Shown here: in pieces, positions 1 to 64,000 of the stretch
Position numbering within the stretch: position 1 is the first letter of the stretch
How the letters are laid out: every line of letters begins with the position of its first letter
DNA from: Arenicola marina
Taxonomy: Eukaryota > Annelida > Polychaeta > Arenicolidae
NCBI GenBank assembly: GCA_964019135.1
Contig: OZ025257.1
Coordinates: 24,598,352-24,662,351 of the forward strand
Direction: 5' to 3'
Length of the DNA stretch: 64,000 nucleotides
Notes under the pieces: generated by a model
Database searches by the model: none
What the model was told of the DNA's origin: nothing
What the model saw: only the letters and a program-made list of their open reading frames with translations
Translations under genes and position numbers: made by a program

Positions 1-1110
1 CAGGGCCCTACCATTATTACCCGAGGCACGGATCATTAGATGACCGGGGCAGGGATTATTAGATGACCGGGGCAGGGCCCTACTATTATTACCCGAAGCA
101 CGGATCATTAGATTGCAGGGCCCTACCATTATTACCCGAGGCACGGATCATTAGATTGCAGGGCCCTACCATTATTACCCGAGGCACGGATCATTAGATG
201 ACCGGGGCAGGGATTATTAGATGACCGGGCCATGGCCCTACCATTATTACCAGGGGCACGGATCATTAGATGACCGGGGCAGGGCTCTACCATTATTACC
301 AGGGGCACGGATCATTAGATGACCGGGGCAGGGCCCTACCATTATTACCCGAGGCACGGATCATTAGATTGCAGGGCCCTACCATTATTACCCGAGGCAC
401 GGATCATTAGATTGCAGGGCCCTACCATTATTACCCGAGGCACGGATCATTAGATGACCGGGGCAGGGATCATTAGATGACCGGGGCAGGGCCCTACCAT
501 TATTACCCGAGGCACGGATCATTGGATGACCGGGGCAGGGCCCTACTATTATTACCCGAGGCACGGATCATTAGATGACCGGGGCAGGGCCTTACCATTA
601 TTACATGAGGCACGATTCATTAGATGACCGGGGCAGGGCACTACCATTATTATCCGAGGCACGGATCATTAGATGAACAGGGCAGGGCCCTACCATTATT
701 ACCCGAGGCACGGATCATTAGATGACCGGGGCGGAGCACTACCATTATTACCAGGGGCACGGATCATTAGATTGCAGGGCCCTACCATTATTACCCGAGG
801 CACGGATCATTAGATGACCGGGGCAGGGATCATTAGATGACCGGGGCAGGGCCCTACCATTATTACCCGAGGCACGGATCATTGGATGACCGGGGCAGGG
901 CCCTACTATTATTACCCGAGGCACGGATCATTAGATGACCGGGGCAGGGCCTTACCATTATTACATGAGGCACGATTCATTAGATGACCGGGGCAGGGCA
1001 CTACCATTATTATCCGAGGCACGGATCATTAGATGAACAGGGCAGGGCCCTACCATTATTACCCGAGGCACGGATCATTAGATGACCGGGGCGGAGCACT
1101 ACCATTATTA
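1..1110. repeat. 46-49 bp minisatellite array (left edge cut)
   Basis: Tandem units built from the cores 'ccctaccattattacccg', 'aggcacggatcattagat' and 'gaccggggcagg', with shorter variants where the middle is lost ('ggatcattagattgcaggg'). A higher-order duplication is visible: about 360 bases starting at 421 recur almost unchanged from 781. The array runs off the left edge. By comparison with the copy at 27236-28165, it should lie just upstream of another member of the secreted-protein gene family outside the window (inference). Short open frames across it are by-products of the repeat. Confidence 0.95.
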
Positions 1111-1620
1111 CTCACAGGTCGTAAACTATCACGACGTCTCCTGCTGTTGTAAATGCCATGCCTGAATAATACATGAGTTAAGAAATGAAACAATAGGGTG
1201 GCGTAGAATAACGACCACACTGTGTGGACGACGAAAGCCGGATCCAGTTAAGTAATTAGTGAGTTGTGAGAAACAATGCTGATTTCGGGGGAGATCGACA
1301 ATAGATATATTACCCGACACTAAGCCTTGCCCATGCTTGAGTCCTTTTTCCTTACTCATGAGTATGAAATTGACGATTATCATAACTGATGGTAGGTACA
1401 AGTGAGAAGTACTCATCTCTAAAACAACAAAGTGCCATGCTGCTTTGTTTGTCCGACTTGTTTGTCTGACTTGACGTCATAATTGGATAAAGCAACAGTG
1501 ACGTCAGTGGATTATTGACAGCCAGGATCGGTTTATTTAAAGTATCTTGTGAGCCTGAAACCCTTTGCCGAAGCCCATACGCCAACCCAATTCCGCTGAA
1601 ATGTTTCGAATTATTGTTTA
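1111..1620. repeat. Flanking block X, copy 1
   Basis: About 500 bases that begin at the end of the minisatellite ('gtaaatgccat' near 1150) and contain 'gagaagtactcatctct'. Related blocks occur at 6340-6860, 28165-28672 and 33237-33757. Copies 1 and 3 are almost identical, as are copies 2 and 4. The two types differ by many substitutions and indels, so X was present upstream of the gene before the large duplication. No coding potential recognised. Confidence 0.8.
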
Positions 1621-3420
1621 TTGTGTTTTTATCCGTATTGTCAGAATCGGAATGTGGAAAGGTATGTAATCAATGTATGGGTGTATGCTGACAAATTATT
1701 TTTCATCAAGTGACCCATCAATCTTATTTTCCAAATAATTCACCAGTGAAAGACCTCCGCGGCTCTCGCTTGGCGCGGAAAACTGGAGAGGAGAACCGCG
1801 CGTTTTCCATAGTTTTCTGATCATGCCCAATTTTCGCGATTTAGGATCGCAGTATATAAGAAACTAAATTACCTCAAACTTAATAGTCAGTGACAATAAA
1901 TTCCGTATTTAACATTTAACGATTATTTATGTGTCATTCTGCACTCCCAAGAATTAACGAAATCCCAAGAGATGGACTTTAAATAACCCTTGTACGATGA
2001 TGTATGCTAAAATGTGTTCATAAACTGCCAATAATACATTACCGAAATGTTGGTATTTTAGGTTATATATTGCCTATCATTCGACAGTCACTCTCTGCTT
2101 CGACTCTCCTAGGGGATACAAACGCATGTGCTTTTACATTGAGACTCTCTGCTCATTGGCTTGAACTCAACCAAAAGCATTCAACCATGAGGACAATACA
2201 AGCCCTCGACAACAGATTCCTACGCACTGCATCAAAGCTCACCTGTCAATCTTGTGACATCATTAGGGAATTTCTAAATACCGCCCAGATGCAAAGCTCC
2301 CAGAATTAAACCCGCCGAACCTCACTTTTGCTACTTTTGCTACGAACGCATTTATAGTGATATCGTGGAATAAAAACTCTCATTAAAACAAATTCATATT
2401 TGTTTGTCTTCCCTAAATAAAGTTAACTCTGAGCTAAGCAAAATCGTGGCACGGACACTTTAAATCTCTACTGTAGTATAGGACTTCAGTTCATAAAATA
2501 ATACTTATGATCTATTCTTGAAAAGTATTATTTAGCAAGAAATTATAATTGGTTTGACAACTTTTCAAGAACCTTGAAATTGCCCAGGCTGACAGCAGGG
2601 GGAATTCGGGTATATATGCGAGCGAAAAGTCGGAGTATGCGGAGCTCATGACCGAAAGAAGTTTGCAACTAACGTTGTCACTTAGGCTGAGTTAAGTTAA
2701 GTTGAGTTGATGATTATGTTACTTAACTGCAGGTGCAGTAAATATATTAATATTGAAAGAAATTAATTTGAGAATTGTAAGAAAAAGATAGGAGTTCGAT
2801 TTGTCGAATTTATAATATTTGGAATTGCATTTTACCCCGCAATGTTTTGCCAAAGGCAATGGTGTAATGAGGGTTGCCGCCGCCCCTCTCTGTGTAGTGG
2901 TTCGAGCGCACTGGAACGTAGATCTATAGATCCTCGGCTCAACACCAAGACGAAGGGATATAATCTGGGGCATGTTTAATCCATGTATCGGTCATCGTCC
3001 CCGGGAGATTGTTTATCCCAGGTTAGGCTCTTGTGTGCGCAAAAAGCAGACTAAAACACCAATTTGCCATCGAATCAAACAAGTGCGACCAACTAACACT
3101 GCGATACTTGTAATACATACTCAGTACTACATCGAGAAGTTTCGCTACCTTATAATTTCTCGAGTAATACAGTAAATATTTTTTAGATCAATTGTCATCT
3201 ATGTGTTGTGTCGTGTTGTGTTGTGTCCACAAAAGTTCAGTCTAATTGTACTGCCAAAAATGTCGTGGTAGTTTGTAGAACACTTTGGCCAGAAATGATA
3301 ACTTTGCTCTGAATACTAATTTTCCTTCGCTTGGGTTTAAAAACCATGAATTTAGAAACGATAAACGAAAGTGTAAGCAGGTGGCACGAACGAAATTGCG
3401 AAAAAGAACTGAAGCTTTCA
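1621..3420. other. Intergenic sequence, no gene recognised
   Basis: AT-rich sequence between block X and the 3' end of the first gene copy. A TATA-like box ('gtatataag', about 1852-1860) is followed about 50 bases later by 'caataaatt', but no gene can be attached to it. The part at 2455-2700 resembles 3910-4100 ('tctgtagtat', 'gtcggagta', 'gcgga', 'gaccgaa/aaccgaa'), so a flank repeat of the gene family is present twice. The short open frames here are conserved between the two large duplicates only as much as the surrounding DNA. Confidence 0.6.
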
Positions 3421-3424
3421 ATCC

Positions 3425-3430
3425 TTTATT
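3425..3430 (-). terminator. Poly(A) signal of first gene copy
   Basis: AATAAA on the minus strand, about 20 bases after the stop codon of the terminal exon. The same position is kept in the copy at 30486-30491. Confidence 0.6.
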
Positions 3431-4123
3431 GCGATTATATTGCAACAAAATCAACCAAACAAACTGAAGAGGGAAGCGCCGGTTCCGACTGCCGTCAAAA
3501 GCAGAGAGATCCATTTGCCCTGAGGAACCATCACATCGGGCACCTTGTTCCCCGTCAAGAGATCAACAAATGCCTTGAGGACAGCCTCGCTCTCGGCCGG
3601 GGTCAGTTCAAGGTCAACCAACGCCACAGCAGTGCTGGAAAGAAGCGGCATACGAAACGATAGTAGTGAGCAGGCAGGCGTGATGGGACCAATGCCCCGC
3701 GTATTTCTACAAATGAGTGCCGGGGAGTCTAATAACCTAATAACACAAGGTATCCTATGTAAACAAAGTAAATAGTTCCCTCTCAGTTTGTCAAAATGCT
3801 GCACTGACGTATGAAATACGCCAGGTTCCCAACGGTGACACGAATACTTTTTCAAGAGGCAATGTATTGCCGGGTTGTGCGTCACATGATGTCTCGAGTT
3901 CGTGCATTACTTCAATCAATTAAATCTCTTCTGTAGTATGACGTCAGTTTATGAAATAATGGTTATGCTTTAGTGTCAAAAATGATTGACGGCTGACAAT
4001 TGGGTGAGTTCTTGTGTGCGAGCCTAGTAGTCGGAGTACGCGGAACGCATAACCGAACGCGGAGATTGTGTGGTCCGATAGAGCCGTCACGTGGAGCAAT
4101 TTACTCTCGGATATCTTCTAGAT

Positions 4124-4233
4124 GTACTAGTTAAAGAACGAGCTGGAGTGCATTCTCTAAAATCAAGCACGAGACGCGAAAGCGTCTAGTGGTTTATTTA
4201 GGGAATGCAAGACAGCGAGTTCTTTAACGTACT
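4124..4233. mobile_element. Short inverted-repeat element (MITE-like), about 110 bp
   Basis: Ends are imperfect inverted repeats: 'gttaaagaacgagct' then 'gcattctctaaa' on the left, and 'tttagggaatgc' then 'gagttctttaac' on the right. A perfect hairpin, 'gacgcgaaagcgtc', lies in the middle. A copy sits at the matching place in the second large duplicate (30987-31096). No coding capacity. It lies in the region where exons 5-7 are missing. Confidence 0.7.
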
Positions 4234-4267
4234 TATAAAATGGTTATAACAACGCATTAGATTTAAC

Positions 4268-5410
4268 GAAAATTATTCTTCGTGTAATGGGAATAGGGTA
4301 GCAGCCTGTGAATTCCTCGATATTCGCGATATTACCATTAAGGCCTTTTTTTCGCGCCCAGATTTAAAATCTCCCAACCTTGGAGATTTGATATTACTCT
4401 CCCTAATTTTTGAGGATTCGCGATTCAGAAGGGGTATCCCCCGCCCCCTCTCTTTATTGCAAACTGGGAATGTTGATATTTGATAAGCGCTCATCGGGAA
4501 ATCGCTAATTTATATCATGTATCCGCCCTTAGTATCACATGCAGGGAGTTCATCTTGTAACTCACTGTGAATGGTGAATAAAGATATATATTCTTCATGA
4601 TCTGGGAACATGACCCCCCCTCCCCTTCCTTCGATGCCCGCAACCAGTGTCTGGGTCGCTTTGCCTCCTCTATCATAAAATAACGAAATCCACGGATTCA
4701 ATGGATTCCATCGACTCCCCGCTAGCCTTGCCAGGCTTCAGATGGTGCAGATGGTCGATTTCACCAATCTCCTTCCCGGCCAGCAGCATATCCTCCACCA
4801 CCAGGTTCCGCACCAGATGTTCCACAAAGCCTGGAAGCAGAAGAAAGGAATTGCCCATTGCACGGGTACCAGTGGAATAACGAATGGAATAAACTAGAAT
4901 TCATGCCAGTTGCTGGAGAATGAAGCTCACTTACCGATGACGGCATGCACTGCAACCGCTTGTCCGCATTCTGCAGGCACCATCTTTTCAGCCACGGTGG
5001 CGGCTTTCCAAGTCTTTTTTGGATCCACAGCAGTGATAGGCATCGTGTAGTCTACCCCGACGGCATCCAGCTTATCCGCCAATGCAACTGCCACTATAAA
5101 GACAAGTAACGTTATCTTCGCAAGCTATCAATGGTATAGACGGAGAAAGTACGAGAATATGTTTAGGGGGGGGGGGGCAAGGGGGGGGGTAGTGTTCCCA
5201 GATCACGAAGAATAACTTTCTTTATTCCCATGTCACGATGAATAAAAAGCAAAACTCTCCGCATGCAATTAATGAAAATCGTTGATCACGGCGGTCAGCT
5301 AATACCCCAATCTCAGTTCACGAAGAATTATTTTCCTCATTACCAGTTCACGGTGAAATAAAAAGCCCAATCCCGAGGAACGCAAATAGCCCTTGCCCCC
5401 CCCCCCTATT
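4268..5410. repeat. Short repeated motif with flanking G and C tracts
   Basis: A motif near 'ttattcttcgtgatctggga' occurs forward near 4268 and 4578 and in reverse near 5199, 5224, 5318 and 5345, often next to a C or G homopolymer (for example G tracts at 5166-5190 and C tracts near 5398). One forward copy lies in the sequence that replaces the second half of exon 4. Inverted placement plus homopolymer ends suggests remnants of a non-autonomous element; the boundaries are not resolved. Confidence 0.45.
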
Positions 5411-5824
5411 TAGAGGGAGGTCTCTTACTTAAAGATGACACGGTCTTCGAACAGTCATTAGAAGCACCAACGGTAGTTATCCAACTGTTTAACCGTCTAT
5501 TCGTAGATATCCGTAAATAAAAAAATGAATACATTTTTGGCTTGCTCAATAACAGCTTCATACTCACAGTCGTTGCCCACTGGGGCCAGCAGAGTTCAGA
5601 GTTGGTGCGGCGGAAAAGGCGGATCCGTCCACCTAAGACGAAAGGTCGTGAACCCCATATTAAGCATAAACATCCACTAAAACAGACATTATTTCATCTT
5701 CCATTAATATATTTAAAAAAAAACTAACCTAATCACAAAGATGAAGCGTGTGGATTTACTCAATCAGTTGCTTACCGTTAACGACGGCGGCCATGCAGAT
5801 CAGGGAGAGAAGAAACAGCTGCAT

Positions 5825-6292
5825 GATGACGTCTGGAGGTCTGAAGAGACTGGAAGAGGACGATCGACGGTCACAGGGGCTGAGTGATGACAGGTATAGA
5901 CGTGGTTATAGCCCCCTATTGTGAGCTGTCTCAGAGAGGAGTGGCGTCTGGTTGAAGCTCATTGGATGAAACATGCCCAGAGGAGTGATGGGTACCGAGA
6001 CGTATGGAAAGCCACGACGTGTCAAATCTTAAAGGCCATCTTTTAGGCTGTATTTGTTTTGTGTCTCCGACTTCTCCGCCGCTCTCGGCCGGATAGAAAT
6101 GCACATTTTATTTGTACCGCAGAGTTCTCCGCATCAAAAAGAATTGTCCGGAGACCTCTCCGCGTCTCTCCGATGCAGCCATAGATCTTAACTCAATTCC
6201 CACAGTCAAACCAGACTGTTTCAACCTGTCAGTCTATACTAAAAAATTAGCACAAAAATCCGATGGGAACTTGTGACGTCAAAAAAGGCACC
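5825..6292 (-). promoter_or_regulatory. Degraded promoter flank of copy 1
   Basis: Matches the promoter region of the intact copy. The TATA box there (TATAAAAG) corresponds to TATAACC here (about 5904-5910) after a small deletion, and the TGACGTCA next to the start codon is changed to TGACGTCT. The CCAAT motif in 'cattggatgaaac' is kept. This fits relaxed constraint on this copy. Confidence 0.5.
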
Positions 6293-6338
6293 ACGAGGCA
6301 CGGATCATTAGATGACTAGCTGGGCAGGGCACTACCAT
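6293..6338. repeat. Single unit of the 46-49 bp minisatellite
   Basis: One lone unit ('gaggcacggatcattagatg' ... 'gggcagggcactaccattg') at the position where the other gene copies have expanded arrays. The same single unit is at about 33188-33233. It is probably the unexpanded state. Confidence 0.75.
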
Positions 6339-6339
6339 T

Positions 6340-6860
6340 GTTCACACGTTAACAGTCACGACAACTCCTGCTGCAGTAAATGCCATACCTGAGTGAGTGG
6401 AAGTTAGCCAATGGGAAGCTGTGGTGGAACGACCGCAGTGTGGTGGCGAGAAAAAGGCGGACCAAGTTGGTTAGTTGATAAGTTGTGAAAAACAAAGGTG
6501 ATTTGAGGGATCAACCAGTGTATTGCGAGCCTAAAAGCCTGCAAAAGAAAAGTTTGGAATAGACCGCTGGAATAGACCGATCTATACCCCGACACAAAGC
6601 CCCACCCACGCTTGAGTACTTTTTCCTTAATCGTCAGTATGAAATTGATAATCATAGCTCACTGATGACAAGTGAGAAGTACTCATCTCTGAAATTGACA
6701 TAAAAGTGACATGCTGCTTTGTTTGTAAGACTGCTTTGTCCGACATAACGCACGTGGAAAATCTATTTCAACGACATGATTGGATAAAATCAACAGTGAC
6801 GTCAGTGAATGACTGACAGCCTGGGTCGGTCTATTCTGGTCATTTTTGTGAGATGCTTAA
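6340..6860. repeat. Flanking block X, copy 2
   Basis: Diverged relative of 1111-1620, sharing 'aaatgccat', 'agttgtga', 'gacac.aagcc', 'tttttccttaatc' and 'gagaagtactcatctct'. Ends where the triplicated block begins. No gene recognised. Confidence 0.75.
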
Positions 6861-7329
6861 CTACAGTGACGTAATGTCTGTGCTTGATTTTGGCCCTTCA
6901 ACTAGTTAACCCCATAACTGCGCATGGTGTCATCAATGTTGTTAGTGGGTCGGAGTTTAATCTCGGTGTTGTAAATTGCAACAGAAAACAGCTTAGATCC
7001 AAGTGAACTTATTGGGTATGCAGGCCAGTGCTGGAGTAAGTGAGTTGTTGCATGTCTCTGTGTAGTTATGCAAACTAAAATGTTCAATGTAATGACGGAA
7101 ATGGGCAGGGACACGTCATGACCTGTTATCAGGTTATTTCGTGTTGTATGAATTTACTTACAAACTACACATAGGACCGCACTTCTTATTGGGCTAAGTT
7201 TGACCTACTCTACGATTGGGACGGGCAATGGGCGACACGTGTGCCTACGGTTAACACAATACAGTTGTTGCTGTAAGCGAGCTGATAGACCACCAGCTCA
7301 GCTCAATCGGGGTAAATAATTGATTAATG

Positions 7330-7870
7330 TTAGTTCGTGAATTCACCCAAAAAGTGGATTCTTTCTTAATTCAGAAAATCCACTTTTTGGATCACTATCT
7401 ATGTATTTTGAACCCGATATTCGTTCTACAAATCTTTCAATTAGCCTTCTTCCACTTAATCTATTGCCGTAGCCTAAGTGGATGACAGGGCCCGTATTCT
7501 GTATTCATCTTAAGTCTAAAATTTTGGCCCAAACTTACTTTTGGTCCAAATTTTATCTAACATTGCGAATGCCTATTCTGCATACAGCCATCATCTCACT
7601 TAAGAACAGTTAAAAACTCAAATTTGGGCCGTATTCATAATATCCTCGTAAGTTACGCACGAAAGTACATTTTCATCTTAGCCTCACCAGGTCGTTGTGG
7701 TGGTGCTTAAGAAATCCTCTTCAACATAATTGTAGCCCTTTCTTAATTCAGAAAATCCACTTCTTGGGTGACTACTTATGGATTGTGAACCAGATAATCG
7801 CTCGACAAATTTTCCACTTAGCGCTAAGTCTAGTGGCGTAGCCTAAGTGGCGATTATGAATACGGCCCAA
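7330..7870. mobile_element. Nested MITE-like elements with 18-bp terminal inverted repeats
   Basis: The inner element runs from about 7625 to 7870, bounded by a perfect 18-base inverted repeat: 'ttgggccgtattcataat' on the left and 'attatgaatacggcccaa' on the right. Its right half ('ttcagaaaatccactt' ... 'gtagcctaagtgg') matches 7360-7482, which abuts 'gggcccgtattctg' at 7488, so at least two members of the family lie side by side or nested. Just outside is a perfect hairpin, 'ataacttaaag/ctttaagttat'. No coding capacity. Confidence 0.75.
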
Positions 7871-8068
7871 GATAACTTAAAGGTGACTTTAAGTTATGAT
7901 ATTTGACAAGATGGACCGCATGCATATTGGCGTCGCAGTAGCAGGCGTGATGCGAGATTTGACATTGAGAGGCGCACCAATCAGATTGAACCCGCCTGAA
8001 CCCGCTTGAAATAGGGGGGCAAAAAAGAAACATTCGTGAGAAATATATTTAGATCGCGCTCCTTTAGC

Positions 8069-8700
8069 AGGGGCGGATGTAAGAATTTGGAAACGGAGTA
8101 GGGCGAGACTTCCGCTCTCTAAAAACTTGCGACCGAGGGGGGGGAGGGGTACACCTCAGATGGTTTTAAATGGGCATTCTTCCGCCATAAGCAATAATGG
8201 TCAGTGAAAATTTCGTCTTGAACACCTATTTGCTTGAGGAGGTGAGTTAAAGCCCCCCACCCCACATTCAGGATCCGCCACTTGGTTGCACCTACAACAT
8301 GTCACTTTGCGCAGCCCGACTTATAGTTGCCAAGGGGAGGGGGGGGCGGCGTTCCAACCCCCCTAACATCCCACCTGTCGCTAGATCCGCCCCTGATTCG
8401 GCCTATGCTCTTGTGCCAGAATTTGATCGCACCGTTTGGACGGCAATATGCGCGCAGTCGGTGAGGCTGTACCCACGGGCGGATCCAAGGAGGGGGGGTG
8501 GGGGTCCCGGGGGTCCCCTTCCCTCTTTTTGAGGAAGAGTGACATTTATTAATGTATAATGTGAGGCGTCGACCCCCAACCCCCCGGTCAACCCCCCGTC
8601 AAAATATTAGAAATGGTGGAGCCCCACCCCGGTTCTAATTATTTTCAGAGCCCCACCCCCCTCCCTGCTCCATCGGTCCAATGGACGCCTCCATTTATAA
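8069..8700. mobile_element. Cluster of G-tract-rich 'ggcggatc' elements
   Basis: Repeated boundaries 'gggcggat' and 'ggatccgcc' or 'agatccgcc' enclose sequences with long G or C runs: about 8069-8285, a second ending near 8397, and a third starting near 8472. The same boundary motif recurs at 39008-39273, 40700-40925, 48047-48180 and 50203-50370. This suggests a non-autonomous element family with inverted GGCGGATC ends; no transposase is present. Confidence 0.55.
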
Positions 8701-9499
8701 ATTGCTGCTACCCGTGGTCACCTTGACATGGGCTGCTCAACGCTACCTGGCGACGTTAATAAACTCTTTCCGTTTGTCTACTTCTGTCACCGGAGGATGA
8801 CACTCAACTTCTGTCTAGTTCGGTTTCCTTTGCCTCTCCTTCTGTTATTACATCCGGACAGAATCCACTGATTGTGACAGTTGTCGTCTGCTAAAGTAGA
8901 TTATTACCTTCATTGAACAGTTCCAAAATAAAGCGTCATTATCCGGTAGCCGTGAGATGGCAGCACAACTCAAGGTCTCACTTAGTCGCGACGCCTGGCG
9001 AAGCGATGCGCTTCCGAGAATGAGTTGCGGACTTAGCCCGCTGATAAAAACTCAGCTGAGATGCGCCTTAAGTTGTTTATAGAGCAGCATTAAGTTTTAA
9101 ATCTCAGCTTAACCAGAAAATTAAAATAACGTCTAAAACTTAAGCCCAGATGCTGATGTTGAGAGGCGAGGCTCCTGTCTGGGTCCCCGTACGTTGTTTT
9201 GTCCAGTTGCTTTGTACTGGCCTTAAAGAGTTCTTCATCGATCAGGCTCGTTGTATTGTCACCCACAGCGGAATATTACTGGGTTAATTACCTTTAATTA
9301 TGAACCAAATATATGTAATTATATAAACCATAACATTGTTCTCTTGCATTCCAGAATACGCATTAAAACCAGCCAAATACCATAGATATTAGGCTGCAAC
9401 CATAAGTATTGGGCGCTACCAAAGTTCATAATGCGACCTTTCAGTCGCCTTAATGTTTTCGTGTCTCTCATGGTTCGCTTTTGACCGTGTTCGGAAGTT

Positions 9500-9570
9500 G
9501 ATCACACTGGTGATGTGGTGGCTTTACCAAGAGTCGAACCCGGCACGCGGGGGCTGCTCTGGGGCGTTTA
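9500..9570 (-). repeat. tRNA-like B-box sequence (possible SINE head)
   Basis: On the minus strand the sequence 'gccgggttcgactcttgg' matches a B-box and can form a five-pair T-arm that includes two G-U pairs. No good A-box or acceptor stem was found, so this is not a functional tRNA gene. It is copied with the block at about 12598-12668 and 36390-36460. Confidence 0.3.
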
Positions 9571-9690
9571 TGTCCCACTGCGGTGACTCCAAGGTGTCAA
9601 CATTACTCTCCTCTCCCGCTCTTTATCACGCTTATCCCTCACCCACCACCCTCCCTCACCCCCAACCCCTCTGTTGTCCCACTACCCTCC

Positions 9691-9986
9691 TCATGAGCTA
9701 GAGGTGTGAGTGTGGCGGGGGGGGGGGTGTCCCTAGGTGTTCCGGAATCCTAGAAGTGTGTGCGTGTGTGTGGAGGGGTGTCCTTAGGTGCAACGGGGTC
9801 CTAGAGGGATGTGTGTTGGGGGGACGGTGGGGGGCGGTAATTTTCCGTAGGTGCTCCGGAATCCTTCAAGTGTGTGTGGGAGGGGGGTCCCTGGGTGCAC
9901 CGGGATCCTAGAGGTGTGTGTGTGGGGGGGGGGGTGTTCCTTGGGGTACTGGGGTTCTTGAGGCGTGTGTGTGTGGGGGGGGGGAG
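9691..9986. repeat. G-run minisatellite, short array
   Basis: Units mixing 'gaggtgtgtgtg', runs of 7-13 G and 'tccctaggtgcaccgg'. It forms the junction between two tandem copies of the triplicated block. Related arrays are at 12800-13110 and 37030-38080. Confidence 0.85.
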
Positions 9987-12795
9987 GACGTAATGTCAGT
10001 GCTTGATTTTGGCCCTTCAACTAGTTAACCCCATAACTGCGCATGGTGTCACCAATGGTGTTACCGGGTCGGAGTTTAATCCCGGTCTTGTCAATTGCAA
10101 CAGAAAACAGCTTAGATCAAAGTGAACGTATTGGGTATGCAGGCCAGTGCTGCAGTAAGTGAGTTGTTGCATGTCTCTGTGCACTAAAATGTTCAATGTA
10201 ATGATAGAAATGGTCACGGTACACGTCATCACCTGTTATATCATGTTGTATGAATTCACTTACAAACTACACATAGGACCGCAGTTCTTATTGGGTTAAG
10301 TTTGACCTACTCTACGATTGGGACGGGCAATAGGCGACACGTGTGCCTATGGTTAACACAATACAGTTGTTGCTGTAAGCGAGCTGATAGACCACCAGCT
10401 CAGCTCAATCGGGGTAAATAATTGATTAATGTTAGTTCGTGAATTCACCCAAAAAGTGGATTCTTTCTTAATTCAGAAAATCCACTTTTTGGATCACTAT
10501 CTATGTATTTTGAACCCGATATTCGTTCTACAAATCTTTCAATTAGCCTTCTTCCACTTAATCTATTGCCGTAGCCTAAGTGGATGACAGGGCCCGTATT
10601 CTGTATTCATCTTAAGTCTAAAATTTTGGCCCAATAAAATATCTAAAATTGCGAATGCCTAGTCTGCATACAGCCATCATCTCACTTAAGAACAGTTAAA
10701 AACTCAAATTTGGGCTGTATTCATAATATCCTCGTAAGTTACGCACGAAAGTACATTTTCATCTTAGCCTCACCAGCTCGTTGTTCTGGTGCTTAAGAAA
10801 TCCTCTTCAACATAATTGTAACCCTTCCTTAATTCAGAAAATCCACTTCTTGGGTGACTACTTATGGATTGTGAACCAGATAATCGCTCGACAAATTTTC
10901 CACTTAGCGCTAAGTCTAGTGGCGTAGCCTAAGTGGCGATTATGAATACGGCCCAAGATAACTTAAAGGTGACTTTAAGTTATGATATTTGACAAGATGG
11001 ACCGCATGCATAGTGGCGTCGCAGTAGCAGGCGTGATGCGAGATTTGACATTGAGAGACGCACCAATCAGATTGAACCCGCCTGAACCCGCTTGAAATAG
11101 GGGGGCAAAGAAACAACATTCGTGAGAAATATATTTAGATCGCGCTCCTTTAGCAGAGGCGGATCTATGAATTTGGAAACGGAGTAGGGCGAGACTTCCG
11201 CTCTCTAAAAACTTGCGACCGGGGGGGGGGGGGGGGCGGGGGTACGCCTCAGATGGTTTTAAATGGGCATTCTTCCGCAATAAGCAATAATGGTCAGTGA
11301 AAATTTTGTCTTGAACACCTATTTGCTTGAGGGGGTGGGTTAAAGCCTCCCCCCCCCTCTCTATCAGGATCCGACACTTGGTTTCACCTACAACATGTCA
11401 CTTTGCGCAGCCCGACTTATAGTTGCCAAGGGGAGGGGGGGGGGCGGCGTTCCAACCCCCCTAACATCCCACCTGTCGCTAGATCCGCCCCTGATTCGGC
11501 CTATGCTCTTGTGCCAGAATTTGATCGCACCGTTTGGACGGCAATATGCGCGCAGTCGGTGAGGCTGTACCCACGGGCGGATCCAAGGAGGGGGGGTGGG
11601 GGTCCCGGGGGTCCCCTTTCCTCTTTTTGAGGAAGAGTGACATTTATTAATGTATAATGTGAGGCGTCGACCCCCAACCCCCCGGTCAACCCCCCGTCAA
11701 AATATTTGAAATGGTGGAGCCCCACCCCGGTTCTAATTATTTTCAGAGCCCCACCCCACTCCCTGCTCCATCGGTCCAGTGGACGCCTCCATTTATAAAT
11801 TGCTGCTACCCGTGGTCACCTTGACATGGGCTGCTCAACGCTACCTGGCGACGTTAATAAACTCTTTCCGTTTGTCTACTTCTGTCACCGGAGGATGACA
11901 CTCAACTTCTGTCTAGTTCGGTTTCCTCTGCCTCTCCTTCTGTTGTTACATCCGGACAGAATCCACTGATTGTGACAGTTGTCGTCTGCTAAAGTAGATT
12001 ATTACCTTCATTGAACAGTTCCAAAATAAAGCGTCATTATCCGGTAGCCGTGAGATGGCAGCACAACTCAAGGTCTCACTTAGTCGCGACGCCTGGCGAA
12101 GCGATGCGCTTCCGAGAATGAGTTGCGGACTTAGCCCGCTGTTAAAAACTCAGCTGAGATGCGCCTTAAGTTGTTTATAGAGCAGCATTAAGTTTTAAAT
12201 CTCAGCTTAACCAGAAAATTAAAATAACGTCTAAAACTTAAGCCCAGATGCTGATGTTGAGAGGCGAGGCTCCTGTCTGGGTCCCCGTACGTTGTTTTGT
12301 CCAGTTGCTTTGTACTGGCCTTAAAGAGTTCTTCATCGATCAGGCTCGTTGTATTGTCACCCACAGCGGAATATTACTAGGTTAATTACCTTTAATTATG
12401 AACCAAATATATGTAATTATATAGACCATAACATTGTTCTCTTGCATTCCAGAATACGCATTAAAACCAGCCAAATACCATAGATATTAGGCTGCAACCA
12501 TAAGTATTGGGCGCTAGCAAAGTTCATAATGCGACCTTTCAGTCGCCTTAATGTTTTCGTGCCTCTCATGGTTCGCTTTTGACCGTGTTCGGAAGTTGAT
12601 CACACTGGTGATGTGGTGGCTTTACCAAGAGTCGAACCCGGCACGCGGGGGCTGCTCTGGGGCGTTTATGTCCCACTGCGGTGACTCCAAGGTGTCAACA
12701 TTACTCTCCTCTCCCGCTCTTTATCACGCTTATCCCTCACCCACCACCCTCCCTCACCCCCAACCCCCTTGTTGTCCCACTACCCTCCTCATGAG
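9987..12795. repeat. Triplicated 2.8-kb block, copy 2
   Basis: Near-identical tandem copy of 6868-9690, with small indels such as a shorter 'ggcccaataaaatatct' stretch near 10628. It includes nested inverted-repeat elements at about 10440-10952 and 'ggcggatc' elements at about 11155-11800. No gene. Confidence 0.85.
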
Positions 12796-12799
12796 CTAG

Positions 12800-13112
12800 A
12801 GGTGTGAGTGTGGCGGGGGGGGGGGGGGGTGTCCCTAGGTGCTCCGGAATCCTAGAAGTGTGTGTGTGTGTGGAGGGGCGGGGGGATGGGGTGTCCCTAT
12901 GTGCACCGGGGTCCTAGAGGTGTGTGTGCGTGTGTGTGGAGGGGTGTCCTTAGGTGCAACGGGGTCCTAGAGGGATGTGTGTTGGGGGGAGGGGGGGGGG
13001 GCGATAATTTTCCGTAGGTGCTCCGGAATCCTTCAAGTGTGTGTGGGAGGGGGTCCCTGGGTGCACCGGGATCCTAGAGGTGTGTGTGTGTGTGGGGGGG
13101 GGGGGGGTGTTA
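12800..13112. repeat. G-run minisatellite, second array
   Basis: Same family as 9691-9986, with long uninterrupted G runs on the plus strand separated by 'gtgtgtgtgtg' and 'gtgcaccgggatcctag'. Strong G-quadruplex potential. Confidence 0.85.
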
Positions 13113-13650
13113 CTTGACGTAATTAAACATATCTAACTTGACGTAATTAAACATATCTGTAAGTTGACGTAATTAAACATATCTGTAATTTGACGTACTT
13201 AAACATATTGTAATTTGACGCAATTGAAAATATCTGTAATTTGACGTGATTAAACATATCTGTAATTTGACGTAATTAAACATATCTGTAATTTGACGTA
13301 ATTATACATATCTGTAATTTGACGTAATTAAACATATCTGTAATTTGACGGAATTAAACATATCTGTAATTTGACGTAATTAAAGATATCTGTAATATGA
13401 CGTAATTAAACATATCTGTAATTTGACGTAATTAAGCATATCTGTAATTTGACGTAATTAAACATATCTGTAATTTGACGTAATTAAACATATCTGTAAT
13501 TTGACGTAATTAAAGATATCTGTAATATGACGTAATTAAACATATCTGTAATATGACGTAATTAAACATATCTGTAATTTGACGTAATTAAACATATCTG
13601 TAATTTGACGTAATTAAACACATCTGTAATTTTACGCAATTAAACATTAA
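13113..13650. repeat. 26-bp tandem repeat with TGACGTAATTAA core
   Basis: About 21 units of 26 bases, most with 'ttgacgtaattaaacat' followed by 'atctgtaa'. The core TGACGTAA resembles a CREB/ATF or PAR-bZIP site, and TAATTAAA contains a homeodomain core. A higher-order duplication is visible: the unit order around 13370-13420 recurs near 13500-13550. It lies about 1 kb beyond the 3' end of the intact secreted-protein gene. Confidence 0.9.
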
Positions 13651-14540
13651 TATATTTATAGATATCTCTACATGCATTAAAGGTAACAGTAATTCGAATT
13701 AAAGATATATCTAATTAAAATTACTGTTATCTTTAATTCATTTAAAGATACCAACAATTCGAATTAAATCGGGCGCGTGCATTGTGCGAATTAGATATTC
13801 AGTCGAGGAGACCATCAGGTAAGTCGAGTGATCGTCTTTGGAATTTGTGGTAGGTTCAGCAAGAAAGTGGAAAAAGCACTTGGTTATGGGTAGTTTGTTC
13901 AAGGAAAGCAAGTTATGGAGTAGCTGAAAATGCTCCTTAGTCCGGTGAGGCAGTCCATTATATGTTTGTATAAATATATATAAGCCTAGGCGAGACTGGC
14001 CTGTGCTATCACTGTATATGGGCGGATATAGATTATATAGAAAAGGTAGGCTTGATAGTCTCGCACAATTTGGGAAATCGTTTTCAGTTTAACAGACGGT
14101 AGGGGCCCCAAGCAGTTTTAGAAAGAATTTCATCCCGACCTAGACTCACCACCACGAACACGCAACTAGACTAATCCCCACGACTCCCACTCAGAACTAA
14201 ACCTAGACTCCACCTTTGACTAGGCAATAGTTTTTCTATCGGGACTAAATTATTTCTACTCTTTGGGCATTTAAAACCTTGTTTATGAGTACTATTGCGG
14301 TGGCAGGGGCGGATCGAGGAATTAGAAGGCTTGGATAAAAAAAAAATCAGATCATACGTCATCAACGAACTTCACTTTTGTAGGTCACAGGTCATGACAA
14401 CGTACCAATTACCAATAATAAAATCCAGGTGGTCATTTTGCGGCAGGTTCCGAGCAAGAATGCTCTAAACATTAGAGCGATATGTGTTTTATTTTGCGCA
14501 CCAGGCCGGCAAGACGCAAATATGTCCAACGATACAGCGT
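13651..14540. other. Intergenic sequence, nothing recognised
   Basis: AT-rich sequence after the 26-bp array, with an inverted repeat around 13680-13770 ('aaggtaacagtaattcgaat' opposite 'ttactgttatcttt'). A 'ggggcggatcgagg' fragment at about 14307 resembles the dispersed 'ggcggatc' elements. No supported coding region. Confidence 0.5.
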
Positions 14541-14596
14541 CAATGTAAGCAGTTGGCACGAAGTAAATTGCGACAAAGAACTGAAGCTTTCATTGC

Positions 14597-14602
14597 TTTA
14601 TT
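14597..14602 (-). terminator. Poly(A) signal of the intact gene
   Basis: AATAAA on the minus strand, about 170 bases past the stop codon. It corresponds to the signals at 3425 and 30486 in the other copies. Confidence 0.6.
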
Positions 14603-14624
14603 GCGAAAAATTGCAACAAAATCA

Positions 14625-14766
14625 AACAAACTGAAATGAGAAGCGCCGGTTGCCGTCAAAAGCAGAGTGAGCCATTTGCTCTGAGGAACCATCACATCGG
14701 GCACTTTGTTCCCCGTCAGGAGGTCAACGAGTGTCTGGAGGACAGCCTCGCTCTCGGCTGGGGTCA
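14625..14766 (-). pseudogene. Second, partial copy of the terminal exon in the 3' UTR
   Basis: Translates as LTPAESEAVLQTLVDLLTG and onward to VPQSKW and SHFSLF, clearly homologous to the terminal exon just upstream (14770-14947). It is closer to the ends of copies 1 and 3, which also have VPQGKW and SLFSLF. It follows the stop codon of the intact gene, so it is 3' UTR unless spliced separately. A possible acceptor before it would be phase 1, which does not fit the phase 2 donor of exon 7. A tandem terminal-exon duplication is the likely origin. Confidence 0.75.
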
Positions 14767-14769
14767 AAA

Positions 14770-17700
14770 TCAACCAAGCCAACTGGAGACGGCAGTGTGT
14801 GCGATTCCGACAAGCCGAGGGAACCATTTGCCCTCAGGAACCATCACATCGGGCACCTTGTTCCCCGTTAGGAGGTCAACGAGTGCCTTGAGGACAGCCT
14901 CGGTCTCGGCCGGGGTCAGTTCAAGGTCATCCAACGCTACAGCAGTGCTGGAAAGAAGCGATAGAAGTTGTGAGCAGGCATGCATCCTTCCAAGCAGGCA
15001 GAGCAATTGCGTTCTTACAGCGAGAAGACCCCAGGGGTGAGTTCGGATATGAGAGCTGCCTAATCCGACTCCGCGGAGTGCATAACCGAACGGAGATGGT
15101 GTTCCGATAGCGGGGTCACGTGGTACATTTTGCCCACCCAGAGGAGGATCACGAGGATTTCGAGCATGGCGTCCAGGCCCAACAATACGTAATATAAATA
15201 AAGTAATATTTAGACCTGCAAACAAATGTGAATATTATAACTAGAATAAAATAATGAACAAAACACGTATCAGTTTATTTATATCCTACTGTTTACCGAT
15301 CTTCATGATTTGTGCAGCTCAGCATTTACAACATTCACGCGGACCGCGGATTTTGCGTTCGGTTTATTTTGATCCGCACATGAGCGGAAAGTATGAGTGC
15401 GTATGCTCCAAATATCTGCGCCGATTACTCCGGTCGCATATCCCAACTCAACCCAGGTCTCCCCCCTCCCCCAAACCCACACACCATGGGACGTGAAGGA
15501 CCGGAAAAAATTCCGAGACTCATCCAGGGATATGGATGCGGCGTTTCAGCCCGCCCCCAGGCAGCCCTCGTAACCATTTTATGGAGAGACGCAAATGCAA
15601 AAGACACTGGCTGGATACTAACGTCTTTAGGATCAGCTTCGCCACCTCCGCAGTCTTTCCCTCCGATACCATCTTCTCAACTGAAAGAGAAGTATTAACA
15701 GTCATAAATAACCAAGTGCCAGTGGAATACGGAAGGCAATTTAGGTTGGGGGCCCTCGGGACCCTTCGTAATTGGCCAACGACCACAGTAGAACTGTCCT
15801 TACCGAAAGCCGCCAGTCGACCGTCCATGACGACCTCTTCCACGACGTTGTTGATGGCCGCCATGTGCAACAGCTCATCGGCATCCTCTTCTGCAACAAA
15901 ACACCAGGGTCAGTGAAGGTGGCTCAAGGGTCAGTGAAGGTGGCTCAAGGGTCAGTGAAGGTGGCTCAAGGGTCAGTGAAGGTGGCTCAAGGGTCAGTGA
16001 AGGTGGCTCAAGGGTCAGTGAAGGTGGCTCAAGGGTCAGTGAAGGTGGCTCAAGGGTCAGTGAAGGTGGCTCAAGGGTCAGTGAAGGTGGCTCAAGGGTC
16101 AGTGAAGGTGGCTCAAGGGTCAGTGAAGGTGGCTCAAGGGTCAGTGAAGGTGGCTCAAGGGTCAGTGAAGGTGGCTCAAGGGTCAGTGAAGGTGGCTCAA
16201 GGGTCAGTGAAGGTGGCTCAAGGGTCAGTGAAGGTGGCTCAAGGGTCAGTGAAGGTGGCTCAAGGGTCAGTGAAGGTGGCTCAAGGGTCAGTGAAGGTGG
16301 CTCAAGGGTCAGTGAAGGTGGCTCAAGGGTCAGTGAAGGTGGCTCAAGGGTCAGTGAAGGTGGCTCAAGGGTCAGTGAAGGTGGCTCAAGGGTCAGTGAA
16401 GGTGGCTCAAGGGTCAGTGAAGGTGGCTCAAGGGTCAGTGAAGGTGGCTCAAGGGTCAGTGAAGGTGGCTCAAGGGTCAGTGAAGGTGGCTCAAGGGTCA
16501 GTGAAGGTGGCTCAAGGGTCAGTGAAGGTGGCTCAAGGGTCAGTGAAGGTGGCTCAAGGGTCAGTGAAGGTGGCTCAAGGGTCAGTGAAGGTGGCTCAAG
16601 GGTCAGTGAAGGTGGCTCAAGGGTCAGTGAAGGTGGCTCAAGGGTCAGTGAAGGTGGCTCAAGGGTCAGTGAAGGTGGCTCAAGGGTCAGTGAAGGTGGC
16701 TCAAGGGTCAGTGAAGGTGGCTCAAGGGTCAGTGAAGGTGGCTCAAGGGTCAGTGAAGGTGGCTCAAGGGTCAGTGAAGGTGGCTCAAGGGTCAGTGAAG
16801 GTGGCTCAAGGGTCAGTGAAGGTGGCTCAAGGGTCAGTGAAGGTGGCTCAAGGGTCAGTGAAGGTGGCTCAAGGGTCAGTGAAGGTGGCTCAAGGGTCAG
16901 TGAAGGTGGCTCAAGGGTCAGTGAAGGTGGCTCAAGGGTCAGTGAAGGTGGCTCAAGGGTCAGTGAAGGTGGCTCAAGGGTCAGTGAAGGTGGCTCAAGG
17001 GTCAGTGAAGGTGGCTCAAGGGTCAGTGAAGGTGGCTCAAGGGTCAGTGAAGGTGGCTCAAGGGTCAGTGAAGGTGGCTCAAGGGTCAGTGAAGGTGGCT
17101 CAAGGGTCAGTGAAGGTGGCTCAAGGGTCAGTGAAGGTGGCTCAAGGGTCAGTGAAGGTGGCTCAAGGGTCAGTGAAGGTGGCTCAAGGGTCAGTGAAGG
17201 TGGCTCAAGGGTCAGTGAAGGTGGCTCAAGGGTCAGTGAAGGTGGCTCAAGGGTCAGTGAAGGTGGCTCAAGGGTCAGTGAAGGTGGCTCAAGGGTCAGT
17301 GAAGGTGGCTCAAGGGTCAGTGAAGGTGGCTCAAGGGTCAGTGAAGGTGGCTCAAGGGTCAGTGAAGGTGGCTCAAGGGTCAGTGAAGGTGGCTCAAGGG
17401 TCAGTGAAGGTGGCTCAAGGGTCAGTGAAGGTGGCTCAAGGGTCAGTGAAGGTGGCTCAAGGGTCAGTGAAGGTGGCTCAAGGGTCAGTGAAGGTGGCTC
17501 AAGGGTCAGTGAAGGTGGCTCAAGGGTCAGTGAAGGTGGCTCAAGGGTCAGTGAAGGTGGCTCAAGGGTCAGTGAAGGTGGCTCAAGGGTCAGTGAAGGT
17601 GGCTCAAGGGTCAGTGAAGGTGGCTCAAGGGTCAGTGAAGGTGGCTCAAGGGTCAGTGAAGGTGGCTCAAGGGTCAGTGAAGGTGGCTCAAGGGTCAGTG

Positions 17701-20700
17701 AAGGTGGCTCAAGGGTCAGTGAAGGTGGCTCAAGGGTCAGTGAAGGTGGCTCAAGGGTCAGTGAAGGTGGCTCAAGGGTCAGTGAAGGTGGCTCAAGGGT
17801 CAGTGAAGGTGGCTCAAGGGTCAGTGAAGGTGGCTCAAGGGTCAGTGAAGGTGGCTCAAGGGTCAGTGAAGGTGGCTCAAGGGTCAGTAAAGGTGGCTCA
17901 AGGGTCAGTAAAGGTGGCTCAAGGGTCAGTAAAGGTGGCTCAAGGGTCAGTAAAGGTGGCTCAAGGCCCAGTAAAGGTGGCTCAAGGCCCAGTAAAGGTG
18001 GCTCAAGGCCCAGTAAAGGTGGCTCAAGGCCCAGTAAAGGTGGCTCAAGGCCCAGTAAAGGTGGCTCAAGGCCCAGTAAAGGTGGCTCAAGGGTCAGTGA
18101 AGGTGGCTCAAGGGTCAGTGAAGGTGGCTCAAGGGTCAGTGAAGGTGGCTCAAGGGTCAGTGAAGGTGGCTCAAGGGTCAGTGAAGGTGGCTCAAGGGTC
18201 AGTGAAGGTGGCTCAAGGGTCAGTGAAGGTGGCTCAAGGGTCAGTGAAGGTGGCTCAAGGGTCAGTGAAGGTGGCTCAAGGGTCAGTGAAGGTGGCTCAA
18301 GGGTCAGTGAAGGTGGCTCAAGGGTCAGTGAAGGTGGCTCAAGGGTCAGTGAAGGTGGCTCAAGGGTCAGTGAAGGTGGCTCAAGGGTCAGTGAAGGTGG
18401 CTCAAGGGTCAGTGAAGGTGGCTCAAGGGTCAGTGAAGGTGGCTCAAGGGTCAGTGAAGGTGGCTCAAGGGTCAGTGAAGGTGGCTCAAGGGTCAGTGAA
18501 GGTGGCTCAAGGGTCAGTGAAGGTGGCTCAAGGGTCAGTGAAGGTGGCTCAAGGGTCAGTGAAGGTGGCTCAAGGGTCAGTGAAGGTGGCTCAAGGGTCA
18601 GTGAAGGTGGCTCAAGGGTCAGTGAAGGTGGCTCAAGGGTCAGTGAAGGTGGCTCAAGGGTCAGTGAAGGTGGCTCAAGGGTCAGTGAAGGTGGCTCAAG
18701 GGTCAGTGAAGGTGGCTCAAGGGTCAGTGAAGGTGGCTCAAGGGTCAGTGAAGGTGGCTCAAGGGTCAGTGAAGGTGGCTCAAGGGTCAGTGAAGGTGGC
18801 TCAAGGGTCAGTGAAGGTGGCTCAAGGGTCAGTGAAGGTGGCTCAAGGGTCAGTGAAGGTGGCTCAAGGGTCAGTGAAGGTGGCTCAAGGGTCAGTGAAG
18901 GTGGCTCAAGGGTCAGTGAAGGTGGCTCAAGGGTCAGTGAAGGTGGCTCAAGGGTCAGTGAAGGTGGCTCAAGGGTCAGTGAAGGTGGCTCAAGGGTCAG
19001 TGAAGGTGGCTCAAGGGTCAGTGAAGGTGGCTCAAGGGTCAGTGAAGGTGGCTCAAGGGTCAGTGAAGGTGGCTCAAGGGTCAGTGAAGGTGGCTCAAGG
19101 GTCAGTGAAGGTGGCTCAAGGGTCAGTGAAGGTGGCTCAAGGGTCAGTGAAGGTGGCTCAAGGGTCAGTGAAGGTGGCTCAAGGGTCAGTGAAGGTGGCT
19201 CAAGGGTCAGTGAAGGTGGCTCAAGGGTCAGTGAAGGTGGCTCAAGGGTCAGTGAAGGTGGCTCAAGGGTCAGTGAAGGTGGCTCAAGGGTCAGTGAAGG
19301 TGGCTCAAGGGTCAGTGAAGGTGGCTCAAGGGTCAGTGAAGGTGGCTCAAGGGTCAGTGAAGGTGGCTCAAGGGTCAGTGAAGGTGGCTCAAGGGTCAGT
19401 GAAGGTGGCTCAAGGGTCAGTGAAGGTGGCTCAAGGGTCAGTGAAGGTGGCTCAAGGGTCAGTGAAGGTGGCTCAAGGGTCAGTGAAGGTGGCTCAAGGG
19501 TCAGTGAAGGTGGCTCAAGGGTCAGTGAAGGTGGCTCAAGGGTCAGTGAAGGTGGCTCAAGGGTCAGTGAAGGTGGCTCAAGGGTCAGTGAAGGTGGCTC
19601 AAGGGTCAGTGAAGGTGGCTCAAGGGTCAGTGAAGGTGGCTCAAGGGTCAGTGAAGGTGGCTCAAGGGTCAGTGAAGGTGGCTCAAGGGTCAGTGAAGGT
19701 GGCTCAAGGGTCAGTGAAGGTGGCTCAAGGGTCAGTGAAGGTGGCTCAAGGGTCAGTGAAGGTGGCTCAAGGGTCAGTGAAGGTGGCTCAAGGGTCAGTG
19801 AAGGTGGCTCAAGGGTCCAGTGAAGGTGGCTCAAGGCCCAGTGAAGGTGGCTCAAGGCCCAGTGAAGGTGGCTCAAGGCCCAGTGAAGGTGGCTCAAGGC
19901 CCAGTGAAGGTGGCTCAAGGCCCAGTGAAGGTGGCTCAAGGCCCAGTGAAGGTGGCTCAAGGCCCAGTGAAGGTGGCTCAAGGCCCAGTGAAGGTGGCTC
20001 AAGGCCCAGTGAAGGTGGCTCAAGGCCCAGTGAAGGTGGCTCAAGGCCCAGTGAAGGTGGCTCAAGGCCCAGTGAAGGTGGCTCAAGGCCCAGTGAAGGT
20101 GGCTCAAGGCCCAGTGAAGGTGGCTCAAGGCCCAGTGAAGGTGGCTCAAGGCCCAGTGAAGGTGGCTCAAGGCCCAGTGAAGGTGGCTCAAGGCCCAGTG
20201 AAGGTGGCTCAAGGGTCAGTGAAGGTGGCTCAAGGGTCAGTGAAGGTGGCTCAAGGGTCAGTGAAGGTGGCTCAAGGGTCAGTGAAGGTGGCTCAAGGGT
20301 CAGTGAAGGTGGCTCAAGGGTCAGTGAAGGTGGCTCAAGGGTCAGTGAAGGTGGCTCAAGGGTCAGTGAAGGTGGCTCAAGGGTCAGTGAAGGTGGCTCA
20401 AGGGTCAGTGAAGGTGGCTCAAGGGTCAGTGAAGGTGGCTCAAGGGTCAGTGAAGGTGGCTCAAGGGTCAGTGAAGGTGGCTCAAGGGTCAGTGAAGGTG
20501 GCTCAAGGGTCAGTGAAGGTGGCTCAAGGGTCAGTGAAGGTGGCTCAAGGGTCCAGTGAAGGTGGCTCAAGGCCCAGTGAAGGTGGCTCAAGGCCCAGTG
20601 AAGGTGGCTCAAGGCCCAGTGAAGGTGGCTCAAGGCCCAGTGAAGGTGGCTCAAGGCCCAGTGAAGGTGGCTCAAGGCCCAGTGAAGGTGGCTCAAGGCC

Positions 20701-23700
20701 CAGTGAAGGTGGCTCAAGGCCCAGTGAAGGTGGCTCAAGGCCCAGTGAAGGTGGCTCAAGGCCCAGTGAAGGTGGCTCAAGGCCCAGTGAAGGTGGCTCA
20801 AGGCCCAGTGAAGGTGGCTCAAGGCCCAGTGAAGGTGGCTCAAGGCCCAGTGAAGGTGGCTCAAGGCCCAGTGAAGGTGGCTCAAGGCCCAGTGAAGGTG
20901 GCTCAAGGCCCAGTGAAGGTGGCTCAAGGCCCAGTGAAGGTGGCTCAAGGCCCAGTGAAGGTGGCTCAAGGCCCAGTGAAGGTGGCTCAAGGCCCAGTGA
21001 AGGTGGCTCAAGGCCCAGTGAAGGTGGCTCAAGGCCCAGTGAAGGTGGCTCAAGGCCCAGTGAAGGTGGCTCAAGGCCCAGTGAAGGTGGCTCAAGGCCC
21101 AGTGAAGGTGGCTCAAGGCCCAGTGAAGGTGGCTCAAGGCCCAGTGAAGGTGGCTCAAGGCCCAGTGAAGGTGGCTCAAGGCCCAGTGAAGGTGGCTCAA
21201 GGCCCAGTGAAGGTGGCTCAAGGCCCAGTGAAGGTGGCTCAAGGCCCAGTGAAGGTGGCTCAAGGCCCAGTGAAGGTGGCTCAAGGCCCAGTGAAGGTGG
21301 CTCAAGGCCCAGTGAAGGTGGCTCAAGGCCCAGTGAAGGTGGCTCAAGGCCCAGTGAAGGTGGCTCAAGGCCCAGTGAAGGTGGCTCAAGGCCCCAGGTC
21401 AGGAAGGTGGCTCAAGGCCCCCAGGGTCAGTGAAGGTGGCTCAAGGCCCCCAGGGTCAGTGAAGGTGGCTCAAGGCCCCCAGGGTCAGTGAAGGTGGCTC
21501 AAGGCCCCCAGGGTCAGTGAAGGTGGCTCAAGGCCCCCAGGGTCAGTGAAGGTGGCTCAAGGCCCCCAGGGTCAGTGAAGGTGGCTCAAGGCCCCCAGGG
21601 TCAGTGAAGGTGGCTCAAGGCCCCCAGGGTCAGTGAAGGTGGCTCAAGGCCCCCAGGGTCAGTGAAGGTGGCTCAAGGCCCCCAGGGTCAGTGAAGGTGG
21701 CTCAAGGCCCCCAGGGTCAGTGAAGGTGGCTCAAGGCCCCCAGGGTCAGTGAAGGTGGCTCAAGGCCCCCAGGGTCAGTGAAGGTGGCTCAAGGCCCCCA
21801 GGGTCAGTGAAGGTGGCTCAAGGCCCCCAGGGTCAGTGAAGGTGGCTCAAGGCCCCCAGGGTCAGTGAAGGTGGCTCAAGGCCCCCAGGGTCAGTGAAGG
21901 TGGCTCAAGGCCCCCAGGGTCAGTGAAGGTGGCTCAAGGCCCCCAGGGTCAGTGAAGGTGGCTCAAGGCCCCCAGGGTCAGTGAAGGTGGCTCAAGGCCC
22001 CCAGGGTCAGTGAAGGTGGCTCAAGGCCCCCAGGGTCAGTGAAGGTGGCTCAAGGCCCCCAGGGTCAGTGAAGGTGGCTCAAGGCCCCCAGGGTCAGTGA
22101 AGGTGGCTCAAGGCCCCCAGGGTCAGTGAAGGTGGCTCAAGGCCCCCAGGGTCAGTGAAGGTGGCTCAAGGCCCCCAGGGTCAGTGAAGGTGGCTCAAGG
22201 CCCCCAGGGTCAGTGAAGGTGGCTCAAGGCCCCCAGGGTCAGTGAAGGTGGCTCAAGGCCCCCAGGGTCAGTGAAGGTGGCTCAAGGCCCCCAGGGTCAG
22301 TGAAGGTGGCTCAAGGCCCCCAGGGTCAGTGAAGGTGGCTCAAGGCCCCCAGGGTCAGTGAAGGTGGCTCAAGGGTCAGTGAAGGTGGCTCAAGGGTCAG
22401 TGAAGGTGGCTCAAGGGTCAGTGAAGGTGGCTCAAGGGTCAGTGAAGGTGGCTCAAGGGTCAGTGAAGGTGGCTCAAGGGTCAGTGAAGGTGGCTCAAGG
22501 GTCAGTGAAGGTGGCTCAAGGGTCAGTGAAGGTGGCTCAAGGCCCAGTGAAGGTGGCTCAAGGCCCAGTGAAGGTGGCTCAAGGCCCCCAGGGTCAGTGA
22601 AGGTGGCTCAAGGCCCCCAGGGTCAGTGAAGGTGGCTCAAGGCCCCCAGGGTCAGTGAAGGTGGCTCAAGGCCCCCAGGGTCAGTGAAGGTGGCTCAAGG
22701 CCCCCAGGGTCAGTGTGAAGGTGGCTCAAGGCCCCCAGGGTCAGTGAAGGTGGCTCAAGGCCCCCAGGGTCAGTGAAGGTGGCTCAAGGCCCCCAGGGTC
22801 AGTGAAGGTGGCTCAAGGCCCCCAGGGTCAGTGAAGGTGGCTCAAGGCCCCCAGGGTCAGTGAAGGTGGCTCAAGGCCCCCAGGGTCAGTGAAGGTGGCT
22901 CAAGGCCCCCAGGGTCAGTGAAGGTGGCTCAAGGCCCCCAGGGTCAGTGAAGGTGGCTCAAGGCCCCCAGGGTCAGTGAAGGTGGCTCAAGGCCCCCAGG
23001 GTCAGTGAAGGTGGCTCAAGGCCCCCAGGGTCAGTGAAGGTGGCTCAAGGCCCCCAGGGTCAGTGAAGGTGGCTCAAGGCCCCCAGGGTCAGTGAAGGTG
23101 GCTCAAGGCCCCCAGGGTCAGTGAAGGTGGCTCAAGGCCCCCAGGGTCAGTGAAGGTGGCTCAAGGCCCCCAGGGTCAGTGAAGGTGGCTCAAGGCCCCC
23201 AGGGTCAGTGAAGGTGGCTCAAGGCCCCCAGGGTCAGTGAAGGTGGCTCAAGGCCCCCAGGGTCAGTGAAGGTGGCTCAAGGCCCCCAGGGTCAGTGAAG
23301 GTGGCTCAAGGCCCCCAGGGTCAGTGAAGGTGGCTCAAGGCCCCCAGGGTCAGTGAAGGTGGCTCAAGGCCCCCAGGGTCAGTGAAGGTGGCTCAAGGCC
23401 CCCAGGGTCAGTGAAGGTGGCTCAAGGCCCCCAGGGTCAGTGAAGGTGGCTCAAGGCCCCCAGGGTCAGTGAAGGTGGCTCAAGGCCCCCAGGGTCAGTG
23501 AAGGTGGCTCAAGGCCCCCAGGGTCAGTGAAGGTGGCTCAAGGCCCCCAGGGTCAGTGAAGGTGGCTCAAGGCCCCCAGGGTCAGTGAAGGTGGCTCAAG
23601 GCCCCCAGGGTCAGTGAAGGTGGCTCAAGGCCCCCAGGGTCAGTGAAGGTGGCTCAAGGCCCCCAGGGTCAGTGAAGGTGGCTCAAGGCCCCCAGGGTCA

Positions 23701-26700
23701 GTGAAGGTGGCTCAAGGCCCCCAGGGTCAGTGAAGGTGGCTCAAGGCCCCCAGGGTCAGTGAAGGTGGCTCAAGGCCCCCAGGGTCAGTGAAGGTGGCTC
23801 AAGGCCCCCAGGGTCAGTGAAGGTGGCTCAAGGCCCCCAGGGTCAGTGAAGGTGGCTCAAGGCCCCCAGGGTCAGTGAAGGTGGCTCAAGGCCCCCAGGG
23901 TCAGTGAAGGTGGCTCAAGGCCCCCAGGGTCAGTGAAGGTGGCTCAAGGCCCCCAGGGTCAGTGAAGGTGGCTCAAGGCCCCCAGGGTCAGTGAAGGTGG
24001 CTCAAGGCCCCCAGGGTCAGTGAAGGTGGCTCAAGGCCCCCAGGGTCAGTGAAGGTGGCTCAAGGCCCCCAGGGTCAGTGAAGGTGGCTCAAGGCCCCCA
24101 GGGTCAGTGAAGGTGGCTCAAGGCCCCCAGGGTCAGTGAAGGTGGCTCAAGGCCCCCAGGGTCAGTGAAGGTGGCTCAAGGCCCCCAGGGTCAGTGAAGG
24201 TGGCTCAAGGCCCCCAGGGTCAGTGAAGGTGGCTCAAGGCCCCCAGGGTCAGTGAAGGTGGCTCAAGGCCCCCAGGGTCAGTGAAGGTGGCTCAAGGCCC
24301 CCAGGGTCAGTGAAGGTGGCTCAAGGCCCCCAGGGTCAGTGAAGGTGGCTCAAGGCCCCCAGGGTCAGTGAAGGTGGCTCAAGGCCCCCAGGGTCAGTGA
24401 AGGTGGCTCAAGGCCCCCAGGGTCAGTGAAGGTGGCTCAAGGCCCCCAGGGTCAGTGAAGGTGGCTCAAGGCCCCCAGGGTCAGTGAAGGTGGCTCAAGG
24501 CCCCCAGGGTCAGTGAAGGTGGCTCAAGGCCCCCAGGGTCAGTGAAGGTGGCTCAAGGCCCCCAGGGTCAGTGAAGGTGGCTCAAGGCCCCCAGGGTCAG
24601 TGAAGGTGGCTCAAGGCCCCCAGGGTCAGTGAAGGTGGCTCAAGGCCCCCAGGGTCAGTGAAGGTGGCTCAAGGCCCCCAGGGTCAGTGAAGGTGGCTCA
24701 AGGCCCCCAGGGTCAGTGAAGGTGGCTCAAGGCCCCCAGGGTCAGTGAAGGTGGCTCAAGGCCCCCAGGGTCAGTGAAGGTGGCTCAAGGCCCCCAGGGT
24801 CAGTGAAGGTGGCTCAAGGCCCCCAGGGTCAGTGAAGGTGGCTCAAGGCCCCCAGGGTCAGTGAAGGTGGCTCAAGGCCCCCAGGGTCAGTGAAGGTGGC
24901 TCAAGGCCCCCAGGGTCAGTGAAGGTGGCTCAAGGCCCCAAGGGTCAGTGAAGGTGGCTCAAGGCCCCAAGGGTCAGTGAAGGTGGCTCAAGGCCCCAAG
25001 GGTCAGTGAAGGTGGCTCAAGGCCCCAAGGGTCAGTGAAGGTGGCTCAAGGCCCCAAGGGTCAGTGAAGGTGGCTCAAGGCCCCAAGGGTCAGTGAAGGT
25101 GGCTCAAGGCCCCAAGGGTCAGTGAAGGAGGAACAAGGCTGGCTGTAACCAGACGCCAGCCCAAGGCTGGCCGGTCAAAGAGAAGCTGTGGTGGACGGTT
25201 TACCATCTGGTGCACTTACTGAAGAACGAGATGAAGCCAGAGACTAAATCTTCAGACGCCATGGCTTCAGTCAGTCCGATGACGACCTCAGCCACCTCAG
25301 GAAGGCCCTTCATCAACTTGCGCGTCACCATAACCTTGATGGGGGCCGGCAAGGTCAAGCTCTGCAAGGACGCTTCAAAGCCACCTTGCAAGAAGTCCAC
25401 AATGGCCCCAATTCCGGCTTCAATCTGTGGGAGGGCGGCCGACAAGTCGCAAGTGATCTGTCCTGTGGCGAATGGAGCCATGTACTTGTGGATGGAGATG
25501 GCCACCATCTGGAAGAGCTCGCCTACTGGTCTCTCCAGGAAGAGTTCCTGGCTTATTAAAGCCTGAATTTCATCAAAGAGGCCATCCATCGGGATATCTC
25601 CTGGGGAAGGACAAAACTGCATTCAGGCTTGTATTCATCGTATAAAACAGGAATGCACGACACAAATATTTGACCAGAAATAGAACTAATTTCAAAGAAT
25701 TAGGTCACCTTGGCATATTAAAGTGATGGTTACCAGATAGTTAGAAGGGGGGCGGGGGGTTCTCACCGATGGCAGATTCGAATACCATTACTTTCTCCTG
25801 TAGTGCTGCAGAGATAAAGTCCACCACCTCCTTCATGTGGGCCGCCACGTCCACCATGGACGGCTTCTTGGCCATTCCACCACCATGACCTCCCCTTCGA
25901 CGCGCAATCATCTCTTCCACGGATTCAATGGATTCCATCGACTCCCCGCTAGCCTTGCCAGGCTTCAGATGGTGCAGATGGTCGATTTCACCAATCTCCT
26001 TCCCGGCCAGCAGCATATCCTCCACCACCAGGTTCCGCACCAGATGTTCCACAAAGCCTGGAAGCATAAGGAAGGAATTGTTCATTGCAAGGGTTCCAGT
26101 GGAATAACGAATGGAATAAACTAGAATTCATGTCAATTGCTGGAGAGTGAAGCCCACTTACCGATGACGGCATGCACTGCAACCGCTTGTCCGCATTCTG
26201 CAGGCACCATCTTTTCAGTCACGGTGGCGGCAATGATTTCAAATGCTTTCCAAGTCTTTACCGGATCCACAGCCGTGATAGGCATCGTGTAGTCTACCCC
26301 GACGGCATCCAGCTTATCCGCTAATGCAACTGCCACTACACGGAACAAACAACGTACACCATCTGCAAAAGCTAGAAATGTGAATCCATTCGGCTAACGC
26401 CTCGTGCATGCTGAACAACCAAATCAACTGTGGAACGTTTTCTCTAAGTTGAAAAGGATCACGATCTTTGAACCTTCCAGATTTGGAAAACCACCAAACG
26501 AGTTAATTTACTTTCAAAACACTTGATTCAAATAGAACTCTCAAAAGACAAAAGTCACGCGTCATTCATAGTGAATATAGGGTTTGGCTTGCTCAATAAC
26601 AGCTTCATACTCACGGTCGTTGCCCACTGGGGCCAGCAGAGCGACCAGCTCAGAGTTAGTGCGGCGGAAAAGGCGGATCCGTCCACCTAAGACGAAAGGT

Positions 26701-26850
26701 CATGAAGCCCAATTAAGCATAAAAATCCCCAAACTCTCAAGCAAACTAAGCAAATCAGAACGATAAAGTGTGTGGATTTACCCAATCAGTTGCGTGCTTA
26801 CCATGAACGACGGCGGCCATACAGATCATGGAGAGCAGAAACAGCTTCAT
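14770..26850 (-). CDS. Secreted helical protein of unknown family, 8 exons, 429 aa (intact copy)
   Basis: Exons on the minus strand: 26802-26850, 26615-26686, 26162-26335, 25767-26057, 25220-25600, 15804-15890, 15623-15680 and 14770-14947. All introns are GT-AG and the summed length is 1290 bases, exactly 430 codons with stop. Introns 1-6 are phase 1 and intron 7 is phase 2 (donor gttagt). Residues 1-17 (MKLFLLSMICMAAVVHG) are a signal peptide. The mature part is rich in Ala, Val, Leu, Glu and Lys, reads as amphipathic helices, has two cysteines (in PAECGQ and ITCDLS), a Gly/Arg patch (RRRGGHGGG, exon 4) and no membrane segment. The C-terminal SSWLG differs from SLFSLFG in copies 1 and 3, because the exon now runs into the duplicated exon behind it. 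I do not recognise the family. Secretion is well supported; function is unknown. Confidence 0.85.
15895..25127. repeat. 9.2-kb minisatellite filling intron 5 of the secreted-protein gene
   Basis: From 15905 to about 21395 the unit is 21 bases ('gtcagtgaaggtggctcaag' plus one), about 260 copies. From about 21400 to 25127 it is 29 bases, the same core plus 'gcccccag', about 128 copies. Variant blocks include 'agtaaagg' units at about 17884-18085, 'gcccagtg' blocks at 19820-20210 and 20555-21390, a 21-base island at about 22360-22570, and a 'ccccaaggg' type from about 24937. A one-base insertion ('gggtccagtg') recurs at 19813 and 20549, marking a 736-base higher-order duplication. The 21-base unit has no stop in several frames, which creates false frames of over 1400 codons on both strands. 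Confidence 0.97.
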
Positions 26851-26852
26851 GA

Positions 26853-26860
26853 TGACGTCA
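26853..26860. promoter_or_regulatory. Palindromic CRE-like site next to the start codon
   Basis: TGACGTCA, three bases upstream of the ATG, in the likely 5' UTR. Copies 1 and 3 have TGACGTCT here. The match is exact, but function is unproven. Confidence 0.35.
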
Positions 26861-26934
26861 GGAGGTCTGAAGAGACTGGAAGAGGACAATCGACGGGTCA
26901 CATGGACTGAGTGATGACAGGTGGAGACGGACCC

Positions 26935-26942
26935 CTTTTATA
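26935..26942 (-). promoter_or_regulatory. TATA box of the intact gene
   Basis: TATAAAAG on the minus strand, about 85 bases upstream of the start codon and preceded by 'ggggc'. Transcription would start about 30 bases downstream, giving a 5' UTR of roughly 55-60 bases. Confidence 0.7.
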
Positions 26943-26992
26943 GCCCCCTGTTGTGAGCTGTCTCAGAGAGGAGTGGTGTCTGGTTGAAGCTC

Positions 26993-26997
26993 ATTGG
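26993..26997 (-). promoter_or_regulatory. CCAAT box of the intact gene
   Basis: CCAAT on the minus strand ('catccaatgagc'), about 50 bases upstream of the TATA box, which is the usual spacing. Confidence 0.5.
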
Positions 26998-27235
26998 ATG
27001 AAACATGCTCAGAGGAGTGGTTGGATGCCGAGACGTATGGAAAGCCATAACGTGTCAATTCTTAAAGGTCATCTCTTAAATCTTAACTCGCTTTCCACCG
27101 TAAAATCAGAGTGTTGCAGCCTGTCAGTCTATGCTAAAGAAAGAAAAGAAAATAATAAATAATGATCTTGACTAAATTTGCCACAAAACCCTTGTGATTC
27201 CGAAAAATCTGATGTGAACTTGTGGCGTCAAAGAA

Positions 27236-28165
27236 GGCACCCGAGGCGCGGATCATTAGAAGACCGGGCCAGGGCCCTACCATTATTATCCGAGGCACGG
27301 ATCATTAGATGACCGGGGCAGGGATTATTAGATGACCGGGGCAGGGCCCTACCATTATTACCCGAAGCACGGATCATTAGATGACCGGAGCAGGGATTAT
27401 TAGATGACCGGGGCAGGGCCCTACCATTATTACCCGAAGCACGGATCATTAGATTGCAGGGCCCTACCATTATTACCCGAGGCACGGATCATTAGATTGC
27501 AGGGCCCTACCATTATTACCCGAGGCACGGATCATTAGATGACCGGGGCAGGGATTATTAGATGACCGGGCCATGGCCCTACCATTATTACCAGGGGCAC
27601 GGATCATTAGATGACCGGGGCAGGGCTCTACCATTATTACCAGGGGCACGGATCATTAGATGACCGGGGCAGGGCCCTACCATTATTACCCGAGGTACGG
27701 ATCATTAGATTGCAGGGCCCTACCATTATTACCCGAGGCACGGATCATTAGATTGCAGGGCCCTACCATTATTACCCGAGGCACGGATCATTAGATGACC
27801 GGGGCAGGGATCATTAGATGACCGGGCCATGGCCCTACCATTATTACCAGGGGCACGGATCATTAGATGACCGGGGCAGGGATCATTAGATGACCGGGGC
27901 AGGGCCCTACCATTATTACCCGAGGCACGGATCATTGGATGACCGGGGCAGGGCCCTACTATTATTACCCGAGGCACGGATCATTAGATGACCGGGGCAG
28001 GGCCTTACCATTATTACATGAGGCACGATTCATTAGATGACCGGGGCAGGGCACTACCATTATTATCCGAGGCACGGATCATTAGATGAACAGGGCAGGG
28101 CCCTACCATTATTACCCGAGGCACGGATCATTAGATGACCGGGGCGGAGCACTACCATTATTACT
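27236..28165. repeat. 46-49 bp minisatellite array upstream of the intact gene
   Basis: Same units as 1-1110 and the left end of the second large duplicate. It begins about 390 bases upstream of the start codon. It lacks the 360-base internal duplication seen at 421-1110, so the array changed length after the segmental duplication. Confidence 0.95.
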
Positions 28166-28672
28166 CACAGGTCGTAAACTATCACGACGTCTCCTGCTGT
28201 TGTAAATGCCATGCCTGAATAATACATGAGTTAAGAAATGAAACAATAGGGTGGCGTAGAATAACGACCATACTGTGTGGACGACGAAAGCCGGATCCAG
28301 TTAAGTAATTAGTGAGTTGTGAGAAACAATGCTGATTTCGGGGGAGATCGACAATAGATATATTACCCGACACTAAGCCTTGCCCATGCTTGAGTCCTTT
28401 TTCCTTACTCATGAGTATGAAATTGACGATTATCATAACTGATGGTAGGTACAAGTGAGAGGTACTCATCTCTAAAACAACAAAGTGCCATGCTGCTTTG
28501 TTTGTCCGACTTGTTTGTCTGACTTGACGTCATGATTGGATAAAGCAACAGTGACGTCAGTGGATTATTGACAGCCAGGATCGGTTTATTTAAAGTATCT
28601 TGTGAGCCTGAAACCCTTTGCCGAAGCCCATACGCCAACCCAATTCCGCTGAAATGTTTCGAATTATTGTTT
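28165..28672. repeat. Flanking block X, copy 3
   Basis: Near-identical to 1111-1620. Followed to about 30480 by the counterpart of 1621-3420, in which no gene is recognised. Confidence 0.8.
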
Positions 28673-30480
28673 ATTGTGTTTTTATCCGTATTGTCAGAAT
28701 CGGAATGTGGAAAGGTATGTAATCAATGTATGGGTGTATGCTGACAAATTATTTTTCATCAAGTGACCCATCAATCTTATTTTCCAAATAATTCACCAGT
28801 GAAAGACCTCCGCGGCTCTCGCTTGGCGCGGAAAACTGGAGAGGAGAACCGCGCGTTTTCCATAGTTTTCTGATCATGCCCACTTTTCGCGATTTAGGAT
28901 CGCAGTATATAAGAAACTAAATTACCTCAAACTTAATAGTCAGTGACAATAAATTCCGTATTTAACATTTAACGATTATTTATGTGTCATTCTGCACTCC
29001 CAAGAATTAACGAAATCCCAAGAGATGGACTTTAAATAACCCTTGTACGATGATGTATGCTAAAATGTTTTCATAAACTGCCAATAATACATTACCGAAA
29101 TGTTGGTATTTTAGGTTATATATTGCCTATCATTCGACAGTCACTCTCTGCTTCGACTCCCCTAGGGGATACAAACGCATGTGCTTTTACATTGAGACTC
29201 TCTGCTCATTGGCTTGAACTCAACCAAAAGCATTCAACCATGAGGACAATACAAGCCCTCGACAACAGATTCCTACGCACTGCATCAAAGCTCACCTGTC
29301 AATATTGTGACATCATTAGGGAATTTCTAAATACCGCCCAGATGCAAAGCTCCCAGAATTAAACCCGCCGAACCTCACTTTTGCTACTTTTGCTACGAAC
29401 GCATTTATAGTGATATCGTGGAATAAAAACTCTCATTAAAACAAATTCATATTTGTTTGTCTTCCCTAAATAAAGTAATAAATAAAACTCTGAGCTAAGC
29501 AAAATCGTGGCACGGACACTTTAAATCTCTACTGTAGTATAGGACTTCAGTTCATAAAATAATACTTATGATCTATTCTTGAAAAGGATTATTTAGCAAG
29601 AAATTATATTTGGTTTGACAACATTTCAAGAACCTTGAAATTGCCCAGGCTGACAGCAGGGGGAATTCGGGTATATATGCGAGCGAAAAGTCGGAGTATG
29701 CGGAGCTCTTGACCGAAAGAAGTTTGCAACTAACGTTGTCACTTAGGCTGAGTTAAGTTAAGTTGAGTTGATGATTATGTTACTTAACTGCAGGTGCAGA
29801 AAATATATTAATATTGAAAGAAATTAATTTGAGAATTGTAAGAAAAAGATAGGAGTTCGATTTGTCGAATTTATAATATTTGGAATTGCATTTTACCCCG
29901 CAATGTTTTGCCAAAGGCAATGGTGTAATGAGGGTTGCCGCCGCCCCTCTCTGTGTAGTGGTTCGAGCGCACTGGAACGTAGATCTATAGATCCTCGGCT
30001 CAACACCAAGACGAAGGGATATAATCTGGGGCATGTTTAATCCATGTATCGGTCATCGTCCCCGGGAGATTGTTTATCCCAGGTTAGGCTCTTGTGTGCG
30101 CAAAAAGCATACTAAAACACCAATTTGCCATCGAATCAAACAAGTGCGACCAACTAACACTGCGATACTTGTAATACATACTCAGTACTACATCGAGAAG
30201 TTTCGCTACCTTATAATTTCTCGAGTAATACAGTAAATATTTTTTAGATCAATTGTCATCTATGTGTTGTGTCGTGTTGTGTTGTGTCCACAAAAGTTCA
30301 GTCTAATTGTACTGCCAAAAATGTCGTGGTAGTTTGTAGAACACTTTGGCCAGAAATGATAACTTTGCTCTGAATACTAATTTTCCTTCGCTTGGGTTTA
30401 AAAACCATCAATTTAGAAACGATAAACGAAAGTGTAAGCAGGTGGCACGAACGAAATTGCGAAAAAGAACTGAAGCTTTC
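28673..30480. other. Intergenic sequence, counterpart of 1621-3420
   Basis: Differs from 1621-3420 by scattered substitutions and a small insertion near 29476. No pattern of coding conservation is visible between the two, and the TATA-like box is kept at about 28907. Confidence 0.5.
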
Positions 30481-30485
30481 AATCC

Positions 30486-30491
30486 TTTATT
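30486..30491 (-). terminator. Poly(A) signal of copy 3
   Basis: AATAAA on the minus strand about 20 bases after the terminal-exon stop, matching copy 1. Confidence 0.6.
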
Positions 30492-30986
30492 GCGATTATA
30501 TTGCAACAAAATCAACCAAACAAACTGAAGAGGGAAGCGCCAGTTCCGACTGCCGTCAAAACCAGAGAGATCCATTTGCCCTGAGGAACCATCACATCGG
30601 GCACCTTGTTCCCCGTCAAGAGATCAACAAATGCCTTGAGGACAGCCTCGCTCTCGGCCGGGGCCAGTTCAAGGTCAACCAACGCCACAGCAGTGCTGGA
30701 AAGAAGCGGCATACGAAACGATAGTAGTGAGCAGGCAGGCGTGATGGGACCAATGCCCCGCGTATTTCTACAAATGAGTGCCGGGGAGTCTAATAACCTA
30801 ATAACACAATGTATCCTATGTAAACAAAGTAAACAGTTCCCTCTCAGTTTGTCAAAATGCTGCACTGACGTATGAAATACGCCAGGTTCCCTACGGTGAC
30901 ACGAATACTTTTTCAAGAGGCAATGTATTGCCGGGTTGTGCGTCACATGATGTCTCGAGCAATTTACTCTCGGATATCTTCTAGAT

Positions 30987-31096
30987 GTACTAGTTAAAGA
31001 ACGAGCTAGAGTGCATTCTCTAAAATCAAGCACGAGACGCGAAAGCGTCTAGTGGTTTATTTAGGGAATGCAAGACAGCGAGTTCTTTAACGTACT
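30987..31096. mobile_element. Short inverted-repeat element, second copy
   Basis: Counterpart of 4124-4233, with the same imperfect ends and the 'gacgcgaaagcgtc' hairpin. Confidence 0.7.
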
Positions 31097-32037
31097 TATA
31101 AAATGGTTATAACAACGCATTAGATTTAACGAAAATTATTCTTCGTGTAATGGGAATAGGGTAGCAGCCTGTGAATTCCTCGATATTCGCGATATTACCA
31201 TTAAGGCCTTTTTTTCGCGCCCAGATTTAAAATCTCCCAACCTTGGAGATTTGATATTACTCTCCCTAATTTTTTAGGATTCGCGATTCAGAAGGGGTAT
31301 CCCCCGCCCCCTCTCTTTATTGCGAACTGGGAATGTTGATATTTGATAACCGCTAATCGGGAAATCGCTAATTTATATCATGTATCCGCCCTTAGTATCA
31401 CATGCAGGGAGTTCATCTTGTAACTCACTGTGAACTGTGAATAAAGATATATATTCTTCATGATCTGGGAACATGACCCCCCCTCCCCCTCCTTCGATGC
31501 CCGCAACCAGTGTCTGGGTCGCTTTGCCTCCTCTATCATAAAATAACGAAATCCACGGATTCAATGGATTCCATCGACTCCCCGCTAGCCTTGCCAGGCT
31601 TCAGATGGTGCAGATGGTCGATTTCACCAATCTCCTTCCCGGCCAGCAGCATATCCTCCACCACCAGGTTCCGCACCAGATGTTCCACAAAGCCTGGAAG
31701 CAGAAGGAATTGCCCATTGCACGGGTACCAGTGGAATAACGAATGGAATAAACTAGAATTCATGTCAGTTGCTGGAGAAAGAAGCTCACTTACCGATGAC
31801 GGCATGCACTGCAACCGCTTGTCCGCATTCTGCAGGCACCATCTTTTCAGCCACGGTGGCGGCAATGATTTCAAAGACTTTCCAAGTCTTTTTTGGATCC
31901 ACAGCAGTGATAGGCATCGTGTAGTCTACCCCGACGGCATCCAGCTTATCCGCCAATGCAACTGCCACTATAAAGACAAGTAACGTTATCTTCGCAAGCT
32001 ATCAATGGTATAGACGGAGAAAGTACGAGAATATGTT

Positions 32038-32305
32038 TAGGGGGGGGGGGGGGGGGCAAGGGGGGGGGGGGGTAGTGTTCCCAGATCACGAAGAATAAAT
32101 TTCTTTATTCCCATGTCACGATGAATAAAAAGCAAAACTCTCCGCATGCAATTAATGAAAATCGTTGATCACGGCGGTCAGCTAATACCCCAATCTCAGT
32201 TCACGAAGAATTATTTTCCTCATTACCAGTTCACGGTGAAATAAAAAGCCCAATCCCGAGGAACGCAAATACCCCTTGCCCCCCCCCCTCCCCCCCCCCC
32301 CCCTA
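32038..32305. repeat. Long G tract and opposing C tracts in intron 2 of copy 3
   Basis: G runs at 32040-32072 (one interruption 'caa') and C runs at 32279-32303 are about 210 bases apart and could pair or form G-quadruplex/i-motif structures. The tracts are longer than in copy 1 (5166-5190 and about 5398), showing rapid homopolymer change. Confidence 0.7.
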
Positions 32306-33187
32306 TTTAGAGGGAGGTCTCTTACTTAAAGATAACACGGTCTTCGAACAGTCATTAGAAGCACCAACGGTAGTTATTCAACTGTTTAACCGTCTATTCG
32401 TAGATATCCGTAAATAAAAAAATGAATAAATTTTTTGGCTTGCTCAATAACAGCTTCATACTCACAGTCGTTGCCCACTGGGGCCAGCAGAGTTCAGAGT
32501 TGGTGCGGCGGAAAAGGCGGATCCGTCCACCTAAGACGAAAGGTCGTGAACCCCATATTAAGCATAAACATCCACTAAAACAGACATTGTTTCATCTTCC
32601 ATTAATATATTTAAAAAAAACTAACCTAATCACAAAGATGAAGCGTGTGGATTTACTCAATCAGTTGCTTACCGTTAACGACGGCGGCCATGCAGATCAG
32701 GGAGAGAAGAAACAGCTGCATGATGACGTCTGGAGGTCTGAAGAGACTGGAAGAGGACGATCGACGGTCACAGGGGCTGAGTGATGACAGGTATAGACGT
32801 GGTTATAGCCCCCTATTGTGAGCTGTCTCAGAGAGGAGTGGCGTCTGGTTGAAGCTCATTGGATGAAACATGCCCAGAGGAGTGATGGGTACCGAGACGT
32901 ATGGAAAGCCACGACGTGTCAAATCTTAAAGGCCATCTTTTAGGCTGTATTTGTTTTGTGTCTCCGACTTCTCCGCCGCTCTCGGCCGGATAGAAATGCA
33001 CATTTTATTTGTACCGCAGAGTTCTCCGCATCAAAAAGAATTGTCCGGAGACCTCTCCGCGTCTCTCCGATGCAGCCATAGATCTTAACTCAATTCCCAC
33101 AGTCAAACCAGACTGTTTCAACCTGTCAGTCTATACTAAAAAATTAGCACAAAAATCCGATGGGAACTTGTGACGTCAGAGAAGGCA

Positions 33188-33233
33188 CCACGAGGCACGG
33201 ATCATTAGATGACTAGCTGGGCAGGGCACTACC
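33188..33233. repeat. Single unit of the 46-49 bp minisatellite, second duplicate
   Basis: Counterpart of 6293-6338. Confidence 0.75.
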
Positions 33234-33236
33234 ATT

Positions 33237-33757
33237 GTTCACACGTTAACAGTCACGACAACTCCTGCTGCAGTAAATGCCATACCTGCGTGAGTGGAAG
33301 TTAGCCAATGGGTAGCTGTGGTGGAACGACCGCAGTGTGGTGGCGAGAAAAAGGCGGACCAAGTTGGTTAGTTGATAAGTTGTGAAAAACAAAGGTGATG
33401 TGAGGGATCGACCAGTGTATTGCGAGCCTAAAAGCCTGCAAAAGAAAAGTTTGGAATAGACCGCTGGAATAGACCGATCTATACCCCGACACAAAGCCCC
33501 ACCCACGCTTGAGTACTTTTTCCTTAATCGTCAGTATGAAATTGATAATCATAGCTCACTGATGACAAGTGAGAAGTACTCATCTCTGAAATTGACATAA
33601 AAGTGACATGCTGCTTTGTTTGTAAGACTGGTTTGTCCGACATAACGCACGTGGAAAATCTTTTTCAACCACATGATTGGATAAAATCAACAGTGACGTC
33701 AGTGAATGACTGACAGCCTGGTTCGGTCTATTCTGGTCATTTTTGTGAGATGCTTAA
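33237..33757. repeat. Flanking block X, copy 4
   Basis: Near-identical to 6340-6860. Confidence 0.75.
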
Positions 33758-33763
33758 CTACAG

Positions 33764-36590
33764 CGACGTAATGTCTGTGCTTGATTTTGGCCCTTCAACT
33801 AGTTAACCCCATAACTGCGCATGGTGTCATCAATGTTGTTAGTGGGTCGGAGTTTAATCTCGGTGTTGTAAATTGCAACAGAAAACAGCTTAGATCCAAG
33901 TGATCTTATTGGGTATGCAGGCCAGTGCTGGAGTAAGTGAGTTGTTGCATGTCTCTGTGTACTTATGCAAACTAAAATGTTCAATGTAATGACGGAAATG
34001 GGCAGGGACACGTCATGACCTGTTATCAGGTTATTTCGTGTTGTATGAATTCACTTACAAACTACACATAGGACCGCACTTCTTATTGGGCTAAGTTTGA
34101 CCTACTCTACGATTGGGACGGGCAATGGGCGACACGTGTGCCTACGGTTAACACAATACAGTTGTTGCTGTAAGCGAGCTGATAGACCACCAGCTCAGCT
34201 CAATCGGGGTAAATAATTGATTAATGTTAGTTCGTGAATTCACCCAAAAAGTGGATTCTTTCTTAATTCAGAAAATCCACTTTTTGGATCACTATCTATG
34301 TATTTTGAACCCGATATTCGTTCTACAAATCTTTCAATTAGCCTTCTTCCACTTAATCTATTTCCGTAGCCTAAGTGGATGACAGGGCCCGTATTCTGTA
34401 TTCATCTTAAGTCTAAAATTTTGGCCCAAACTTACTTTTGGTCCAAATTTTATCTAACATTGCAAATGCCTATTCTGCATACAGCCATCATCTCACTTAA
34501 GAACAATTAAAAACTCAAATTTGGGCCGTATTCATAATATCCTCGTAAGTTACGCACGAAAGTACATTTTCATCTTAGCCTCACCAGGTCGTTGTGGTGG
34601 TGCTTAAGAAATCCTCTTCAACATAATTGTAGCCCTTTCTTAATTCAGAAAATATACTTCTTGGGTGACTACTTATGGATTGTGAACCAGATAATCGCTC
34701 GACAAATTTTCCACTTAGCGCTAAGTCTAGTGGCGTAGCCTAAGTGGCGATTATGAATACGGCCCAAGATAACTTAAAGGTGACTTTAAGTTATGATATT
34801 TGACAAGATGGACCACATGCATATTGGCGTCGCAGTAGCAGGCATGATGCGAGATTTGACATTGAGAGGCGCACCAATCAGATTGAACCCGCCTGAACCC
34901 GCTTGAAATAGGGGGGCAAAAAAGAAACATTCGTGAGAAATATATTTAGATCGCGCTCCTTTAGCAGGGGCGGATGTATGAATTTGGAAACGGAGTAGGG
35001 CGAGACTTCCGCTCTCTAAAAACTTGCGACCGAGGGGGGGGGGGGGGGTACACCTCAGATGGTTTTAAATGGGCATTCTTCCGCCATAAGCAATAATGGT
35101 CAGTGTAAATTTCGTCTTGAACACCTATTTGCTTGAGGGGGTGAGTTAAAGCCCCCCCCCCCACATTCAGGATCCGCCACTTGGTTGCACCTACAACATG
35201 TCACTTTGCGCAGCCCGACTTATAGTTGCCAAGGGGAGGGGGGGGCGGCGTTCCAACCCCCCTAACATCCCACCTGTCGCTAGATCCGCCCCTGATTCGG
35301 CCTATGCTCTTGTGCCAGAATTTGATCGCACCGTTTGGACGGCAATATGCGCGCAGTCGGTGAGGCTGTACCCACGGGCGGATCCAAGGAGTGGGGGGGG
35401 GGGGTCCTGGGGGTCCCCTTCCCTCTTTTTGAGGAAGAGTGCCATTTATTAATGTATAATGTGAAGCGTCGACCCCCAACCCCCCGGTCAACCCCCTGTC
35501 AAAATATTTGAAATGGTGGAGCCCCACCCCGGTTCTAATTATTTTCAGAGCCCCATCCCCCTCCCTGCTCCATCGGTCCAGTGGACGCCTCCATTTATAA
35601 ATTGCTGCTACCCGTGGTCACCTTGACATGGGCTGCTCAACGCTACCTGGCGACGTTAATAAACTCTTTCCGTTTGTCTACTTCTGTCACCGGAGGATGA
35701 CACTCAACTTCTGTCTAGTTCGGTTTCCTCTGCCTCTCCTTCTGTTATTACATCCGGACATAATCCACTGATTGTGACAATTGTCGTCTGCTAAAGTAGA
35801 TTATTACCTTCATTGAACAGTTCCAAAATAAAGCGTCATTATCCGGTAGCCGTGAGATGGCAGCACAACTCAAGGTCTCACTTAGTCGCGAAGCGATGCG
35901 CTTCCGAGAATGAGTTGCGGACTTAGCCCGCTGATAAAAATTCAGCTGAGATGCGCCTTAAGTTGTTTATAGAGCAGCATTAAGTTTTAAATCTCAGCTT
36001 AACCAGAAAATTAAAATAACGTCTAAAACTTAAGCCCAGATGCTGATGTTGAGAGGCGAGGCTCCTGTCTGGGTCCCCGTACGTTGTTTTGTCCAGTTGC
36101 TTTGTACTGGCCTTAAAGAGTTCTTCATCGATCAGGCTCGTTGTATTGTCACCCACAGCGGAATATTACTGGGTTAATTACCTTTAATTATGAACCAAAT
36201 ATATGTAATTATATAGACCATAACATTGTTCTGTTGCATTCCAGAATACGCATTAAAACCAGCCAAATACCATAGATATTAGGCTGCAACCATAAGTATT
36301 GGGCGCTAGCAAAGTTCATAATGCGACCTTTCAGTCGCCTTAATGTTTTCGTGCCTCTCATGGTTCGCTTTTGACCGTGTTCGGAAGTTGATCACACTGG
36401 TGATGTGGTGGCTTTACCAAGAGTCGAACCCGGCACGCCGGGGCCGCTCTGGGGCGTTTATGTCCCACTGCAGTGACTCCAAAGTGTCAACATTACTCTC
36501 CTCTCCCTCTCTTTATCACACTCATCCCCCACCCCACCACCACTCCCTCACCCCCCAACCCCTCTGTTGTCCCACTACCCTCCACCTCCT
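33764..36590. repeat. Triplicated 2.8-kb block, copy 3
   Basis: Matches 6868-9690. Nested inverted-repeat elements are at about 34230-34765 and 'ggcggatc' elements at about 34965-35600. No gene. Confidence 0.85.
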
Positions 36591-36715
36591 CTATTGTCCC
36601 TCTACCTTCCAGCCCTCTCTTGTCCTTTTCTCCACCGCCCTTCTCACCCCACCTCTCATACCGACTGTATACTTACATGTTTGTCAGTGACTATAGGGCC
36701 CCAGAGGGGCTTTTT

Positions 36716-36905
36716 CGACACGGCGACACGGACGATTTTTAAAATCGACAACGCGACATTGGGGCTGTCTTAGAATCGACATGCGACATAAGACTTAGCG
36801 ACACGCGACATAGAACTTTTCTTAAAATCGACACGCGACATGAACCTTTTCTTAAAATCGACACGCAGCATGGACCTTTTCTTAAAATCGACACGCGACA
36901 TGGCT
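36716..36905. repeat. 30-bp tandem repeat with 'aaaatcgacacgcgacat' core
   Basis: About six units. The right-hand ones ('ttttcttaaaatcgacacg') are well kept and the left-hand ones are degenerate. It follows the end of the segmental duplicate. Confidence 0.85.
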
Positions 36906-37029
36906 ACCCCCCCTCAGGGGCCCTACTATGATCGGGGCGGGGTGGAGGAGGGGGGGGGGGCAGTCAGAGGGGCTCTAAACTTAATACATATAATCCTTCA
37001 AAATTTACATGGGAAAGTCTCTACCTATT

Positions 37030-38080
37030 TGTTTCTTCAACTCGACAATGAGACCCCGGCTAGAGGATCCACCGGAGTGCTAGAGGTGTGTGTGTCGCAG
37101 AGAGGGGGGGGGGTGTCCCTAGGTGCACCGGAGTGCTAGAGGTGTGTGTGTGGCAGAGGGGCCGGGGGGGGGGGGTAGTGTCCCTAGGTGCACCGGAGTG
37201 CTGGAGGTGTATGTGTGGCAGAGGGGGGGGGGGAGGTTGTCCATAGGTGCACCGGAGTGCTGGAGGTGTATGTGTGGCAGAGGGGGGGGGGGGGTAGTGT
37301 CCCTAGGTGCACCGGAGTGCTAGAGGTGTGTGTGTGGCAGAGGGTGGGGGGGGGTAGTGTCCCTAGGTGCACCGGAGTGCTGGAGGTGTATGTGTGGCAG
37401 AGGGGGGGGGGGGTAGTGTCCCTAGCTGCACCGGAGTGCTAGAGGTGTTTGTGTGGCAGAGGGAGGGGGGGAGGGGGTGACCCTAGGTGCACCGGAGTGC
37501 TGGAGGTGTATGTGTGGCAGAGGGGGGGGGGGGTAGTGTCCCTAGGTGCACCGGAGTGCTGGAGGTGTGTGTGTGGCAGAGGGTGGGGGGAGTAGTGTCC
37601 CTAGGTGCACCGGAGTGTTAGAGGTGTATGTGTGGCAAAGGGGGGGCGGGTAGTGTCCCTAGGTGCACCGGGGTCCTAGAGGTGTGGGTGTGGGGTGGGC
37701 GGGGGGGGGGTGTCCCTAGGTGCCCCGGAATCCTACACGTGTGTGTCTGTGTGTGTGAGAGTGGGGGTCCCGGGGTGCACCGGGACCATAGAGGTACGTG
37801 TGTGTGTGAGGGGGGGGGGGTATTTCTAGGTGCACTGAGGTCCTAGGTGTGTGTGTGGTGGAGTGGGGTGTCCCTAGGTGCACCGGGGTCCTAGAGATGT
37901 GTGTGTGTGGGTGGGTGTCCCTACGTGCATCGAAGTTCTAAAGGTGTATGGGGGGGGGGGGGGCTAGAGGTGTGTGTGTGGAGGGGGGGGGTGTTCCTTG
38001 GTGTTCTGGGGTTTTTGAGGAGTGTGTGTGGGTGGGGGGGGGGGGTGGGGGGCTGGGGGCGGTGTCCCTACGTGCACCGC
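37030..38080. repeat. G-run minisatellite, long array
   Basis: Units of about 60 bases: 'gcaccggagtgctagaggtg', a short GT stretch, 'ggcagag', a run of 8-13 G, then 'tgtccctaggt'. The left part is regular and the right part is degenerate. Same family as 9691-9986 and 12800-13112. G runs are all on the plus strand. Gly/Val-rich open frames across it are artefacts. Confidence 0.92.
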
Positions 38081-38469
38081 ACCGCGTATGCGGCCCGTGG
38101 TCATATATATATACACTATGTCAGCGGTCTCTAGAATATTTCTAGATACTAGGTTAACATTTCCTCTACATAAAATCGAAAGGGAGTCGAGGTTGATAGA
38201 TCTCACAGTGTCCGTTCACCGCCCCCCCCCCCCCCCCGCCCAACCTAGCCGCCCCCGGTCTTGATTGTATGAGAGGTCGCTCGCTGTTACTGGTGTGCGT
38301 TCCTTTTCGCGGACCGGTGCCATTTTGGTGTCAAGAATACAAAAACTGTTTATCATGAAAAGCAGTATTTTATTGGACATGATACGATGTGGATGTATGG
38401 CTCCAACGTTACAATCTATCATAACACTATCCATGCGTTGCATATAATCGAGGCATAACGATGCTGGAA

Positions 38470-38748
38470 ACAAGATGGCGAACGTTAACAATTGGGGTTC
38501 GACTGAAGAGGACAAAATTCACTTCACCGGCTACGGTCTGTATTCTGAGAGGATCAGCACTTTCATTTTGGCACCGAATGCACTCCGAAAACACACACGG
38601 AACAGCGCATGGTGATGTCTTGTCAAGCATTCACCTATGGTTAACACGTACTGACAACTGTCTGCCCTCTACCGATGGGCTTTAAGTTACTCGACCAGTA
38701 GAGGGCAGCACCGCACGGTATCGATTCCCCAATTATTCGCCATCTTGT
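38470..38748. mobile_element. MITE-like element, about 280 bp, with inner palindrome
   Basis: The left end 'acaagatggcgaa' with 'aattgggg' is inverted at the right end as 'ttcgccatcttgt' with 'ccccaatt'. Inside, 'ctgccctctac' at 38662 pairs with 'gtagagggcag' at 38698. No transposase; target duplication not resolved. Confidence 0.65.
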
Positions 38749-38759
38749 GGATCTGACTG

Positions 38760-40200
38760 AAGCACTGCGAACAAGATCGGTATGACCTCACACGTTGTAA
38801 AATAAGAGAAAAAATACTAAAATACTTATAAACCACATGGAAGTCTATTTTTGAAAATCGTCTGATCATCAAAGCGGCATGGAGTTATGATACATTGTTG
38901 ACATATGTTACGTACCGGTAATTTTTACCCCACTTTTCAAATTGCCTACAATTAACAGACATCGCTTATCACCATTTTGCGACCACTATCTCAAGTGGTG
39001 CATGTGTGGATCAAGGATTTTGAAAAAATAGGGAGCACTTTAAAACTTAAGCGGCGGGGGGGTGGGGGCATTTTGTTTTGGACTAACAGGGGTTCCACAA
39101 TATATTAACTGGGATCCAGTATGAAATAAGGAAGAGTTCGCGGGGGGGGGGGAGGGGGGGGGGTGTGCACATCATATATTGCATACACTTACAATTAAAA
39201 TGGCATCTTGGCTCTGAAAACGAGGGTCCTGACCAATTACACCCCACCGCTTGCCTGGATCCGCGCCTGCGCAATAATTGATACTCGAGATATTTGGATA
39301 GTAGCCTTCGAACTTACGGCTGTCATCGCAACAACATGCGTCTTAATTATTTGATAATACCATTTTGTGATACAACGTAGATACATGCGTCATATGTCAA
39401 GAGATAATTGATAGGTGTTGATAATTGTTTTTTTTCCATTTGCTTCCATAGCCGTACAGTTAGTCTTGATATACCATTGGGCCGTTTTAGCACATGTTTT
39501 GCACCCATAACAAAATATTGTCTCACCACGATATAGTTCTTCCGTAACTTAAAAATCGTCCATGCAAATTTATCCAATCATCCGGATATGGTAAACCGGC
39601 GGAATAAGACGAGGTTTCCACAGCAAACCTAACAGTCGAAATTTATAGTAAATGCGCCAATTTGTTGCTCCGTAACAATGCTAAACTTGTCTCCAGTTTC
39701 TCCCTAAATTGGCTGCACTGACGGAGATGTACAATATATATGGTATATAGATATATATTCAAATATGCGTCATAATATGGCTAGTCTCCATATGGTGTAT
39801 ACATTAGGTGTTACTAAAAGTAACCCCTACATCAAGTTTCCTCTGATAAATGATTTCCATCTTTAACAGCGATATGACATAGGTCATTATGGTGCGGGGA
39901 AGTGCGACTTTCTTACGTGCTGAGGGCGTAGCCGCCGTATTTGGCCCTATGACTTGCAGGTAAGGTTGATACTACAAACATGTATTTTGGAGTTGGCACA
40001 ATATGAGGCATTATATCCAGCATTAAACATTTAAATGTTATTCAAGTCGGGAAACTTGCTGTATGAGCAGCTTTAACATATGCAGAGTCAAGTCGTATAT
40101 ATGCACATATGTATCATCAAGAAAATGTGGTTATTAGGAATACGTAGCTAACGAGAACAAATCGGAAACGTAGGGATCTTGAAAGCACACCGATAACATA
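38760..40200. other. Intergenic sequence with a 'ggcggatc'-type element
   Basis: No gene recognised. At 39008-39273 the sequence 'gtgtggatcaagga' ... 'ctggatccgcgcctgc' encloses long G runs and fits the dispersed 'ggcggatc' family. The rest is AT-rich unique sequence. Confidence 0.45.
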
Positions 40201-40204
40201 ACAT

Positions 40205-40385
40205 AACGCTAACGATAGGATAGTTGGCGAAAACACCAAACTATCGCTAACACATATTAAATTATCGGTAACACAGTAAATTATCGCTAACACACATGAA
40301 ATTATCGATAACACATATGAAATTATCGATAACACATATTAGATTATCGATAACACACACCAAATTATCGCACACACATAATTGT
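40205..40385. repeat. 21-bp tandem repeat, 'aaattatcgataacacat'
   Basis: About eight imperfect units. The middle ones carry the palindrome 'ttatcgataa', and outer ones read 'ttatcgctaac' or 'ttatcggtaac'. Confidence 0.85.
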
Positions 40386-40699
40386 GAAACAAGGGCACAG
40401 TTTTTACAGCTTCATCGTCCATCCGGAGATAATGTTTCTATGACCTTACGAGTTTTGCTTCCGTTTACCACGGCTGCCCAGGTACATATTGGTCTGCGAC
40501 TTATACTTTAATGCCCAATAGAAATAATATTCTAAAAGGCCAAAAATGCTTATCTTCTGGGACTTGTCACTTAATATGAACGGATGCACCAGACCAGATC
40601 AAAGCCAGGGCCGACAACACTGCCATCAGTCCAAAAACGCATCCTGAGACCACTGGCCTTCCACTTCATCTGAAAAGATATTTGAGACTGAATTGGTTA

Positions 40700-40925
40700 C
40701 AGGCGCGGACCCAGGAATCCGTCTATGGTTGAGAGGGGGCAGGAGGGAGGGGCGAGGGGGGAGCGTGGGAACGTAGTTCCGAAAATTTTGCCAGCCACCG
40801 CGCAAGCTAGGGAAAATCTTGTGACCGGGACGGGGTGACGCTTCATCAAAGGGGCGGGGGATGGGGGTCGGGGGGGGGGGGGGGGTCGGTTGACTATACA
40901 GAGTATTATTAGATCCGCCACTGTG
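40700..40925. mobile_element. 'ggcggatc'-type element
   Basis: The left boundary 'caggcgcggacccagg' and right boundary 'agatccgccactg' are imperfect inverted repeats around G-rich sequence. Confidence 0.5.
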
Positions 40926-40984
40926 TTATTAGTAAGCCTGAGCTACTTTTTTACGATTTTTATTTATCCAACGATGGTCCCTGG

Positions 40985-43900
40985 TTCATTTCTGGATCCA
41001 ATCATTGGTCCACCCCTGGATCCACCCTGATCCACTCCTTGGTGTACTCCTGGATCCCTGGTCCACTCCTTGGTCCAATCCTGGATCCCTGGTCTACTCC
41101 TTGGTCCAGTCCTAGATCCCTGGTCCACTCCTTGATCCAATCCTGGATCCCTGGTCTACTCCTTGGTCCAATCCTGGATCGATGGTGTGCTCCTTGGTCC
41201 ACTCCTGGATCCCTGGTCCACTCATTGATACAATCCTGGATCCCTGGTCTACTCCTTGGTCCAATCCTGGATCCCTGGTTCACTGCTTTGTCCAATCCTG
41301 GATCCCTGGTTCACTCTTTGGTCCACTCCTGGATCCCTGGTCTACTCCTTGGTCCAATCCTGGATCCCTGGTCCACTCCTCGGTCCAATCCTGGATCCCT
41401 GGTCCACTCCTTGGTCCAATCCTAGATCCCTGGTCCAATCCTGGATCCCTGGTCCACTCCTTGGTCTAATCCTGGATCCCTGGTCAACTCCTTGGTCCAC
41501 TCCTGTATCCCTGGTCCAATCCTGGATCCCTGGTCCACTCCTCGGTCCAATCCTGGATCCCTGGTCCACTCCTTGGTCCACTCCTGAATCCCCGGTCTAC
41601 TCCTTGGTCCAATTCTGGATGCCCGGTCAACGCCTTGGTCCACTCCTGGATCCCTAGTCCACTCATTGGTCCAATCCTGGATCCCTGGTCCACTCATCGG
41701 TCCAACCCTGAATCCCTGGTTCACTCATTGGTCCACTTCTGGATCCCTGGTTTACTCCTTGGTCCAATCCTGGATCCTGGTCTACTCCTTGGTCCAATTC
41801 TGGATCCCTGGTCTACTCCTCGGTCCAATCCTGGATCCCTGGTCCACCCATTGGTCCACTCCTGAATCCCCGGTCTACTCCTTGGTCCAATTCTGGATGC
41901 CCGGTCAACGCCTTGGTCCACTCCTGGATCCCTAGTCCACTCATTGGTCCAATCCTGGATCCCTGGTCCACTCATCGGTCCAACCCTGAATCCCTGGTTC
42001 ACTCATTGGTCCACTTCTGGATCCCTGGTTTACTCCTTGGTCCAATCCTGGATCCTGGTCCACTCCTTGGTCCAATTCTGGATCCCTGGTCTACTCCTCG
42101 GTCCAATCCTGGATCCCTGGTCCACCCATTGGCCCACTTCTGGATCCCTGGTCCATTCCTTGGTCCACTTCTGGATCCCTGGTTCACTCCTTGGTCCAAT
42201 CCTGGATCCCTGGTCCACTCCTTGGTCCAATCCTGGATCCTGGTCCACTCCTTTGTCCAATCCTAGATACCTGGTCCACTCCTTAGTCCACTTCTGGATC
42301 CCTGGTCCACTCCTCGGTCCAATCTTGGATCCCTGGTCCACCCATTGGCCCACTTCTAGATCCCTGGTCCATTCCTTGGTCCACTTCTGGATCCCTGGTC
42401 CACTCCTTGGTCCAATCCTGGATCCCTGGTCCACTCCTTGGTCCAATCCTGGATCCTGGTCCACTCTTCGGTCCCCTCTTGGATCCCTGATCTACTCCTT
42501 GGTTCAATCCTGGATCCCTGGTCCTCTCCTTGGTCCACTTCTGAATCCCCGGTCAACTCCTTGGTCCACTCCGGGATCCCTGTTCCACTGCTTGGTCCAA
42601 TCCTGGATCCCTGGTCAACTCCTTGGTCCAATTCTGGATCCCTGGTCCACTCCTTGGTCCCTTCCTGGATCCCTGGTCCACTCCTTGGCCCAATCCCGGA
42701 TCCCTGGTCCACTCCTTGGTCCGATCCTGGATCCCCGGTCCACTTCTTGGTCCACTTCTGGATGCCGGTCAACTCCTTGGTCCACTCCTGGATCCCTAGT
42801 CCACTTATTGGTCTAATCCTGGATCCCTGGTCCAATCCTAGATCCCTGGTTCACTCATTGGTCCACTTCTGGATCCTGGTTAATTCCTTGGTCCAATTCT
42901 GAATCCCTGGTCCATTCCTTTGTCCAATTCTGGATCCTTGGTCTACTCCTTGGTCCAATCCTGGATCCTGGTCCACTCTTCGGTCCAATCTTGGATCCTT
43001 GATCTACTCCTCGGTCCACTCCAGAATCCCTGGTCCACTCCATGGTCCAATCTTGGCTCCCTGATCAACTCCTTGGTCCACTCCTGGATCTTGGTTCACT
43101 CCTTGGTCCACTTCTGGATCCCTGGTCCACTCTTTGTCCCACTTCTGGATCTCTGGTCCACTCCTAGGTCCACTTCTGGATCCCTGGTCCACTCTTGGTC
43201 CTATCCTGGGTCCCTGGTCCACTCCTTGGTCCAATCCTTGATCCTGTCTACTCCTCGGTCCAATCTTGGATCCCTGATCTAATGCTTGGTCCACTCCAGA
43301 ATCCATGGTCCACTCCATGGTCCAATCTTGGCTCCCTGATCAACTCCTTGGTCCACTCCTTGGTCAAATATTGGATCCTGGTCCACTCCTTGGTCCACTC
43401 CTGGATCCCTGGTCCACTCCTTGTTCCAATCCTGGATCCCTGTCCATTCCTTGGTCCAATCCTGGAACCTGGTCCACTCCTCGGTCCAATCCTGGATCCC
43501 TGGTCAACTCTTTGGTCCACTCCTGGATCCCTGGTCCACTCCTTGGTCCACTTCTGGATCCCTGGCTTACTCCTTGGTCCAGCTCTAGATCCCTGATCCT
43601 CTCTTTGTGTCCAATTCTGGATTCCCGGTCCACTCCTTGGTCCAATCCTGGATCCCTGGTCCACTCCTCCTTGGTCCAATCCCGGATCCCTGGTCCACTC
43701 CCCGTTGGTCCAATCTTGGATCCCTGATCCACTCCTTGGTCAACTCCAAAATCCCTGGTCTACTCTATGGTCCAATCTTGGCTCCCTGATCAACTCCTTG
43801 GTCCACTCCTAGATCCTGGTCCACTCCTTGGTCCAATATTGGATCCCTGGTCCACTTCTTGGTTCAATTCTGGATCCCTGGTCCACTCCTTTGTCCAATT

Positions 43901-46800
43901 CCGGATCCTTGGTCCACTCCTTGGTCCGATCCTGGATCACTGTCCACTCCTTGGTCCAATCTTGGATCCCTGATCCACTCCTTGGTCCAATCTTGGATCC
44001 CTGGTCCACTCCTTGGTCCACTCCAGAATCCCTGTCCACTCCATGGTCGAATCTTGGCTCCCTGGTCCACTCCTTGGTCCAATCCTGGATCCTGGTCCAC
44101 TCCTTGGTCCAATCCTGGATCCCTGTCAACTCCTTGGTCCACTCCTGGATCCCTGGTCCACTCCTTGGTCCCATCCTGGATCCCTGTCCACTCCTGGGTC
44201 CCCCTCCTGGATCCCTGGTCCACTCCTTTGTCCAATCCGGATCCTTGGTCCACTCCTTGGTCCAATCCTGGATCCCTGATCCACTCATTGGTCCACTCCT
44301 GGATCCTCGGTCAACTCTTTGGTCCCCTCCTGGATCCTGGTCCACTCCTTGGTCCACTCCTGGATCCCTGGTCAACTGCTTGGTCCACTCCTGGATCCCT
44401 GGTCTAATCCTTGGTCCACTTCTGGATCCCTGGTCAACTCCTTGGTCCACTCCTGGATCCCTGGTGAACTCCTTGGTCCACTCCTGGATCCCTGGTCCAC
44501 TCCTTGGTTCACTTCTGGATCCCTGATTTACTGCTTGGTCCAATCCTGGATCCTGGTCCACTCCTTGGTCAATTTTGGATTCCCGGTCAACTCCTTTGTC
44601 CAATTCTGGATCCTTGGTCCACTCGTTGGTCCAATCCTGGATCCCTGGTCCACTCCTTGGTCCCATCCTGGATGCCTGGTCCACTCCTTGGTCCAATTCG
44701 GACCCCTGGTGAACTCCTTGGTCCCCTCCTGGATCCCTGGTCCACTCCTTTGTCCAATTCTGGATCCTTGGTCCACTCCTTGGTCCAATACTAGACCCCT
44801 GGTCCACTCCTTGGTCCAATCCTGGATCCCTGGTCCACTCCTTGGTCCAATCCTGGATCCTGGTCCACTCCTTGCTCCAATCCTGGATCCCTGGTCAACT
44901 CCTTGGTCCACTCTTGGATCCCTGGTCCACTCCTTGGTCCCATCCTGGATCCCTGGTCCACTCCTGGGTCCCCTCCTGGATCCATGGTCCACTCCTTTGT
45001 CCAATTCTGGATCCTTGGTTCACTCATTGGTCCACTCCTGGATCTTTGGTCAACTCGTTGGTCCCCTCCTGGATCCTGGTCAACTCCTTGGTCCAATTCT
45101 GGATCCCTGGTCCACTCCTTGGTCCAATTCTGGATCCCTGGTCAACTCCATGGTCCACTCCTGGATCCCTGTTCAACTGCTTGGTCCACTCCTGGATCCC
45201 TGGTCCAATCCTTGGTCCACTTCTGGATCCCTGGTTTACTCTTTGGTCCAATCCTGGATCCTGGTCCACTCCTTGGTCCAATTCTGGATCCCTGGTCTAC
45301 TCCTCTGTCCAATTCTGGATCCCTGGTCCACTCCTTTGTCCAATCCTGGATCCCTGGTCCACTCCTTGGTCCAATCCTGGATCCTGGTCCACTCCTCAGT
45401 CCATTCTTGGATCCCTGATCTACTTTTTGGTCCACTCCAGAATCCCTGGTCCACTCCATGGTCCAATCTTGGCTGCCTGATCAACTCCAAGGTCCACTCC
45501 TGGATCCTGGTCCACTCCTTGGTCCACTTCTGGATCCCCGGTCCACTCCTTGGTCCACTTCTGGATCCCTGGTCTACTCCTTGGTCCAATCCTGGATCCC
45601 TGGTCCACTCCTGGATCCCTGGTCCGCTCCTTGGTCCAATCCTGGATCCCTGATCTACTCCTTGGTCCACTCCAGAATCCATGGTTTACTCCATGGTCCA
45701 ATCTTGGCTCCCTGATCAACTCCTTGGTCCAATCCTGGATCCCTGGTCCACTCCTGGATCTCTGGTCCGCTCCTTGGTCCAATCCTGGATCCCTGATCTA
45801 CTCCTTGGTCCACTCCAGAATCCCTGATCTACTCCTTGGTCCACTCCAGAATCCCTGGTCCACTCCATTGTCCAATCTTGGCTCCCTGATCAACTCCTTG
45901 GTCCAATCCTGGATCCCTGGTCCACTCTTTGGTCCAATCCTGGATCCTGGTCCACTCCTTGGTCCAAACTTGGATCCCTGATTTTCTCCTTGATCCACTC
46001 CAGAATCCCTGGTCCACTCCATGGTCCAATCTTGGCTCCCTGATCAACTCCTTGGTCCACTCCTGGATCCTGATCCACTCCTTGGTCCACTTCTGGATCC
46101 CCGGTCCACTCCTTGGTCCACTTCTTGATCCTTGGTCTACTCCTTGGTCCACTTCTGGATCCCTGGTCCACTCCTTGGTCTAATCCTGGATCCCTGGTCC
46201 ACTCCTTGTTCCAATCCTGGATCCTGGTCCATACTTGGATCCCTGATCTACTCCTTGGTCCACTCCAGATTCCCTGGTCTACCCCATGGTCCAATCTTGG
46301 CTCCCTGATCAACTCCTTGGTCCACTCCTTGATCCTGGTCCACTCCTTGGTCCACTTCTGGATCCCCGGTCCACTCCTTGGTCCACTTCTGGATCCCTGG
46401 TCCACTCCTTGGTCCACTTCTGGATCCCTGGTTCACTCCTTGGTCCAATCCTGGATCCCTGGTCCATTCCTTAGTTCAATCCTTGATCCTGGTCCACTCC
46501 TCGGTTCAATCTTGGATCCCTGATCTACTCCTTGGTCCACTCCAGAATCCCTGGTCCACTCCATGGTCCAATCTTGGCTCCCTGATCAACTCCTTGGTCC
46601 ACTCCTGGATCCTGGTCCACTCCTTGGTCCACTTCTGGATCCCTGGTCCACTCCTTGGACCACTTCTGGATCCCTGGTCCACTCCTTGGTCCAATCCTGG
46701 ATCCCTGGTCCACTCCTTGGTCCAATCCTGGATCCTGATCCACTCCTTGGTCCCTTCCTGGATCCCTGGTCTACTCCTTGGTCTACTCCTAAATCGCTGT
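40985..46800. repeat. 5.8-kb minisatellite of 31-bp units
   Basis: Units combine 'ggatccctggtccactcc' and 'ttggtccaatcct'. 31 is not a multiple of three, so open frames pass through all three phases and give long Trp/Pro/Ser-rich or Asp/Gly/Pro-rich false proteins on both strands. Higher-order structure: about 278 bases near 41580-41860 recur directly at 41860-42140. A compound unit containing 'ccagaatccctggtccac' and 'cttggctccctgatcaac' recurs near 43025, 43290, 43750, 44025, 45435, 45670, 45850, 46005, 46265 and 46545. Confidence 0.96.
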
Positions 46801-47085
46801 CCACCCCTTGACCCGTCACTTGATCACCCTGGATCCGCCCTTGGATCCACCCTTGACCCTCACTTGATCACCCTAGATCCGCCCTTGGATCCACCCCTTC
46901 ACTGGTTACTTCATTCACATCATGGTGTCATTGGTCCTCCTTGATCCACCCTTGGATCCACCCCTTGACCCGTCAACGGATTGCCCTGGATCCGCCCTTG
47001 GATCCACTCTTTCACTGGTTACTTCATTCACATCATGGTGTCATTGGTTCTCCTTGATCCACCATTGGATCAACCCCTTGACCGC
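46801..47085. repeat. Degenerate edge of the 31-bp array with a 125-bp duplication
   Basis: 'ggatccgcccttggatcca' spacers, plus a longer segment with 'cactggttacttcattcaca' repeated at about 46900 and 47010. Confidence 0.8.
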
Positions 47086-47682
47086 GTTGAGAGGACCAGT
47101 ACCTGTGTTAGTGCACACAGCTGTGTCGTTACAGACTGAACGGCAAAATCCATCTGCGGTTCTTCTAAACAGCACGAGCAGTTATCATGTTTTATAAAGA
47201 AGAAATAAGAACATTGATATTAGAAACTTTTCAGTGATACCGACTTTTGAAGAATCTTGCAAATTGTCTCCGCCATTAGGCAGCATGCATTACGGCAAAA
47301 ATATTACCGAACGAACGTTTGATCGAACACGATACTTTAAACACGTCAATGTCCAGCCAATGGCAAAACGCCTTCTTGCCCCGAAGGCCTTCTTGACCAA
47401 GGATAAACCCGTGTTTTTCAGGAATGTATTCGAGTCTTTTCACCTCGGCTTCCCCGGGTGTCGCTGACATCTCTGAAACCTTGGTTTCCGACCCTAAAGT
47501 ATATCTGTGCCCCACTTTTCAAATTATGTGCCCCCCCCCCCCCCCACCCTACCCCTCCCACGGTTGTCCAATAAATAATGGACTCCTTGTATGTTGGTCA
47601 CAATTTTGTTCAGTCCCCCCGCCCCCCCCCCCCACCCCCCCACCCCGGTTCAAATGCACGGCAGATTTGTGGAGCTACTTAC
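47086..47682. other. No supported exon
   Basis: Next exons of the EGF/CUB gene should lie here or further left, but I could not find a convincing second half of the last CUB domain. A minus-strand open frame at 47276-47515 has no recognisable motif. Long C runs lie near 47528 and 47618. Confidence 0.4.
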
Positions 47683-47934
47683 AAGTTTCGTTGATCGGGG
47701 CCTGTCCGCTGTAAGGAATTTCTGCGATATATAGGTAGTCACAACACCCCTCAGTGCTCATCGTACGACTGACAACCTGTACCGTGTATGGAGTACTGAA
47801 ACCAGGGGGTTGGGTTATGGAGATGCCGCAGTGTGTATTATCATTGTAGGAGTTTGGAAAGTTGGGGCTGGTGAGACGACCGAACAACGCGTTTCTGTCA
47901 CTGCCGCATATGTCCATCAAAGGCCAAGATTGCT
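47683..47934 (-). CDS. Exon: first part of second CUB domain
   Basis: 84 codons beginning [12 protein letters not shown], with the CUB hallmark [18 protein letters not shown] and later [12 protein letters not shown]. It matches the length of the first CUB exon (83 codons). Acceptor 'ttttcag', donor 'cttgtaag', phase 1. An exon of about 30 codons with the closing CUB strands is expected downstream. Confidence 0.8.
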
Positions 47935-50900
47935 CTGAAAATAAATAAATAGAAAGACCTAAAGGAAAAAACAAAATATATGTATATGAGAAATGAATGA
48001 ATGGATGAATGCATTATGTCAATCTCCCAGGAAGGCAAGTGTCGTTAGTGGTGGATCCAGGATTTCGGAGGGGGGTCCCGGGAGTCCCACCCCCCATCCC
48101 CGCCCTCCTGTTTGAGCTAAACTGCCCCTTTTCACTGTACACCATATCAGGTGTGGACCCCTCCCCCAAGTATTGCTAGTTAAGATAATCAAATAAATCT
48201 ATGTCGCTCAATAACAGGTTACGGGTTTTATTTGATGAATTTTCGATGAATCGCCATGTATATTTCTGGGAATTATCATTGCGTGAGAGCGTTGGAAATG
48301 ACTCTCGGGAATTGGGGGTGCCGGAAAGACCGAATATACCGAGCGGTTTTGCCATGAAAAAAGAATACAGCGCGTATGCTTGGAACTGCGACATAGAGCG
48401 GGTCAACGGACAAATACCCCTTCCGAGCGGATTTTGGCGGGGAACAAGAGGGGGGGGGGGGGCTTTAGCGTGGACCCCCACCCCCCCCCGGGTGAATAAA
48501 TACTGTCGCCAGGAGCGCATAAACTTCAACGACTAGTCTGTATACCACATGTAAGTAATTACGACAAGATGATGAGTGGTTCACCCAAGAAATCTGTTAA
48601 AACCACAAGCTATTAAACTTATATACATGTACAGGGAAGAATCCAGAGCGGGAGGGGGTCTTTTTTTAACACACTTTTTTGTGTGCCCGTTTTGGGTTTC
48701 TGGATCCGCGAGAGGGAAGGCATCTTGATGTAACAGATAAACTTTGTAATCAAAATATAAGCTACGAGACGATACCGTATGTGGCAAAATGAAACATTTA
48801 ATAGCCTGAAATGGTCGAAGAAGAAGGTTATAATTAGAGACAGACCATCTGATGCCCATTGGAGGGGGGTGGCGGTGCTATGGTGCTTGGGTAGAGGTCA
48901 ACAGTTTGGGGGTGCGACGAGGGCCGATTTGTTTTTGGCCATGCGGAGTACGGAAGAAATAGGGGACATTTTTTTTCGGTAACAGGCATGGGAAGATTTG
49001 CTTAAAAGAAGTTTAAAGCTAGTTTTTTTTCACACAAAATAACCCTACTCCCCCCCCCCCCCTTACTGGATGTCAAATGGTCCGTTCCTTGTGAGCGACA
49101 TACGGGTACTTACCAAAAGCGGCCCGTACAACATACGTCAGATTAAAGGCGGTGACGAGGTGAGGATGACCGTGGAAGCTCATACGGATGACACCAGTAT
49201 CACTATAAACTGAATGTAAACGGATACCGGTTAGAACCCATTTCTTTAGCTTTCTCTGTATACTTCCACAATGACAAACAAACGGTTTCAGTTTTAAGTT
49301 ATGTTATATTCCTCACTACCTCCCCATCCCTTCCAAATAACAACACTTTGCTCTTAAGTTTTGCAAAGTCGTAAATGTTGCCCTTTACTGCATGAAATTT
49401 ATTATTTTAGTGCTTCGCGAGACCAACGTGAGCTATGCAGACACGCTATTTCGCGCTAACATGACACATTACATTAAACAATTTTTATAGAGTAAGCCGT
49501 TATAATCTTACAATATTACTTTTGTCTGTACACAGGTACATTATATATCAGGTTATACTTCTATTTATTATAAAGCTTTCGGCGTGTGACATTTATATAA
49601 ACATTATTAGCGTACACATTCGTCGGTCTCACGTCAACCACAGTTATAATGCATCATTTTCATTTGGTTAATAATCAATGAAGTTGTACACTTAAATGAG
49701 TTAGATAAGATAAGATATACTTTTATTTAATGTCGGTATATAAAAATCAACAATAAACATTAGCACAATACAAGTGCTATTGAGCGACAAAACGTACATG
49801 ACTGATGTATGATATTACTGACTAAATAAAGACCTTTGTATTAATTTGTTTGGGAGAAACATTATTTTTTTACGAGGCTATCAACAACTAATACACATGT
49901 GGATGACCAGGTTTATACCTACATAGGTGTCTTTTCAGCGACGTTTCCGTTGTGATTCCAAATGTCCCAACTGTGTCCGTCACGGACAAACCACCGGGAC
50001 CAGTGAAGTCTTCGACAGTGACCTCTAACACAGTTATAGTTCCAACAGGCCCTATGAATGTTAGTTGGCACTCCTCCCCCTCGCCATACCCGGACGGCGG
50101 GGTAACCACAGTGCCAGACGTGAAGTTGACATTCCCAGACCTCGGGCGGCAAAATTCAATGATGCTCTGATCTGGAAAATTATGTTACAACTTTTTATGC
50201 CCGAGGGGCGGATCTAGGAGTTTGCAAAGGGAGGGGGGGAGGTTGAGGGTTGGGGGGGGGGTTGCTCTCTGCCTAAAAGGGGGTGGGGGGGGTGCTCGGT
50301 GAACCCGACTTTTATTGTGTATGCTCAAGTTCCCAAGGGGAGGGGTGCAACCCCCCTAACCCCTCGTCATATTTCAAAATCTCAAAATTATGATGCCTTT
50401 ATGTTGTACATCTCGTTGTTTGTAAAACAACACTTTCAACATAAGACTGCAAGGACTAGTTCATCACGCGCGGACGTCCTAGCGAGCCGCGGACGGCATC
50501 CCACAGAATACCGAACAGCGAACAGGCGCGCAGGGATATAAAGCCGGTCACCAACTTCTGCTCCGGTGAAGCAATTTGCTTCTCTCCGGATAAACCACAG
50601 GCTTTTAGGATTTAAATTCAAGACAGAATATACTTATTTGACATGTAGAGGAGATTGGTAGTATCAAAGTTACAGAACATATTGCTTTAACTTAGTGGTA
50701 TTGACGTTTACCAGACATTTCCCACTGCGTACCATACCTCTGCAGCTCGTTCCATCTTCGCCCAAGACAAAGCCGTCCATACAGAAACACACAGCCACGT
50801 CACGTGTCACGCTGCACATGTGCGCACATGGCCCGTTGTTGTAGCAAGGATAAATGGCAGCCAAGTCAACACCTGAAGGCGAAGTGATTATTGTGTTCAT

Positions 50901-53900
50901 ACATCTCATAGATTGACCAGGAAATCATGTTAAGCACTAATATCTGGTTGCCCACTGATGTTGTATCTCTAAACCTGCCAATAATGGCATATATATATAT
51001 ATATACAACGAAGGCTGTTAATTAATATTATAAATCATATTTTACGTTATATCAAGTTGATCGTTTTCTGATCGGTACACGAATAAATGAAATACAGAAA
51101 CGCGACAAAACTATTAAACAGTTATATTAATGCCCATATTCAAAAGCCACTTGCCTACACCTACTTCCAAATTATGGAGATTAATCGTTACCTTAATTTT
51201 AGGCTGGATGGCTAAACAATTATACCGTGCATGATCGATGCTGGGAATTTGGAAGTAAGCTTGGGCAAAAGGTAAAAGCTATTAACTTCATCCTGACTGA
51301 GGCTTTCACCTTGATGGCAGTGGTTTCCAAAGTAGAGCGAGGGACACACACAGCTGAAACCACCGACGTGGTCGACACACGTTCCACCATTTTCACAGGG
51401 GGCAGAGAGGCAGTCGTCCACATCTGTGTTGGAATAATTCACTCATAGTCGGCATATTTTTGCAAAGAAATCGTGAAACCAACGTACACTCTTTTGTTAG
51501 ATTAACAAAAGGCTTTGCATGTACGGTTTGCCCCTCATATAAGTGAAGAGTGCCCCCACCTCTAGCTTGGCTACCTGGGCAGCAGATCATCGGTCATGGG
51601 TTCGAACCCGGATACTCCCAGCTGAGGCATATGTCATACAATATCAATCCATTGAAACTGGAGGCTTCTTGGTCCAGTATAGCGTGACAGTGGCCCAACT
51701 TAACATTTCATCTCATATCAAATAGGATTGATTATTTGGTTGGTATAATAACTGTACCACTAAGGGCATCTATTGAATGTATCAACCTTCACAGCTGATT
51801 CCATCTTGACCAAGAACAAATCCGGCAATACACGAACACACTGCCACATTGTCGACGACGTCACAAGAATGCTGGCAATTTCCATTGTTGTGACACGGGC
51901 TTACAGCTGACAAGTCTAGGGCTGAAGAACAAAAGTATATACATGCGTCCCTCCAGGATCAGTGATTACACTTTCCATGCAGTTTGAAGACACAAGGAAT
52001 GGAAGAGAGTCAATGTGTTACCGCTATGGGCGAAACTAAGGTATTCCCGAAGTCTGTCTAGCTTTCGCCTTTTTACAGTTTGGCAACAGTTCCAAATAAT
52101 GATTTGGTTTATTTTTACCACACGAATATCTCAAGAAACAGGCAAGCACTATAATACCAAACTTTAGCACAAAGTCGAAATTCAACATGTAAACAATTAA
52201 TCATTAATAGTGGTGTTAAAATATGCGTAAGCAGAAATGAAAGCTGATAACCTTGATGACAGCGGCTTCCAACGTAGAGCAAGGGACACACACAGCTGAA
52301 ACCACCGACGTGGTCGACACACGTTCCACCATTTTCACAGGGGGCAGAGAGGCAGTCGTCCACATCTGTGTTGGAATAATTCACTCATAGTCGGGATATT
52401 TTTGCAAAGAAATCGTGAACCCAACGTACACTATTTTCTAAATTAACATAGGGTTTTGCATGTACGGTTTGCCCCTCATATAAGTGAAGAGTGCCCTCTC
52501 CTCTAGCTTGGCTACCTGGGCAGCAGATCATCGGTAATGGGTTCGAACCCGGATACTCCCAGCTGAGGCATATGCCATACAATATCAATCCATTGAAACT
52601 GGAGGCTTCTTGGTCCAGTTTAGCGTGACAGTGGCACAACTTAACATTTAATTTCATATCAAATAGGACTGATTATTTGGTTGATATAATAACTGTATCA
52701 CTAAGGGCATCTATTGAATGTAACAACCTTCACAGCTGATTCCATCTTGGCCAAGAACAAATCCGGCAATGCACGAACACTCTGCCCCATTGTCGACGAC
52801 GTCACAAGAATGCTGGCAATTTCCATTGTTGTGACACGGGCTTACAGCTGACAAGTTTAGGGCTGAAGAACAAAAGTATATACATGCGTCCCTCCAGGAT
52901 CAGTGATTACACTTTCAATGCATTGTGAAGACAAAAGGAATAGAAGAGAGTTAATGTGTTACCGATATAGGCGAAACTAAAATATTCCTAAATCTGTCTA
53001 GATTTCGCCTTTTTACAGTTTGGCAACAGTTCCAAATAATGATTTGGTTTAAATTTTTACCACACGAATATCTCAAGAAAAAGACAAGCACCAGAATACC
53101 AAAGTTTAGCACAAAGTCGAAATTCAACATGTAAACAATTAATCATTAATCGTGGTGTTAAAGTTTGCTTAAGGAGAACTGAAAAGCTGACAACCTTGAT
53201 GACAGCGGCTTCCAACGTAGAGCGAGGGACACACACAGCTGAAACCACCGACGTGGTCGACACACGTTCCACCATTTTCACAGGGGGCAGAGAGGCAGTC
53301 GTCCACATCTGTGTTGAAATAATTACAACAATAATATTATTAAAATAATTTACAGTTAGGATTTGTGTGCAAGAAAATAAATCGTGAAACCAAGATACAA
53401 TCGTATTTGATTACGATATGGCATTGGATTTCAGGCTTGCGTTTGCAATAAGTTAGGGATGCCTTCCTAGCTTGGATCTCAGCTGCAGATGACCGACAAT
53501 GGTTTCAAACCCTAGCACTTTCATGTCTGGGGGCATGTTTCATTCAATATCAGTCGATTGACACTAGATGGAGGCTTCTTGGCCGAACTAAGCTTGAAAA
53601 TAAACTTAAATTGGCGCAATTGTACATTATATTTGCTTCATATCGGGTCGGCTCGTTAAGTTCGCTAATAATATAATTGTACCACTAGAAGCTTCTATTG
53701 AGTGTAACAACCTTCACAGCTGATTCCATCTTGGCCAAGAACAAATCCGGCAATGCACGAACACTTTGCCCCATTGTCGACGACGTCACAAGAATGCTGG
53801 CAATTTCCATTGTTGTGACACGGGCTTACAACTGACAAGTTTAGGGCTGAAGAACAAAAGTATATACATGCGTCCCTCCAGGATCAGTGATTACACTTTC

Positions 53901-56900
53901 AATGCAGTGTGAAGACACAAGAAATTGAAGAGAGTTAATGTGTTACCGATATAGGCGAAACTAAAATATTCCCAAATCTGTCTAGATTTCGCCTTTTTAC
54001 AGTTTGGCAACAGTTCCAAATAATGATTTGGTTTAAATTTTTACCACACGAATATCTCAAGAAAAAGACAAGCACCAGAATACCAAAGTTTAGCACAAAG
54101 TCGAAATTCAACATGTAAACAATTAATCATTAATCGTGGTGTTAAAGTTTGCTTAAGGAGAACTGAAAAGCTGACAACCTTGATGACAGCGGCTTCCAAC
54201 GTAGAGCGAGGGACACACACAGCTGAAACCACCGACGTGGTCGACACACGTTCCACCATTTTCACAGGGGGCAGAGAGGCAGTCGTCCACATCTGTGTTG
54301 AAATAATTACAACAATAATATTATTAAAATAATTTACAGTTAGGATTTGTGTGCAAGAAAATAAATCGTGAAACCAAGATACAATCGTATTTGATTACGA
54401 TATGGCATTGGATTTCAGGCTTGCGTTTGCAATAAGTTAGGGATGCCTTCCTAGCTTGGATCTCAGCTGCAGATGACCGACAATGGTTTCAAACCCTAGC
54501 ACTTTCATGTCTGGGGGCATGTTTCATTCAATATCAGTCGATTGACATTAGATGGAGGCTTCTTGGCCGAACTAAGCTTGAAAATAAACTTAAATTGGCG
54601 CAATTGTACATTATATTTGCTTCATATCGGGTCGGCTCGTTAAGTTCGCTAATAATATAATTGTACCACTAGAAGCTTCTATTGAGTGTAACAACCTTCA
54701 CAGCTGATTCCATCTTGGCCAAGAACAAATCCGGCAATGCACGAACACTTTGCCCCATTGTCGACGACGTCACAAGAATGCTGGCAATTTCCATTGTTGT
54801 GACACGGGCTTACAGCTGACAAGTCTAGGGCTGAATAACAAAAGTATATACATGCGTCCCTCCAGGATCAGTGATTACACTTTCAATGCAGTGTGAAGAC
54901 ACAAGAAATTGAAGGGATTTAATGTGTTACCGATATAGGCGAAACTAAAATATTCCCAAAGTCTGTCTAGATTTCGCCTTTTTACAGTTTCACAACAGTT
55001 CCAAATAATTATTTGGTTTATTTTTACCACGCGAATAGCTCAAGAAAAAGACAAGCACCAGAATACCAAAGTTTAGCACAAAGTCGAAATTAAACATATA
55101 AACTATTAATCATTCATCGTGGTGTTGAAGTTTGCACTTCAGGCAAGCACTAAAATACCAAAAAATAGCACAAAGTCGAAATTCAACATATAAACAATTA
55201 ATCATTAATCGTGGTGTTAAATATGCGTAAGCAGAAATGAAAAGCTGACAACCTCGATGACAGCGGCTTCCAACGTAGAGCGAGGGACACACACAGCTGA
55301 AACCATCGACGTGGTCGACACACGTTCCACCATTTTCACAGGGTGCAGAGAGGCAGTCGTCCACATCTGTGTTGGAATAATTCACACATAGTCGGGCTAT
55401 ATTTGCAAAGAAATCGTAAACCCAACGTACACTAATTTGTTTATTAACAGGGTTTTGCATGTAAGGTTTGCCCCTCATATAAGTGAAGAGTGCCCCCACC
55501 TCTAGCTTGGCTACCTGGGCAGCAGATCATCGGTCATGGGTTCGAACCCGGATACTCCCAGCTGAGGCATATGTCATCCAATATCAATCCATTGAAACTG
55601 GTGGCTTCTGGGTCCAATTTAGCGTGACAGTGGCCCAACTTAACATTTCATTTCATATCAAATAGCATTAATTTTTTTGTTGATATAATAACTGTACCAC
55701 TAAGGGCATCTATTGAATGTAACAACCTTCACAGCTGCTTCCATCTTGGCCAAGAACAAATCCGGCAATGCACGAACACTTTGCCCCATTGTCGACGACG
55801 TCACAAGAATGCTGGCAATTTCCATTGTTGTGACACGGGCTTACAGCTGACAAGTCTAGGGCTGAAGAGCAAAAGTATATACATGCAAGTATATATATAC
55901 AAGGAATGGAAGAGAGTCAATGTGTTACCGATATGGGCGAAACTGAAATATTCCCAACGTCTGTCTAGATTTCACCTTTTTACAGTTTCGCAACAGTTCC
56001 AAATAATTATTTGGTTTATTCTTACGATACGAATATCTCAAGAAGAAGGCAAGCACTAGAATACCAAAGTTTAGCACAAAGTCGAAATTCAACATATGAA
56101 CTATTATTCATGAATCGTGGTGTTAAAGTTTGCTTAAGGAGAACTGAAAAGCTAACAACCTTGATGGCAGTGGCTTCCAATGTACAGCGAGGGACACACA
56201 CAGCTGAAACCACCGAGGTGGTCGACACACGTTCCACCATTTTCACAGGGGGCAGACAGGCAGTCGTCCACATCTGTGTTGAAATAATTACAACAATAAT
56301 ATTATTAAAATAATTTATAGTTGGGATTTGTGTGCAAGAAAGTAAATCGTGAAACCAAGATACAATCGTATTTGATTAAGATATGGCATTGGATTTCAAG
56401 CTTGCGGTTGCAATAAGTTAGGGATGCCTTCCTAGCTTGGATCTCAGCTGCAGATGATCGACAATGGTTTCAAACCCAAGCACTTTCATATCTGGGGGCA
56501 TGTTTCATTCAATATCAGTCGATTGACACTGGATGGAGGCTTTCTTGGCCGAATTAAGCTTGAAAATGAACTTAAATTGGCGCAATTGTACATTATATTT
56601 AGTTCATATCGGGTCGGCTCGTTAAGTTCGCTAATAATGTAATTGTACCACTAGAAGCTTCTATTGAGTGTAACAACCTTCACAGCTGATTCCATCTTGG
56701 CCAAGAACAAATCCGGCAATGCACGAACACTTTGCCCCATTGTCGACGACGTCACAAGAATGCTGGCAATTTCCATTGTTGTGACACGGGCTTAAAGCTG
56801 ACAAGTCTAGGGCTGAAGAACAAAAGTATATACATGCGTCCCTCCAGGATCAGTGATTACACTTTCAATGCAGTGTGAAGACACAAGGAATGGAAGAGAG

Positions 56901-58276
56901 TTAATGTGTTACCGATATGGGCGAAACTGAAATATTCCCAAAGTCTGTCTAGATTTCGCCTTTTTACAGTTTCGCAACAGTTTCAAATAATTATTTGGTT
57001 TATTTTTACCACGCGAATATCTCAAGAAAATAGCAAGCACTAGAATAACAAAGTTTAGCACAAAGTCGAAATTTAACATATAAACTATTAATCAATAATC
57101 GTGGCGTTAAAGTTTGCTTAAGAAGAACCGAAAAGCTGACAACCTTGATGGCAGTGGCTTCCAACGTAGAGCGAGGGACACACACAGCTAAAACCACCGA
57201 CGTGGTCGACACACGTTCCACCATTTTCACAGGGGGCAGAGAGGCAGTCGTCCACATCTGTGTTGGCATAATTCACTCATAGTCATAGCGATATTTTTGC
57301 AAAGAAATCGTGAAACCAACGTACACTATTTTGTTAGATTAACATAGGGCTTTGCATGTACGGTTTGCCCCTCATATAAGTGAAGAGTGCCCCCACCTCT
57401 AGCTTGGCTACCTGGGCAGCAGATCATCGGGCATGGGTTCGAACCCGGATACTCCCAGTTGAGGCATATGTCATCCAATATCAATCCATTGAAACTGGTG
57501 GCTTCTTGGTCCAATTTAGCGTGACAGTGGCAAACTTACCATTTCATTTCATATCAAATAGGATTAATTATTTGGTTGATATAATAACTGTACCACTAAA
57601 GGCATCTATTGAATGTAACAACCTTCACAGGTGATTCCATCTTGGCCAAGAACAAATCCGGCAATGCACATTCATCTGAAGCATTAAAGGTAACTACCTT
57701 TAGAGCTGCTTCCATTTTGGCTGAGGACAAATCCGGCAATGTACGAACGCTCTGCCCCATTGTTGATGACGGCTGTACATAAGTAAAAGTACATAGTGTT
57801 ACTGATACTGGCAATTTGTGTTGAGTTAACGTGTTCGGTCTTCACAACAGTTTACAACATTTTTTTTTACTGCATGAATAAGTCAAAAAGCAGGTAAATA
57901 ATACAGGTGAACAAGTCATATATTATGTCACTATATGTCACTATGTCACTATATCACTATGATCCGTGTAGTAGCGTCATTCATAATGGATTCTTCTCGT
58001 CGCAAGAATGTCGGTAATTTCCATTGTTTTAACAGGGGTTAGGGGCTAATAGGTTCAAGAGGGGGGCGCAAACATGACAGCGAATGTACTGCGTTAGAAT
58101 ATATAGGAAGGAGCGGGTACCATACCTTGATACTTTACCACGACGGCGACCGCTGTGGCGAGGCAGCAGAGCGCGATTAGGACGGAGACTACGGTAATAA
58201 CCTTGAGTCGGCGCCGCGTCATTCCTCCCTCACCATTACCGCTGGTAGGGTGTGGTATATAGAACACAATAGTCAT
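47683..58276 (-). CDS. Type II membrane protein with 14 EGF domains and CUB domains (3' end outside or unresolved)
   Basis: Eighteen exons: anchor 58126-58276; EGF type B at 57144-57257, 56160-56273, 55253-55366, 54179-54292, 53195-53308, 52252-52365 and 51310-51423; EGF type A at 56678-56812, 55727-55861, 54696-54830, 53712-53846, 52728-52862, 51787-51921 and 50738-50872; CUB at 49923-50171 plus 49114-49209; second CUB 47683-47934. Every B exon is 114 bases and every A exon 135, and all joins are phase 1. The order from the N terminus is anchor, (B-A) seven times, CUB, CUB, about 830 residues. It is probably a cell-surface adhesion or receptor-like protein. The name and orthologue are not recognised, and the second CUB lacks its closing exon. 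Because all exons are symmetric, any B or A exon can be skipped without frame change. Confidence 0.85.
48047..48180. mobile_element. 'ggcggatc'-type fragment in the CUB intron
   Basis: 'gtggtggatccaggattt' followed by G and C runs, as in the other dispersed copies. The right end is unclear. Another fragment lies near 48640-48712 ('tggatccgcgag'). Confidence 0.4.
49114..50171 (-). CDS. Exons of first CUB domain
   Basis: Exon 49923-50171 (83 codons) begins [10 protein letters not shown] and contains '[14 protein letters not shown]'. Exon 49114-49209 (32 codons) reads [20 protein letters not shown] then FNLTYV, the usual end of a CUB domain. The donor of the first is taken as gtaggt (phase 1), because the stronger-looking phase 2 alternative (gtataa) would give a stop at the next exon. 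The intron holds a polymer-rich region and no other gene. Confidence 0.8.
50203..50370. mobile_element. 'ggcggatc'-type element between EGF and CUB exons
   Basis: 'gaggggcggatctagg' followed by long G runs and then C-rich 'caacccccctaacccctcg', as in the copies at 8300-8400. The right boundary is weak. Confidence 0.45.
50987..51005. repeat. AT dinucleotide microsatellite
   Basis: About nine AT repeats in the intron between the last two EGF exons. Confidence 0.9.
51537..51680 (+). mobile_element. tRNA-derived SINE in an EGF intron
   Basis: The head contains an A-box-like 'tagcttggctacctggg', then 'cagcagatc', then the B-box 'gggttcgaaccc'. The body contains 'atatcaatccattgaaactg'. Oriented opposite to the host gene. 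Confidence 0.6.
52495..52635 (+). mobile_element. tRNA-derived SINE in an EGF intron
   Basis: Same element as 51537-51680, same position in the unit, so it was copied by unit duplication and not newly inserted. Confidence 0.6.
53461..53590 (+). mobile_element. Diverged tRNA-derived SINE
   Basis: Aligns with the fresh copies but with a decayed B-box ('tggtttcaaaccct') and a different body ('atatcagtcgattgacac'). Related copies are at about 54443-54575 and 56424-56555. Confidence 0.5.
54443..54575 (+). mobile_element. Diverged tRNA-derived SINE
   Basis: Almost identical to 53461-53590, carried by the recent unit duplication. Confidence 0.5.
55495..55635 (+). mobile_element. tRNA-derived SINE in an EGF intron
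   Basis: Fresh type, B-box 'gggttcgaaccc'. Confidence 0.6.
56424..56555 (+). mobile_element. Diverged tRNA-derived SINE
   Basis: Diverged type, as at 53461. Confidence 0.5.
57390..57530 (+). mobile_element. tRNA-derived SINE in an EGF intron
   Basis: Fresh type, B-box 'gggttcgaaccc', with one substitution nearby ('cgggcatggg'). Confidence 0.6.
57615..57775 (-). pseudogene. Two broken type A EGF exon remnants
   Basis: 57615-57668 and 57700-57775 both match parts of type A exons ('atcttggccaagaacaaatc', 'caaatccggcaatg') but are truncated, frame-disturbed and lack the acceptor and first cysteines. They mark a decayed eighth pair at the 5' end of the array, so splicing must go from the anchor exon directly to the B exon at 57144-57257. 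Confidence 0.7.
58126..58276 (-). CDS. Exon 1 of the EGF/CUB gene: cytoplasmic tail and signal anchor
   Basis: Starts [18 protein letters not shown], then TRRR, then a hydrophobic stretch at residues 26-47 ([18 protein letters not shown] and on), then KYQ and a phase 1 donor (gtatgg). Basic residues before the hydrophobic segment and no cleavage site suggest a type II orientation. Met19 is an alternative start. No TATA box was found upstream. Confidence 0.75.
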
Positions 58277-58829
58277 CTTCAGTTGAAAAAGTAATATGTT
58301 TATTTGGGATTAAAGGCGAGAATGATTGATGCCCCCCCCCCCCTCCACCCCCCCTCCATTGATATCAGTAGCATAGTTTTAAACAATAAAAAAGAAAGTC
58401 ACGGACGAAATGGAAAAAATACGGCTTTGTATTGATTATTAAAGCCGAAAGAAAGTTAAGCCATTTAACTCTATGGGCTTGATTGAACGTTATGTGAATA
58501 TCAGATGAGTCACATTCTGAAATACCAGCAACCGAGTGATTTGCAATGTACAAAGGAACACGAGAAGTCATTGTAGACTCCATCCATCTGACACATCATT
58601 CTAACCTAATATTGAGGTGTCAAATTACTTAACTGATTCACTGCTCTACATAGAAAAACATATCTATTGCGTCCCGCGACTACGATATCGGGTATTGTGC
58701 GTCCGCTTTCGTTTTACAATGATCCAGCGTAATCAAAATATCCACGCCGTAATACTTTGTGACAGCTGTGGATGGCCACGATGACTTAAGCGTCACTCAC
58801 ACCTCAATACAACGGGCTCGTACGTATAG
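58277..58829. other. Upstream region of the EGF/CUB gene
   Basis: C run at about 58332 and AT-rich sequence; no recognisable promoter motif or gene. Confidence 0.4.
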
Positions 58830-61800
58830 TAACATTAACTGTGAACTGTCAGGCTCACATGGCTACAACTCTCTGAATTGTCAGGCTCACATAGCTACAA
58901 CTCTCTGAACTGTCATGATCACATATCTACAACTCTCCAAACTGTCATGATCACATATCTACAACTCTGAACTGTCAGGCTCACATAGCTACAACTCTCT
59001 GAACTGTCAGGCTCACATAGCTACAACTCTCTGAACTGTCAGGCTCACATAGCTACACATCTCTAAACTGTCAGGCTCACATAGCAACAACTTTCCGAAC
59101 TGTCATGATCACATATCTACAACTCTCCAAACTGTCATGATCATATATCTACAACTCTGAACTGTCAGGCTCACATAGCTACAACTCTCTGAACTGCCAG
59201 GCTTGCATAGCTACAACCCTCCGAACTGTCATGATCACATATCTACAACTCTCCAAACTGTCATGATCATATATCTACAACTCTGAACTGTCAGGCTCAC
59301 ATAGCTACAACTCTCTGAACTGCCAGGCTCACATAGCTACAACTCTCCGAACTGTCATGATCACATATCTACAACTCTGAACTGTCAGGCTCACATAGCT
59401 ACAACTCTCTGAACATGCATGCTCTCATGGCTACAACTCTCTGAACATTCATGATCTCATGGCTACAACTCTCTGAACTGTCAGGCTCTCATGGCTACAA
59501 CTCTGAACATTCGTGCTCTCATGGCTACAACTCTAAACATTCATGCTCTCATGGCTACAACTCTCTGAAAATTCGTGCTCTTATGGCTACAACTCTGAAC
59601 ATTCATGCTCTAATGGCTACAACTCTCTGAACATTCATGCTCTCATGGCTACAACTCTCTGAGCATTCATGCTCCCATAGTTACAACTCTCTGAACATTC
59701 AAGCTCTCATGGCTACAACACTGAACATGCATGCTCTCATGGCTACAACTCTCTGAACATTCATGCTCTCATAGCTACAACTCTCCGAACATGCATGTTC
59801 TCATGACTACAACTCTGAACATTCGTGCTCTCATGGATACAACTCTCTGAACTGTCATGCTCTCGTGGCTACAACTCTCTGAACTGTCATGCTATCAGGG
59901 CTACAACTCTGAACATTCATGCTCTCAGGGCTACAACTCTGAACATTCATGCTTACATAGCTACAACTCTCGGAACTGTCATGCACTCATGGCTACAACT
60001 CTCTGACATTCATGCTCTCATGGCTACAACTCTGAACATGCATGCTCTCATAGTTACAACTCTCTAAACATCCATGCTCTTATGGCTACAACTCTGAACA
60101 TGCATGCTCTCATGGCTAAAACTCTCTGAACACTCATGCTGTCATGGTTACAACTCTCTGAACACCCATGCTCTCATGGCTACAACTCTCTGAACATTCA
60201 TGCTCTCATGGTAACAACTCTCTGAACATTCATGTTTTCATGGTTACAACTCTGGAAATTTATGTTCTCATGGCGACAAGTCCCTGAACATTCATGCTCT
60301 CATGCCTACAACTCTCTGTACATTCATGCCCTCATGACTACAACTCTCTTCTGTACATTCATGCTCTCATGGCTAAAACTCACTGAACATTCATGCTCTC
60401 ATAGCCACAACTCTCTGAACATGCATGTTCTCATGACTACAACTCTGAACATTCGTGCTTTCATGGATACAACTCTCTGAACTGTCATGCTCTCATGGCT
60501 ACAACTTTCTGAACATTCATGCGCTCAGAGCTACAACTCGGAACATGCATGCTCTCATGGCTATAACTCTGAACATTCAGGCTTACATAGCTACAACTCG
60601 CGGAACTGTCATGCACTCATGGCTAAAACTCTCTGAACTCTCATGCTGTCATGGTTACAACTCTCTGAACATTCATGCTCTCATGGCTACAACTCTCTGA
60701 ACATTCATGCTCTCATGGTGACAACTCTCTGAACATTCATGCTCTCATGGTTACAACTCTGAACATTCATGCTCCCATGGTTACAACTCTCTGACCATTC
60801 ATGCTCTCATAGCTACAACTCTGGAAATTTATGCTCTCATAGCTACAACTCGCTGAACATTCATGCTCTCATGGCTACAACTCTCTGTACATTCATGCCC
60901 TCATGACTACAACTCTCTTCTGTACATTCATGCTCTCATGGCTAAAACTCCCAGGAACATGTATGTTCTCATGGCTACAACTCTGAACTGTCATGTTCTC
61001 ATGGCTACAACTCTGAACTGTCATGCTCTCATGGCTACAACTCTCTGAACTGTCAGGCTCACATAGCTACAACTCTCTGAACTGCCAGGCTCACACAGCT
61101 AAAAGTCTCTGAACTGCCAGCATCACATAACTAGAACAATTCGAACTGCTAGGATCACATAGCTACAACTTTCTGAACTGTCATGATCACATAGCTACAA
61201 CTCTTCGAAACGTCAGGACCACATAGCTACAACTCTTTGAACGGTCAGGCTCACATAGCTACAACTCTCGGAACTGTCAGGCTCACATAGCTACAACTCT
61301 CCAAACTGTCAGGATCACAACTTTCTCAACTGAAATGATCACTTAGCTACAACTCTCTGGGTTGTTCTACTCATATAACTGCAGCTCAATGAACACCCAT
61401 GCTTTCATGGCTACCACTCTTTGAACTGCCACATCCACATAGCTACAACTCTCTGAACATGCATGCTCTCATGGCTACAACTCTCTGAACATTCATGCTC
61501 TCATGGCTACAACTCTCTGAACTGTCATGCTCTCATGGCTACAACTCTGAACATTCGTGCTCTCATGGCTACAACTCTAAACATTCATGCTCTCATGGCT
61601 ACAACGTTCTGAAAATTCGTGCTCTTATGGCTACAACTCTGAACATTCATGCTCTAATGGCTACAACTCTCTGAACATTCATGCTCTCATGGCTACAACT
61701 ATCTGTGCATTCATGCCCTCATGACTACAACTCTGTACATTCATGCTCTCATGGCCACAACTCTGAACATTCATGCTCTCATGGCTACAACTCTCTGAGC

Positions 61801-63770
61801 ATTCATGCTCCTATGGTTACAACTCTCTGAACAATCAAGCTCTCATGGCTACAACTCTGAACATGCATGCTCTCATGGCTACAACTCTCTGATCATTCAT
61901 GCTCTCATAGCTACAACTGTCTGAACATGCATGCTTTCATGACTACAGCTCTGAACATTCGTGCTCTCATGGATACAACTCTCTGAACTGTCATGCTCTC
62001 ATGGCTACAACTCTCTGAACATTCATGCTCTAAGGGCTACAACTCTGAACATTCATGCTCTCATGGCTACAACTCTGAACATTCATGCTTACATAGCTAC
62101 AACTCTCGGAACTGTCATGCACTCATGGTTACAACTCTCTGACATTCATGCTCTCATGGCTAAAAGTCTGAACATGCATGCTCTCTTGGTTACAACTCTG
62201 AACATCCATGCTCTTATGGCTACAACTCTGAACATGCATGCTCTCATGGCTAAAACTCTCTGAACATTCATGGCCTCATAGCTACAACTCTGAACATGCA
62301 TGTTCTCATGACTACAACTCTGAACATTCGTGCTCTCATGGATACAACTCTCTGAACTGTCATGCTCTCATGGCTACAACTCTCTGAACATTCATGCTCT
62401 CAGGGCTACAACTCTGAACATTCATGCTTACATAGCTACAACTCTCGGAACTGTCATGCACTCATGGCTACAACTCTCTGACATTCATGCTCTCATGGCT
62501 ACAACTCTGAACATGCATGCTCTCATGGTTACAACTCTCTAAACATCCATGCTCTTATGGCTGCAACTCTGAACATGCATGCTCTCATGGCTAAAACTCT
62601 CTGAACACTCATGCTGTCATGGTTACAACTCTCTGAACATTCATGCTCTCATGGCTACAACTCTCTGAACATTCATGCTCTCATGGTAACAACTCTCTGA
62701 ACATTCATGCTCTCATGGTTACAACTCTGAACATTCATGCTCCCATGGTTACAACTCTCTGACCATTCATGCTCTCATGGCTACAACTCTGGAAATTTAT
62801 GCTCTCATGGCTACAACTCGCTGAACATTCATTCTCTCATGGCTAAAACTCCCTGAACATGTATGTTCTCATGGCTACAACTCTGAACTGTCATGCTCTC
62901 ATGGCTACAACTCTCTGAACATTCATGCTCTCATGGCTACAACTCTGAACATTCATGCTCTCATGGCTACAACTCTGTACATTCCTGCTCTCATGGCTAA
63001 AACTCTCTGTACATTCATGCTCTCATGGCTACAACTCTGAACATTCATGCTCTCATGGTTACAACTCTGAACATTCATGCTCCAATGGTTACAACTCTCC
63101 AACCATTCATGCTCTCATAGCTACAACTCTGAACATGCATGCTCTCATGGCTACAACTCTCTGAACATGCATGTTCTCATGGCTACAACTCTGAACTGCC
63201 ATGTTCTCATGGCTGCAACTCTGAACATGCATGCTCTCATGGCTACAACTCTGAACTGTCATGCTCTCGTGGCTACAAGTCTGAACTGTCATGCTCTCAT
63301 GGCTACAAGTCTCTGAACTGTCATGTTCTCATGGTTACAACTCTCTCAACATGCATGTTCTCATGGCTACAACTCTGAACTCTCATGCTCTCATGGCTAC
63401 AACTCTGAACTGTCATGCTCTCATGACTGCAACTCTGATCATTCATGCTCTCATGGCTACAACTCTCTGAACATGCATGCTGTCATGGCTACAACTCTGT
63501 ACATGCATGCTCTCATGGCTATAACTCTGAACTGTCATACTCTCATGGTTACTACTCTCTGAACATGCATGTTCTCATGGCTACAACTCTGAACTGCCAT
63601 GTTCTCATGGCTGCAACTCTGAACATGCATGCTCTCATGGCTACAACTCTGAACTGTCATGCTCTCGTGGCTACAAATCTCTGAACTGTTATGCTCTCAT
63701 GGCTACAAATCTCTGAACTGTTATGCTTTCATGGCTACAACTCTCTACTGTAATGCTCACATAATTACAA
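58830..63770. repeat. 4.9-kb minisatellite of 30/32-bp units
   Basis: Units such as 'catgctctcatggctacaac' followed by 'tctgaacatt' or 'tctctgaacatt'. Left part (58850-59400) and 61040-61330 use a 'gtcaggctcacatagc' variant. Blocks of many units are repeated: about 59750-60130 resembles 61890-62260 and 62290-62620, and about 63130-63300 resembles 63560-63690. Repeated Met-Leu-Ser-Trp open frames follow the unit length and are not genes. Confidence 0.96.
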
Positions 63771-64000
63771 CTCTTTGGCGAAAACCGTCGTGTGCGCAAT
63801 ATAGGCGAAAACTGTCCCGTGCACAATACAGGCGAAAACTGTCATGCTTGACAATACATGCAGAAACTGTCACAAGCACAATACAAGAGAAAGCTGTCCC
63901 GAGCACAAAGTTCCAAAAACTGCCACCTGCACACTACAAGCGAAGAGTGACGGGTGCACACTACAAATGAGCAGTGTCACGCGCACAATGTATCAAAAGC
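63771..64000. repeat. 27-28 bp tandem repeat, edge cut
   Basis: About eight units built on 'ggcgaaaactgtc' and 'gtgcacaataca', degenerating to the right. It runs off the window. Confidence 0.88.

Follow-up and report, generated by a model that had tools for sequence, protein, structure and literature searches.

A long intronic minisatellite in an Arenicola marina gene family, most likely grown from the 3' end of its own intron

Results

Structure of the intron 5 array

The window analysed here is a stretch of 64,000 nucleotides of Arenicola marina DNA (assembly GCA_964019135.1, contig OZ025257.1, positions 24,598,352 to 24,662,351 of the forward strand). It carries a minus-strand gene, copy W of a gene family, whose intron 5 of 9329 nt is filled nearly completely by a tandem array of about 390 units (window positions 15906-25139; Table 1). 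The intronic minisatellite of about 9.2 kb that the first-pass annotation had described is therefore real, and with head-to-tail units of 21 and 29 bp at 98-99% match it has the make-up of a minisatellite or VNTR; its arising by chance is no issue. Tandem Repeats Finder gave 261 copies (99% match) for the 21-bp array and 133 copies (98% match) for the 29-bp array, the former length being found mostly on the acceptor side and the latter mostly on the donor side. In transcript sense the unit reads CCACCTTCACTGACCCTTGAG, or CCACCTTCACTGACCCTGGGGGCCTTGAG with 8 extra bases. When the array was cut at CCAC, 393 pieces were obtained. The number 390, which had been given for copies of the motif CTGAC, is the number of units; the intron holds 326 occurrences of CTGAC itself, which is missing from 67 of 391 interior units, mainly those of the block type CACTGGGCC. 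The acceptor-proximal edge of the array lies 15 nt short of the last base of the intron. The unit at the other end of the array, TTGTTCCTCCTTCACTGACCC, could be aligned with the initial old unit of the short paralogous introns described below; the first CACTGACCC is at 25124. GAG is the sole form in which AG is present in the array body.

Table 1. Features of the gene copy W around intron 5, in transcript order (window positions).
Feature	Position	Strand	Basis and remarks
Exon 5 (381 nt)	25220..25600	-	Open frame; GTAAGT donor next; 5'-side boundary set by the analyst at an AG
Intron 5 (9329 nt), GTAAGT...TTGCAG	15891..25219	-	Corresponding boundaries in 20 paralogous copies
Donor-side part of intron 5 outside the repeat, about 95 nt	25125..25219	-	Alignment; runs into first array unit TTGTTCCTCCTTCACTGACCC
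Donor-side block, mainly 29-bp units	21373..25139	-	Tandem Repeats Finder and unit string; short 21-bp run interrupts at 22351-22584
Acceptor-side block, about 260 21-bp units	15906..21391	-	Has runs of CACTGGGCC and TACTGGGCC units without CTGAC
Terminal unit CCACCTTCACTGACCCTGGTGTTTTGTTGCAG	15891..15922	-	Putative branchpoint, U-rich tract, acceptor
Exon 6 (87 nt), then GTAAGG	15804..15890	-	20 genome copies

The strong matches to the unit that the genome search gave, as a lower bound, lie in the gene family on C10, and weak ones were present on C7 and C12 within other arrays; this is not the distribution of a dispersed satellite or transposon. The window region is rich in minisatellites. 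In 200 kb of the gene cluster there are 31 merged arrays longer than 150 bp, of which 8 lie in intron 5 and start 8-31 bp from exon 6, while the other 23 are at least 850 bp from the nearest mapped family exon. No abutting acceptor was seen by eye at two further arrays of the window (40992-46810 and 58842-63774, flanks read in part), nor at the C7 and C12 arrays with weak unit matches.

A graded series of introns in the gene family

Exon 6 with the adjoining intron end was found in 20 copies in the genome, W included. The exon 5 protein of W is 93-100% identical to that of 14 further copies, which together with W form cluster A, and open frames are present in all 15 of these. In cluster B, two of the four copies carry AT in place of GT at the donor. 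The host protein had no Pfam match, whether as three pieces or as the joined 338-aa reading, and no convincing relative among solved structures (one match, E 0.95). Comparison of W with the four cluster-A copies that have short introns (pS 0.12-0.15, pN 0.022-0.031) points to constraint on the host of the array. Constraint is less sure inside the array clade, where comparison with W gives higher pN/pS values of about 0.15-0.5, on the basis of 3 to 16 differences per pair.

Intron 5 is short (143-178 nt) in four of the 15 cluster-A copies, and holds an array in the other 11 (604-9329 nt), which is copy-number variation between paralogs within one assembly. The short introns contain two or three old units and end in CTTCACTGACCCT(G/A)GTGTTTTGTTGCAG; this 3' end and the first unit are common to the array introns. 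The 143-nt intron belongs to A12 (C10:24.581 Mb) and contains CTGAC exactly once, at 18-nt spacing from the acceptor; A01, A04 and A11 have 178-nt introns with an A12-type 3' end, one tail base being changed in A01. The first-pass annotation had named as support for its model a related intron that ends in the single CTGAC segment and has no array; such an intron is thus found among the paralogs of this one genome. In the three deep paralogs looked at (C20, C1 and C6), the introns are 91-138 nt long and contain no unit, and the terminal position is occupied by TTTAAAC (C20 and C1) or CTAAC (C6). All four cluster-B copies, which have 17-21 units each, show TTAATTGAG at that position; they look like pseudogenes that lost the terminal motif. 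The 3' ends lacking the motif that had been named as evidence against the model therefore occur in the deep paralogs and in cluster B, whereas CTGAC is retained throughout cluster A. Because the terminal position is without it in both of the former, the exact CTGAC motif is younger than the intron.

The terminal copy and the interior copies

Branchpoints are ordinarily located 18-44 nt before the AG. The A of the last CTGAC in W, followed by CCTGGTGTTTTGTTGCAG, is 18 nt before the A of the acceptor AG, close to the 20 or so bases originally proposed, and the same spacing was observed in 15 of 15 cluster-A copies. Even in A03 (C10:24.316 Mb), where array sequence replaces most of the U-rich tract, CTGAC is still at 18 nt. 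The U2 gene of this genome reads GTAGTA. By a simplified U2 pairing score of our own, the terminal CTGAC in cluster A, with other CTGAC copies, obtained the top score within reach (-4.0 kcal/mol), other motifs ranging from -2.0 to +1.4. A yUnAy-type motif, U2 pairing and a proper distance to the AG thus come together at the terminal CTGAC, from which we infer that this copy still acts as branchpoint. A lone CTGAC at the right place is weak evidence, since 28 positions at 1/1024 each amount to about 3% per random intron. Likewise, its retention in 15 of 15 copies, which are close relatives, is not significantly above the retention of the interior A ((1 - 109/1316)^15, about 0.27).

The first-pass annotation had also suggested that hundreds of candidate branchpoints are presented to the spliceosome. 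The ordinary range of the AG takes in no more than the last one or two copies; in W, one AG lies between the A of the second copy and the acceptor, and two for the third copy. In addition, the branch A is not kept in the interior. With three indel-shifted types excluded, 4 of 15 core types and 106 of 1313 copies depart from it. No position of the 16-nt core varies in more types, though positions 5 and 14 vary in equally many; counted by copies, it is exceeded by position 5 (334 of 1313) and position 6 (152 of 1313). With the three indel-shifted types, which are single copies, included, the branch A would be the most variable position by types (7 of 18). The C after the branch A also varies in 4 of 15 types, and the T and G ahead of it are nearly invariant (0 and 1 of 15). 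Furthermore, 113 of 1332 interior units are without CTGAC, in W as whole blocks. On these sequence comparisons, hundreds of working branchpoints are not supported, and the array looks like a fast-changing, mostly idle repeat.

Two further ideas on the array were considered. Concealment of the copies by RNA structure found no support in the one 201-nt piece that was folded, which did no better than its shuffles (z 0.21). Selection against cryptic splice sites in the unit is not claimed: W has neither GT nor HAG, yet GT is present in A05, A09, A13 and the four cluster-B arrays, and an expected 23% of shuffled 21-bp units and 5% of shuffled 29-bp units would likewise lack both.

Origin and turnover of the array

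In a tree rooted on the deep paralogs, C12, which has a two-copy intron, splits next, followed by clusters A and B. The 11 array copies of cluster A form one group (96/95; 99/96 without the long C6 row). When the deep rows were left out, C12 was drawn beside the array clade. Since the short introns have the 3' end of the array introns, and in view of the rooted order, the 3' end of the intron itself is most likely the source from which the array grew. Of the earlier interpretation, this origin is upheld and the function of many branchpoints is not; of the earlier description, the array and its terminal spacing stand and the CTGAC copy number does not. C12 contains two copies of the branchpoint segment; the upstream one agrees with the terminal copy of A12 at 20 of 20 nt, CTGACCCTGGTGT among them, a match equalled by 0 of 2000 shuffles. 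C12 unit 1 and B1 unit 2, which are among the oldest units, still have spacers that resemble the terminal tail (0 of 2000 shuffles each), and B1 unit 1 is borderline (39 of 2000). No significant likeness to the tail was found for the spacers of present-day array units (146, 234 and 564 of 2000 shuffles) or for that of the first unit of the short introns (822 of 2000). Derivation of the unit from exon 8 (GACCTTGAACTGACCCCGGCC) was dropped, as the best match in 15.9 + 14.7 kb of the window was equalled or beaten by 132 of 200 shuffles. With 17-21 units in cluster B, there may have been two expansions, or a single one after which the short copies shrank.

Exons 5-6 (475 nt) do not differ between A05 and A09, whose introns measure 3127 and 4909 nt. 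Their donor-side units number 70 and 65 respectively, and their acceptor-side units 38 and 128, so that, judged from this one pair and the unit types, the acceptor side is probably where most of the turnover takes place. A03 has 151 exact copies in one run, and very long identical runs of this kind could be partly mis-assembled. Among array copies with closely similar exons, copy number ranges from about 20 to about 390, from which it follows that dosage is not kept.

Discussion

Taken together, we favour, at a probability of about 0.74, a neutral minisatellite that was seeded by duplication of the branchpoint segment, the terminal copy remaining in use. The seed would have been a small tandem duplication of about 30 nt at the 3' end of the intron, comprising CACTGAC as putative branchpoint and the first part of the U-rich tract, and excluding the acceptor AG. 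Two or three copies would already have existed in ancestors of the gene family, and in the clade with W they would have expanded to about 20-390, presumably by slippage and unequal exchange, with continuing turnover that is probably concentrated on the acceptor side. The terminal copy would do the ordinary work of a branchpoint, the second-last may serve at times, and the remaining copies would be out of reach and not under selection. Since terminal copy, acceptor and donor were preserved while the intron grew, splicing should still work, as the constrained exons suggest.

It is unlikely that the array has nothing to do with the branchpoint and is a minisatellite from anywhere in the intron, abutting the acceptor by chance or expansion. 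The density of arrays in the region (31 in 200 kb) would suit such an origin, and the true branchpoint could be another A, e.g. that of TTCAC 4 nt upstream; but the short paralogous introns already end in the terminal unit, C12 has a duplicate of branchpoint plus tail, and the other arrays of the 200 kb are away from the mapped family exons. A duplicated segment that first spanned the acceptor and the first exon bases, the AG being lost later from the copies, has a precedent in the amphioxus Mirages, described as tandem duplications across intron-exon boundaries (PMC3087553), and by eye the C12 unit junction TTGTGCCACAAG resembles TTGTTGCAGAAG. We consider this origin very unlikely, because CAG is absent from the bodies of 15 of 15 arrays, as well as, by eye alone, from the four short cluster-A introns and C12, and because TGTGCC is native to the C20 and C1 introns too.

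Little probability is likewise left for joint action of the CTGAC copies, either as a multi-branchpoint intron or as a decoy that holds SF1 and U2 snRNP and slows or tunes splicing, as proposed for the UACUAAC repeats of Gomafu, which are reported to bind SF1 and to slow splicing in vitro (PMC3116199). The 326 motifs in one intron with good computed U2 pairing, the near-invariant T and G, and sense units without CAG, TAG or AAG (in W also without GT) would agree with it. Against it are the variation of the branch A and the following C, the units and whole blocks without CTGAC, the spread of copy number among near-alike genes, a lack of GT and HAG that shuffles reproduce and that several arrays do not share, and a motif that is CACUGAC, not UACUAAC. 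That array sites bind SF1/U2 snRNP and set the pace of splicing or transcript release, with copy number as a fast-evolving dial between near-identical tandem genes, is in our opinion very improbable.

Under the favoured reading of a neutral, branchpoint-seeded minisatellite, the family is an example of a minisatellite that was seeded from a splicing signal and grew without destroying that signal; A03, with its U-rich tract mostly replaced and the 18-nt spacing intact, is especially telling. One genome offers a graded natural series of 0 units (deep paralogs), 2-3 units (short introns) and about 20 to about 390 units (array introns), and in cluster A the exon 5 proteins are 93-100% alike to that of W. 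This allows direct tests of how the branchpoint is chosen, how far the AG scan reaches and how much intron growth is tolerated.

Ordinary intronic minisatellites and VNTRs have comparable unit size, homogenised blocks and length variation. The present arrays differ from them in that the seed is identified as a branchpoint segment and that a graded copy-number series exists in one genome. No paper on an array of amplified branchpoints was among the matches listed for the open-access literature on repeats, introns and branchpoints; PMC10809524 deals with dual splice sites in tandem-repeat genes, not branchpoints. Gomafu/MIAT is similar in having several branchpoint-like motifs in one RNA, but its repeats are described as few, of the form UACUAAC, in a noncoding exon and common to chicken and mammals (PMC3116199), whereas those of the W family are intronic, read CACUGAC, are hypervariable in number and do not keep the branch A. 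Canine LHX3 intron 5 also has a short tandem repeat that changes in copy number, and its splicing is reported to depend on how donor, branch site and acceptor are spaced. The LHX3 repeat is placed between the first two of these, which are brought closer together when one copy is lost, to the detriment of splicing (PMC3223203). In the W family growth lengthens the donor-branch distance, apparently without harm. The GTT repeat in an Arabidopsis NTM1 intron likewise grows close to the acceptor, and increased intron retention is ascribed to its longer allele, the branch point perhaps being moved away from the acceptor (review PMC12177298). The terminal copy in the W family holds its spacing, and NTM1 is a caution against assuming tolerance. 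Mirages, found in amphioxus Adh3 and globins, are minisatellite-like, reportedly do no harm to splicing, and are homogenised inside but not at the cluster edges (PMC3087553). As regards the cephalochordate setting of Mirages, the mitochondrial COX1 of the present genome has 5 AGA and 0 AGG codons, with AAA and ATA at sites of Lys and Met, which agrees with several groups of invertebrates; a search for the GFP family gave no match, and neither did its controls. The W-family arrays may be likened to them in tandem copies seeded at a splice boundary, unstable number, apparent tolerance by splicing and an interior more homogenised than the edges. Mirages are reported to extend across the exon boundary; their units measure 10-160 bp, and BflGb6 has 3 or 6 copies (PMC3087553). 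In contrast, the W-family unit stops before the acceptor, with array edges that align inside the intron (four array and five short introns compared), the bodies of all 15 arrays are free of CAG, TAG and AAG, and copy number reaches about 390.

Results

The array and its host gene

The window was placed at C10:24598352-24662351 (C10, contig OZ025257.1) in the 867-Mb genome. A single open frame runs through exons 3-7 of the host gene copy in the window (W), with exon boundaries chosen by us. The 21-bp units of its intron 5 array lie mostly on the acceptor side and the 29-bp units mostly on the donor side. Splitting the array at CCAC gave 393 pieces, while CTGAC, the putative branchpoint motif, was counted 326 times in the intron and is absent from 67 of 391 interior units; the figure of about 390 CTGAC copies in the first-pass annotation thus fits the units but not the motif. 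The intron ends in CCACCTTCACTGACCCTGGTGTTTTGTTGCAG, where the A of CTGAC lies 18 nt before the A of the AG. The array is stop-free over more than 1400 codons in one frame per strand (window 15772-20559, plus; 15875-20212, minus) because the unit is 21 bp, and this is not a gene.

Intron 5, its array and other repeated features of the window
Feature	Window position	Strand	Length, unit or spacing	Similarity
Tandem array	15906-25139	minus-strand gene	21-bp and 29-bp units	98-99% alike
Intron 5 of W, largely occupied by the array	15891-25219	minus	9329 nt	
Minisatellite	40992-46810		5.8 kb; 31-bp unit TCCCTGGTCCACTCCTTGGTCCAATCCTGGA	~80% alike; strongly skewed
Minisatellite	58842-63774		4.9 kb; 32-bp unit TGAACTGTCATGCTCTCATGGCTACAACTCTC	~80% alike
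Tandem segmental duplication	134-9690 and 27239-36583		~27-kb spacing	96-98% identity
Several tandem copies	51308-57669		~1-kb segment	76-95% alike

By eye, the segmental duplication holds readings of the same gene family, and an EGF-like reading (55110-55499, minus strand) lies inside the ~1-kb tandem copies.

Gene copies in the genome

Exon 6 together with 20 nt of intron was searched against the genome and matched at least 20 places including W, and intron 5 was recovered for 20 of 20 copies. Cluster A comprises 15 copies including W (C10, 24.30-24.67 Mb), of which 11 carry array introns (604, 675, 955, 1366, 2543, 3107, 3127, 3561, 4909, 5426 and 9329 nt) and four carry short ones (143, 178, 178 and 178 nt). 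The four copies of cluster B (C10, 23.35-23.47 Mb) have introns of 613-727 nt with about 17-21 units at 83-87% match, and all four lack the terminal CTGAC. They look like pseudogenes, decayed versions of the same design, because AT replaces GT at the intron 5 donor in two of the four (ATAAGT instead of GTAAGT in L033 and L035, C10:23.384 and 23.474 Mb) and exon 5 is truncated or out of frame. The single copy C12, with an intron of 138 nt, is likewise out of frame. A protein search with exon 5 gave 43 matches in all, deeper paralogs among them; the repeat unit was absent from intron 5 of the three deep paralogs examined (C20, 109 nt; C1, 91 nt; C6, 138 nt).

Probable origin from the 3' end of the intron

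It was proposed in the first-pass annotation that the array grew from the 3' end of its own intron, and paralogous introns in the same genome make this origin well supported. The un-amplified relative that it predicted was found: short cluster-A introns share the end segment of the array introns. CTGAC occurs once in the whole intron of A12, twice each in A04 and A11 and three times in A01, and each has one at W's 18-nt spacing. In the alignment, the first old unit of the short introns pairs with the array introns' first unit and their last with the terminal unit, so that un-expanded introns have both array edges. C12 has two copies of the segment, the upstream one identical to the A12 terminal copy over 20/20 aligned nt. 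When spacers were compared with the U-rich tail of the terminal unit, the matches of C12 unit 1 and B1 unit 2 each beat 2000/2000 shuffles; B1 unit 1 was weaker (39/2000 shuffles as good), and as many as 234 of 2000 shuffles did as well for the main B unit, 146 and 564 for two array units, and 822 for the first short-A unit. The introns of C20 and C1 end in TGTGCC...TTTAAAC...TTTTG(C/T)AG. For the last 45 nt of C12, 7/2000 shuffles matched C1 at least as well, and 72/2000 did so for C20.

In an exons 5-6 tree rooted on the deep paralogs, C12 branches off next, followed by clusters A and B (support 96/96). All 11 array copies fall into a single group (96/95), and cluster B, a long branch, joins the short cluster-A copies (95/86). 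The order was the same without the long C6 row (94/92, 99/96, 96/85). A midpoint-rooted tree without deep rows placed C12 beside the array clade. The simplest history would be a short ancestral intron, then a seed of two to three copies, with expansion in cluster B and the array clade. Alternatively, the array may have expanded once and later shrunk in the short copies.

Constraint and branchpoint function

Exons 5-6 read through in 15 of 15 cluster-A copies. W differs from the four short copies by 13-16 synonymous and 8-11 non-synonymous changes (pS 0.12-0.15, pN 0.022-0.031); pairs inside the array clade give a higher pN/pS ratio, about 0.15-0.5, from few differences. By these figures the array-bearing genes appear to be still constrained, within the array clade on few differences, and we infer that splicing proceeds despite the array.

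A simplified U2-pairing score of our own was applied to motifs no more than 70 nt from the acceptor. CTGAC scored -4.0 kcal/mol versus -5.1 for UACUAC; CTCAC scored -2.0 in A12 (53 nt away) and +1.3 in A03, and other motifs -0.2 (TTAAC), +0.8 (TTAAT) and +0.4 to +1.4 (TTCAC). GTAGTA is present in a U2 gene of the same genome. The second copy in W is 39 nt from the AG, with one GAG intervening, and the third is 60 nt away, with two; the usual branchpoint range and the scanning for AG leave one or two copies able to act as branchpoints. Among 1332 interior units from 15 arrays, 1316 of 18-34 nt were compared, with three indel-shifted single copies excluded. The branch A was altered in 4 of 15 types (106/1313 copies) and the following C in four types (70 copies), and the preceding T and G were nearly invariant (0 and 1 type altered). 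Interior units thus do not keep the branch A, and the idea of hundreds of working branchpoints is unsupported.

Turnover and placement

A05 and A09 share the same exon sequence over 475 nt, yet their introns differ by 1782 nt in length. By summed run lengths, they have 70 versus 65 donor-side units and 38 versus 128 acceptor-side units. Nine of the 11 array introns have type C as their first full unit on the donor side, and across the 11 the unit beside the terminal one comes in six types. Change therefore seems to fall mainly on the acceptor side, the end that holds the putative branchpoint. Most of the tail in A03 is replaced by array sequence, and CTGAC keeps the same spacing.

In a 200-kb stretch of the cluster we counted 31 merged arrays longer than 150 bp. 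The eight in intron 5 lie 8-31 bp from exon 6, and for the other 23 the closest of the mapped exons, all from this family, is 850 bp or more away, so that the boundary position is special to intron 5 within the family. A second array recurs in the family: five examples, 1.3-4.2 kb in length and with 43 bp as the shortest period (C10:24.298-24.461 Mb, L009-L026), lie about 850-880 bp from exon 3, without contact to a mapped exon.

Comparison with known systems

The UACUAAC repeats of Gomafu are tandem branchpoint motifs able to bind SF1 (PMC3116199), and the number of repeats within an intron can affect splicing in canine LHX3 (PMC3223203) and Arabidopsis NTM1 (review PMC12177298). An array of amplified branchpoints was not among the literature matches listed, which covered few subscription papers. 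The graded copy series in one genome is a natural series of real value for testing branchpoint choice. The nearest known kind is the amphioxus mirages, reported as boundary-seeded, unstable and tolerated repeats (PMC3087553): the W array would likewise be seeded at a splice boundary, but mirages span the exon edge, whereas the W array does not.
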